A stretch of 42,404 bases of DNA from a virus. The first letter of the stretch is position 1. Each line of letters opens with the position of its first letter. The notes below the pieces were generated by a model. The model ran no database searches and was not told where the DNA came from. It saw only the letters and a program-made list of their open reading frames with translations. Positions 1 through 42,404 of the stretch are shown piece by piece. Location: IMG/VR virus record IMGVR_UViG_3300025818_002522, positions 1 through 42,404 of that record; one strand, given 5' to 3'. Made by a program: the position numbers and the translations under genes.

Positions 1-173
1 CACCCAAAAGGAAGTATAATGACTTTCTAGCATACGTCTATGTGACCTTTGATAAAAAAATCTCATCAAGCAAGGCAGATAAGATTATAGATAAATATAT
101 AAAAATGAGGAATAGTGTCCTCAGTTACATTGTTACAAACGAAAAATCTATAATTAAACAACTGAACAAGTAA
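1..173 (+). CDS. C-terminal end of an unidentified phage protein (5' truncated by window edge)
   Basis: An open frame runs from base 3 to a TAA at 171-173 with no stop, giving 56 lysine-rich residues ending in KQLNK. The stop overlaps the ATG of the next gene (TAATG), the coupling used throughout this genome, which supports it as the real end of an upstream gene. No domain is recognisable in the piece visible. The start lies outside the window. Confidence 0.7.
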   Translation, partial: PKRKYNDFLAYVYVTFDKKISSSKADKIIDKYIKMRNSVLSYIVTNEKSIIKQLNK

Positions 174-1408
174 TGAAGAGTTTCTTCCAATTTTTATTTG
201 AGACTGCATCACAACAGGCCGCAAGATTGGGTCTGAAAGGTGATGGTCATGGTGGATGGTATGATAATAACGGAGAGTTTGTTGCGAAGACGGAGAAAGG
301 ATCTCTAAAGTTTTATAATAAGAGACAGAGAGTAGGACAACAGGATCCTCCATCAACCGATAAAGAAAAGAAACTTTCACAAACAACATACGAAAAGCAA
401 CCGGCACAAGAACCGACTCAACAAAAAGCAGCAGCACCAGAACAACCTGCCGCACAAGATGCTCCTGCACAAGAAGGACCACCACCAGTAGAAAAAACGA
501 AGGGAACACTGACAGTTACATTTGGTCGTTTTAATCCACCAACAACAGGACACGAAAAATTATTAGATAAGGTTGCCGCAAGTTCTGATGAAGGTGATTA
601 TATTATTGTACCTTCACGCAGTCAGAATAAGAAAAAAAATCCATTAGATCCTGATACAAAGGTTTCAGTAATGAGACAGATGTATCCGACTCATAGTGAG
701 AAGATTGTAAATGATCCTGCGAATAGAACAATTTTTGATGTTCTGAAGAAGGCACATAATGATGGATATACAAATGTAAGAATTGTTGGTGGTGGGGATA
801 GAGTTCAGGAATTTGAGAGATTATCGAATGATTATAACGGAAAACTTTATGCCTTTGATAATGTAGAGGTTCTTTCTGCTGGAGATAGAGATCCTGATGC
901 AGAAGGAACAGAAGGAATGTCTGCATCAAAGCAAAGAAAGGCAGCAGCAGAAGGAGATTTTGCAGCATTCCGTAAAGGTGTTCCTTCTACGATGAATAAT
1001 AAGCAAACAAAAGACCTTTATAATACTCTTCGTGCTGCGATGCAAATCAAAGAAGGATGGAATATGTGGGAGATTGCTCCTAAGTTTGATTGGAAAAGTC
1101 TTCGTGAAAACTTTATCAAGAATAAAGTTTATGCCGTTGGTAGCATAGTAGAAAATCTTAATACAGGATTAGTTGGTAAGATTATTCGTCGTGGAACTAA
1201 CTACCTGATTTGTGTCACCGAAGATAATATTATGTTTAAGTCTTGGATTAAAGATGTATCCGAATCAGTAACTAATAGTAATGCACCTTCTGGTGTTCCT
1301 GCCGATCAAAGACTTGTAGGAACTGATGCTCATAGAAAGTATGTGGAGAAAATGGTTCCCGGAAGTGAATGGGGCAAACAATTTATAAATAAATATAGAA
1401 AAAAGTAA
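173..1408 (+). CDS. Virion-associated-type protein with cytidylyltransferase-like domain
   Basis: A modular 411-residue protein. Residues 1-55 form a Gly/Tyr/Lys-rich module (DGHGGWYDNNGEFVAKTE). A Pro/Gln/Ala-rich linker follows to about residue 110. Residues 112-290 look like a nucleotidyltransferase of the cytidylyltransferase/NMN adenylyltransferase superfamily: GRFNPPTTGHEKLL resembles the GxFxPxHxGH nucleotide-binding motif, and MSASKQRKAA resembles the ISxTxxR motif. The first His of the usual HxGH is Thr here. A small C-terminal region (about 320-411) contains a possible SH3-like fold (VGKIIRRGTNYLIC). The substrate cannot be read from sequence. The context of neighbouring charged structural-type proteins suggests a virion or head-assembly role, which is inference. 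The start is fixed by the TAATG overlap. Confidence 0.75.
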   Translation: MKSFFQFLFETASQQAARLGLKGDGHGGWYDNNGEFVAKTEKGSLKFYNKRQRVGQQDPPSTDKEKKLSQTTYEKQPAQEPTQQKAAAPEQPAAQDAPAQEGPPPVEKTKGTLTVTFGRFNPPTTGHEKLLDKVAASSDEGDYIIVPSRSQNKKKNPLDPDTKVSVMRQMYPTHSEKIVNDPANRTIFDVLKKAHNDGYTNVRIVGGGDRVQEFERLSNDYNGKLYAFDNVEVLSAGDRDPDAEGTEGMSASKQRKAAAEGDFAAFRKGVPSTMNNKQTKDLYNTLRAAMQIKEGWNMWEIAPKFDWKSLRENFIKNKVYAVGSIVENLNTGLVGKIIRRGTNYLICVTEDNIMFKSWIKDVSESVTNSNAPSGVPADQRLVGTDAHRKYVEKMVPGSEWGKQFINKYRKK

Positions 1409-1426
1409 GAGTTATTAGATTTTCCA

Positions 1427-2947
1427 ATGAGTAACCATATTTTTGAAGAAGGACCTCGTAGAGGTCATGCTGCCGGAAATTCGAGTATTGAGCAACAAGC
1501 ATCTCAACTCACTTCTGATATCAAATATAAGGCAAGACAAAAAATGAAAGGAACTTCGGGATCTAATATGAGTCCCGGACAAGTTCAGCAACTTTATAGG
1601 CAACTTCTTGGATCTTCTACTGCTCCTGGTGGAGTCAAGGCAATTGTGAAGAAGAAATTATTTAAAGAACAGATTGATACTGGTGTTGTTCCTGTATCTG
1701 AACATGTAAAAGACTCTTCGTCTTATGTTTATTCTAGAGTTTTTTCTGAGGCAGAAGAAAGAAAATTTGTAGTAAGAGTTACAGATAGAGAAACTGGTAA
1801 CACATCATATAGAAAAGCAGATCGTGCTAAGATCTCAGAACTGAGAGCAAATAAGAATATTTCTTCTGTTGAGATTACTGGACGTAAAGAAGTTGATGAT
1901 GCTTATAAGGGTGATCCAAAACCAAATTATGGTGGTAAGAAGGCAAAGAAAGATTATGATGGTGATGGTAAGATAGAATCTGGGACCGCAGAATATATGG
2001 GTTCTAGAGACAAAGCCATTAAAAAGTCGATGGCAAAAGAAGAGTATATTGATGAGGCACCTTATCAAGTAATGGGTTCTCCTGATGGAAAAAAAGAGAA
2101 AAAGATTGGTAAACCAGTAAAGAGTAGAAAGTATGCTGATTCAAGAGCAGCAGAACTTGCTGATACTCACAAGACAACTGGTGGTCAGTATCGTTCTAAG
2201 TATGTTGAAGAAGTCATCTATGAGAAAGATGATAATGGTGAGAAAAAACTTGATGTAATGAAGAAGGGGAAGAATAATGTAAAGATTAATCCAAGTCTTG
2301 GTGAGAGTATTCGTGCCGAACTTGATTTACTGAAGGCACAAAAAATTGCCGAACAGGATGCTTCTATGAAGCAGCAAGATGATGAAAAGAAGAAAGAGCA
2401 ACTTGCCGCACAGCAGGGTAAGAAAGATAAGATGATGAAGATGAGAATTCTTCAGAATAAAATGAGAGCAGTTAGAGGTGGTGCAGAAATCGCAGCATCT
2501 CATAAATTGGAAGGTGATACTATTGTTGAAGGTGAAGGCATGATGCGTTATTGTCCAAAGTGTGATAAGGATGAGACGAGAGATGAGTGTAAGTATGGTG
2601 GAGAATACTGGGATGAAAACTCCAAACCTGCAAAGAATGAAGAAGATCCAAGATCAATGCCTACTAAAATTAATCTTGCCAAGAACAAGTTGAGAGCAAT
2701 GGGTCTTAAGATGTCTTATGATATGGAAGGTGATATGGTTGAAGAAACCGAAGATTCACTGAAGGATCGACAATTAGAACGTGGTGGTATGGGTGCTAGA
2801 AGGAGACCCCAAAAACCAATTAGTAACACACCCAATACATTTGGTAAGAAGAAACCTGCAGGTGGTCCATCTGCACTTGAAAGAGTAAAGGCAAGCATCA
2901 CTGCCAAGTATGGTCAGGGTGCTATTATGGATACTAAGAAAAAGTAA
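1427..2947 (+). CDS. Large charged structural-type protein with EF-hand-like loop
   Basis: A 506-residue, very Lys/Glu-rich protein. Around residues 180-200 it has DYDGDGKIESG, a DxDxDG calcium-binding-loop-like sequence of a kind I associate with cyanophage and pelagiphage virion-type proteins. Around residues 372-392 a CPKCDKDETRDEC stretch could bind zinc. Several coiled-coil-prone Lys/Glu segments follow. It lies between two other suspected head or virion genes and ends with TAATG overlap into the next gene. No enzymatic domain is visible. A role in the head or as an internal protein is inferred from context only. Confidence 0.65.
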   Translation: MSNHIFEEGPRRGHAAGNSSIEQQASQLTSDIKYKARQKMKGTSGSNMSPGQVQQLYRQLLGSSTAPGGVKAIVKKKLFKEQIDTGVVPVSEHVKDSSSYVYSRVFSEAEERKFVVRVTDRETGNTSYRKADRAKISELRANKNISSVEITGRKEVDDAYKGDPKPNYGGKKAKKDYDGDGKIESGTAEYMGSRDKAIKKSMAKEEYIDEAPYQVMGSPDGKKEKKIGKPVKSRKYADSRAAELADTHKTTGGQYRSKYVEEVIYEKDDNGEKKLDVMKKGKNNVKINPSLGESIRAELDLLKAQKIAEQDASMKQQDDEKKKEQLAAQQGKKDKMMKMRILQNKMRAVRGGAEIAASHKLEGDTIVEGEGMMRYCPKCDKDETRDECKYGGEYWDENSKPAKNEEDPRSMPTKINLAKNKLRAMGLKMSYDMEGDMVEETEDSLKDRQLERGGMGARRRPQKPISNTPNTFGKKKPAGGPSALERVKASITAKYGQGAIMDTKKK

Positions 2948-3315
2948 TGCCTGCAGTATCACAAAAACAACAGAAGTTCTTTGGAATAGTTCGTGCCATT
3001 CAAAAAGGAGAAATGGCACCTACGACTCCTGAGACTGCGAAGGCAGCTGCTGATATGAACAACAGTGATGTAAAGGATTTTGCATCAACCAAACATAAAG
3101 GTCTTCCTGAGAAGAAAAAAGTTCAGGAAAAAATAGACTATGCCGATACTAAGCAAATGAAAAAATTTGCCGATGAAAAGAAAAAGTTTGCCAAGTCAGA
3201 TCAAAGAATGAAGTTTGGTAAATTTTACGATAAGGCTAAAGAAGCAAAAGATAGATTGCGTCCTGGTGAAGTTAAAAAGTTAGTTAATGGTAAGTGGGTA
3301 TCAAATAAAGATTAA
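2947..3315 (+). CDS. DUF3008-like small basic protein
   Basis: A 122-residue protein beginning MPAVSQKQQKFFGIVRAIQ, which matches the start I know for the DUF3008 family (MPA.S..QQ.FFG.V.A.Q.GE). It is strongly basic, with Lys-rich C-terminal half and no membrane segment. The family function is unknown; members occur in T4-like marine phages and their hosts. The ATG overlaps the TAA of the upstream gene, so the two are probably co-translated. Confidence 0.7.
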   Translation: MPAVSQKQQKFFGIVRAIQKGEMAPTTPETAKAAADMNNSDVKDFASTKHKGLPEKKKVQEKIDYADTKQMKKFADEKKKFAKSDQRMKFGKFYDKAKEAKDRLRPGEVKKLVNGKWVSNKD

Positions 3316-3349
3316 ATCTGCTATATAGTTTAGACTTCTGGTTTAAACC

Positions 3350-3553
3350 ATGTTAGCATTTTTACTTCCACTAGCATCAAAAATTATTGGTGATGCAGTT
3401 TCTAAAGTTCCTGATAATGAGGAACTGGGTGAGAAACTTGTAGAGATTTGTCTTGTCATTCTTTCTAAAGCAGTTAAGTTAACCAAAACTGATATGGATG
3501 ATCAACTTCTTGAAGTAGTTTCAAATGCTATTAAAGCAAGAGAAACTGAATAA
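3350..3553 (+). CDS. Small hypothetical protein
   Basis: A 67-residue acidic, Leu/Val-rich helical protein (MLAFLLPLASKIIGDAVSKV). The N-terminal 20 residues are hydrophobic and could be a short membrane helix. It stands alone between short intergenic gaps, with a late-promoter octamer directly after its stop. I do not recognise a family. Confidence 0.55.
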   Translation: MLAFLLPLASKIIGDAVSKVPDNEELGEKLVEICLVILSKAVKLTKTDMDDQLLEVVSNAIKARETE

Positions 3554-3561
3554 TATAAATA
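3554..3561 (+). promoter_or_regulatory. T4-type late promoter octamer
   Basis: TATAAATA lies 33 bases before the next start codon, matching the T4 and cyanomyovirus late promoter consensus. It would drive the 184-residue protein that follows. Confidence 0.6.
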
Positions 3562-3594
3562 TCATTATAAAAAGAATTATAAGGTAATAGAAAC

Positions 3595-4149
3595 ATGTCA
3601 CTTTGGGGTAATAAAGATTTAGTATATGATGCTGGAACAATTGCGGTCAATTTGACTTCTAAAATTGCAACTGGTGCAGTTGGTGTTGTCACATTTACTA
3701 CTTCTGGTATTAGTACTGGAGATGTTATAACTGTTGGTACTGGAGCAACCTATGGTTATGCAGTCGTAAGTGGATTTACATCTACAACAATTTCTATTGC
3801 AGATACTGCTAATTTTGTTTCTGGATTAACAACAGTTCCTGCAGGAACCACATATTTTGTATCACAAGAACCAATTTACACACTTGGTGATTCTACTTAT
3901 GATGCACCAGAATCAAAGACAACTGGTTTCTCCACAAGTCCAGTATTCACTGGAGTATTTGGAATAGATGAAATTGAAGCAGGAATTGCTGCAACAACAG
4001 CATATGCTGTTGCTCATTCTGGTTGGGTTGGAATCACATCTTACATTGATATGCACGGAAACTTGAGAGTCAAATCTGAGGTATTAGTTGCTGGTGGAAT
4101 CTTAACCACATCTGATGCTCCAGATGACGGTCCTTTCCCAGATAGTTGA
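3595..4149 (+). CDS. Virion-type beta-rich protein
   Basis: A 184-residue protein rich in Thr, Ser, Gly and Val, beginning MSLWGNKDLVYDAG. The composition and alternating hydrophobic pattern predict an all-beta fold, as in phage fibre or tail-decoration proteins. It has its own late-promoter octamer upstream, consistent with a structural protein made late. The name is by composition and context; I cannot assign a T4 homologue. Confidence 0.6.
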   Translation: MSLWGNKDLVYDAGTIAVNLTSKIATGAVGVVTFTTSGISTGDVITVGTGATYGYAVVSGFTSTTISIADTANFVSGLTTVPAGTTYFVSQEPIYTLGDSTYDAPESKTTGFSTSPVFTGVFGIDEIEAGIAATTAYAVAHSGWVGITSYIDMHGNLRVKSEVLVAGGILTTSDAPDDGPFPDS

Positions 4150-4158
4150 TAATGTAGT

Positions 4159-4530
4159 ATGAGATTTGAAGAGTTGAATGAGAGTAATTATTTACTCTTT
4201 GCTATAAAATTCTATAATAATCCCCAGGCAGTCACGAAAGATGACTTTGAAGATGACTTAAAAAGAATTAAGTACATCAAGAGATTATTGAAAAGATATA
4301 AAAACACTGGGGAATTAAAAACTCATCTCATATTAAATCATCTAACAGTCTTGTTTAATGTTTTTGATGATGCTACAGTTCCTTTATTATTCTATAATCT
4401 TGAAGATGATCTTTGGGCATGTATAAAAAGTTTTTTTGTATTTTTAAATAGGATACCCGAATATCCTAAAACTATAATAAGTGAAATTGAAACAGATAAT
4501 TATTGCTTAGAACAATTAAAAGAACTCTAA
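4159..4530 (+). CDS. Conserved cyanophage-type hypothetical protein
   Basis: A 123-residue, probably all-helical protein (DDLKRIKYIKRLLKRYK, then LILNHLTVLFNVFDD). Its stop overlaps the next ATG (TAATG). Together with the next two genes it forms a tightly coupled trio. No function recognised. Confidence 0.6.
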   Translation: MRFEELNESNYLLFAIKFYNNPQAVTKDDFEDDLKRIKYIKRLLKRYKNTGELKTHLILNHLTVLFNVFDDATVPLLFYNLEDDLWACIKSFFVFLNRIPEYPKTIISEIETDNYCLEQLKEL

Positions 4531-4991
4531 TGAATATTGATAGGGTTATTTCTAAAATTAGAAACCTAAAAGAAACACCTACTAATAATATTAGTGGTGG
4601 AGATATTGGAACGTATGATAAGTTTCTATTTCCTCCTTCTGAAGATTTACTATCGCAAGATTATCAGACACCCGGAGAATCTGGTCAGGCAAAGTGGAGA
4701 TTTTCTGATGTCTATCCAGTCCAAAAGTTATCATTATCAGATATAGATAATATGGTAGATGCTTCAAAGGAGTTTACTAACGTTATGGACGATAGAAGAT
4801 TATCAAATATAATGAATATGGCCCGATCTATTAGAGAAGAAGCAATTGCTAATTCTGTTGGAGATGGTAGTGGTGTTGCAGGATTGACTGGAGAACCTCC
4901 TGTGAATTTGAAAAAGAAAAAGAGACCTACTATTATCGCCAGAGGTTTGATGCCTGGAGCAAGAAAACGATGGAGTGGTGGAGAAATCTAA
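4530..4991 (+). CDS. Conserved hypothetical protein, possible structural role
   Basis: A 153-residue protein (starting MNIDRVISKIRNLKE) with a Lys-rich, basic C-terminus (NLKKKKRPTIIARG). An in-frame ATG lies 27 bases upstream, but the start used here overlaps the preceding stop as TAATG, the genome's usual arrangement. No known domain. Its position in a run of virion-type genes is the only hint of function. Confidence 0.6.
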   Translation: MNIDRVISKIRNLKETPTNNISGGDIGTYDKFLFPPSEDLLSQDYQTPGESGQAKWRFSDVYPVQKLSLSDIDNMVDASKEFTNVMDDRRLSNIMNMARSIREEAIANSVGDGSGVAGLTGEPPVNLKKKKRPTIIARGLMPGARKRWSGGEI

Positions 4992-5407
4992 TGCTTTCTA
5001 ACAACTCAAAAGTTGCTGTATTAGAATCAAAACTTGATATGTATGAGGAACTCTCAAGAGAGATGCTTTCCAAATTAGAATCTGCAGTAGAAAAAATATC
5101 TGAAGGGAATAATCGTATTGCTCAAATTCTGACGAAGCACGATGAAAGAATTGAGCAAAGTATGAAGACTGATGGTTTGATTATTAAGATGATTGACGAA
5201 TTAAAAGATACGGAAGAAAAAAATAGTAGAATTCTACACGAAAGAATAGATAAAATACAGGTAGAGATAAAAGCATTTTCAAAGTTTAGATGGCAGGTAG
5301 GAGGAGTTCTAGTGGTCTCTGCACTGCTCATAGGTGCCGGTAGTAGAATTGCACCTTTGTTCTTGACTCAGACCCCACAGCAGGTTATAATAGATCCAGT
5401 AAGGTAG
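4991..5407 (+). CDS. Coiled-coil protein with C-terminal membrane anchor
   Basis: A 138-residue protein. Residues 1-95 form a long heptad-rich coiled coil, and residues 96-120 form one hydrophobic transmembrane helix (VGGVLVVSALLIGAG), followed by a short polar tail. The topology resembles small phage membrane proteins tied to lysis or tail-membrane contact, but no family is recognised. The start overlaps the preceding stop (TAATG). Confidence 0.6.
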   Translation: MLSNNSKVAVLESKLDMYEELSREMLSKLESAVEKISEGNNRIAQILTKHDERIEQSMKTDGLIIKMIDELKDTEEKNSRILHERIDKIQVEIKAFSKFRWQVGGVLVVSALLIGAGSRIAPLFLTQTPQQVIIDPVR

Positions 5408-5419
5408 TGTCCATACATA

Positions 5420-6391
5420 ATGGATTTAGTTGACTCCAAGTATATTGGACTGGTATCTTCTCGTCTCCAGAAGTTTAAGAGAGTTAAGGATAATCTCTAC
5501 AACTTTCGTTGTCCTATTTGTGGTGACTCGCAGAAGAATAAGAATAAGACACGGGGATATATCTATCAAGTAAAGAATAATACTAACTTCAAGTGCCATA
5601 ATTGTGGTGCAAGTATGTCTTTCAATAATTTACTAAAGGAGATTGATGTAAATCTTCATAAGCAATATACTCTTGAGAAGTTTAAGGAAGGTCATACTGG
5701 TAGAAACTTTGTTGTGGAAGCACCAAAGTTTGAATTTGTAAAACCAGTATTTAAGAAATCTATTGATCTTCCAAAGGCATCTACAAATTCTTTTGCTAGT
5801 GAATATCTAACAAAACGTAAGATAGATCCAGATAAGTTTTATTATGCTGATAAGTTCATGGAATGGACGAATACGCAAAAACAAACTTTCGACACCATCA
5901 AGAAGGATGAGAGTCGCATCGTGATACCAATGTATGATGAGAATAAAAATCTCATTGGATTTCAGGGAAGAGCACTGGGAAAATCATTCACTAAATATAT
6001 CACTGTGATGTTGGATGAGGAAGCACCGAAGGTTTATGGACTTGAAAGTATCAATAAAAAATTATCTATCTATGTGGTCGAAGGACCCTTTGACAGCACT
6101 TTCATCACTAATAGTGTCGCTTTGTGTGGTAGTGATGGTGACTTGGGTTATCTTAAGGGAAGCAACATTATTTTTGTTTACGATAACGAACCCCGCAATA
6201 GAGAAATTGTTAGAAGGGTTGAAGGATGTATCGATAGAAATGAAAAAGTCGTCATCTGGCCAAATAACATAGTTGATAAAGATATCAATGACATGGTTCT
6301 TTCTGGACATGATGTCATGTCTGTGGTAGAATTGAATACCTATTCAGGACTAGAAGCAAAAATTAAATTTAACAATTGGAAAAAGATATGA
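5420..6391 (+). CDS. 61: DNA primase, T4 gp61 type
   Basis: A 323-residue protein, near the size of T4 gp61 (342). An N-terminal zinc-binding motif is visible (CPICGDSQ at about residue 32 and CHNCGA at about 60). A TOPRIM-like region follows: VVEGPFDSTF near residue 220 and VYDNEPRN near 255 supply the acidic catalytic residues. It would make RNA primers for lagging-strand synthesis together with the gp41 helicase. Its TGA overlaps the ATG of nrdA (ATGA), so replication and nucleotide supply are translationally coupled. Confidence 0.88.
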   Translation: MDLVDSKYIGLVSSRLQKFKRVKDNLYNFRCPICGDSQKNKNKTRGYIYQVKNNTNFKCHNCGASMSFNNLLKEIDVNLHKQYTLEKFKEGHTGRNFVVEAPKFEFVKPVFKKSIDLPKASTNSFASEYLTKRKIDPDKFYYADKFMEWTNTQKQTFDTIKKDESRIVIPMYDENKNLIGFQGRALGKSFTKYITVMLDEEAPKVYGLESINKKLSIYVVEGPFDSTFITNSVALCGSDGDLGYLKGSNIIFVYDNEPRNREIVRRVEGCIDRNEKVVIWPNNIVDKDINDMVLSGHDVMSVVELNTYSGLEAKIKFNNWKKI

Positions 6392-8067
6392 CCAACGGAA
6401 CAAAGGTAACTAAAAGAAATGGAAATAGTGAACCTCTCGACTTAAATAAACTACATGTAATGGTAGAAGAGGCATGTAAAGATCTTGCTGGTGTATCTGC
6501 AAGTCAGGTTGAGATTCAATCTGGTATTCAGTTTTATGATGGTATTACAACAGATGAGATTCAGGAGATTCTAATTCGTTCTGCATCAGACTTAGTAAGT
6601 TTAGATAATCCTAACTATCAGTTTGTTGCCGCACGTCTTCTTTTGTTTGCCGTTCGTAAACAACTGTATGGTCGTATGCACGAAACACCAACAGTAAAAG
6701 AGCAAGTTGAGCAATGTGTTGCTAAAGAAGTTTATGATGCAGAAATACTTGATCTGTATTCTGATGAAGAGTTTGATAAACTTCAGTCCTTTATTGATCA
6801 TGATCGGGACTACTTGTTTACTTATGCAGGTTTGCGTCAAGTCTGTGATAAGTATCTTGTGCAGGACAGGAGTAATGGTAAGGTATATGAGACTCCACAG
6901 TTCATGTATCTTCTGATTGCCGCAACCATATTCTCTAAATATCCAAAGGAAACGAGACTAGATTACGTTAGGAAATATTACGATGCAATCTCAAGACACA
7001 AAATCAACATTCCCACACCTATCATGGCAGGAGTGCGAACTCCACTTCGACAATTTGCTAGCTGTGTTCTTGTTGATGTTGATGACACCCTCGATAGCAT
7101 CTTTAGTTCTGATATGGCTATCGGCAAATATGTTGCACAAAGGGCGGGAATCGGTATCAACGCAGGTCGAATCCGTGGCATCAACAGTAAAATCAGAGGC
7201 GGAGAAGTGCAGCACACAGGTGTTGTTCCATTCCTCAAAAAATTTGAAAGCACTGTCAGATGTTGTACTCAGAATGGCATTCGCGGTGGATCGGCTACGG
7301 TACACTTCCCAATCTGGCACATCGAAATCGAAGACATCCTAGTTCTTAAGAACAATAAGGGTACAGAAGACAACCGAGTGAGGAAACTTGACTACTCAAT
7401 CCAAATTTCAAAACTTTTCTACGAACGTTTCATTAAGAATGGGGAGATTAGCTTATTCTCACCGAATGACGTACCGGGCCTCTATGATGCTTTTGGTACT
7501 GATGCATTTGACGCTTGCTATGTGGACTATGAATCAGATCAGTCTATTCCAAGAAAGACTATCGGGGCACAAGAATTATTTTTCGATCTTCTGAAAGAAC
7601 GTGCCGAAACTGGTAGAATTTATATCATGAATATTGACCATTGCAATTCTCATTCATCCTTTATGGATAAAGTTGAGATGAGCAACCTATGTGTTGCGGG
7701 TGATACAAAGATTGATGTACGAATTACTACTTCTAAAAAAGTTGATGGTAATACAACAGAAACAACTCGTCTCCCTCCTCTTGTATTTGAAATACAACAA
7801 CTTGGAGAATTTATTCAAGAAGGTCTTCCTTTGGAGTGTGTAGAAGTTCTTTCTTATGATCTTGATGGAGATCCATCTAAAGCACTTGATTATAATCAAA
7901 TTACCGCATTTGCTCAAACATCACCAAAAGCAAAAGTAATGAGAATTACTGATGAAGAAAGTGGTAAGAGTATTGTTGTTACTCCAGATCATAAAGTTTA
8001 TACCAAAAATCGTCGATATGTAATGGCAAAGCATCTTAAAGAAACTGACATTCTAAATATTATTTGA
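6388..8067 (+). CDS. nrdA: Ribonucleotide reductase alpha, N-terminal half fused to split-intein N fragment
   Basis: A 559-residue product. Residues 1-434 are class Ia NrdA: ATP-cone (about 3-90), the first redox Cys in FASCVLVDVDD, and the run-up to the active site, NSHSSFMDKVEMSNL. At residue 435 (base 7690) intein sequence begins with Cys1 in CVAGDTKIDV; the intein B-type block (VVTPDHKVYTKNRRYV) is present. The frame then stops at 8065-8067. Start is the ATG overlapping the primase stop; a TTG four codons upstream is less likely. Protein trans-splicing with the partner at 8795-9889 would rebuild an enzyme of 765 residues, close to the 761 of E. coli NrdA. It reduces ribonucleoside diphosphates for phage DNA. 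Confidence 0.9.
   Translation: MTNGTKVTKRNGNSEPLDLNKLHVMVEEACKDLAGVSASQVEIQSGIQFYDGITTDEIQEILIRSASDLVSLDNPNYQFVAARLLLFAVRKQLYGRMHETPTVKEQVEQCVAKEVYDAEILDLYSDEEFDKLQSFIDHDRDYLFTYAGLRQVCDKYLVQDRSNGKVYETPQFMYLLIAATIFSKYPKETRLDYVRKYYDAISRHKINIPTPIMAGVRTPLRQFASCVLVDVDDTLDSIFSSDMAIGKYVAQRAGIGINAGRIRGINSKIRGGEVQHTGVVPFLKKFESTVRCCTQNGIRGGSATVHFPIWHIEIEDILVLKNNKGTEDNRVRKLDYSIQISKLFYERFIKNGEISLFSPNDVPGLYDAFGTDAFDACYVDYESDQSIPRKTIGAQELFFDLLKERAETGRIYIMNIDHCNSHSSFMDKVEMSNLCVAGDTKIDVRITTSKKVDGNTTETTRLPPLVFEIQQLGEFIQEGLPLECVEVLSYDLDGDPSKALDYNQITAFAQTSPKAKVMRITDEESGKSIVVTPDHKVYTKNRRYVMAKHLKETDILNII
7690..8064 (+). mobile_element. Split intein, N-terminal half (IntN, 125 residues)
   Basis: Starts with the splicing nucleophile Cys1 (CVAGDTKI), contains the TxxH motif of intein block B (TPDHKVYT) and ends at a natural stop. 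It is similar in layout to the NrdA split inteins reported from marine phage metagenomes (Dassa and colleagues, 'fractured genes'). It lies just before the catalytic cysteine codon of nrdA. Confidence 0.88.
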
Positions 8068-8096
8068 TTTTTATAGGGAGTGTAATGTCTATATTT

Positions 8097-8104
8097 TATA
8101 AATA
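8097..8104 (+). promoter_or_regulatory. Late promoter octamer for the homing endonuclease gene
   Basis: TATAAATA occurs in the 60-base gap after the IntN stop, 23 bases before the endonuclease start. It would let the inserted endonuclease be expressed separately from the early nrd genes, typical of free-standing homing endonucleases in T4-like phages. Confidence 0.55.
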
Positions 8105-8127
8105 GTTATGAGATTACACCTCCTATT

Positions 8128-8808
8128 ATGAAAACATATATTGTGTATAAAATTACCAATAAGAAAAATAGAAAATCTTACATAGGAAAAACTGAATACT
8201 CTTTGGAGCATCGTTGGAATCGTCATTTATCATCAGCAAGAAACGGTTCTAAATTTAGATTTCATTCTGCTATTAGAAAATATGGTGAAGATTGTTGGGA
8301 CTTATCTGTGATTGAAACCTATCAAACAGAAGATGAAAACATTATTAATGAAAAAGAAACACACTTTATTAAACTTTTTGAAAGTGATACTAAAAAAGGA
8401 TATAATGCCACTTCAGGTGGAACTGGTGGTTGGATGCTTCCCAGATGCTCACAGGAGGTTCAGGAAGAGTGGAGAAACAATATTTCTATAAGAACTACTG
8501 GTCGCAATAATCCAAACTATTCAGGACTCATTGATGAACAACTTATTGAAATTGGAGTAAAGTTTACTAAAAAGTATGGGTTTATTGGTGGCAGAAAAAG
8601 AATAGTTGAGTTTGCTTTTAATGAATTGAATGTAAAATTCCCAAAACATTTTTCTAAAAATAGATTTGGAGGAAACCATCAAAACTTTTATAAATGTATT
8701 GAAAATGAAACTGGATTGGTGTATAATCCTTATTATAGAGACGAAACTCAAAGAAAACTTGCTAAACAACTTTTAGAACAAAACAGGAGAAAAAATGCTA
8801 AAGATTGA
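8128..8808 (+). CDS. GIY-YIG homing endonuclease inserted between the two nrdA halves
   Basis: A 226-residue protein. GIY-YIG catalytic region at residues 1-95: IVYKITN (GIY position), SYIGKT (YIG position), catalytic Arg in EHRWNRH, metal-binding Glu in NEKETHFIKLF and the conserved Asn in GYNATSGGTGGW. Residues 125-226 are basic and probably bind DNA (GRNNPNYSG, then GGRKRIVEFAFNEL). It has its own late promoter and overlaps the start of the downstream nrdA fragment by 14 bases. Its expected role is to cut intein-less or unfractured nrdA alleles and spread the insertion. It is not fused to the intein. Confidence 0.88.
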   Translation: MKTYIVYKITNKKNRKSYIGKTEYSLEHRWNRHLSSARNGSKFRFHSAIRKYGEDCWDLSVIETYQTEDENIINEKETHFIKLFESDTKKGYNATSGGTGGWMLPRCSQEVQEEWRNNISIRTTGRNNPNYSGLIDEQLIEIGVKFTKKYGFIGGRKRIVEFAFNELNVKFPKHFSKNRFGGNHQNFYKCIENETGLVYNPYYRDETQRKLAKQLLEQNRRKNAKD

Positions 8809-8893
8809 ATATCTCGAAGAAGAAATTCCCGTTTACGATATTACCGTAAAAGGAACACATAATTTCTTTGCAAATGACATTCTTGTCCATAAT
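8795..8893 (+). mobile_element. Split intein, C-terminal half (IntC, 33 residues)
   Basis: Begins MLKIEYLEEEIPVYDITVKG and ends with NFFANDILVHN, carrying the block F and block G signatures with the penultimate His and terminal Asn. The next codon is Cys (8894-8896), the +1 nucleophile. A good ribosome site (AGGAGA at 8785-8790) precedes the ATG inside the endonuclease gene. Confidence 0.9.
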
Positions 8894-9889
8894 TGCCAAG
8901 AAATCACTCTTCCTACTAAACCTTTACAGCACATTGATGATGAAAATGGTGAAATTGCTCTGTGTATCCTTTCTGCTATTAATGTTGGTAAAATTAGGGA
9001 TCTTGAAGATCTTGATGTTCTTTGCGATCTTGCTGTCAGGAGTCTTGATGAACTCATTGATTTTCAGGGATATCCCGTCAGAGCAGCAGAGATTGCCACA
9101 AGAGCACGTCGTTCGTTAGGTATTGGTTATATCGGACTGGCACATTACCTTGCCAAGAATGGGCATAGGTATGAAGATCCTGAAGCATGGAAGTCTGTTC
9201 ATGACTTGTCTGAAGCATTCCAATATTATCTCATTCAGGCAACTGTTAATCTTGCAAAAGAAAAAGGTGCATGTGAATACAGTCATCGCACTAAGTATGG
9301 TAATGGAATTCTTCCGATTGATACATATAAGAATGAGGTTGATGAAATAGTTCCAAATGATCTTCACTATGATTGGGAGAGTCTTAGGGCACAAGTTAAT
9401 CAATACGGAGTTAGGAACTCAACATTGTCCGCACAGATGCCTTCAGAGAGCAGTTCCGTTGTGTCAAACGCAACAAATGGAATCGAACCACCTAGAGGAT
9501 ACTTGTCCATTAAGAAGTCCAAAAAAGGACCTCTTAAGCAGATTGTTCCACAATACGGAACTCTGAAGAACAATTATGATCTTCTTTGGGAGATGAGATC
9601 CAATAAAGGATACATTAATATTGTTGCCGTAATGCAAAAGTTTTTTGATCAGGCAATTTCTGGCAATTGGAGTTACAATCCGGAACATTATCCCAATAAT
9701 GAAATCCCAGTGTCTATCATGGCACAGGATCTACTAACTACATACAAGTACGGATGGAAGACATCCTACTATCAAAATACATACGATATCAAGACTGACG
9801 AAATGGATGATTCCAATGAGTCACTTGATAGTTTAATTTCTCAAATAGAAACCGAAGAGGAGGAAGACTGTGAGTCTTGTAAGATTTAA
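8795..9889 (+). CDS. nrdA: Split-intein C fragment fused to ribonucleotide reductase alpha, C-terminal half
   Basis: A 364-residue product. Residues 1-33 are IntC; residues 34-364 are the C-terminal 331 residues of NrdA, beginning CQEITLPTKP. That Cys equals E. coli Cys439, the thiyl-radical residue, with Glu441 two residues later. The second redox Cys (GEIALCILSA), the radical-transfer Tyr pair (SYYQNT) and the C-terminal redox Cys pair (CESCKI) are all present, so the spliced enzyme should be complete. It overlaps the nrdB start by 20 bases. Confidence 0.92.
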   Translation: MLKIEYLEEEIPVYDITVKGTHNFFANDILVHNCQEITLPTKPLQHIDDENGEIALCILSAINVGKIRDLEDLDVLCDLAVRSLDELIDFQGYPVRAAEIATRARRSLGIGYIGLAHYLAKNGHRYEDPEAWKSVHDLSEAFQYYLIQATVNLAKEKGACEYSHRTKYGNGILPIDTYKNEVDEIVPNDLHYDWESLRAQVNQYGVRNSTLSAQMPSESSSVVSNATNGIEPPRGYLSIKKSKKGPLKQIVPQYGTLKNNYDLLWEMRSNKGYINIVAVMQKFFDQAISGNWSYNPEHYPNNEIPVSIMAQDLLTTYKYGWKTSYYQNTYDIKTDEMDDSNESLDSLISQIETEEEEDCESCKI

Positions 9890-11054
9890 GACAAATAATG
9901 AGGAGAGACCATTGGTCGATTCTATGACCGTGTTCAATGCAGAAGAGGTAGACACTAAAAAGCAACCAATGTTCTTTGGAAAACCATTAGGTATTCAAAG
10001 ATACGATTCTTACAAGTATCCAATTTTTGACAAACTTACAACGCAACAACTGGGATATTTCTGGAGACCTGAAGAGGTATCCCTACAGAAAGACCGTGCG
10101 GACTATCAGACATTACGCCCTGAGCAAAAGCACATTTTTACCAGCAATCTTAAGTACCAGATCATGCTGGATTCTGTACAAGGGCGTGGTCCTGGGATGG
10201 CTTTTATCCCTTACTGTTCATTACCTGAATTAGAGGCATGTATGGAGGTCTGGGGGTTCATGGAGATGATCCACAGTCGTTCATATACTCATATCATTAA
10301 GAACGTTTATTCAGACCCTTCAGATGTGTTTGACCACATTCTGAATGATGAACGCATTGTTGAACGTGCAATGAGTGTGACTGAAGCATATAATGATTTT
10401 ATTAATGCAGCACATCATTATGATAGTAGTAATGATTGGCAACACGCATTAGAAGGAGTCTCTTATGCACAACTTTCAAGATATGAACTCAAACGCAAAC
10501 TCTTCAAAGCAGTTGCGAATGTTAATATCCTTGAAGGTATCCGATTTTACGTATCATTTGCTTGCAGTTTTGCTTTTGGTGAACTCAAACTTATGGAAGG
10601 AAGTGCAAAAATCATCTCCCTGATTGCCAGAGATGAGAATCAACATCTTGCCATTACTCAGAATATTCTGAAGAAGTGGAGAGAAGGTGATGATCCTGAG
10701 ATGGCACAAATCTTCAAAGAAGAAGAGCAGTGGCTAATCAATACTTTTGAGAAAACTGTAAATCAAGAAAAACTTTGGGCAGAGTATCTGTTCAAGGATG
10801 GTTCGATGATTGGTCTGAATGATAAACTGCTCCAGCAGTATGTGGAATGGATTGCCAATCGTAGAATGAAATCAATTGGACTTAAACCGATCTATGACGT
10901 ACCCGCAAAGAATAACCCACTCCCCTGGACGGAACATTGGATTTCGTCGAAGGGTCTTCAAGTTGCTCCTCAAGAAACGGAAGTTGAATCTTATATCGTC
11001 GGAGGAATCAAACAAGATGTTACCGAAGATACATTTGCAGGGTTCTCCTTGTAA
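9870..11054 (+). CDS. nrdB: Ribonucleotide reductase class Ia beta subunit
   Basis: A 394-residue di-iron radical subunit. Iron ligands and the radical Tyr are visible in EMIHSRSYTHII (Glu, His and Tyr equal to E. coli Glu115, His118, Tyr122) and in LIARDENQHL (Glu238, His241). The start is a GTG at 9870, inside the end of nrdA, behind a strong GAGGAGG site; an ATG at 9924 would remove a phage-specific N-terminal extension and is the alternative. It supplies the tyrosyl radical to the trans-spliced NrdA. Confidence 0.93.
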   Translation: MSLVRFKTNNEERPLVDSMTVFNAEEVDTKKQPMFFGKPLGIQRYDSYKYPIFDKLTTQQLGYFWRPEEVSLQKDRADYQTLRPEQKHIFTSNLKYQIMLDSVQGRGPGMAFIPYCSLPELEACMEVWGFMEMIHSRSYTHIIKNVYSDPSDVFDHILNDERIVERAMSVTEAYNDFINAAHHYDSSNDWQHALEGVSYAQLSRYELKRKLFKAVANVNILEGIRFYVSFACSFAFGELKLMEGSAKIISLIARDENQHLAITQNILKKWREGDDPEMAQIFKEEEQWLINTFEKTVNQEKLWAEYLFKDGSMIGLNDKLLQQYVEWIANRRMKSIGLKPIYDVPAKNNPLPWTEHWISSKGLQVAPQETEVESYIVGGIKQDVTEDTFAGFSL

Positions 11055-11181
11055 AGGAAATTGTAAGTGCAACTGTGTAAAAACTGAAGATGCACTAGAG
11101 ATGTATAGAGAAGCAGCAAAATCCGATGCTTTTCTATTTGGTGATTATGATGGTTATGAAGCATATACTAAGGACTCCTAA
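11017..11181 (+). CDS. Small Cys-rich protein coupled to nrdB
   Basis: A 54-residue protein beginning MLPKIHLQGSPCKGNCKCNC and ending in an acidic, Tyr-rich tail. Four cysteines in CxxxCxCxC spacing suggest metal or redox function. The ATG lies within nrdB behind GGAGGAA at 11001-11007. The reading frame extends further upstream inside nrdB, but this ATG has the ribosome site. A role as a reductant or metal partner of RNR is possible by context only; it is not a recognisable glutaredoxin (no CPYC fold). Confidence 0.6.
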   Translation: MLPKIHLQGSPCKGNCKCNCVKTEDALEMYREAAKSDAFLFGDYDGYEAYTKDS

Positions 11182-11198
11182 GGGAGTCCTTTTTTTTA
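11171..11198 (+). terminator. Intrinsic terminator after the nrd operon
   Basis: AGGACTCC and GGAGTCCT form an 8-bp stem with a 4-base loop, followed by eight T. It overlaps the end of the Cys-rich gene and closes the primase-nrd transcription unit. Confidence 0.85.
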
Positions 11199-11204
11199 TA
11201 AATA
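11197..11204 (+). promoter_or_regulatory. T4-type late promoter octamer
   Basis: TATAAATA begins in the tail of the nrd terminator and stands 28 bases before the start of the 724-residue protein, switching from an early to a late unit. Confidence 0.6.
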
Positions 11205-11232
11205 TCCTTATAAAGGGTAATTTAGAATTAAG

Positions 11233-13407
11233 ATGAAATCTTTATCGCAGTCTGATTATGGACTAATTCGAAGTTTATATCAGGATGTTTATGCTCCTGA
11301 TATTGCAGAAAGTATTTTAGATGAATTTACTGATGAAGATCTTGATGATCTTACAGATGAATATATCGAAGAGCAAGTAATAGAATTCTTCCAAGAGTGC
11401 TTGGAAGAAGGATTAGATATTGATATTGTAGAGCAAACGATTTGTGAGTCTGTTGATACCGAGTTAGAAATTCTTACTGAGGTTACAAATCCTGCACAAG
11501 TTGCTGCAATGAGAATGAGGGATAAAACCTCTGCAGCATCTGGAGAAGGTCAGAAATCAGACAGAGATGCTGGAGCAGCTGCTAGAGCAAAACTCAAAGT
11601 ATCTAAGCAAAAAGTTGGAAGTGCTTCTCCCGAAAAGAAAGCATCAAAACTTTCACAAATTAAAGGTGCAGTTAAGAAAGTAGGTCAGGCAGCAAAAGGT
11701 GGTATAGGTCTTGCTACAAGAGCAGTAGGAACTGCAGTGAGAGCAGGTAGTGCAGTCAAGAGTGCTGCTAAGAAAGGATATGAGAGAGGAAGACAAGGTT
11801 CTGGTGGAGGTTCTTCAAGTTCTTCTTCTGATAGTGGAAGTTCTTCATCATCAGGCACTGGTTCTTCTAGTTCTTCTGACAGTGGAAGTTCTTCATCATC
11901 AGGCACTGGACCATCTTCCAGTTCTTCTAGTGGTGGTGGATCGTCTTCTGCGACACCTAAGAAGAGAAAGGATGGTCTTCTGAAGAGAGGACTTAAGAAG
12001 GTCGTCAGAGGCATTACAAAAGGTGTTTCTGCTGCTGCTGGTGCAGTTAAGGCAGGTGCTGATTCACTTACAGATAGAGCAAGGAAAGAGGATATGAATT
12101 ACAACAAAGAACTCGCAACAATCAAAGAACTTTATAGACAAGTTTGTAATCATCAAGAAGAAGAACCTGAGCAACTTGATGAAGCAGATTCACTTGCTGC
12201 AATGCAAGCAAGAAGAGAAAAGCGTCTTGCCGCACAAAGAAAACGTGAAGGCACTAACGACAAGGGAAAAGACTTTGGTCATGACTATGTTGCGAAGAGA
12301 AGGGAAGATAATATGAAAAAAGAAGAAGTTGAAGAGTATATTGATTTCCTTATTACTGAAGGATATGATTGCTCTGACCTTACCTGGAATGATATGTATG
12401 AGGAGTATGAATCTTTAGATGAAGGTTTACGTTCTGCAGTAAAGAGACTTCTTGGTGGGAAAAAGAAAGAAGAACCAGCAAAACCAATGAGTAGAGGTGA
12501 CGAACTTCGTAAAAAGTATAATGTTGGTCCAGAAAGGTCTGATACTTCTGCTAAAGCTCAAATTCTTAAGAAGACCCGTGCAAAAGCAGAGAGTGATCAA
12601 AAAGAATTTGGTGGTTCACGTTATTCTAAAGGTGTTGCAGATAGATCAAAAGCAGCACATGAACGTCAATTGAAAGGTGGTTATAGTAAGTATGGTGCTG
12701 ATGATGCGAGAGGCAGTGGTAACAAAGCACGCAAACGTGCCGCAGCTTTAACTAAAGAAGAACTCGAAGCAACCGGTCTCTTTACTGTGAAAGAGATTGA
12801 AGCACTTGTGGAGTCAGAGAATGTTGATGAGGCAATGAGTTCTTATGATCGCAATCGTAAGAGAGCAGCACAGAGAGCAGCAGATAGAAATGCTGCGAGA
12901 GCTGCTGGTAAGACTGGTGTAGTTCCTGGTGTAGGTTATGTAACCCCTAGAAGGGAGAAAGAAACTTATACTGACGAGAAAGGAACCGTCCGTCATAAGT
13001 CTGGTGCTAAGAACGAAGAATTTGAGCAACTTGATGAAGTCTCTGATAGAAAAGTTAGAGCAGTGAGAGATGCTCGTGAAAAGCAGTGGAATAAGCAGTT
13101 TGGTAAAAATCGTGTTAAAGACCCAACAGATGATATGACTGATAAAGTCGATAAGTTGATTGACCAGAGAAACAAAAGAACTGGGTCTAAAGTGAAAAAG
13201 ACTACTATGGGTCAGTTAACAGACAAACATAGGAAAGAAGAACTTGAATTAGATGAGAACCGTCGTGCTGCCAGTGCTGCTGGTGGTTACAAAGATGACT
13301 CTAAGAAGCAAACTGATCCTTCTAAGGCAGGTTTCACCGGTATTTCTAATAGTATAGCAGATATCATGAAGCAGAACAAAGAGATTGAAGCACGTAAGAA
13401 AAAGTGA
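11233..13407 (+). CDS. Large repetitive virion-type protein with Ser/Gly linker
   Basis: A 724-residue protein. Residues 1-75 are very acidic and helical (DEFTDEDLDDLTDEYIEE). Residues 100-190 are Ala/Lys-rich and basic. Residues 190-240 are an almost pure Ser/Gly/Asp linker with a repeated 16-residue unit. The rest is Lys/Arg/Glu-rich with recurring LDE sequences (EQLDEADS, ESLDEGLR, EQLDEVSD, ELDENRR). T4 prohead protease cuts after (L/I)xE, so these could be processing sites of an internal head protein; that is inference. A late promoter precedes it and a terminator follows. Confidence 0.65.
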   Translation: MKSLSQSDYGLIRSLYQDVYAPDIAESILDEFTDEDLDDLTDEYIEEQVIEFFQECLEEGLDIDIVEQTICESVDTELEILTEVTNPAQVAAMRMRDKTSAASGEGQKSDRDAGAAARAKLKVSKQKVGSASPEKKASKLSQIKGAVKKVGQAAKGGIGLATRAVGTAVRAGSAVKSAAKKGYERGRQGSGGGSSSSSSDSGSSSSSGTGSSSSSDSGSSSSSGTGPSSSSSSGGGSSSATPKKRKDGLLKRGLKKVVRGITKGVSAAAGAVKAGADSLTDRARKEDMNYNKELATIKELYRQVCNHQEEEPEQLDEADSLAAMQARREKRLAAQRKREGTNDKGKDFGHDYVAKRREDNMKKEEVEEYIDFLITEGYDCSDLTWNDMYEEYESLDEGLRSAVKRLLGGKKKEEPAKPMSRGDELRKKYNVGPERSDTSAKAQILKKTRAKAESDQKEFGGSRYSKGVADRSKAAHERQLKGGYSKYGADDARGSGNKARKRAAALTKEELEATGLFTVKEIEALVESENVDEAMSSYDRNRKRAAQRAADRNAARAAGKTGVVPGVGYVTPRREKETYTDEKGTVRHKSGAKNEEFEQLDEVSDRKVRAVRDAREKQWNKQFGKNRVKDPTDDMTDKVDKLIDQRNKRTGSKVKKTTMGQLTDKHRKEELELDENRRAASAAGGYKDDSKKQTDPSKAGFTGISNSIADIMKQNKEIEARKKK
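11830..11925 (+). repeat. Two tandem 48-bp repeats encoding Ser/Gly units
   Basis: Two consecutive copies, at 11830-11877 and 11878-11925, encode DSGSSSSSGTG followed by a Ser run. The second copy differs at a few bases. They lie in the linker of the 724-residue protein and could change copy number by slippage. Confidence 0.8.
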
Positions 13408-13431
13408 TATAAAACTCACATAATATTCCAA

Positions 13432-13457
13432 GGGGGCTTGACAAGTCTCCTTTTTTT
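13432..13457 (+). terminator. Probable terminator after the 724-residue protein gene
   Basis: GGGGGC pairs with GTCTCC (with G-T wobbles) around the loop TTGACAA, followed by seven T. The loop contains the -35 box of the promoter at 13438-13466. Confidence 0.6.
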
Positions 13458-13466
13458 ATGTAGACT
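13438..13466 (+). promoter_or_regulatory. Sigma-70 type promoter inside a terminator
   Basis: TTGACA, a 17-base spacer and TAGACT. The -35 box is the loop of the preceding terminator hairpin, and the T tract is in the spacer. It would start an early transcript towards the gene at 13515. Confidence 0.55.
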
Positions 13467-13484
13467 AGGTTTGTCCCCGTTAAA

Positions 13485-13492
13485 GATAAATA
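13485..13492 (+). promoter_or_regulatory. Late promoter-like octamer
   Basis: GATAAATA, one mismatch from the late consensus, lies 22 bases before the start at 13515, so this gene may have both early and late promoters. Confidence 0.4.
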
Positions 13493-13514
13493 ATAGCTCA
13501 TTGAGTTCTATACA

Positions 13515-13964
13515 ATGAGTTATGAGAATTCTTGGATATACAATAATGAACCTTTTGAGTCTGATGCTATTGGGAACTACTTTGGTTTTGTTTACTGTAT
13601 TACCAATAAGACCACCGGTAGAAAATACCTTGGAAGGAAATACTTTTGGTCATTCAGAACCCCACCAGGAAAAAAGAGAAAAGTAAAACAAGAATCTGAT
13701 TGGAAGAAATATTATGGTTCTTGTCCTGAGTTGAAGGAAGATATAAAAAGATATGGCAAAGAGTTCTTCAGTAGAGTAATACTAAGTCTTCATGAGAAGA
13801 AGGGAGATTGTAACTTTGAGGAGACCAAGCAGTTGTTTCTAAATAATGTGCTATCAGAGGCACTTGACAACGGAGCACCAGCATACTATAATAGCAACAT
13901 TCTCGGCCGTTACATGCGGAAAGATTATGGAAATTTTGGAAAAGACTCTACAGGTGACTCATGA
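13515..13964 (+). CDS. GIY-YIG-like putative endonuclease
   Basis: A 149-residue protein. GFVYCITNKTTGRKYLGRKY resembles the GIY...YIG core (G-F-V-Y, then Y-L-G), followed by basic DWKKYYGSC and an acidic NFEETKQLF that could supply the metal-binding Glu. It is the size of a stand-alone catalytic domain without a DNA-recognition tail. T4-like phages carry related small proteins whose role is unclear, so nuclease activity is inferred. Preceded by both an early and a late type promoter. It overlaps the next gene by 38 bases. Confidence 0.65.
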   Translation: MSYENSWIYNNEPFESDAIGNYFGFVYCITNKTTGRKYLGRKYFWSFRTPPGKKRKVKQESDWKKYYGSCPELKEDIKRYGKEFFSRVILSLHEKKGDCNFEETKQLFLNNVLSEALDNGAPAYYNSNILGRYMRKDYGNFGKDSTGDS

Positions 13965-14130
13965 GTGGGCAGTTGACAGACTGCACATTCTCTGTGACAT
14001 GAAGACGGATGATGTGCTAAAATCTGTAGAAGATGCTCATGCGATCCAGTCAGAGTTTGCCGAATGGTTAGACCCTAATCTTGAGGATCATGAAATCTAC
14101 TCACTCGAATATCTTGGAGACAATGATTAA
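13927..14130 (+). CDS. Small acidic hypothetical protein
   Basis: A 67-residue protein beginning MEILEKTLQVTHEWAVDRLH. The frame is open further upstream inside the previous gene, but the ATG at 13927 gives a compact soluble protein and the usual short overlap. Predicted helical, acidic, no membrane segment. No family recognised. Its end overlaps the next start by 8 bases. Confidence 0.5.
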   Translation: MEILEKTLQVTHEWAVDRLHILCDMKTDDVLKSVEDAHAIQSEFAEWLDPNLEDHEIYSLEYLGDND

Positions 14131-14710
14131 AGCATTTTTTGGAATTGGAGTTCTTGCAAGTGTATTTGCAATTCCTTCCCCACCAGAACCTGAACAAGTC
14201 AAAGTAACGCAGGAACCAGAACCTCTAGAGGAAATTCTTATTGAAGAAGAGACTTGGAAATGTCCTAGTTGTACACCTAACGAAAAAGTTGTTCTAGCAG
14301 CACTACAGGAGCACACAAAGATCTCTGATCGTAATGCTCTTGCTACAATCATGGGAAACATTCAGCAAGAATCTAAATTCATTGCTAATATCTGTGAGGG
14401 TGGTGCTCGTGTTACTTATGAAAATTGTTTGAGAGGTGGTTATGGATTAATTCAGTGGACTTCTATCAATCGATATAGAGGACTTGGAAACTTTGCAGTG
14501 AAGTATGATTGCAATCCAAGTGAATTAGATTGTCAGGTCCGTTGGATGATTAATGAACCTATCTTCCAAAGAGTTCTTCCACAATTTGAAGGTGGTGGAC
14601 AAACGGTATCTTATTACATGAGACCCGCATACTACTGGTTAGGGTGGGGTATCAAAGGTAATAGAGAACTTTATGCATATGACTACACTAAGAAAATGGT
14701 ATGGGCATGA
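14123..14710 (+). CDS. Exported phage tail lysozyme-like protein
   Basis: A 195-residue protein with an N-terminal hydrophobic segment (MIKAFFGIGVLASVFA), a Pro/Glu linker, and a C-terminal domain from about residue 55 resembling the phage tail lysozyme family: AALQEHTKISDRNALATIMG, NIQQESKF and GGYGLIQWTSINRY. The Glu in QQES is the likely catalytic acid and GLIQWT is the substrate-groove signature. It should cleave peptidoglycan, for entry or lysis. Its TGA overlaps the next ATG. The next exported gene (15329) is also in this operon. Confidence 0.8.
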   Translation: MIKAFFGIGVLASVFAIPSPPEPEQVKVTQEPEPLEEILIEEETWKCPSCTPNEKVVLAALQEHTKISDRNALATIMGNIQQESKFIANICEGGARVTYENCLRGGYGLIQWTSINRYRGLGNFAVKYDCNPSELDCQVRWMINEPIFQRVLPQFEGGGQTVSYYMRPAYYWLGWGIKGNRELYAYDYTKKMVWA

Positions 14711-15126
14711 TTAAAAAACTTAAATCACTTTTTATTAAAAAAACACCAAAAGTAGAATGTTTGATTGATGACTTGGAAGCACCATTATTTGAATGTGGGT
14801 CAGGACATTTTACTCAAGGATATGGTTCTTTTGTAGGGCAGTTTGCTCCTAAGTATTTAAAAGATGATCCCTGGTTTGGTCCGGCAGTTTTATCCGAACC
14901 TCAAATGACTGTCAAAGAAGCATATGAACATGCAGTATCTGACAGACAACTCTTACATGAAAATGAGACAGTAGAACCAAAAGATATTCATGAAGTAATA
15001 TATAATATTGCTACTAGTCATGGGAAAACTACGACGCAACTTGACCCCACTCCACAATTTGGAAGTGGTTCTGAGAACTTTCAGGAAGGTTGGCAATCTG
15101 GAACTGGTTGGGAGCAATTTAGATGA
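14707..15126 (+). CDS. Hypothetical protein downstream of the tail lysozyme
   Basis: A 139-residue protein starting MIKKLKSLFIKKTPK; the ATG overlaps the previous TGA (ATGA). An ATG two codons earlier is possible. The N-terminus is basic and the remainder is acidic, with a Gly/Ser/Gln-rich tail (GSGSENFQEGWQSGTGWEQF). No domain recognised. Confidence 0.55.
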   Translation: MIKKLKSLFIKKTPKVECLIDDLEAPLFECGSGHFTQGYGSFVGQFAPKYLKDDPWFGPAVLSEPQMTVKEAYEHAVSDRQLLHENETVEPKDIHEVIYNIATSHGKTTTQLDPTPQFGSGSENFQEGWQSGTGWEQFR

Positions 15127-15332
15127 TTGATGATTGGCGTTATAGTGAACAGAAGTTGAAACTTCGTGAGTCTGCACTTAAAGTTCTTCTCACTAAATAT
15201 GGTAGTCAACTAAAAGAATCATTGCCCGAATACAGTAATCAATCAATGTATGAATGTACTCATGATTGGGTATCGCAAGGTAATGTAAATACTAATGGCA
15301 TTATTAAATACTTTGAGGCATATTATAGATGA
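15123..15332 (+). CDS. Small hypothetical protein
   Basis: A 69-residue protein (MIDDWRYSEQKLKLRESALK). Overlaps the previous stop as ATGA and the next start likewise, so it is inside a translationally coupled operon. Helical, soluble, no known family. Confidence 0.55.
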   Translation: MIDDWRYSEQKLKLRESALKVLLTKYGSQLKESLPEYSNQSMYECTHDWVSQGNVNTNGIIKYFEAYYR

Positions 15333-16000
15333 AAAAACTTTTACTATCTCTTCTCGGATGTGCCGTGCTGACTGGAACAGCATATGCTGGAGATGAAAAA
15401 ATAACCAGAGGATACAATAGTAATGATTCTTTAGGATGCATGATGTTACGGGAATGCACCGATAATGTTCAAAGAATCTCAAGTATCAAAGATATTCAAG
15501 ATAATTATCCCAACTCTGATTATTCTGCTGTTGCTACTGAGTTTAATGAGATGTTGGACTCCCTTGATAAAATCGGAGTTATGGTTTTTCTAGGAGATCA
15601 GAAATATTTTCCGATAGGTAATCGTGGTGTTTATCATACTGTAAGTAATAACTTTTTTCTGAATGATGCATTTATGGGTAGACAATCTACATTGATGAGT
15701 GTGGTTAGACATGAAGGATGGCACGCTGCACAAGATTGTATGGCAGGAACAATTAATAATTCACTGATTGCTATTATTCTTCCTGAGGATGATGTTCCTT
15801 CTATTTGGAGAGAAATTGCCGAAAAAACTTATCCAAAATCTGTTGTTCCTTGGGAAGCAGAAGCATCATGGGCAGGAAGAACTGAAAATATGACTGCTGA
15901 TGTTCTTGCAGCATGTGCTACTGGTAAGATGTGGGAAATTTATGAACCGACTCCTTTGACCCGTAAGTACTTAGTGGAAGAAGGTTACATTACTAAATAA
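15329..16000 (+). CDS. Exported HExxH putative metallopeptidase
   Basis: A 223-residue protein with a clear signal peptide (MKKLLLSLLGCAVLTGTAYA, cut after residue 20). RHEGWHAAQD at 127-136 contains a zincin HExxH motif; a downstream Glu in PWEAEASW (about residues 175-181) could be the third zinc ligand. Five cysteines could form periplasmic disulfides. Protease activity is inferred from the motif alone. It ends an operon that starts with a tail lysozyme-like gene, suggesting a joint role at the envelope. Confidence 0.65.
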   Translation: MKKLLLSLLGCAVLTGTAYAGDEKITRGYNSNDSLGCMMLRECTDNVQRISSIKDIQDNYPNSDYSAVATEFNEMLDSLDKIGVMVFLGDQKYFPIGNRGVYHTVSNNFFLNDAFMGRQSTLMSVVRHEGWHAAQDCMAGTINNSLIAIILPEDDVPSIWREIAEKTYPKSVVPWEAEASWAGRTENMTADVLAACATGKMWEIYEPTPLTRKYLVEEGYITK

Positions 16001-16050
16001 TATCATCCTAAACAGATAACCTGCCAAGAAGAGTTTTGTGAAACCTCTTG

Positions 16051-16059
16051 TGTTATAAT
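16051..16059 (+). promoter_or_regulatory. Extended -10 promoter
   Basis: TGTTATAAT is a perfect extended -10 element, 33 bases before the ATG at 16093. No -35 box stands at the correct distance, as expected for extended -10 promoters. Confidence 0.5.
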
Positions 16060-16092
16060 GGTGAACTCTTTGTTGGATAACAAAATTTAAGT

Positions 16093-16287
16093 ATGACATC
16101 TTTAACTAGAGATATACTAATTAAGACTATCGTTGCTGAAGAAATGAAACTATGCGATAGTTTTGATTATAAAGAACAATTACAAAAAACATATCACAAA
16201 TGGGAACATGAATCCAGTGATAGATTGTGTCAAAAATTTAATCAAATAGAGAAAACAAGTATCACAGTTGATCTTCTTAAACCATAA
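16093..16287 (+). CDS. Small hypothetical protein
   Basis: A 64-residue charged helical protein (MTSLTRDILIKTIVAEEMKL) with an extended -10 promoter upstream. Its stop lies inside a late promoter octamer. No family recognised. Confidence 0.5.
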   Translation: MTSLTRDILIKTIVAEEMKLCDSFDYKEQLQKTYHKWEHESSDRLCQKFNQIEKTSITVDLLKP

Positions 16288-16290
16288 ATA
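16283..16290 (+). promoter_or_regulatory. Late promoter-like octamer
   Basis: CATAAATA overlaps the stop of the preceding gene and stands 20 bases before the membrane protein at 16311. A 12-base palindrome, AACCTGCAGGTT, lies just downstream. Confidence 0.45.
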
Positions 16291-16310
16291 TAAGAACCTG
16301 CAGGTTTTTA

Positions 16311-16769
16311 ATGGACGAAGAAGTTAAGAATCGAGAGATAAAAAATAAAAATATTTTTGGTAAACTTAAAAATTCTGTTGATGATAAAGAAGAACAATTA
16401 GAAATTTTATCAACTTTTGTTCGACTTGCTATTTTAGTATGGAGTGGTGGAATACTCACACTTGCATATATTAAGTTACCCGTTGCTTTAGGTATTCCCG
16501 AACAAAAATTAGATCCGACTTTTATTGCAAGTGTCTTTACTGGAGTTTTAGCAACCTTTGGTGTTCAGGCAGCAAAGAAAGCAGGAGAAAATGGTGGTAA
16601 TGGAGGTGGAATTAGTAAGGAAGACTTACAGAAATTAATTGATGCCGCTGCACAAACTGCACCTGCTCAAACTATAAGAGTTGAGCAAGGTCCAATTAGA
16701 ATTGCAAATGGTGAACCACCAATTAAACCTGTACCAATGGATCCTCCTAAACCTCCTTATTCTTTATAA
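16311..16769 (+). CDS. Two-helix membrane protein, holin candidate
   Basis: A 152-residue protein: charged N-terminus (1-28), transmembrane helix at about 36-58 (FVRLAILVWSGGILTLAYI), a second less hydrophobic segment at about 68-85, a Gly-rich linker and a proline-rich cytoplasmic tail. Two helices with a charged tail fit a class II holin, and it is near exported peptidoglycan-targeting genes, but I cannot separate that from any small membrane protein. Confidence 0.55.
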   Translation: MDEEVKNREIKNKNIFGKLKNSVDDKEEQLEILSTFVRLAILVWSGGILTLAYIKLPVALGIPEQKLDPTFIASVFTGVLATFGVQAAKKAGENGGNGGGISKEDLQKLIDAAAQTAPAQTIRVEQGPIRIANGEPPIKPVPMDPPKPPYSL

Positions 16770-16772
16770 TAA

Positions 16773-16982
16773 ATGAATTTAATATTGCGTCCACTTGATA
16801 ATGTTACCGATCCTGTGTGGTCAGTGATTATATGCGTAATTCTGGCATTAGCACTTGCACTAGTCATGGTGATAAATATACTTCAGATGGCTTTTGCGGA
16901 GATGAACGATGGGGCAGATGACGCCACCGAGCAGGAAGAGTTGTTACAACTTTCGAGTGACGGAGATCAATCGTGTTCTTGA
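16773..16982 (+). CDS. Small single-span membrane protein
   Basis: A 69-residue protein with one strong transmembrane helix (SVIICVILALALALVMVI) and a short acidic C-terminus. It overlaps the nuclease gene by 74 bases in another frame. Both are likely real because the overlap codes for a low-complexity acidic tail here and the start of a recognisable nuclease there. Confidence 0.5.
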   Translation: MNLILRPLDNVTDPVWSVIICVILALALALVMVINILQMAFAEMNDGADDATEQEELLQLSSDGDQSCS

Positions 16983-17370
16983 TGGTGATACTATTGATGT
17001 TACTATCGACCTCGGGTTTGATTTATACAAGAAAGAAAGAGTTAGAGTTGCTGGAGTTGATACACCGGAAAAGAGGACGAAAAACTTAGAGGAGAAGGCA
17101 CTTGGAATCGACGCAACCAACTGGCTCAAAGAGAAATTGGAAAGTACTATTGCTGGTGACGATGAGTTGTCTGTTAGGACTGAACTTGTTGGTGGCGTCG
17201 GCAAATATGGCCGTCTTCTTGGTTGGTTATACATTGGGGACGAGTCAGTGTCCCTTAACGAACAAATGATTACCGAAGGATATGCTCATGCGTATGATGG
17301 AGGTACTAAAGATATGAATCTTGAAGCACTTCGTGAGATTCGTAGAGCACATGGAACTTTAGTAGAATGA
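16909..17370 (+). CDS. Staphylococcal nuclease (SNase)-like nuclease
   Basis: A 153-residue protein (the next ATG at 16918 is an alternative start). It has the SNase OB-fold signature: VLDGDTIDV near residue 23, RVRVAGVDTPE near 42 (equivalents of Arg35, Asp40, Glu43 of the enzyme) and KYGRLLGWL near 99 (Arg87). All catalytic residues are present, so calcium-dependent DNA/RNA cleavage is expected. There is no signal peptide, so it acts inside the cell, perhaps on host DNA. Confidence 0.82.
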   Translation: MGQMTPPSRKSCYNFRVTEINRVLDGDTIDVTIDLGFDLYKKERVRVAGVDTPEKRTKNLEEKALGIDATNWLKEKLESTIAGDDELSVRTELVGGVGKYGRLLGWLYIGDESVSLNEQMITEGYAHAYDGGTKDMNLEALREIRRAHGTLVE

Positions 17371-17456
17371 TGAGTGGTTTATTTGTATTTGGATTTATAA
17401 CGTTACTTTGTTATACACTACATATTACATGGCCTATAAAAAAAGGTAAAAATTAA
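17367..17456 (+). CDS. Tiny membrane peptide
   Basis: A 29-residue product (MMSGLFVFGFITLLCYTLHI, then a basic tail ending KKGKN) whose ATG overlaps the nuclease stop. A single hydrophobic helix followed by lysines is typical of phage micro-membrane proteins. It fills the gap to the next gene exactly (stop 1 base before the next ATG). Confidence 0.5.
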   Translation: MMSGLFVFGFITLLCYTLHITWPIKKGKN

Positions 17457-17457
17457 A

Positions 17458-17727
17458 ATGCAAAAATTAGTCAATGTAATCGCATTACTTTCTGGTCTTG
17501 TGTCTTTATCAGTTGTTGGTGGTGGTGCTTATCTTTATCTCAATAAGGATGCAATGATTGAGCAGGTAAAGGAACAAGCAACAGAACAAATTACTAAAGC
17601 AATTACGGAAGCACTTCCTGGTATGATTAATTCTGCATTACCAGAAATGCCTAGTATGACTGGTAATGTTCTTCCGGAATCTACACAATCAGTTCCTTCG
17701 ATGACTGGAGGGGCACTGCCTTTCTGA
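17458..17727 (+). CDS. Small exported or membrane-anchored protein
   Basis: An 89-residue protein with an N-terminal hydrophobic helix (VIALLSGLVSLSVVGGGAYL), an amphipathic helix (IEQVKEQATEQITKAITEAL) and a Met/Pro/Ser tail containing two PSMTG repeats. A single-pass membrane or exported protein; function unknown. It sits in a run of small membrane-protein genes. Confidence 0.55.
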   Translation: MQKLVNVIALLSGLVSLSVVGGGAYLYLNKDAMIEQVKEQATEQITKAITEALPGMINSALPEMPSMTGNVLPESTQSVPSMTGGALPF

Positions 17728-17774
17728 AAACTTTATGAGAATTGTTAAATATATAATAGTAAATGTGAATTCTT

Positions 17775-17906
17775 ATGTCTGTTTCTAATGCAAAGAGAAG
17801 AAGGTCTAATGTAAAGAAAAAGACAGATAACGAAAATAGATTTTTTCTTTATGTAATTTTTTATCATCTGTTTACCGGTATTGCTGGAATTTTTAAGAAT
17901 GATTAA
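17775..17906 (+). CDS. Small basic membrane protein
   Basis: A 43-residue product: basic N-terminus (SNAKRRRSNVKKK) then a hydrophobic helix (FFLYVIFYHLFTGIAGIF). Its TAA overlaps the next ATG (TAATG), the genome's hallmark of coupled genes. The 47 bases upstream hold nothing clear. Confidence 0.55.
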   Translation: MSVSNAKRRRSNVKKKTDNENRFFLYVIFYHLFTGIAGIFKND

Positions 17907-18607
17907 TGGAGAATATTCCTAATATTGAAATACGACCAATATCCATAAGTCCGATTAGATCTTTGGATATCCCTAAGTATGTAATTGCACCATCACAATC
18001 GATACCAACTGCTGCTCCTGTAACGGTTAATCTTGGTTTTCCTATTGTTAATCTTCCTGGATGTGTGGAATCCAATAAGGAGAATAATCCAAAGAACACT
18101 GCTCTACTTCAAGATGATCCAAATGGAACACTGACATTTTGTGATGCTTCATTACCATCTTATAATCCTATAGATTTTAATGCTGAGGATTATCTTCAAC
18201 GATCAAAAGCACCTGTCCCTCCTTATAAACCTCCGGAGACAGATTTTAAATCGCCCCAAATTAAACCACCTACTATACCTAAAACTGAAATACCTATAAT
18301 TAAAACTGAAGAAACAGAAGAACCTATAATAGAAGAACCTATTAACATCATAGATTACCTACCATCAACGGATGCAATTATATCAACTACTGTTATTGCT
18401 GCTGCTGCGGCAACTAGTGCATTGGTTGCTAGACCATTAGCAAATTTTCTTTTAAAAATTATTAGACCAGTTATGAAGAAAGTAATTAAAAAAGTTTCTA
18501 CTAAATTTGGTAAGGAAGAAATTTTATTGAGTGTTGAAGAACGTAGAGAAATTCAAAGAGAAAAAACTGAAGCATTAAGAGCAATTAGGAAATTAAGGGG
18601 ACGTTGA
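17906..18607 (+). CDS. Pro-rich protein with membrane helix and basic C-terminus
   Basis: A 233-residue protein: an Ile/Pro-rich N-terminal half, a Pro/Glu/Thr linker (PPYKPPETDFKSPQIKPP), a hydrophobic helix around residues 155-175 (IISTTVIAAAAATSALV) and a long basic helical tail. The linker resembles TonB-like periplasm-spanning segments, but no domain is recognisable. It ends convergently with the minus-strand operon, overlapping 15 bases. Confidence 0.55.
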   Translation: MENIPNIEIRPISISPIRSLDIPKYVIAPSQSIPTAAPVTVNLGFPIVNLPGCVESNKENNPKNTALLQDDPNGTLTFCDASLPSYNPIDFNAEDYLQRSKAPVPPYKPPETDFKSPQIKPPTIPKTEIPIIKTEETEEPIIEEPINIIDYLPSTDAIISTTVIAAAAATSALVARPLANFLLKIIRPVMKKVIKKVSTKFGKEEILLSVEERREIQREKTEALRAIRKLRGR

Positions 18608-19441
18608 TATAACACCACCAAGATCTTCTGCTTTCTTTGATATTGGTGTTGGAATAGAATGTCTATGTTGTGGAATTACTCCACCTGGATTAGTGACTAT
18701 AATATCTGCACATACTGAATAATATGGAGACTTGGGGTGAAAATAAATTCCCTGTTTTTTAAGTTCTCCGCAATTCTTAAGTCGGGCAATCTCAAAGTCT
18801 AATCTTTTATTTGCAATCAATTGTTGTTGCAATTCTATTTGAGTTGCTGCTGCTTGTTTACATTGTTCTTGTAATTTGGCATCTAATGGTTTGGACCAAG
18901 TAGCAGAAAATCCAAGACTCAAACTATAATTATCTTTTTGACCTGTTCTTATTGGAACTCGATACAATATATCTCCTGGATTATCTAAAGATCCATCTTC
19001 ATCAAGGTCTCTTAAATCATATACTGGATCATTATAAAAATCTTCAAAGGGTTTCTGTGCCGATACGGCACCTGTTACATAGGGTGTAAAGTTGAGAGTG
19101 GGACCTTGACATTGTATACCTCCACCGTAGGTGTTCGTAATATAAGGTCCCTGAAGGACTTGTATAGCCTGGTTTGTAACGGAACCTGAAGAGTTAGCAA
19201 CAGGAGCAGCAGTAGCAGAGACACCACCAACAGTTTCAGCATAAGAAGGAGAAGCAAATAATAATGTAATTACTGTGAGAAGATACTTGTAGTTGTTGTA
19301 ACGCTGTCTAATTCCGTTGTTCTTTGTATAATTGTTTGGTTTGAAATTCCAGGACCTTGATAAGTTTCTGTAAACTGAAATGCCTGTCCTGGTTTTGTTA
19401 CTCTCCAGTTGGGTTTGTTGTTCAGATTTAGATTTGTCCAT
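18593..19441 (-). CDS. Exported protein with ambiguous start (third gene of minus-strand operon)
   Basis: From the only in-frame ATG (19441) the product is 282 residues, but it then overlaps the previous gene by 172 bases and its evident signal peptide (NYKYLLTVITLLFASPSYA) lies at residues 49-68 instead of the start. No ATG, GTG or TTG exists nearer. An ATT codon giving a start at MRQRYNN-YKYLL (near 19310) would make a normal signal peptide. The mature part has a Gln-rich segment (QIELQQQLIANKRL) and four cysteines (CGELKK, CADII). Outer-membrane or periplasmic location is inferred. Function unknown. Confidence 0.6.
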   Translation of the reverse strand: MDKSKSEQQTQLESNKTRTGISVYRNLSRSWNFKPNNYTKNNGIRQRYNNYKYLLTVITLLFASPSYAETVGGVSATAAPVANSSGSVTNQAIQVLQGPYITNTYGGGIQCQGPTLNFTPYVTGAVSAQKPFEDFYNDPVYDLRDLDEDGSLDNPGDILYRVPIRTGQKDNYSLSLGFSATWSKPLDAKLQEQCKQAAATQIELQQQLIANKRLDFEIARLKNCGELKKQGIYFHPKSPYYSVCADIIVTNPGGVIPQHRHSIPTPISKKAEDLGGVISTSP

Positions 19442-19713
19442 GATGAAGTCACCCCATCGATATTATTTGATGTAGAATTAGTTCCTGGTGTTATACTGGA
19501 ACCATCCATTTGGACATTGGTTCCAGTTACACTATATTGATATCCTGTATTATAATTTATAGAGTTTATAGTTTCACTTACTTTAGTTTTTGTTTCTGTT
19601 GTGGATGTTTGGGAACCTTGCGTAAAGTTGGGAACAACTGGAACTGCCCCTACTGGTTGAAGCAGACCATGTAGAATACTTAAAATTAAACCCAATCCAA
19701 TAGATTCTTTCAT
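19270..19713 (-). CDS. Exported Thr/Ser-rich protein
   Basis: A 147-residue protein with a hydrophobic leader (MKESIGLGLILSILHGLLQP) and a Thr/Ser/Asn-rich beta-type mature region (SVTTTTSIFSQ at the end). Start lies immediately after the stop of the first gene in the operon. Composition suggests a cell-surface or fibre-like beta protein. No family recognised. Confidence 0.55.
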   Translation of the reverse strand: MKESIGLGLILSILHGLLQPVGAVPVVPNFTQGSQTSTTETKTKVSETINSINYNTGYQYSVTGTNVQMDGSSITPGTNSTSNNIDGVTSSWTNLNLNNKPNWRVTKPGQAFQFTETYQGPGISNQTIIQRTTELDSVTTTTSIFSQ

Positions 19714-20217
19714 TTATCTAACGGTAATTTCAGATACGAATTGTCCTGTTGCACTTGTACCAGCACCACCGGCAGTTAGAGGTCCGATAGTACCTGCAGA
19801 ATCAATAGAACCTGCAAGAGTTCCTGCGACACCACCGGCAGTTGTAGTGACTTCTCCATAAGCAGGGAGAGAACCTACAACACCTGAAGAAACTGATGTT
19901 CCGGAGTTGATCACATTAACGGCATCACCTTGTGTAAATGCTTCTGTGAAGGTGACTGCTGCACCATCGGTTGTTTGTGTGTATGTGCCAGCATTCATTG
20001 TTGCTGCAGAGGTGGCACTTGCAGGTGCTGTAAGACCACCAAGAGTTGCTGAAACATTACTACCACTTACGGAGTATGAACTTCCAATTCTTGTTGCTTG
20101 TGATGCTGCTGCATCAACAGTCAATTGAACACTTGAAGATAATCTACTTGTAATATCGGCATGTGCCGAAGGTGTCATCAAAAACATCATACCAAAAAAA
20201 AGCAGTGATTTTTTCAT
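19714..20217 (-). CDS. Exported Gly/Ala/Thr-rich protein (first gene of minus-strand operon)
   Basis: A 167-residue protein starting at the ATG MKKSLLFFGMMFLMTPSAHA (a TTG four codons upstream is possible), with a clear signal peptide cut after AHA. The mature part is Ala/Gly/Ser/Thr-rich (TTTAGGVAGTLAGS), low in charge and probably all-beta. It resembles extracellular adhesin-like or appendage subunits in composition only. Confidence 0.6.
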   Translation of the reverse strand: MKKSLLFFGMMFLMTPSAHADITSRLSSSVQLTVDAAASQATRIGSSYSVSGSNVSATLGGLTAPASATSAATMNAGTYTQTTDGAAVTFTEAFTQGDAVNVINSGTSVSSGVVGSLPAYGEVTTTAGGVAGTLAGSIDSAGTIGPLTAGGAGTSATGQFVSEITVR

Positions 20218-20249
20218 TTTTCGATGCAATTTGTTTGTAATTATTTAGT

Positions 20250-20257
20250 TATAAATA
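20250..20257 (+). promoter_or_regulatory. T4-type late promoter octamer
   Basis: TATAAATA in the divergent gap, 24 bases before the plus-strand gene at 20282. The same gap must hold the minus-operon promoter, which I cannot define. Confidence 0.55.
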
Positions 20258-20281
20258 ATGTGAAATAAAATTTGATTTGAA

Positions 20282-20515
20282 ATGAACGAACAGCAAAATC
20301 ACCTTTCGCAATTAATCGAACAAAGAGTAGCACTATCGCAAAAGTTGGAAGGAATCCAAACACAATCCACAAGAACCAGAGATTTAATGTTAAAGACTCA
20401 AGGTGCTATTGAGTATTTGGAAGCAACCGGAGTCAAATTGCCGGAACCAGAGATCACCGAAGAAGCAGAAGCAGAAGCAGAAGTATCTGAGACGGAAGTT
20501 GTAGAAGAGGGTTGA
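20282..20515 (+). CDS. Small acidic coiled-coil protein
   Basis: A 77-residue protein: a helical coiled-coil segment (LSQLIEQRVALSQKLEGIQ) and a very acidic Glu/Ala tail (EEAEAEAEVSETEVVEEG). A late promoter precedes it. No domain recognised. An early promoter begins at its last codons. Confidence 0.55.
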   Translation: MNEQQNHLSQLIEQRVALSQKLEGIQTQSTRTRDLMLKTQGAIEYLEATGVKLPEPEITEEAEAEAEVSETEVVEEG

Positions 20516-20540
20516 CGGATACTGATTAATCTCTTATAAT
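20512..20540 (+). promoter_or_regulatory. Sigma-70 promoter upstream of the tRNA-Arg region
   Basis: TTGACG, a 17-base spacer and a perfect TATAAT. The spacing is optimal and the next downstream product is tRNA-Arg(UCU), so it most likely drives tRNA expression. Confidence 0.7.
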
Positions 20541-20675
20541 AAACATGTTGAGATTGCTCATAAAAAAGCAGTATCAACCTTTGAGGGAGACACTTTAATA
20601 AGTGTTATAAACTCAAAAGAAAACTTAATGGCATTATGTCCTAATTGCCATTGGGAGTATGATCACAATCTGTGA
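20526..20675 (+). pseudogene. HNH homing endonuclease C-terminal remnant
   Basis: An open frame of 49 codons without a start codon reads KHVEIAHKKAVSTFEGDTLI and, after a short gap, ENLMALCPNCHWEYDHNL before a TGA. The AH, N and CPNCH residues match the HNH catalytic core of phage and cyanobacterial HNH endonucleases. The N-terminal half of the gene is missing. It lies between a sigma-70 promoter and a tRNA gene, as expected for a decayed mobile gene inserted next to a tRNA. Confidence 0.75.
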
Positions 20676-20682
20676 TTACTTT

Positions 20683-20755
20683 GCCCCGTTAGCTCAGGAG
20701 ACAGAGCACGAACCTTCTAAGTTTGCGGCCGGGGGTGCGAATCCTCCACGGGGCG
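20683..20755 (+). tRNA. tRNA-Arg (anticodon UCU)
   Basis: A 7-bp acceptor stem (GCCCCGT with ACGGGGC), D arm GCTCAGGAGACAGAGC, anticodon loop CTTCTAA (anticodon TCT) on a CGAAC/GTTTG stem, and a T arm with the loop TGCGAAT. It reads AGA codons, which are common in this AT-rich genome and rarer in many hosts. CCA is not encoded. Confidence 0.88.
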
Positions 20756-20788
20756 TTGGTCCTTATGGACCTTCCTGACTAAACCCAC

Positions 20789-20817
20789 TTGACAAGAACT
20801 CAATCTTGTCTTATACT
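20789..20817 (+). promoter_or_regulatory. Sigma-70 promoter for tRNA-Gly
   Basis: Consensus TTGACA, 17-base spacer, TATACT; the tRNA-Gly gene begins 47 bases after it. Each tRNA thus has its own promoter. Confidence 0.7.
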
Positions 20818-20863
20818 ACCTCTTGTGTGGAGGAAGTGTGTCGGGAGAGCAATCTCCCATTTT

Positions 20864-20934
20864 GCGGAATTAGTTTAGAGGCAAAACTAAAGGTTTCCAA
20901 CCTTTCGTCACCAGTTCGATTCTGGTATTCCGCT
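20864..20934 (+). tRNA. tRNA-Gly (anticodon UCC)
   Basis: Acceptor GCGGAAT with ATTCCGC, D arm around GTTTAGAGGCAAAAC, anticodon loop TTTCCAA (anticodon TCC) on an AAAGG/CCTTT stem, T arm ACCAG-TTCGATT-CTGGT. It reads GGA/GGG codons. No encoded CCA. Confidence 0.88.
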
Positions 20935-20958
20935 TTCGGGTTATCCGAATATCCCGAA
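20935..20958 (+). terminator. Hairpin directly after tRNA-Gly
   Basis: TTCGGG pairs with CCCGAA across a 12-base loop, starting one base after the tRNA discriminator. There is no T tract, so it may be a processing or weak termination signal. Confidence 0.4.
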
Positions 20959-20969
20959 AAATTGATGAG

Positions 20970-20977
20970 TATAAATA
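20970..20977 (+). promoter_or_regulatory. T4-type late promoter octamer
   Basis: TATAAATA, 95 bases before the exported beta-barrel-like gene at 21073. The long leader holds a possible hairpin (CGTTAC/GTAACG). Confidence 0.5.
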
Positions 20978-21072
20978 CTCCGTTACTTACTGTAACGAAT
21001 TACAACAGAACCAGTCGAGGTTCTTAACATCTGCGGGTAACCATTCCGCAAGTAAAAAAACGAGGAAAACAA

Positions 21073-21447
21073 ATGTTCAAAACGACTATCGCTGCAGCTG
21101 CCGCTGCAATTGCTCTTGCCCCTGCTGCCGCCCTAGCCGGACCCTATGTCAACGTCGAAGCTAATTCTGGTTGGACGGGATCTGATTATGGTGGAACTTC
21201 CACGGACCTTCACGTTGGATATGAAGGTGAACTGGGTGAGTCTGCTTCCTACTACGTTCAAGGAGGAGCTACTGTAGTCTCCCCTGATGGTGCTGAAAGT
21301 GACACTGTTCCTTCTGGTAAGGCAGGTCTCGGTCTTGCACTGACCGACGCACTGGGTGCATATGGTGAAGTCTCCTTCGTCGGTTCAGGTGACTCTGACA
21401 TCGACCGTGGTTATGGAACCAAATTGGGTCTTAAGTACTCCTTCTGA
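21073..21447 (+). CDS. Exported beta-barrel-like protein (paralogue 1)
   Basis: A 124-residue protein with signal peptide (MFKTTIAAAAAAIALAPAAA, cut before GPYV). The mature 100 residues have alternating polar/hydrophobic strands, Gly/Tyr-rich turns and a C-terminal Phe (GLKYSF), the usual signature of an outer membrane beta-barrel for BAM recognition. It shares the GPYV start and KY-F end with the gene at 21650. The base composition is less AT-rich than the neighbours, suggesting transfer from a host. Preceded by a late promoter and followed by a terminator. Confidence 0.7.
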   Translation: MFKTTIAAAAAAIALAPAAALAGPYVNVEANSGWTGSDYGGTSTDLHVGYEGELGESASYYVQGGATVVSPDGAESDTVPSGKAGLGLALTDALGAYGEVSFVGSGDSDIDRGYGTKLGLKYSF

Positions 21448-21478
21448 TCTTCCATATAAAATAAACATCTAGATGTTC

Positions 21479-21505
21479 GGGGACTCTGACGAGGGTCCCT
21501 TTTTT
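21479..21505 (+). terminator. Intrinsic terminator after beta-barrel paralogue 1
   Basis: GGGACTC pairs with GAGGGTCCC around TGAC, followed by six T. It isolates paralogue 1 from the Pho-controlled unit. Confidence 0.85.
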
Positions 21506-21563
21506 ATGCTTTGGTTTATAGGAGGTTAAAATTAGTATAACCCACTCTATATACTGAGGTTTA

Positions 21564-21593
21564 CTTTAAGTCAACTTAACTCTTACTTAAAGA
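21564..21593 (+). promoter_or_regulatory. Pho-box-like direct repeats
   Basis: Three CTT(T)AA-type repeats start at 21564, 21575 and 21586, that is at one-turn spacing. Cyanobacterial PhoB boxes are 8-bp CTTAACCT-like repeats with 3-bp spacers, so this fits well. It lies 20 bases before a -10 box and has no -35 box, as in PhoB-activated promoters. Confidence 0.65.
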
Positions 21594-21612
21594 CAGATCT
21601 GAATGGGTTTGT

Positions 21613-21618
21613 TATAAT
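21613..21618 (+). promoter_or_regulatory. -10 box of the Pho-controlled promoter
   Basis: Perfect TATAAT, 32 bases before the ATG of paralogue 2 and about 20 bases after the last Pho repeat. Confidence 0.6.
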
Positions 21619-21649
21619 AACCAAGTAATCACAAAACAAGAAAAAACAA

Positions 21650-22006
21650 ATGAAAGCATTCGCAGTTGCCCTGCTCGGTCTGGCGATCTCCGCCCCCGCT
21701 ATAGCAGGTCCATATGTAGAGTCCAAGTCCGAGTTCAAAGGAACTGATGAGGAGTTCGGTAAGCAAGTCCACCAAGGTCGTGTTGGATATGAGTGGAAGA
21801 CAGGAAACTTTGCTCCATACATCGAAGGTGGTGCTGGAGTATCTGTTCCCGATGGTGGTGAGCAAGAAGGTTTTACTGCTCTTGAAATCGGCAGTAAAGT
21901 AAAGATTACTGACAATTTCAGTGCTTATGGTAAGTGGGAAAACATCTTCCAAGAAGATTCTACTCGTGATTGGAAAGTCGAAGTCGGCACTAAGTACAAG
22001 TTCTGA
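21650..22006 (+). CDS. Exported beta-barrel-like protein (paralogue 2), linked to pstS
   Basis: A 118-residue protein: signal peptide (MKAFAVALLGLAISAPAIA) then GPYVESKSEF and a beta-rich, Gly-containing mature part ending GTKYKF. Its pattern matches the paralogue at 21073. It is 10 bases from pstS and shares the Pho-box-like promoter, suggesting a small outer-membrane channel or porin assisting phosphate uptake. That is inference. Confidence 0.65.
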   Translation: MKAFAVALLGLAISAPAIAGPYVESKSEFKGTDEEFGKQVHQGRVGYEWKTGNFAPYIEGGAGVSVPDGGEQEGFTALEIGSKVKITDNFSAYGKWENIFQEDSTRDWKVEVGTKYKF

Positions 22007-22016
22007 GCATTAGATA

Positions 22017-22976
22017 ATGAAACTCAAAGCAATCGCAGCAGCTACAGCAACTATTCCTCTTATGGTTGCCTGTGGTGGATCTAAAGAAACATTTCAAATA
22101 AGTGGAGCAGGTGCTACATTCCCTGCTCCACTTTATACAGCATGGTTTCAAACCATGGCAAGTGAAACTGGCAATCAAGTAAACTATCAAGCAGTTGGTA
22201 GTGGTGCTGGTGTCCGTCAGTATATGGCTGGTACAGTTGACTTTGGTGCCAGTGATGGTGCTGTAAGTGATAAGAAGCAAGATATCCCCATGATTCATAT
22301 TCCTATGACTGGTGGTGCTATTGTTCCTGCTTACAATATGCCTGGTTGTGATGTCAAGATGACACAGACACAACTTGCTGATGTATATCTTGGTAAGATT
22401 ACTAACTGGTCCACCTTCGGGTGTGCTGATGCTAAGATCCTTCCTGTATTCCGTTCTGATGGTAGTGGCACCACAAAAGGTTTCACTAACTCACTATCAG
22501 CATTCTCTCCCGAATGGAAAGAGAATGTCGGCACAGGTAAGGCAGTAAAGTGGCCTACTGGTGTTGGTGGTAAAGGTAACTCTGGTGTTGCCGCACAAGT
22601 TAAACAAGTTCCTGGTGCCATTGGTTATCTAAACTATGGTTATGTGAATGGTGGTAAGTTTCAACAAGTATCCTTACAAAACAAAGCAGGTAACTATGTA
22701 AAAGCAAATGCTGAAACATCTGCAGCAGGTCTATCAAGAATTGTCTTGGACGATCAACTTCGTGGTGCTGATGCTAACCCTGCTGGTGCCAATGCATACC
22801 CTATTGTCTCCCTTACTTGGGTCCTAGCATACCCTGAGTCTAAGACTGGGGTGAAAGAAACTCTTCGTTATATGTTGAGTGAGAAATCACAGGCAATGTC
22901 TGATAGTCTTGGTTATGTTCCACTCCCTGAGGACCTTCGTCAGAAAGCACTTGCTGCTGTTGACAGTATCGAATAA
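22017..22976 (+). CDS. pstS: Phosphate ABC transporter substrate-binding protein
   Basis: A 319-residue PstS. Lipoprotein leader with lipobox-like LMVACGG (Cys19), then the conserved GAGATFPAPLY and RSDGSGTTKGF that line the phosphate pocket, and SDGAVSDK. Length fits the family. It has no pstABC partner in the window, so it must use the host transporter, as described for pstS in marine cyanophages. Transcribed with paralogue 2 from the Pho-box-like promoter, so probably induced by phosphate starvation through host PhoR/PhoB. Confidence 0.95.
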   Translation: MKLKAIAAATATIPLMVACGGSKETFQISGAGATFPAPLYTAWFQTMASETGNQVNYQAVGSGAGVRQYMAGTVDFGASDGAVSDKKQDIPMIHIPMTGGAIVPAYNMPGCDVKMTQTQLADVYLGKITNWSTFGCADAKILPVFRSDGSGTTKGFTNSLSAFSPEWKENVGTGKAVKWPTGVGGKGNSGVAAQVKQVPGAIGYLNYGYVNGGKFQQVSLQNKAGNYVKANAETSAAGLSRIVLDDQLRGADANPAGANAYPIVSLTWVLAYPESKTGVKETLRYMLSEKSQAMSDSLGYVPLPEDLRQKALAAVDSIE

Positions 22977-22988
22977 TATAAGTATAGT

Positions 22989-23013
22989 GGGGGACAATAG
23001 TCCCCCTTTTTTT
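22989..23013 (+). terminator. Intrinsic terminator after pstS
   Basis: GGGGGAC and GTCCCCC form a 7-bp stem with loop AATA and seven T. A new small gene starts one base after. Confidence 0.92.
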
Positions 23014-23190
23014 ATGAAAAAGAAAATCAAAAAGTCGGAACAAAAAATTGCAGACTGTGATAACATTTATGATATGATTGAGATATTACAGAGTCGTATT
23101 GAGGAAATAGAAAATGAACACACGCAATTGATTCGTAAGATGGGAGAACTAAATAGTCGCGTAGACGACTTTTCTACAAATGAAAATTAA
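23014..23190 (+). CDS. Small coiled-coil protein
   Basis: A 58-residue protein, Lys-rich at the start (MKKKIKKSEQKI) and then a perfect heptad region (MIEILQSRIEEIENEHTQLI). An upstream extension inside pstS is less likely because the ATG follows the terminator directly. No family recognised. Confidence 0.5.
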   Translation: MKKKIKKSEQKIADCDNIYDMIEILQSRIEEIENEHTQLIRKMGELNSRVDDFSTNEN

Positions 23191-23356
23191 TCTTTGGTAC
23201 TCTAAGAGTATGAGTCAATGGAGATGGACTCTCTGTGAAGAATTTAAAAATGGTGTTACGAAAGTAGAGCAACATGCCGGACAACGTGAGAAATTGCGAG
23301 ATGCAATGAATGATGTTGCTAATACAGTAGAGTATATGTTAGAAGAAAAATTATAA
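23180..23356 (+). CDS. Small conserved-looking hypothetical protein
   Basis: A 58-residue protein (MKINLWYSKSMSQWRWTLCE at the start, then amphipathic helix). Overlaps the previous stop by 11 bases. The aromatic-rich N-terminus looks like a structured beta segment. I believe similar short proteins occur in other cyanophages, but cannot confirm. Confidence 0.55.
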   Translation: MKINLWYSKSMSQWRWTLCEEFKNGVTKVEQHAGQREKLRDAMNDVANTVEYMLEEKL

Positions 23357-23359
23357 ATA
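23352..23359 (+). promoter_or_regulatory. T4-type late promoter octamer
   Basis: TATAAATA overlaps the stop of the preceding gene and stands 33 bases before the zinc-finger-like gene. Confidence 0.55.
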
Positions 23360-23392
23360 ACTGAAAACTGAAGACGTATAAAGAATTATACA

Positions 23393-23650
23393 ATGGAAAA
23401 TATAAAGATTAGGTGTCGTTCCTGTGGAAAGGAATTGGAAGGACACCCGAGTAAGACAGTTTCTTGTGGTTGTTCTAATATGGCAACTATTCGTGGTGAT
23501 AAGATTTCAGCAATTGACTTATCAAATGTTGTTATGGTAAACTCTTATCAGTCTAAAAATAAAAAAGGAGTTCTTTCACAGGAAGATATTCTGTGGCAGG
23601 AACAAAGAAAGCAACGCAAAGTTCGTAAAATGAATTTTGAGACTAGGTAA
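23393..23650 (+). CDS. Small zinc-ribbon-like protein
   Basis: An 85-residue protein with CRSCGKELEG and SCGCSN near residues 8 and 25, a CxxC...CxC pattern that could bind zinc, followed by a basic helical tail (WQEQRKQRKVRKMNF). Possible nucleic-acid or protein-binding protein. A late promoter precedes it. Confidence 0.55.
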   Translation: MENIKIRCRSCGKELEGHPSKTVSCGCSNMATIRGDKISAIDLSNVVMVNSYQSKNKKGVLSQEDILWQEQRKQRKVRKMNFETR

Positions 23651-23670
23651 TATTAGGAAATCAAAATAAG

Positions 23671-23698
23671 TTGACGAATACAAATTAGTAACTATTAT
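23671..23698 (+). promoter_or_regulatory. Sigma-70 type promoter
   Basis: TTGACG, 16-base spacer, TATTAT, 8 bases before the ATG at 23706. It opens a run of small early-type genes. Confidence 0.5.
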
Positions 23699-23705
23699 AG
23701 CTAAT

Positions 23706-23885
23706 ATGTATTTCAATCTAAAAACCATGGACGAGCACACCTACAATAACTGGGTGAAAGTCAAAGAAACTTTTGAGTCATCTGGAAATACCGACAATTT
23801 CTTTTATCAGAGAGCATGTGTAATTGTTTCTGGTGGTCCGGATCCTATTGATAAAATGATGAAAAATGAACCATCGGATGGATGA
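23706..23885 (+). CDS. Small hypothetical protein
   Basis: A 59-residue soluble protein (MYFNLKTMDEHTYNNWVKVK) with a short hydrophobic stretch (ACVIVSGGPDPID). Because the start is very close to the promoter -10, the transcript would be almost leaderless. It overlaps the next gene by 20 bases. Confidence 0.5.
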   Translation: MYFNLKTMDEHTYNNWVKVKETFESSGNTDNFFYQRACVIVSGGPDPIDKMMKNEPSDG

Positions 23886-24081
23886 AATAAAATCAGAACA
23901 ATATGTCACTCAAAAAGAGTGTCAGGAGATGATCGACGATGCTATTCGGAGACACAATAGAAACGCAGGTATTATCAGCATGTGTGTGGGGTGGGTTGTC
24001 TTATGTTTATTTGCTGAGGGCCTTCTCAGATTGATTGGTGTTATTCCACCATTACTACCATGGTTACAAATTAAGTTATAG
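23866..24081 (+). CDS. Small membrane protein
   Basis: A 71-residue protein (an in-frame ATG at 23878 is an alternative start) with a charged N-terminus and a transmembrane region (IISMCVGWVVLCLFAEGLL). No family recognised. It precedes the gnd remnant by 9 bases. Confidence 0.5.
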   Translation: MNHRMDEIKSEQYVTQKECQEMIDDAIRRHNRNAGIISMCVGWVVLCLFAEGLLRLIGVIPPLLPWLQIKL

Positions 24082-24090
24082 GAGAATTTT

Positions 24091-24561
24091 ATGAAAGTAG
24101 GAATGATTGGTTTAGGTCGTACTGGTGAAGGTATGTCCCGTCGTATGATTGAAAAAGGGATTGAAGTTTGGGGTTATAGTAGTAGTAGCTATGAGAATGC
24201 CTGTGGACAATATGAAGCAGGATACATTAGTGGTGTTACTACTTCATTAGAGTATCTTGTCCAAGCAGTTAAATCTGATGGTCTTAGATATACTAGTGCC
24301 GGAAAAGTTCCTGGTATCTTTCAAATCACACTCCCAGAGCAAAAGGCAGAAGACACACTTGATGAGTTACTACCTTTACTTGAGGAGGGTGATATCATCA
24401 TTGATCACAGTACCACAGACATAAGAAAATGTCAGGAACTGGAACTGTACTGTTCTAAGTTAGGTATCTTATATATTTTCTCTGGGGTATATGGAGCACA
24501 TGTTGCTATTGATGCTTGCGCTAAAATTTTTCAATCCTTATCACCAGGAAATATAAAATGA
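24091..24561 (+). CDS. gnd: Truncated 6-phosphogluconate dehydrogenase (Rossmann domain only)
   Basis: A 156-residue protein beginning MKVGMIGLGRTGEGMSRRMI, a clear NAD(P)-binding Rossmann motif of the 6-phosphogluconate/hydroxyisobutyrate dehydrogenase superfamily, with an AGGAGA site upstream. Full enzymes are about 300-480 residues. Here YIFSGVYGAHVAIDACAKIF suggests that residues between GVYG and the following helix have been lost, and the whole C-terminal catalytic and dimerisation domain is absent. The expected substrate motif is replaced (DHSTTDIRKC). It is therefore unlikely to be an active oxidative dehydrogenase. Complete gnd is known in other cyanophages. Confidence 0.75.
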   Translation: MKVGMIGLGRTGEGMSRRMIEKGIEVWGYSSSSYENACGQYEAGYISGVTTSLEYLVQAVKSDGLRYTSAGKVPGIFQITLPEQKAEDTLDELLPLLEEGDIIIDHSTTDIRKCQELELYCSKLGILYIFSGVYGAHVAIDACAKIFQSLSPGNIK

Positions 24562-24689
24562 CCTTAGCACATGTCTTACTTTGGGGAACACTACCCTTTT
24601 TATGTGCCACCATTTATTTCGGGCACAGAAAAGGTGAAAATGTCTACTATGAAAGTGACAAATATGACGGAAATGGAACAGCGCATTAA
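24558..24689 (+). CDS. Small membrane protein
   Basis: A 43-residue product (MTLAHVLLWGTLPFLCATIY, then a polar acidic tail ending GNGTAH). Overlaps the gnd remnant as ATGA. One membrane helix. Preferred over a different frame running through the same bases. Confidence 0.55.
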   Translation: MTLAHVLLWGTLPFLCATIYFGHRKGENVYYESDKYDGNGTAH

Positions 24690-24876
24690 AATGAGACATG
24701 CGTTTGCCATGTCTTCATTTTCTAGAATGTTTTCTCCAAATAAAATTACACATGAGATGAGAACACTTTGTATTGACTGGTCTGAAAATATTGATGAAAT
24801 TCCACCTGCTAAAGACTTATATCAAGTTGATCGTTACTTTTTAGAACTATGGAAAACATGGTCATTGCCTTCATAG
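24664..24876 (+). CDS. Small hypothetical protein
   Basis: A 70-residue Met-rich soluble protein (MTEMEQRIKMRHAFAMSSFS). The start is uncertain: an ATG at 24640 has a better ribosome site (AAGGTG) but overlaps the previous gene by 50 bases. No family recognised. Confidence 0.45.
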   Translation: MTEMEQRIKMRHAFAMSSFSRMFSPNKITHEMRTLCIDWSENIDEIPPAKDLYQVDRYFLELWKTWSLPS

Positions 24877-24932
24877 TATTTTATTCTTTATTCGGTTTAT
24901 TTCTTTTTATCCTTTCAATTTTACAAGAGTAA
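24849..24932 (+). CDS. Tiny membrane peptide
   Basis: A 27-residue product (MENMVIAFIVFYSLFGLFLF, ending ILQE) that is almost entirely one transmembrane helix. Its TAA overlaps the next ATG (TAATG), which supports translation. Confidence 0.45.
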   Translation: MENMVIAFIVFYSLFGLFLFILSILQE

Positions 24933-25093
24933 TGTTACATTTTGCTAGGTTCTGCGGAACAGTATTAAACAATCCATGGGGTTGTGGATTTTTGGCATGG
25001 TGTCTTGTGTTTGTTCCTGTCGTAGGAATGTGGGCAGTCCACAAATATAACTGGCAGCACTGGGCACCATTTGACAGAGAGCACTATAGGTAG
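24932..25093 (+). CDS. Small membrane protein
   Basis: A 53-residue product with one transmembrane helix (FLAWCLVFVPVVGMWAVH) flanked by aromatic residues. Its stop codon directly adjoins the -10 box of a perfect early promoter. Confidence 0.5.
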   Translation: MLHFARFCGTVLNNPWGCGFLAWCLVFVPVVGMWAVHKYNWQHWAPFDREHYR

Positions 25094-25099
25094 TATAAT
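25071..25099 (+). promoter_or_regulatory. Perfect sigma-70 promoter driving a structured RNA
   Basis: TTGACA, exactly 17 bases, TATAAT: full consensus. The -35 lies inside the preceding gene. Nothing coding starts within 120 bases downstream; the first product is the structured RNA at 25105. Confidence 0.8.
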
Positions 25100-25104
25100 A
25101 TATG

Positions 25105-25174
25105 AGTTGAGAAATCAACTGCGGTGCTCCCCTTCAGTAGGTTCAGGAGTAGCGGCGATAGGAACCTACTTTAT
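25105..25174 (+). ncRNA. Candidate small structured RNA (about 70 nt)
   Basis: Starts about 6 bases after the -10 box. First a 6-bp hairpin AGTTGA-GAAA-TCAACT with a GNRA tetraloop (25105-25120). Then a perfect 9-bp stem AGTAGGTTC with GAACCTACT (25136-25170) whose 17-base loop carries GGAG (25146-25149), able to pair with CTCC at 25127-25130 as an H-type pseudoknot. A T-rich end (TTTATTTG) follows, as in a terminator. No ORF is present. No known family is assigned. Confidence 0.6.
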
Positions 25175-25203
25175 TTGACTACATAATTACAACACCTTAT
25201 AAT
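25175..25203 (+). promoter_or_regulatory. Sigma-70 promoter for the genes at 25226 and 25447
   Basis: TTGACT, 17-base spacer, TATAAT. The -35 follows directly on the T-rich end of the RNA candidate. Confidence 0.7.
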
Positions 25204-25225
25204 ACACAGGTAATCAAAACGGACA

Positions 25226-25447
25226 ATGGCACTGACTGAAAAATTCAAGACCAAAGATTTGGATATTCTTCGTAATGCTGCAAAGGGTGAAATCTTTTTA
25301 GATGTAAAAAATCCAAAACTCTTTAAAAAAGTTCGTAAATATTATGAATCTAATGGGGTCGTATTTTCTGGAGATCCTCTTGATGATTATGAAATCATGA
25401 TGGACTATCTTTATTCTGATTTACAAATTTCTGTTGAGATTGTCTGA
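25226..25447 (+). CDS. Small hypothetical protein
   Basis: A 73-residue protein (MALTEKFKTKDLDILRNAAK) predicted as alpha/beta and soluble. It has a sigma-70 promoter 23 bases upstream and its TGA overlaps the next ATG. No family recognised. Confidence 0.6.
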   Translation: MALTEKFKTKDLDILRNAAKGEIFLDVKNPKLFKKVRKYYESNGVVFSGDPLDDYEIMMDYLYSDLQISVEIV

Positions 25448-25707
25448 TGAATGTTGTACAAAAACCAATCGTTCTTCTTGAACGATCTCCTTATCGTTAT
25501 ATCCAAGTTGGCACTTTGGAAATCAATGGTAAACCGGATTGTCGTATTCAAAAAGCAGATTCATATACCGGTCGTTATCGTGATATGTATCTCTGTGATA
25601 ATGAATTGCAACTGATGACTGCTATGGAGGATTATGAATATACCAAATGGTTAGATCCAGATGGTATTCCTTGTTATGTTAGAGACTCGGTATCGTCTGA
25701 AAACTAG
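25447..25707 (+). CDS. Small hypothetical protein
   Basis: An 86-residue protein (MNVVQKPIVLLERSPYRYIQ), beta-rich with two cysteines. Coupled to the previous gene by overlap. Followed by the structured untranslated region and terminator. No family recognised. Confidence 0.6.
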   Translation: MNVVQKPIVLLERSPYRYIQVGTLEINGKPDCRIQKADSYTGRYRDMYLCDNELQLMTAMEDYEYTKWLDPDGIPCYVRDSVSSEN

Positions 25708-25838
25708 ACCTGGTGGAGTCATATGACCCTCTTATGAGTTTACGGCATCTCTCAAATGCCGTTGGTGCGGGTGGGTTACTACCGTCCAGTTTCTTGCTTC
25801 TGGTCAAAGAGTAAGTGGCGTGCATGGCAAGACCTTAT
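25708..25838 (+). ncRNA. Structured untranslated region upstream of gmd
   Basis: 131 bases with no ORF but several helices: a perfect 7-bp hairpin ACGGCAT/ATGCCGT (25742-25762), CCAG/CTGG (25786-25803), and GGTC at 25802 pairable with GACC at 25831 or 25707. Position, directly before gmd/wcaG in a cyanophage-like genome, matches that of the published wcaG RNA motif; I could not check the motif itself. Confidence 0.4.
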
Positions 25839-25867
25839 AAGGAGAGTTGCATAAACTCTCCTTTTTT
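25839..25867 (+). terminator. Intrinsic terminator before gmd
   Basis: AAGGAGAGTT pairs with AACTCTCCTT (loop GCATA) and ends in a T run. It ends the preceding transcript or acts as an attenuator. Confidence 0.88.
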
Positions 25868-25875
25868 GGTATAAT
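25847..25875 (+). promoter_or_regulatory. Sigma-70 type promoter overlapping the terminator, for the glycan cluster
   Basis: TTGCAT (in the hairpin loop), 17-base spacer that includes the T run, then TATAAT; the gmd ATG is 22 bases after. The only promoter I see for the 15-kb cluster. Confidence 0.6.
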
Positions 25876-25896
25876 ATTATAATGATACTATAGTAT

Positions 25897-26895
25897 ATGA
25901 AAGTTGCTTTAATAACAGGAATTACTGGGCAAGATGGTTCATACTTAGCAGAACTTCTCCTTGAAAAAGGTTATGAAGTTCATGGTATTGTTCGTCGTGC
26001 TTCTTTGATCAATACTCATCGCATTAATCACATTTATGAACAAATTAATCTTCACTATGGAGATCTGACTGACTCCACTAATCTTGTAAGAGTTATTCAG
26101 CAGGTTCAACCAGATGAGATTTATAATCTGGGAGCACAAAGTCATGTAAAGGTATCGTTTGAGATGCCTGAGTATACGGGTCAGACAGATGCTATAGGCA
26201 CCCTGAGAGTGCTTGAGGCAGTCCGTTTGCTTGGTATGGAGAATAGGGTTCGTATTTATCAGGCATCCACCAGTGAACTCTATGGTTTAGTACAAGAAAC
26301 TCCGCAGACTGAAACTACACCTTTCTATCCACGTTCTCCTTATGGTGTTGCAAAACTCTATGGGTACTGGATAGTAAAGAACTATCGTGAATCATACGGA
26401 ATGTATGCCTGTAGTGGTATTCTTTTTAATCATGAGTCTCCAAGACGTGGTGAGACCTTTGTAACTCGTAAGATTACAATGGGTCTCAAAGCAATCTCTG
26501 AAGGAAAGCAGGAGTGTTTATATCTGGGCAATCTTGATGCACTTCGTGATTGGGGACATGCTACAGATTATGTTGAAGCAATGTGGTTAATGCTTCAACA
26601 AGAAGAACCCGAAGACTTTGTGATTGCTACTGGTAAACAATATTCAGTTCGTCAGTTTGTTGAGGAATCTGCACCTTATTTTGGTATGAATATCCGATGG
26701 GAAGGTTCTGGTCTTGAGGAAGTTGGTATTGATTCTGATGGTAAAACGGTTATCAGAATTGACTCTAAATATTTCCGTCCTGCTGAAGTAGAGACCTTAT
26801 TAGGTGATGCCTCTAAGGCAAAGAAAAAATTGGGTTGGGAACCTAAAACTTCTTTTAAACAATTGGTTGAGGACATGTGTAATCATGAATGCTGA
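25897..26895 (+). CDS. gmd: GDP-mannose 4,6-dehydratase
   Basis: A 332-residue extended short-chain dehydrogenase. Rossmann motif [15 protein letters not shown] at residue 8, the GMD signature SELYG near 127, YxxxK in [12 protein letters not shown], and [16 protein letters not shown], which is diagnostic for GDP-mannose dehydratases. Converts GDP-D-mannose to GDP-4-keto-6-deoxy-D-mannose. Overlaps wcaG by 11 bases, giving the complete two-step GDP-L-fucose route from host GDP-mannose. Confidence 0.96.
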
Positions 26896-27835
26896 TAGTA
26901 AAATTTACGTTGCTGGTAACACTGGATTAGTGGGATCAGCAATTGTTCGTATGCTTCATATGAAGGGTTATACGAATATTATTTCTTCACCTTCTTCTCA
27001 TTGGGACTTGAGAAGACAAGAAGATGTTGAGAGGTTTTTTGAAATCAATGAACCTGAATATGTTTATCTTGCAGCTGCAAAGGTTGGTGGTATTGGTGCA
27101 AATAAAGATTATCCTGGACACTTCATTTATGATAATCTGATGATTCAGTCGAACATCATTCATACTGCATATAAGTTTGGTGTTAAAAAACTTCTGTTCC
27201 TTGGTTCTTCCTGCATCTATCCAAAGATGTGCGAACAACCAATCAAAGAAGAATACCTGATGACAGGTCCTTTGGAACCAACTAATGATGCTTATGCTAT
27301 TGCTAAGATTGCTGGTATTAAGATGTGTCAGGCATATCGTCAACAGTATGGATTCAATGCTATCTCGTTAATGCCTACAAATCTATATGGTCCTAATGAT
27401 AACTTTGATTTAGAGTCATCTCATGTTCTTCCTGCGATGATTGCAAAGTATCATCATGCAAAGACTGAAGGATATACTATTGATATGGGTGGTCCCTGGT
27501 GGCCAGATGTAAAACTTTGGGGTGACGGTTCGGCACGGAGAGAGTTTCTTCACGTTGATGACCTTGCCGAAGCATGTTATACTTGTATGAAATATTATGA
27601 TTCTTCAGAACCAATTAATGTTGGAACAGGAGAAGACATTACTATCAAGGAACTTGCAGGTATTGTTTCTGATGTGGTTGGGTATCCAGGTCAAACAACA
27701 TGGGATACTTCAAAACCTAATGGAACTTCACGTAAAGTTCTTAATGTGGACAAGATAAAGTCTCTTGGTTGGGAACCAAAGATTGATTTGAAAGAAGGTA
27801 TTAAATCAACTTACGAATGGTATAAAGATCAATGA
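26885..27835 (+). CDS. wcaG: GDP-L-fucose synthase
   Basis: A 316-residue protein (start [20 protein letters not shown]). Rossmann motif [10 protein letters not shown], family signature GGIGANK, the catalytic SSCIYP and YAIAKIAG (YxxxK). Epimerises and reduces GDP-4-keto-6-deoxymannose to GDP-L-fucose. The ORF is open further upstream within gmd, but that is out of homology; the ATG at 26885 is chosen. The GT10-like gene at 30031 is the probable user. Confidence 0.95.
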
Positions 27836-28503
27836 AATTTCTTACATTTTTAAATTCTGGATGTCATGATATTTGTTTGAATATGTTAAGGTCTGCTGAA
27901 AAAGTGGGCATTGATATGGATGACTTTATTATTGCATGTATGGATGAAGACGTTTATAAGTCTTTTATTCTTGAAGGTTATAAAGGTGCTTTTCTTTATA
28001 TGGATAGTAACTTAAAAGAATATCAGGATTGGACTTTTGATAGTAATAGTGGATTTAGAAATGTGGTTCGTCACAAGTGGAAGATCATTAATCAGGTCCA
28101 CAAAGAACATCCTAATCTGATGTGGGTTGACACTGACATTGTATTCAAAGAAAATCCTGTTGAGATTCTGACCGGTCATGAAGAAGTATTATTTCAAACT
28201 GATGCTCCTGGGTCTACAATCTGCACTGGCTTTATGGTATTTAATGAGACTCCCGAGTGCCGTCAGTTAGTAGAAGAATGTGGTGCAGATGATTCTGATG
28301 ATGATCAACTAATCATGAATCGCATTGCACTTACAAAATATAATGATAATATAGCATTATTATCTGAGGATCTATTTCCTAATGGTAATGTGTATTATCA
28401 GCAAGGCAAAAAAGAAAATGCAATGATTGTTCACAATAATTGGATGGTCGGTGTAGAAACCAAAATCAATAAGTTTAAGGAGGAAGGACTGTGGTTTATT
28501 TGA
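27832..28503 (+). CDS. Nucleotide-diphospho-sugar glycosyltransferase (GT77-like)
   Basis: A 223-residue GT-A type enzyme. LMWVDTDIVF near residue 96 is the DxD metal/nucleotide site, and STICTGFMVFNETP and DSDDDQLIMN follow as in the DUF/GT77 nucleotide-diphospho-sugar transferase family. Overlaps wcaG by the usual ATGA. Sugar and acceptor unknown. Confidence 0.75.
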   Translation: MKFLTFLNSGCHDICLNMLRSAEKVGIDMDDFIIACMDEDVYKSFILEGYKGAFLYMDSNLKEYQDWTFDSNSGFRNVVRHKWKIINQVHKEHPNLMWVDTDIVFKENPVEILTGHEEVLFQTDAPGSTICTGFMVFNETPECRQLVEECGADDSDDDQLIMNRIALTKYNDNIALLSEDLFPNGNVYYQQGKKENAMIVHNNWMVGVETKINKFKEEGLWFI

Positions 28504-29345
28504 AAGAAGATTATCTGAGACCAAAGTCTCTTACACCAACATATCCTCCCTATCATCAAGGAGAATATCTAGAGGAATATTTTTACAGTCATTATCAACA
28601 ATTAGAAGATAAACCAGAAAGAGAATATATTGATATCTTCTGGTCAAATATTTTTTGTAATAAGATTTGGGCAGGACAACCATATCCTGATCTGCAAAAT
28701 CTTATGTATGACACACTAAGTGCAGATGGATCTTACTTTACTATTTGTCAACAAGACGATGGACCCTTTGAAGATTTTCCTGAGGATACTATGATCTTCT
28801 GTGCCGGTGGTAATCGTAAGAAAGGAAATGTAATTCCCATTCCATTGGTATGTTCTTCTATTCCGGAAACTCCTAAACAAGAGCAAAAATACTTTGCTTC
28901 CTTTATTGGATCCAATACTTATTGGGTGAGAACCGATATGATGAAAGCATTCCGTGGAAAGGATGACTGTCTCGTCAAAGCAGGAAACTGGGATATTAAT
29001 GTTGGAGAAGAAAAACTGAATAACTTCCTTGATGTTATGTCTGCTTCTAAATTCTCTCTATGTCCTAGAGGATATGGAACGACAAGTTTCAGACTCTATG
29101 AGTCCTTCCAATTGAATACCGTTCCTGTTTATATTTCTGATGACCATGCACTTCCTTGGTCTGACGAATTGGATTGGGAAGAATTTTGTGTTATAATTGA
29201 TGATGATAATATTGGAAATACTTACGATATTTTGAAAGGTATTTCTGATGATACATACAATGAGATGTTGAAGAAAGGTAAAGAACTTTATCAGGATTAC
29301 TTTTCACTTCAAGGTGTCTTTGAGAACATTATTAAAAGAGTGTAA
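28491..29345 (+). CDS. Exostosin-like glycosyltransferase (GT47-like)
   Basis: A 284-residue protein starting at GTG behind AGGAGG. The C-terminal part, SKFSLCPRGYGTTSFRLYES then NTVPVYISDD, is the exostosin/GT47 signature for nucleotide-sugar binding. It probably adds a sugar to the surface glycan; the donor cannot be read. Overlaps the previous gene by 13 bases and the next by 1. Confidence 0.8.
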   Translation: MVYLKEDYLRPKSLTPTYPPYHQGEYLEEYFYSHYQQLEDKPEREYIDIFWSNIFCNKIWAGQPYPDLQNLMYDTLSADGSYFTICQQDDGPFEDFPEDTMIFCAGGNRKKGNVIPIPLVCSSIPETPKQEQKYFASFIGSNTYWVRTDMMKAFRGKDDCLVKAGNWDINVGEEKLNNFLDVMSASKFSLCPRGYGTTSFRLYESFQLNTVPVYISDDHALPWSDELDWEEFCVIIDDDNIGNTYDILKGISDDTYNEMLKKGKELYQDYFSLQGVFENIIKRV

Positions 29346-30034
29346 TGAATAAAATCTTTGTTTGTCATCATTCACCACTGACACATAGAAAAGAATATTT
29401 GATTAATTTCTTTTCATCTAAAAATATTGAAGTGGAGTGGGTTGAAAATTTCTCTCCAGAAGAAATTGTTGAAACTTATGATGAAGTGATAGGGACGAAA
29501 GATTTAATCATTAATCCTAATGTTCCTGGTGTTCAGCAGAATCAATATACGTTGTATGAAAATGCTGGTAAAAGAGTTTCTATCCCTGAACTTTCATTAT
29601 ATTTGAAACATCAATATTGTTTTGAACAACAGATTGAAAATGAATATGAAACAATAGTTATTTTGGAAGATGATATTATGCTTCCGGATAACTTTGAAGA
29701 ATATTTAAATGTTTGTTGTGAAGAGTTTGATAATTATAACCCAAAATTAGATTGTGTAATGTTGGGTAGTTGTTTTGGTTTTACATCTCCATATATTAAA
29801 GAGAATAGACTTATTCATTATGGGGAAAATCAATTGACAAGATGTACTCATGCAATGATGTTTTCTTTAGATGCTACTAAGAAGATAATACAAAACCTTT
29901 ATCCAATAAACTGGCCAATAGATTTTAAATTAAATGAAATTATTATTAAAGAAAATTTGAAAGTTGGTTGGACAGAACCATCACTGCAACAAGCATCTCA
30001 CTTAAATTTAGATAGATCCTTTATTCAATCATGA
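29345..30034 (+). CDS. Glycosyltransferase family 25-like
   Basis: A 229-residue protein. VILEDDIMLPDNFEEY (EDD motif) near residue 107 and LYPINWPIDFKLNEI towards the end match the GT25 lipooligosaccharide transferases (LPS galactosyl or glucosyltransferases). Ends 4 bases into the next gene. Likely extends the core or O-chain type glycan. Confidence 0.78.
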   Translation: MNKIFVCHHSPLTHRKEYLINFFSSKNIEVEWVENFSPEEIVETYDEVIGTKDLIINPNVPGVQQNQYTLYENAGKRVSIPELSLYLKHQYCFEQQIENEYETIVILEDDIMLPDNFEEYLNVCCEEFDNYNPKLDCVMLGSCFGFTSPYIKENRLIHYGENQLTRCTHAMMFSLDATKKIIQNLYPINWPIDFKLNEIIIKENLKVGWTEPSLQQASHLNLDRSFIQS

Positions 30035-30888
30035 AAATAACATTCTCTGACTTCTGGCAGTATCCAAAAGCATTTGATCCAAATAACAATTTCTTTATTC
30101 ACATCATTCGTGATTTGTTTGAGGATGTTGAGGTTGTAGAACCCGAAGATGCTGATGTAATGTTCTTCAGTTTGTTTGGGAATGAGAATGGTAGATATAA
30201 AGATTGTAAAAAAATATTTTTTACGGGTGAAAATGTAAGACCCAATTTTAAGAGGTGTGATTACTCTTTAACTTTTGATGCTGATGAGCATGAGGGTAAA
30301 AATTTTAGACTTCCTTTGTGGTATCTTTACATTGATTGGTTTGAAGTCAATAGTTATGATAATCCTGATTGGTTGATTCCAGAATCATATCTATACAATC
30401 ATAATGAATTTACACAAAAGAAGAAAGACAAATTTTGTTCCATAGTTTATGGTAAACAAATTGAATCTAGAATTAATGCAATTCAAAATATATCCTCTAA
30501 CTACAAACAGGTAGATGTTTTTGGGAAAGCAAATCCGAATTACTATTTGCCAGACGGTGAAAAATATAAGTTAGATTTGATTTCTAATTATAAGTTTTCA
30601 TTGTGTTATGAGAACTCTGTAACTCCTGGATATCATACGGAGAAGTTACTCCACGGAAAAGTTGCAGGAAATATTCCAATTTATTATGGAGATAAAAGTA
30701 TAGGTGAAGATTTTAATCCAGATTGTTTTATTAATGCAGTTGATATGTCTGATGAAGAATTGATTCAAAAAATCATTGAATTAGATCAATCAGATAATTT
30801 GTATAATAAAATGGCAAAAGAACCAATCTTTACCGAGAAAGTATCCCTGGATAATATCAAAGACTTTTTGTTTAAATCTTTATCATGA
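30031..30888 (+). CDS. Fucosyltransferase family 10-like
   Basis: A 285-residue protein with the GT10 pattern: FTGENVRPNFKRCDY at about 64-77 and FSLCYENSVTPGYHTEKLL at about 189-207, the conserved nucleotide-binding signature of alpha-1,3/1,4-fucosyltransferases. GDP-L-fucose made by gmd and wcaG is the natural donor, so the three genes form a complete fucosylation module. Acceptor unknown. Confidence 0.85.
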   Translation: MKITFSDFWQYPKAFDPNNNFFIHIIRDLFEDVEVVEPEDADVMFFSLFGNENGRYKDCKKIFFTGENVRPNFKRCDYSLTFDADEHEGKNFRLPLWYLYIDWFEVNSYDNPDWLIPESYLYNHNEFTQKKKDKFCSIVYGKQIESRINAIQNISSNYKQVDVFGKANPNYYLPDGEKYKLDLISNYKFSLCYENSVTPGYHTEKLLHGKVAGNIPIYYGDKSIGEDFNPDCFINAVDMSDEELIQKIIELDQSDNLYNKMAKEPIFTEKVSLDNIKDFLFKSLS

Positions 30889-31613
30889 ATATTCATTTAG
30901 TTTCTTTTGGTGCACCATTTCATAGTTTTTCTAGAGCACACTCTAGAGTGTTACAGAATGCTGAAAATTTTGGTGTTTTTTCTAGCATAAATTTATTTTC
31001 GGAAAGGGATATATTTAATTTTTGTCCGGAGATAATTCCCTATAAAAAGTTTTTATCCTCAACCAGAGGTTATGGGTATTGGATGTGGAAGTCTTTTTTG
31101 GTTTCTAGAATGATGGAGTTGTCTTCTGATGATGATTTAATATGCTATGCTGATATTGGATGCACATTTAATGACGCAGGTATTGCAAGGTTTGGAGAAT
31201 ACTGTGCTTTAACTTCAGAATATGGTTCTTTATGTTTTGACCTGGGACATTTAGAACGGGCATATACTAAAATGGATACCTATAAGAAAATATTTCCAGA
31301 AACTCTTGATCATTTAAATACAGGACAAAGATGTGCAACTACCTTTCTCCTTAAGAATACTCAAGACAATAGAAATATTTTTGAGGAAATAAAAAAAATA
31401 TCTGTAGAAAATAATCATTTTTATATTACTGATGTTCCATCACAAGAACAGAACCACGAAGAGTTTAAAGAACATAGGCACGATCAATCAGTTTTTTCAC
31501 TCATGAGTAAGAAGTATAAATTCTATTGTATTCCTGATGAAACATATTGGGCACCTAACTGGAATGTTAAAGGTAAGGATTATCCAGTATGGGCTACTAG
31601 AAATAAATTTTGA
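30885..31613 (+). CDS. Glycosyltransferase-like protein
   Basis: A 242-residue protein. RGYGYWMWKSFLVS, then DLICYADIGCTFND (DxG in place of DxD) and HRHDQSVFSLM match a family of putative sugar transferases in capsule clusters. Enzyme role is inferred. Coupled to both neighbours. Confidence 0.65.
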   Translation: MNIHLVSFGAPFHSFSRAHSRVLQNAENFGVFSSINLFSERDIFNFCPEIIPYKKFLSSTRGYGYWMWKSFLVSRMMELSSDDDLICYADIGCTFNDAGIARFGEYCALTSEYGSLCFDLGHLERAYTKMDTYKKIFPETLDHLNTGQRCATTFLLKNTQDNRNIFEEIKKISVENNHFYITDVPSQEQNHEEFKEHRHDQSVFSLMSKKYKFYCIPDETYWAPNWNVKGKDYPVWATRNKF

Positions 31614-31621
31614 AATCTAAA

Positions 31622-32413
31622 ATGAGAACAGCACTACTACTTTGTGGACAAATGAGAACCTTTGATCATCCAAAGGTTCTAGAGCACACTAATAGATTGA
31701 GTGAAAAATTTAACTGTGATGTCTTCATATCTACATGGAAAAATCGTGGTGTTTCTATGTGGAGTGTTAGATCTCAGAATCCTGAGTTATACAAAGATGA
31801 CGTTGATGATGTCATAACCACCAGTGATATTGAAAAGTTTGTAAATGTAAAGGACTATGTGATATCAGATTATGATGAGTATCTTGATAATCTTTGCTCC
31901 GATGAAATAAAATCTTTATTGCATAGATGGTATAATAATAAAGAGTATGGTTTGGTGGCAAGCAGTAGTCCAGAATTCTATACAATGCATCTTGCTGCTC
32001 AGATGAAGAGAAAATATGAAAGTGATAATTCATTTACATATGATGCTGTAATAAGAAGTCGTCCTGACTTTTTACATTTACATACTGATATTGAAGAATA
32101 TTTTGATGATTTGGAGAATGTGTGTTATCATATTAACACTGGAAAAACATATTCTCCCAATAGAATTTACTCTATGTTCTTGTTGGGAAATTCCAAAACA
32201 ATGGATATTCTTTGTAATTGTTGGGAAGATTATGGCAAACTAGCAGAAACAAATCATTCTATTAACTATGGTAAATATGATGCATGTAGAATGATGTATG
32301 CACAATGTATTGAGAATGATATTAGAATTCAAAGTTTTGATAAAGTTCTTGGAGATTGTTTCAGACTTGAAAATTATAGTGATTATGAATTTTTTAAAAA
32401 CTGGTACTCATAG
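31622..32413 (+). CDS. WavE-like putative glycosyltransferase (paralogue A)
   Basis: A 263-residue protein starting MRTALLLCGQMRTFDHPKVL; a TTG four codons upstream overlaps the previous stop. Shares with genes at 33514 and 34246 a small Rossmann-like N-terminus, a central SxW segment (DVFISTW) and DAVIRSRPDFLH (RxRxD). This RSRPD/R(T)D signature is found in the DUF-type LPS core transferases. Substrate unknown. Confidence 0.6.
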   Translation: MRTALLLCGQMRTFDHPKVLEHTNRLSEKFNCDVFISTWKNRGVSMWSVRSQNPELYKDDVDDVITTSDIEKFVNVKDYVISDYDEYLDNLCSDEIKSLLHRWYNNKEYGLVASSSPEFYTMHLAAQMKRKYESDNSFTYDAVIRSRPDFLHLHTDIEEYFDDLENVCYHINTGKTYSPNRIYSMFLLGNSKTMDILCNCWEDYGKLAETNHSINYGKYDACRMMYAQCIENDIRIQSFDKVLGDCFRLENYSDYEFFKNWYS

Positions 32414-33517
32414 ATGACTGAAAGAAACATTTGTATTTTAGATAATAAAGCATCCGTAAAAAAAATATATACTTTGGAAAGTTTCCCTGTCTTTATGGGA
32501 TGTGTTGATACACCTATAGAAGATGATATCTTTTTTGATCAGGACTGGGGTGTTTCTGATAACGGATTGATTCAATTGAAAACTTTAATCGATCCAAATA
32601 TTTTGTATGAAAATTCTCATACTCCCGGTAGTGTTGGAAAGATATGGCAACAACATCATAAAAGATTCTTTGAATTTATCATTAAAAACTCTGATAATAT
32701 TGATAGGTATCTTGAAATAGGGGGAGCATCTGGAAGTCTATGGAAAAACTTTTCCACTTTAGATTCTGAATTTAGTTATGAAATCATTGAGCCATCACAT
32801 CAAGAGTCTTCTGATTCTAGGTTAAAATATATTAGAGGATTTTATGAAACGCAATCTTTTAGTAAAAAATATAAATGTATTATTCATTCTCATGTTTTTG
32901 AACATGCATATAATCCTATAGATTTTCTTAAAAAAATATTTGAAGATCTTGCAGATGATGGTGTTCAGTTTATATCAATACCAAATATGAGACATTGGTT
33001 GAAACAAGGGTATACGAATACGATAAATTTTGAGCATACTTATTATCTTGATGAGTTTGTTTTGGAGCACGTATTATCAAAAGCAGGATTTTCTATTGAC
33101 AAGAAAGTAGTCGATAAACATTCTATCTTTGTAAAGGCAATTAAATGTAGTGATATTGTTGATGTTGATGTAAATTTTGAATATTCTAGAGACTTGTTTT
33201 TAGATTACATCTATAAGTTAGAGAGTGATGTGTCCAATATACTTAATAATATAGAAGGTAATGCTTATCTTTTTGGTGCTCATGTTTTCTCTCAAACCCT
33301 TTTGAATTTTGGAATAGATGAAAGTATAATCGTATCCGTATTAGATAATGATATAAAAAAGCAAGGTAAAAGATTATACGGAACTAATTTAAAAATACAA
33401 TCACCTGAGGTTCTTGGTGATATGAATAATCCAACTGTGATACTTCGTGCAGGAGTGTATACTGAAGAAATAAAAACTCAAATATTAAATATAAATTCAA
33501 CAACACAATTTGTATGA
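32414..33517 (+). CDS. SAM-dependent sugar methyltransferase, C-methyltransferase type
   Basis: A 367-residue protein. The Rossmann SAM motif is YLEIGGASGSLWKNF near residue 99; the middle is a class I methyltransferase domain and the C-terminal third resembles the extra domain of sugar C-methyltransferases (GAHVFSQTLLNFG, VILRAGVYTEEI). The N-terminal zinc Cys pairs typical of that family are not evident, which is odd. Likely methylates a deoxysugar nucleotide or glycan. Confidence 0.7.
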   Translation: MTERNICILDNKASVKKIYTLESFPVFMGCVDTPIEDDIFFDQDWGVSDNGLIQLKTLIDPNILYENSHTPGSVGKIWQQHHKRFFEFIIKNSDNIDRYLEIGGASGSLWKNFSTLDSEFSYEIIEPSHQESSDSRLKYIRGFYETQSFSKKYKCIIHSHVFEHAYNPIDFLKKIFEDLADDGVQFISIPNMRHWLKQGYTNTINFEHTYYLDEFVLEHVLSKAGFSIDKKVVDKHSIFVKAIKCSDIVDVDVNFEYSRDLFLDYIYKLESDVSNILNNIEGNAYLFGAHVFSQTLLNFGIDESIIVSVLDNDIKKQGKRLYGTNLKIQSPEVLGDMNNPTVILRAGVYTEEIKTQILNINSTTQFV

Positions 33518-34242
33518 GAATAGCTTTACTTATAATTGGCAGGTTAGATAGTTTTGTAAAAGATTATGATTCTTTAAAAGAGATAGTTCTTGATAAGTTA
33601 TCTCCCGATATTTTTTTCTCAGGACATCCAAACAAGAGTGGAATCGATTATTGTAATCAAAAAATTAAAGAACTTTGGAATCCTAAGAAATATCTTCTTA
33701 GAGAATATACTGATGAAATTAGAAAAGAAGTTCATCCAGATGATAGTAAATTTGATAGAAGAAAACGAGCAGAAGCAACACCGCATACATGGTTATCTGG
33801 AATGTATAATTTAAAAAAGTCGAATGAATTTAAAATGGAGTATGAGAAAGAAAATAATTTTACTTATGATCTATGCTTAAAGGCCAGAGCTGATGCTTTG
33901 TGGCATACTTTTATAAAAGAAAAGGAGTTGGAAAGAGCAAGGATTGATGATAATATTTTAATTCCAACTGCTTGGGATTTTAAATCTGTAAACAAGTTTG
34001 GAGTGTCTGATACTTCTGCTTTGTGTAATTCTGAGACTATGAATAAGTATTCATCTCTCATTGATTGTGTTGATCAATATTTCGATGAGGGGAATGCTTT
34101 CCATCCAGAAACATATAATGGAATTCATATAGATAGAATGGGATTAACAAGAATACCGGTTAATGGTGGAATAGATCCCTTTACAAATCAACCTAATAAG
34201 TCTGGTTGGTTTGTAATAGACCCTGACAGACGTTCTTGGTAA
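33514..34242 (+). CDS. WavE-like putative glycosyltransferase (paralogue B)
   Basis: A 242-residue protein (MRIALLIIGRLDSFVKDYDS). The core is DIFFSGHPN and DLCLKARADALWHTF, the equivalent of RSRPD in paralogue A. A basic and Tyr-rich middle, C-terminal GWFVIDPDRRSW. Function by weak family resemblance; the three paralogues are not adjacent duplicates. Confidence 0.5.
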   Translation: MRIALLIIGRLDSFVKDYDSLKEIVLDKLSPDIFFSGHPNKSGIDYCNQKIKELWNPKKYLLREYTDEIRKEVHPDDSKFDRRKRAEATPHTWLSGMYNLKKSNEFKMEYEKENNFTYDLCLKARADALWHTFIKEKELERARIDDNILIPTAWDFKSVNKFGVSDTSALCNSETMNKYSSLIDCVDQYFDEGNAFHPETYNGIHIDRMGLTRIPVNGGIDPFTNQPNKSGWFVIDPDRRSW

Positions 34243-34245
34243 ATT

Positions 34246-34917
34246 ATGAAAGTTGCTATTTGTTTTTTTGGATATCCTAGATATTATGATCTATGGAAAA
34301 ATAAATTTGAAAATTTTTATGATGAATGTGAAGTAGATTACTATGCCCATTTTTGGGAAGAATCAAAATTGGATAAAAAGAAATTGCTTGCTGAGTTTGA
34401 CTTTAAGGATGTAATTATAGAAAAGCAAAGGGAAGATTTTTCTGACATACCAGAACAAACAGATCTTTCTAAGATAACAAAAAGTGCATTTCAAACACTT
34501 TCTCCACTGTACTCATTGAAAAGGGTTGGTGAAATTATACAAAAATTTAATGAGGAATATGATTTTGTTATTGTAACAAGAACGGATGTAGGGTGTATTT
34601 GTGATGAGTCAATAAAAGATTATGAGATGAATAAGGATGAACTTTATTTTTCATATGTTAGGGGTGACGAATGGTTAAACACACATCTTGATGCCAAATG
34701 GTTTTGTGCTTCAGCAGATAAAATTTTAAAGATCTGTGAAATATACGACAACTTGACAAATTACTTACAAGGTGATAAGATACCTTTGTGCCATCATAGA
34801 TTATTTTTTCATAGTCTGAGAGAATATCGTGAAAAAATGAATATGGTATGTGTAAATCCATCTGCCGTAAACGGTGGTTGGGTCTTTTTAAGAAACAGAA
34901 CGACTTCAGAAATTTAA
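34246..34917 (+). CDS. WavE-like putative glycosyltransferase (paralogue C)
   Basis: A 223-residue protein (MKVAICFFGYPRYYDLWKNK). Contains YAHFWEES and DFVIVTRTDVGC (TRTD in place of RSRPD) with HHRLFFHSL later. Same architecture as paralogues A and B. Enzymatic role inferred. Confidence 0.5.
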   Translation: MKVAICFFGYPRYYDLWKNKFENFYDECEVDYYAHFWEESKLDKKKLLAEFDFKDVIIEKQREDFSDIPEQTDLSKITKSAFQTLSPLYSLKRVGEIIQKFNEEYDFVIVTRTDVGCICDESIKDYEMNKDELYFSYVRGDEWLNTHLDAKWFCASADKILKICEIYDNLTNYLQGDKIPLCHHRLFFHSLREYREKMNMVCVNPSAVNGGWVFLRNRTTSEI

Positions 34918-34930
34918 TTACTACTTCAAC

Positions 34931-36358
34931 ATGAATATTTTATTTCCAATTGCTGGTCTTGGGACTAGGTTTAAAAATAATGGATATATCGATTCCAAAC
35001 CATTTGTAAATTTTAAAGGCAAATCCTTGATCGAGTGGTCTCTTTCTTCTTTAAAGATTGCTGGCAAGTACTTTGTCATCGTTAATGGATTAGAAAAAGA
35101 ATATATTGATATTATTAATAACATTAAAGAAAAGTATTATCTTAATTTAGAAATTGTTGACATTGGAAAGTCCACACTCGGTCAAGCAGAAACTTGTTTG
35201 TTGGGGATTAAGAAAGCAAATATCAATACTTCCGAACCATTAATCATAACTAATTGTGATCAATATACTCCTTGGAACTCTAACAAGTTTTTAAGTTTTA
35301 TTAGAAACAATGATCCTGATGGAGTTGTAAGTACATACGATCATCCAAACATTGAGGTAGGATCTGATAGTCCTTATAGTCATATTGAACTTGATGAAAA
35401 TGGTTATGCAACTCGTCTTGCTGAAAAGATTGCCATATCTCCTTTAGCACTTAATGGCATATTCTATTGGAAAGAGGGAAAATCTTTTATCCAAAGTGCC
35501 GAACAATTAATGTCTGATGATACTGATGCTGGATGGTCAACTGGTAAAATGTCCTGTGTTAAAGAAAAGTATGTATCTCTTACTTATAATTACCTAATTT
35601 CTGAAGGTAAAAAAATTATGAATTATCATATGGAAGGTGATGAGTTTGTCTCTCTCGGTAGTCCTAACGATATCATGCTTCATATTAAACGTCAGAATGT
35701 AATGCAGGCAGTTGAAGATCTTCGTAATGGTAAACCCATTGTTATGGTCGATGATTATGATCGTGAATTTGAAGGTGATATTGTTCTTGCAGCAGAAAAA
35801 GCAACGGCAGAGAATCTTCTCTTCGCAATGCGTCATGCAAGAGGTTTGATGTGCCTTCCTTGCACACAAGAGAAACTGGATCAGTTTGGTATTCCTATGA
35901 TGAACTCTAACGGGTGTGATGAGTTTGGAACTCCTTTTGCTACTAGTATTGATGCTGTTGAGGGAGCTACAACTGGTATGTCTGTTAATGATCGTGTAGC
36001 AACTATCTCTACTTTCTTATCAGATTCTTCTGAACCAAAATCCCTTGCTCAACCAGGACACCTGTTCCCTCTTCGTGCCCGTCCAGGACTTCTTAGTGAG
36101 AGACGTGGACATACTGAAGGTTGTGTAGAGATTCTGAAACTTGCTGATATGAAGCAAGTTGGAGTAATCATTGAGATTATGGATGAGTATGGTAAAATGA
36201 TCAAAGGAGACAATCTGAAACAATTTGCTGATATCTACAATCTTACATTTGTCTCTATTGAGGAACTTCATGATGAAGTTTACAATAAAAATTCTGTAGG
36301 TAGTGTTCCATTGTCTGTTGTTGATGAAGAAACACTTGAGTCTATGGCAAAGATTTAA
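34931..36358 (+). CDS. Nucleotidyltransferase-RibB fusion enzyme
   Basis: A 475-residue bifunctional protein. Residues 1-254 are a sugar-phosphate nucleotidyltransferase: IAGLGTRF near 8 (nucleotide-binding loop), TNCDQY near 108, LGSPND at 242. Residues 256-450 are 3,4-dihydroxy-2-butanone-4-phosphate synthase (RibB): VDDYDREFEGD at 273-283, TTGMSVNDR at 347, PGHLFPLRA at 375 and RGHTEGCVE at 392-400, with the residues that bind ribulose-5-phosphate and metal. RibB normally stands alone or is fused to RibA in riboflavin synthesis. The junction is tight with no linker. Usual RibB reaction: ribulose-5-phosphate to 3,4-dihydroxy-2-butanone-4-phosphate and formate. An Asn or Asp in DRENEGD is Phe here. 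Confidence 0.85.
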   Translation: MNILFPIAGLGTRFKNNGYIDSKPFVNFKGKSLIEWSLSSLKIAGKYFVIVNGLEKEYIDIINNIKEKYYLNLEIVDIGKSTLGQAETCLLGIKKANINTSEPLIITNCDQYTPWNSNKFLSFIRNNDPDGVVSTYDHPNIEVGSDSPYSHIELDENGYATRLAEKIAISPLALNGIFYWKEGKSFIQSAEQLMSDDTDAGWSTGKMSCVKEKYVSLTYNYLISEGKKIMNYHMEGDEFVSLGSPNDIMLHIKRQNVMQAVEDLRNGKPIVMVDDYDREFEGDIVLAAEKATAENLLFAMRHARGLMCLPCTQEKLDQFGIPMMNSNGCDEFGTPFATSIDAVEGATTGMSVNDRVATISTFLSDSSEPKSLAQPGHLFPLRARPGLLSERRGHTEGCVEILKLADMKQVGVIIEIMDEYGKMIKGDNLKQFADIYNLTFVSIEELHDEVYNKNSVGSVPLSVVDEETLESMAKI

Positions 36359-37320
36359 TGGAATTTACGACTAGAGCATATAATAGTTTTACTCTAAATC
36401 CTCAAACCAAAGCTAGTGTTATTAAGACGAGTGAAGAAGATAGATTGAAGGGAGAAGCAAACTACTATTTGGATCTTCCTAAAGATTTAAAAGTATTCTT
36501 CCCAAGACTAATTGATTGCAACTTACAATCTCCATACTCTTTAGAGTTAGAATATTATGCTTATAATAATCTTGGAAATGTAATGGTATCATCAGACTAT
36601 GATGATATTTTTTGGGAAAATGCATTTGATTTTCTTTTGGGATATATTAATTGTTATAAAAATTCTAAATCAATTGATGCCAATCGTAGAGATTCTCTGT
36701 TGATGTTTATTGATAAGACAGAGAAAGAGTATGTCAATCTGATGTATAACTTCGATTTCTTTCAAAACTTATTGAAAGAAGAAGAATTTCTTTTGAATGG
36801 AAAGATACTTAAATCCTTTGATACTATATGGGGAGAGATAAAAAAATTTATTGAGACAAAATTAATCGAAGATAAATTTTATTTTATTCATGGTGACCTC
36901 TGCTTTAGTAATATTTTGTATGGAGTAAATTCTATTACAAATGATCTAATTCTTAAGATGATTGATCCTAGAGGTATGTTTGGTGAAACCAAATATTATG
37001 GTGATCCTTATTACGATCTGGCAAAAATTTCTCACTCTTGTAATGGTGGGTATGAGTATTTCATTTATGATAAGTTTAATATAAATGTAATAGATAATCA
37101 GTTCGATTTAAAGTTTGAAAACGAATCTAGTAAACAAAATATTAATAATAAGTTTGTAGATTTGGTCAATAGATTTGGTTTTGATTATAAGAAAATAAGA
37201 TTGATTGAGGGATGTATATTTATTGGTATGTGTGCTAGACATTATGATAGTCTAGAAAGACAGAAGGCAATGTTTATTACTGGACTGAATATTTTGAATG
37301 AAATCTATGAGACACTATAA
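36358..37320 (+). CDS. Aminoglycoside phosphotransferase/choline-kinase-like kinase
   Basis: A 320-residue protein with kinase signatures: FIHGDLCFSNILYG (HGDxxxxN) near residue 178 and KMIDPRGMFGE followed by YYGDPYYDLAKISHS near 203. These are the catalytic loop and DPxG metal-binding site of the APH/CotH-type kinases. Overlaps both neighbours. In this context it probably phosphorylates a small sugar or polyol before nucleotide activation. Substrate unknown. Confidence 0.75.
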   Translation: MEFTTRAYNSFTLNPQTKASVIKTSEEDRLKGEANYYLDLPKDLKVFFPRLIDCNLQSPYSLELEYYAYNNLGNVMVSSDYDDIFWENAFDFLLGYINCYKNSKSIDANRRDSLLMFIDKTEKEYVNLMYNFDFFQNLLKEEEFLLNGKILKSFDTIWGEIKKFIETKLIEDKFYFIHGDLCFSNILYGVNSITNDLILKMIDPRGMFGETKYYGDPYYDLAKISHSCNGGYEYFIYDKFNINVIDNQFDLKFENESSKQNINNKFVDLVNRFGFDYKKIRLIEGCIFIGMCARHYDSLERQKAMFITGLNILNEIYETL

Positions 37321-37663
37321 ATTTTGTTTTGATCTTGACGGAACTCTCTGCCATATAAGAAAGGAAGGTGAACATTATAGTGATGTAAAACCAATTCCTG
37401 GAGCAATAGAGACTCTTCAAAAACTAAAAGCAGAAGGTCATTACATTATTATAATGACTGCTAGGAACATGGTTACTCATAATAATAACTTGGGTAAAAT
37501 TATTGCCAAGCAATCACCTATTGTGGTAGAATGGCTAGATAAACACGGTATTCCTTATGATGAACTTCATTTTGGAAAACCAGTTGCAGATTTTTATGTT
37601 GACGACAAAGCAGTCAGACTAGAAAACTGGAAAACTTTTAACGAAACTTTAAAACAATTATGA
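37307..37663 (+). CDS. HAD-superfamily phosphatase, capsule type
   Basis: A 118-residue minimal HAD enzyme: FDLDGTL (DxDGT) near residue 8, IIMTARN (motif II Thr/Ser) and FYVDDKAVR (motif IV). The ATG at 37307 is preferred over the upstream ATG at 37298. Typical of small HAD hydrolases in polysaccharide clusters that act with nucleotidyltransferase and kinase genes. Substrate unknown. Confidence 0.8.
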   Translation: MRHYKFCFDLDGTLCHIRKEGEHYSDVKPIPGAIETLQKLKAEGHYIIIMTARNMVTHNNNLGKIIAKQSPIVVEWLDKHGIPYDELHFGKPVADFYVDDKAVRLENWKTFNETLKQL

Positions 37664-38469
37664 GAGACTTTTTCTTTGATACTGCTAATGTAGATTTCAT
37701 AAAATCTACTATGGATAAGTATGGATCCGATATTAATCCAAAATTCGTTCGTGGTGTGACTACAAACCCAAATGCCTTTAGTAAGGTAGATAAGTATCAC
37801 CTAGATGAATGGTTGGATCATGCGGTAGTCATGGGCAAATTGGTTGCAGATATCCGTGGAGATAATGAAGGTGAGATTCATATTCAAGCACCTTATTCTC
37901 ATCTTGATCCTGAAGTAATTCTTGAGTATGCTAAGATTATTACTAATGCAACTCAAGGAACTTGTAAGGTTGGTATGAAAATTCCTCCCTATCAAAAAGC
38001 TTTAGAATATGTTGATCAATTTAATGAATATGTAATCACTAATGTTACTGGTCTTGCAGATTCTTCAACTGCACTAAAGTGTTGTACTTATGACGTTGGA
38101 TATATCAGCATCATTCCTGGTCGCATGGAAGAGGTTGGAATTGATGCACAATCTGCTATTGCTTTTGTGAATCAGTGTAACTTTGGAAATACTGAAATCA
38201 TCACTGGTAGTCAAAGAACTACCGAACAGATCATTTATTCTTTCTATCTTGATACTGTTCCTACCATTGGTGAGAAGTGCTGGGCAGACATTTTCCAAGG
38301 AGATAACTTCCAACGCATTCTTAATATGGAGTATGGTTACGAATCAGTTGGTCCTTTTAGTCCAACTATCTCTGATGATAATATTAATCTATCTCTTGCT
38401 TTCTTTGAACAGATGAATAAACTCGGAGATACTGCCCGTAAAGATTTGGAACAAAAAATTTCCCAATGA
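37660..38469 (+). CDS. talC: Transaldolase-like enzyme (TalC/FSA family)
   Basis: A 269-residue protein. FFFDTANVDFIK at residue 4, GVTTNPNAF at 32, the Schiff-base Lys in KVGMKIPPY (about residue 107) and YISIIPGRM with the conserved Arg are the TalC/fructose-6-phosphate aldolase family signature. It is about 50 residues longer than the usual 215-220 and sits inside the glycan cluster, not beside the photosynthesis genes. It may serve central carbon metabolism, as talC does in other cyanophages, or sugar-nucleotide synthesis with the RibB fusion. Confidence 0.8.
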   Translation: MRDFFFDTANVDFIKSTMDKYGSDINPKFVRGVTTNPNAFSKVDKYHLDEWLDHAVVMGKLVADIRGDNEGEIHIQAPYSHLDPEVILEYAKIITNATQGTCKVGMKIPPYQKALEYVDQFNEYVITNVTGLADSSTALKCCTYDVGYISIIPGRMEEVGIDAQSAIAFVNQCNFGNTEIITGSQRTTEQIIYSFYLDTVPTIGEKCWADIFQGDNFQRILNMEYGYESVGPFSPTISDDNINLSLAFFEQMNKLGDTARKDLEQKISQ

Positions 38470-39416
38470 AGATAGCTTTTCATGATAATGCCCTCTCTTT
38501 GAGGGGGACTACTGTAGCAATTTATGATTGGGCATATTGGACTAGACACTATCTTGGTCTTGATCCAATTATCATGTATGATAATAAAAATAAATTTAAT
38601 GATGTAGGAGTTATTGAAAAATTTTCAAAAGAGTTTTCTGTTTTTTCATATAATGATAAGTCTGAAATAGATAAGATTCTATCTCAAAATAAATGTGATG
38701 CTTTCCTTATGGAGAAGGGTGGTAAACCGGACGGAATTATTTCTACAGTAGCAAAGAATTTGGTCAATGCTATTTCGGTATGTTCTGTCTCCGATATTCA
38801 TGGTGATGTATATGCCATGGGATCAAAGTGGTTATCAAAGATAACTGATTATCAGATTCCATATGTACCATATATGGTACATCTTCCGGATGTTGAGGAA
38901 GATATGAGAGAAGAACTATCTATCCCTAAAGACTCTTTGGTTTTCGGTAGAAATGGTGGATGGGAAACTTTTGATTTGCCTTTTGTAAAGCAGGCAATAA
39001 AACAAGTATTGGATGAAAGATCTGATGTCTGGTTTATTTTTCAGTTCACTGAACCTTTTATTGAACATGAGAGAGTGATCTACTTACCTGGAACTTCTGA
39101 TATGAATATTAAGGTGAGGTTTATTAATACTTGTGATGCTATGCTTCATGCTAGGCATGTTGGTGAATCGTTTGGACTTTCCTGTGCAGAGTTTTCAATT
39201 AGAAATAAACCTATCATTACTTATGAAAAATCGCCGGAAAGAAATCATATAGATACACTTGGAGAAAAGGGGATATACTTTGAAACTGAATCTGATATTT
39301 TACATATTCTGAAAAATTTAGACAAGGTGGAAATAAATTCTTTGCAATGGAATTGTTATCAAGACTACACTCCAGAAAAAGTTTGCCAAAAATTTAAGGA
39401 AATTTATTTGAATTGA
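38466..39416 (+). CDS. GT-B fold glycosyltransferase (GT4-like)
   Basis: A 316-residue protein. FGRNGGWETFDLPFVKQ near residue 160 and HARHVGESFGLSCAEFSI near 235 give the GT4 ESFG donor-site motif. The start is coupled to talC. Donor and acceptor unknown. Confidence 0.75.
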   Translation: MKIAFHDNALSLRGTTVAIYDWAYWTRHYLGLDPIIMYDNKNKFNDVGVIEKFSKEFSVFSYNDKSEIDKILSQNKCDAFLMEKGGKPDGIISTVAKNLVNAISVCSVSDIHGDVYAMGSKWLSKITDYQIPYVPYMVHLPDVEEDMREELSIPKDSLVFGRNGGWETFDLPFVKQAIKQVLDERSDVWFIFQFTEPFIEHERVIYLPGTSDMNIKVRFINTCDAMLHARHVGESFGLSCAEFSIRNKPIITYEKSPERNHIDTLGEKGIYFETESDILHILKNLDKVEINSLQWNCYQDYTPEKVCQKFKEIYLN

Positions 39417-39417
39417 T

Positions 39418-40311
39418 ATGAAATCATTAGTAACAGGGGGAGCAGGATTCATTGGATCTCACATTGTAGATAAACTTCTTGAGATGGGTCATGAAGTTGT
39501 TTGTTATGATAATGAGAGTGCAGAATCTAATGAAGATTTTTATAGAAATCCTAAGGCTTACAATATAAAAGGTGATATTAGAGACTATAAGTTATTGAAA
39601 AACTCAATGACTAATATCGATTATGTGTTTCATCTTGCTGCCGAGTCTAGAATTCAACCTGCTATTTTGAATCCTATTGAGGCAGTCAGTGTGAACTGTG
39701 TAGGCACGGTTACTGTTCTTCAGTGTGCCCGTGAGGCAGGTGTAAAGAAAGTAATCTATTCTTCTACTTCATCTGGTTATGGATTCAATGAACCTCCCAA
39801 TGATGAACTTCAGAGTGATGATTGTCTGAATCCTTATTCAGTATCTAAAGTTACTGGTGAAAAACTTTGTAAGATGTATACTAACTTGTTTGGATTGAAA
39901 ACAGTTTTTCTCAGATACTTCAATGTATATGGAGAAAGGCAACCTCTGAAGGGTCAATATGCCCCTGTAATAGGCATCTTCTTACGTCAACGTGCAGGTA
40001 AAGAATCTCTTACAATCGTTGGGGATGGAGAGCAACGTAGAGATTTTACGCATGTTTCTGATGTTGTGTCTGCTAATATTTTGGCAGCAACAAAAGAAGT
40101 TCATGATATGAATTATGGACAGTTATATAACGTTGGTAATGGAGTAAATTATTCCATCAATGAAATTGCCGATGCCATTTCTAGTAATCAAATAAACATT
40201 CCACCAAGAATTGGAGAGTCAAGAGTAACTCTTGCGAATAATAATAAATTAAAAAGAACCTTTGAGTGGGAACCAAAAGTAAACTTAATGGATTGGATTT
40301 CTGATCAATGA
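39418..40311 (+). CDS. NAD-dependent sugar epimerase/dehydratase
   Basis: A 297-residue extended SDR: GGAGFIGSH at residue 7, SSTSSGYG near 114 and YSVSKVTGEK (YxxxK) near 138, NVYGERQ near 168. Closest in pattern to UDP-glucose/UDP-GlcNAc 4-epimerases (GalE/WbpP). The substrate cannot be fixed from sequence. Gene context suggests it makes a surface-glycan precursor. Confidence 0.85.
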   Translation: MKSLVTGGAGFIGSHIVDKLLEMGHEVVCYDNESAESNEDFYRNPKAYNIKGDIRDYKLLKNSMTNIDYVFHLAAESRIQPAILNPIEAVSVNCVGTVTVLQCAREAGVKKVIYSSTSSGYGFNEPPNDELQSDDCLNPYSVSKVTGEKLCKMYTNLFGLKTVFLRYFNVYGERQPLKGQYAPVIGIFLRQRAGKESLTIVGDGEQRRDFTHVSDVVSANILAATKEVHDMNYGQLYNVGNGVNYSINEIADAISSNQINIPPRIGESRVTLANNNKLKRTFEWEPKVNLMDWISDQ

Positions 40312-41018
40312 ATCTTATTATAGAATATTTTAACTCTCGTAATCATATGAGAAACGGAGAGTATCTTTATTGTCTCCATCAAAATCTTGCCAATGATTTG
40401 ATTGATAAGGTTTATATTTTTATGGAAGGTGATTCGGAACTAAACTTCGATTCTCCTAAAATTCATAGAATAGTGAGAAAAAATAGACCAACTTATAAAG
40501 ATCTTTTTGATTTTTGTAATCAAGAGTTGGAAGATCAAATCTGTATAGTTGCAAATGCAGATATTATTTTTGATGATACTCTTCGATTCTTCAAGAGTCT
40601 TAATATGGAAAAACAATTTTATGCATTGAGTCGATGGGAAATATCTACTACAGATGGTAAGAACTGGGAAGTTGAACCATATGATAATTCAGCATCACAA
40701 GACTCTTGGATTTTTAAAACTCCAATACCAACATGTAATGCTATGAATTATACGATGGGTAAACCTGGTTGTGATAATAAGATTACATATCATATGAGAG
40801 AACTTGGATATACCTGTCGTAATCCTGGTAAGAAAGTAGTTACGATTCATTTTCATCCCACTAACTTTAGAACTTATGATATAAGAACTGATAGAGTTCC
40901 GGGACCTTATTTGTTGATTGCTCCTGTGGATAATTTTTCAGGAGAACCAGTTTATATTGATATTGACGGATTTGATGAGCAAGGTAGAGCATACATTATA
41001 CAAAAAAGTAGTGAATGA
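40308..41018 (+). CDS. Putative glycosyltransferase-like protein
   Basis: A 236-residue protein with ICIVANADIIFDDTL near residue 80, a DxD-like metal site, then FYALSRWE and SQDSWIFKTP. It resembles a group of putative sugar transferases whose activity is not proven. Last gene of the cluster, followed by a terminator. Confidence 0.6.
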   Translation: MNLIIEYFNSRNHMRNGEYLYCLHQNLANDLIDKVYIFMEGDSELNFDSPKIHRIVRKNRPTYKDLFDFCNQELEDQICIVANADIIFDDTLRFFKSLNMEKQFYALSRWEISTTDGKNWEVEPYDNSASQDSWIFKTPIPTCNAMNYTMGKPGCDNKITYHMRELGYTCRNPGKKVVTIHFHPTNFRTYDIRTDRVPGPYLLIAPVDNFSGEPVYIDIDGFDEQGRAYIIQKSSE

Positions 41019-41021
41019 CAC

Positions 41022-41048
41022 AGAGAGGGGCTTGACCTCTCTTTATTT
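41022..41048 (+). terminator. Terminator ending the glycan cluster
   Basis: AGAGAGG pairs with CCTCTCT across GGCTTGA, followed by a T-rich tail. The loop holds part of the -35 box of the next promoter. Confidence 0.75.
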
Positions 41049-41060
41049 TTCCTATATAAT
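41032..41060 (+). promoter_or_regulatory. Sigma-70 promoter for the hli gene, overlapping the terminator
   Basis: TTGACC, 17-base spacer, TATAAT. Predicted start of transcription near 41067, so the hli ATG at 41088 would have a leader of about 20 bases. Confidence 0.75.
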
Positions 41061-41087
41061 ACTGTAATGTTTCTTCACAAAACTCAA

Positions 41088-41306
41088 ATGACTGTAACAA
41101 CCGAAGACGGTGGACGCACAAACATGTGGGCCACTGAACCCCGTATGTATGTCGATCCCTCTTATACTGAGGCATATGGTCTTGAGACACATGCAGAACG
41201 TGCAGAGAAACTCAATGGTCGCACTGCAATGATTGGATTTGCTGCTGCCCTGGTTTCTTATGCTACGACTGGTAGTGTGTTCTTTTTCGGACTCTTTGGT
41301 TTCTGA
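41088..41306 (+). CDS. hli: High-light-inducible protein
   Basis: A 72-residue HLIP. AERAEKLNGRTAMIGFAAAL is the single chlorophyll-binding helix motif (ExxNGRxAMIGF), followed by VSYATTGSVF. It protects photosystems under excess light. The ATG at 41067 is in frame but coincides with the predicted transcription start, so 41088 is chosen. Confidence 0.93.
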   Translation: MTVTTEDGGRTNMWATEPRMYVDPSYTEAYGLETHAERAEKLNGRTAMIGFAAALVSYATTGSVFFFGLFGF

Positions 41307-41310
41307 GTAC

Positions 41311-41339
41311 TTGACAATGTATCAAATCTTGTTTACAAT
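41311..41339 (+). promoter_or_regulatory. Sigma-70 promoter for petF
   Basis: TTGACA, 17-base spacer, TACAAT, ending 67 bases before the ferredoxin ATG. Confidence 0.65.
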
Positions 41340-41403
41340 GACTAGCATTGCCTTCTTTGTATTGTTGGCATATTCCGTAGAACAATTATCCGAAACTTAT
41401 TAA
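41317..41403 (+). CDS. Possible 28-residue membrane peptide
   Basis: MYQILFTMTSIAFFVLLAYS plus eight residues, one transmembrane helix, filling the gap between hli and petF. Its start lies in the spacer of the petF promoter, so it would be translated only from upstream transcripts. No ribosome site. Confidence 0.3.
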   Translation: MYQILFTMTSIAFFVLLAYSVEQLSETY

Positions 41404-41406
41404 ACG

Positions 41407-41700
41407 ATGACTTTTAACATTACTCTCCGCACTCCTGATGGTGCTGAAACCACTGTCACTTGCGAAGATGATCAATACATCCTTGATGCTGCCGAAGAAG
41501 GTGGAGTTGATTTAAACTACTCTTGTCGTGCCGGTGCATGTTCTTCCTGTGCAGGTAAAATCGTATCTGGTACAGTAGATCAAAGTGATCAATCATTCTT
41601 GGATGATGATCAAATTGAAGAGGGATTTGTTCTCACTTGTGTTGCATATCCAACTTCTGATGTTATACTTGAAACTGAACAAGAAGAAAACCTCTACTGA
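41407..41700 (+). CDS. petF: Plant-type 2Fe-2S ferredoxin
   Basis: A 97-residue ferredoxin with the cluster ligands in [13 protein letters not shown] (CxxxxCxxC) and the fourth Cys in VLTCVAYP. Very acidic, as needed for docking to photosystem I and ferredoxin-dependent reductases. Length is normal. It could supply electrons for host or phage reductases. It overlaps the next gene by 1 base. Confidence 0.95.
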
Positions 41701-42017
41701 TGCACGGAAGTCTTGAACCAGAAGATCGAGTAATGGACACTCCATCTGTTTATGAACAAGTTGCTTCTCTTGCCCAAAAATATGGGTGGGAAGAAGGTGA
41801 TAATATTGTAGTTGAAATGGCAGGAACTCAAGTTTCTGGTATTGATGTAGGTGAAGTGTATAACAAGAAATGGCAATCACCTATTGGGACTCGAAAGTAT
41901 AACAAAGAAGCATTCATTGTTATCAAAAATCTTTCACGAGACCCATGGACTCCTTCTAAACCTATGGATAGAGAACATAAACCACAACATCCATATGAAT
42001 CAGTATCAAATGCCTAA
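41700..42017 (+). CDS. Hypothetical protein downstream of petF
   Basis: A 105-residue soluble protein ([20 protein letters not shown]), overlapping petF by TGATG. The middle is beta-rich (GDNIVVEMAGTQVSG) and the C-terminus is Pro/Lys/His-rich. No family recognised. Confidence 0.6.
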   Translation: MHGSLEPEDRVMDTPSVYEQVASLAQKYGWEEGDNIVVEMAGTQVSGIDVGEVYNKKWQSPIGTRKYNKEAFIVIKNLSRDPWTPSKPMDREHKPQHPYESVSNA

Positions 42018-42159
42018 TCCAAATCAACTCTATGATGATATGGAGAGACTAAATGCCCTTTACGAAGAACTCTGCTGGGCACATGATGATGAATTAGTAT
42101 TCACTCATGAAAATGGTAGAGTCATTATTTACAACAAAACGCAGGAGCAAGAACAATGA
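42010..42159 (+). CDS. Small hypothetical protein
   Basis: A 49-residue protein (MPNPNQLYDDMERLNALYEE). An ATG at 41995 would add five residues. Overlaps both neighbours (8 and 4 bases). The compact pattern ELVFTHENGRVIIY suggests a beta hairpin. Not assigned. Confidence 0.55.
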   Translation: MPNPNQLYDDMERLNALYEELCWAHDDELVFTHENGRVIIYNKTQEQEQ

Positions 42160-42263
42160 ACGAAAGAGCAGAACGTATTAATGGTTGGGCAGCAATGATT
42201 GGTGTCATTGCCGCTATGGGATCATATGCAGCAACAGGTCAACTTATTCCAGGTATTTGGTGA
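42156..42263 (+). CDS. hli: Minimal high-light-inducible protein
   Basis: A 35-residue product (MNERAERINGWAAMIGVIAA, then MGSYAATGQLIPGIW) with the whole HLIP chlorophyll-binding motif (ExxNGxxAMIG) and the C-terminal ATGQLIPG found in cyanobacterial Hli proteins, but no N-terminal region. The usual Arg after NG is Trp. A ribosome site (AGGAG) precedes it. Confidence 0.82.
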   Translation: MNERAERINGWAAMIGVIAAMGSYAATGQLIPGIW

Positions 42264-42388
42264 TGATGTTACTAGCAACCTTTTTGTTGGGTGCTTTTAT
42301 AATTCATTCCGTATTTACAGAAGACATTGATGATGACGATGATATGGGTGGTGGTATGTTGATACCAGCACAAATCCCAATTCAATAA
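42263..42388 (+). CDS. Small membrane protein
   Basis: A 41-residue product (MMLLATFLLGAFIIHSVFTE) with one membrane helix and an acidic DIDDDDDMGGG segment. Its ATG overlaps the hli stop (TGATG). Function unknown. Confidence 0.5.
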   Translation: MMLLATFLLGAFIIHSVFTEDIDDDDDMGGGMLIPAQIPIQ

Positions 42389-42404
42389 CAGACAAAAAAG
42401 ACTT

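Follow-up and report, generated by a model that had tools for sequence, protein, structure and literature searches.

The RibB domain encoded in the virus fragment analysed here probably begins a yet-undescribed activated-sugar pathway and not vitamin B2 synthesis. The window, the whole 42,404-nucleotide stretch that was analysed (IMG/VR record IMGVR_UViG_3300025818_002522, positions 1 to 42,404), is a fragment of a marine cyanobacterial virus close to Synechococcus phage S-SKS1. There is strong support for a module of five enzymes, namely RibB, a nucleotidyltransferase (NTase), an APH-fold kinase, a HAD phosphatase and a divergent transaldolase-like aldolase (Table 1). This module is real and conserved, its function is putative, and it appears to be a variant NDP-sugar pathway that opens with an unexpected enzyme. 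The reading that we consider fairly likely as a whole is a phage-borne activated-sugar pathway in which RibB is the entry enzyme and the aldolase, kinase, HAD phosphatase and NTase follow; the fusion of the first and last of these enzymes would be a recurrent convenience, and the module more interesting than the fusion.

Table 1. Features of the RibB module and its glycan cluster in the window
Feature	Coordinates	Strand	Basis
GDP-mannose dehydratase, GDP-fucose synthase-like SDR, GT47, GT25, GT10 fucosyltransferase, others	25897..32413	+	Pfam
C-methyltransferase-like protein	32414..33517	+	PF13489, PF08484
NTase-RibB fusion protein, 475 aa	34931..36358	+	One ORF, ATG start
Sugar-1-phosphate nucleotidyltransferase domain, residues 1-250	34931..35680	+	PDB 4evw by sequence and fold; motifs
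Continuous helix joining the domains (predicted), residues about 245-265	35666..35725	+	AlphaFold2 model
RibB / DHBP synthase domain, residues 256-447	35696..36271	+	PF00926, TIGR00506, fold, catalytic residues
APH-fold small-molecule (sugar) kinase	36358..37320	+	Structure model fold match; no Pfam
HAD phosphatase, EcbF/BcbF-like	37298..37663	+	TIGR01689 E=5.6e-27, under cut-off
Divergent transaldolase/FSA-family aldolase	37660..38469	+	PF00923 E=1e-12
GT1-like glycosyltransferase and NAD-dependent sugar epimerase	38466..40311	+	Pfam

The fusion is real, with an intact NTase and an intact RibB in one frame. The original prediction, that a sugar nucleotidyltransferase is joined to a complete RibB domain, agrees with a single 475-residue open reading frame that matches Pfam DHBP_synthase (PF00926) over residues 259-447 (E=1.1e-63). 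The N-terminal half has a weak match to Pfam NTP_transf_3 (E=2.9e-4, under cut-off) and matches PDB 4evw at 3e-8 by sequence and 9e-17 by fold (TM 0.79 to the target). In the alignment the GxGTR...KP, D110 and EK motifs are retained among relatives, and this signature, together with the Rossmann-like NTP-transferase fold of the 4evw match, places the domain with the NDP-sugar pyrophosphorylases. Both domains are intact in the AlphaFold2 model (mean pLDDT 87, pTM 0.67), with an uncertain domain orientation. An assembly artefact, or the undetected frameshift between two ordinary genes that had been named as a result that would overturn the prediction, is ruled out: the same reading frame is found at 76-92% identity in IMG/VR loci and in the S-SKS1 isolate, dN/dS of about 0.02-0.23 over both domains indicates purifying selection, stronger on RibB, and further NTase-RibB fusions exist in divergent phages (L063, L064, L069, L071). 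The fusion had also been described as new-looking, but its sequence is already deposited: the S-SKS1 homologue SWZG_00042 (GenBank AGH31555.1) is a full-length fusion with 92% identity to the window and the same neighbours, and phrog_3980 covers fusion residues 1-475 (E=3e-162, PHROG search). These are annotated as DHBP synthase only and as unknown, respectively, and the papers found describe neither the module nor its function. A literature search on RibB in phages or in sugar clusters returned nothing relevant, and a jumbo-phage review covering cyanophage sugar clusters does not mention RibB or transaldolase in them.

The RibB domain scores 183.6 bits against TIGR00506, above the cut-off of 177.5, and structure comparison of the model gave a fold rmsd of 1.3-1.7 Å to several RibB structures. 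The catalytic and metal-binding positions, scored in E. coli numbering as D33, R37, E38, E40, D42, C67, D113, H136, R150, H153, T154, E155 and E174, are kept in the window and in 25 of 25 module members, one D33E apart. Near the active site, module RibBs share R/Q at E. coli position 151 and LL at 146-147, unlike most canonical enzymes, which carry A/T/S and GV there; a single origin of the module RibBs is favoured, with weak support (54/100). These module-wide residues could point to a RibB-family domain that has changed its reaction, using another ketose phosphate or acting as another lyase while feeding the same NDP-sugar pathway, but with the listed catalytic residues kept throughout and the fold this close to solved RibB structures, a changed reaction seems improbable.

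With its active site intact, RibB might instead serve to supply riboflavin/FMN in infected cells, as an auxiliary metabolic gene that became joined by chance to an unrelated sugar gene, since its product DHBP (3,4-dihydroxy-2-butanone 4-phosphate) could feed the lumazine synthase of the host. This is very unlikely given the genomic context. The complete S-SKS1 genome and 11 large phage contigs contain neither RibA (PF00925) nor lumazine synthase (RibH, PF00885), in keeping with the earlier claim that no other riboflavin gene accompanies the fusion; RibB is linked to the kinase, aldolase, HAD phosphatase and NTase across 21 lineages; and a bacterial genome with the module, Planctomycetota MAG G001 (locus L097), retains a second, canonical RibBA separate from the module RibB, if the binning is correct. 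On the same three grounds a housekeeping riboflavin role was rejected.

Clustering of the kinases at 70% identity gave 104 lineages. RibB and the aldolase are both present in 21 of these 104 lineages and both absent from the other 83, never one alone (Fisher p 2e-22, a descriptive value only, as the lineages are related and independence is overstated), and the HAD phosphatase and the NTase each occur in 20 of the 21 lineages with RibB. The kinase adjoins RibB in nearly all loci that contain RibB, and the same 38 viral contigs were recovered by kinase-, aldolase- and RibB-anchored scans. Module genes overlap or abut in a near-constant order, as in one operon; in a few phages (L085, L048) the order differs or some of the genes lie apart. 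Beyond the window the module occurs in 20 other lineages, 19 viral and one bacterial, and in the collections searched it is carried almost only by phages. The sole bacterial case, L097, has RibB fused to an NTase-kinase, followed by an NTase, the HAD phosphatase and the aldolase. Among 294 genomes of its phylum, the aldolase profile scored strongly only in the L097 genome (E=8e-112), and 36 stood at ordinary transaldolase scores. Searches with this profile at E<=1e-20 or 1e-30, run without an internal positive control, gave no match in about 1,280 sampled genomes from four phyla, and none of the 386 Cyanobacteriota genomes sampled has the module aldolase.

In most lineages with RibB, NTase and RibB are separate genes. 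In L047, for example, a separate NTase (5215-5955) and RibB (5962-6576) precede the kinase, HAD and transaldolase-like genes known from the window; in L049-L052 the kinase, another NTase, the HAD phosphatase and the aldolase come after RibB. On the RibB tree the fusion must have been gained or lost about three times, at least two of these changes being forced by well-supported branches; the domains have thus been joined or split repeatedly, and the fusion was rejected as an essential feature. Repeated joining of the two domains would fit their membership in a shared pathway. The original prediction had a four-carbon RibB product channelled by the fusion straight to nucleotide activation, and this is not upheld: RibB and NTase are separate genes in most lineages, and three further enzymes, the kinase, the HAD phosphatase and the aldolase, accompany them. 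Its broader suggestion, that RibB is diverted to nucleotide-sugar synthesis, is retained and has good support from gene context in the 21 lineages.

The kinase has no Pfam match at 0.001, and its profile has no match among PDB sequences. Its structure model (pLDDT 92) resembles the folds of methylthioribose kinase, glucosamine kinase and maltokinase with Z 18-19, a fold match that alone is no proof of function. In the aldolase, K107 is invariant in 20 sequences and aligns with the lysine of solved transaldolases, as expected of the Schiff-base lysine, and the phosphate-site and TTNP residues are invariant in the same set. At some positions the active site presumably departs from those of transaldolase and FSA alike, and its substrates therefore cannot be read off. 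Since S-SKS1 encodes an ordinary transaldolase, TalC, elsewhere in its genome (E=2.5e-51, compared with only 2.2e-13 for its module aldolase), the module aldolase is an extra enzyme, and a tblastn search of phage records returned S-SKS1 as its sole match. An ordinary cyanophage TalC auxiliary metabolic gene was rejected as its identity on the basis of this separate TalC, the weak score and the tblastn result.

The aldolase bears directly on whether a four-carbon unit could be activated, as first proposed. DHBP itself would be rearranged, the kinase adding and the HAD phosphatase removing a phosphate, and the aldolase would only supply or recycle pentose phosphates. RibB and NTase are indeed fused or adjacent in several lineages, but the linkage of the aldolase is as strict as that of RibB, an ordinary TalC for pentose-phosphate flow is already present in S-SKS1, and DHBP has no free hemiacetal for anomeric phosphorylation, all of which make this four-carbon route unlikely. 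It is more likely that RibB catalyses the first step and the NTase the last, with a step forming a carbon-carbon bond between them, and the activated sugar then need not be four-carbon.

For the favoured pathway with RibB as its entry enzyme, the intact active site suggests that the domain would convert host ribulose-5-phosphate to DHBP and formate. The strict linkage of the transaldolase-like class I aldolase suggests that this enzyme would form a carbon-carbon bond with DHBP; the resulting sugar phosphate would be larger and probably branched or deoxy. The acceptor that transaldolase normally uses is glyceraldehyde-3-phosphate, of which DHBP is the methyl-ketone analogue; DHBP could therefore take its place and receive a dihydroxyacetone unit, making a C-methyl-branched ketohexose phosphate one possible product. 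By analogy with phage RB69 and with heptose activation, the kinase would then add a second phosphate, the HAD phosphatase would remove the original one and the NTase would make the NDP-sugar. Glycosyltransferases of the same cluster (GT10, GT25, GT47 and others) may transfer the sugar to a virion or host-surface glycan. No isomerase to turn a ketose into an aldose before anomeric phosphorylation was seen, and this is the weakest point of the scheme. The more specific proposal, an undescribed phage pathway that makes a branched-chain NDP-sugar, with a transaldolase-family enzyme joining DHBP to another carbon unit before activation, and so provides a new type of glycan residue, is made tentatively, as somewhat short of probable.

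Several other genes of the window and of the related loci were noted. An SDR family is present in 17 of 23 representatives with RibB. A family with no Pfam match (MKIALLICGQMRTFDHPKVL...; window 31610-32413, L182 7725-8516), possibly a glycosyltransferase, is present in 18 of the 23. A relative of the C-methyltransferase-like gene, which in the window lies in the same cluster, adjoins the aldolase gene in L049-L052. Elsewhere in the window, a homing endonuclease (8128-8808) with a GIY-YIG-type family among its matches interrupts a ribonucleotide reductase large-subunit gene (6376-9889), both halves of which match phrog_84, and positions 22017-22976 encode a phage-borne phosphate transporter subunit (phrog_5385).

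RibB is annotated by default as a dedicated vitamin B2 enzyme, and its probable role here is to open a nucleotide-sugar pathway. If so, DHBP would be a new carbon source for sugar assembly, the aldolase would have a new specificity, a new glycan residue would be likely on virions or infected cells, and caution would be called for in naming a phage ribB a riboflavin auxiliary gene. As the isolation host of S-SKS1 is Synechococcus WH7803, the pathway may be testable now.

Finally, the module can be compared with known systems. It shares the RibB fold and catalytic residues with the RibB and RibBA of riboflavin synthesis, but its RibB lies in a sugar-activation module without the company of RibA. 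The GDP-heptose route activates a sugar made from sedoheptulose-7-phosphate by GmhA, using the HddA kinase, the GmhB phosphatase and the HddC guanylyltransferase; the logic of kinase, HAD phosphatase and nucleotidyltransferase is that of the module, whereas the kinase family and the GmhA-made input are different. The kinase, HAD and NTase families of the module also form a trio that many bacteria and some archaea share (L098-L176), in which the kinase usually carries an additional NTase domain. This trio presumably makes an activated sugar and resembles the RB69 set described below; unlike the module, it has neither RibB nor the module aldolase. The genome scan with the kinase found 465 kinase relatives, of which 80 loci were kept, and Nitrosopumilus and Lokiarchaeota MAGs were among the carriers. 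The ara-hmC region of phage RB69, linked to hydroxymethylcytosine DNA modification, has been proposed to supply UDP-arabinose through ORF055c (arabinose-5-phosphate isomerase), ORF53_52c (NTase-kinase) and ORF051c (HAD) (PMC6024577). The RB69 kinase and HAD are homologous to those of the module (56 and 63 bits to the module profiles), both sets include a nucleotidyltransferase, and both would start from ribulose-5-phosphate, but RB69 has an isomerase where the module has RibB, and no aldolase. A model of the RB69 isomerase had no match in the window or in the loci with RibB. As the isomerase and RibB share ribulose-5-phosphate as substrate, RibB, with the aldolase, appears to hold the entry position that the isomerase has in RB69.
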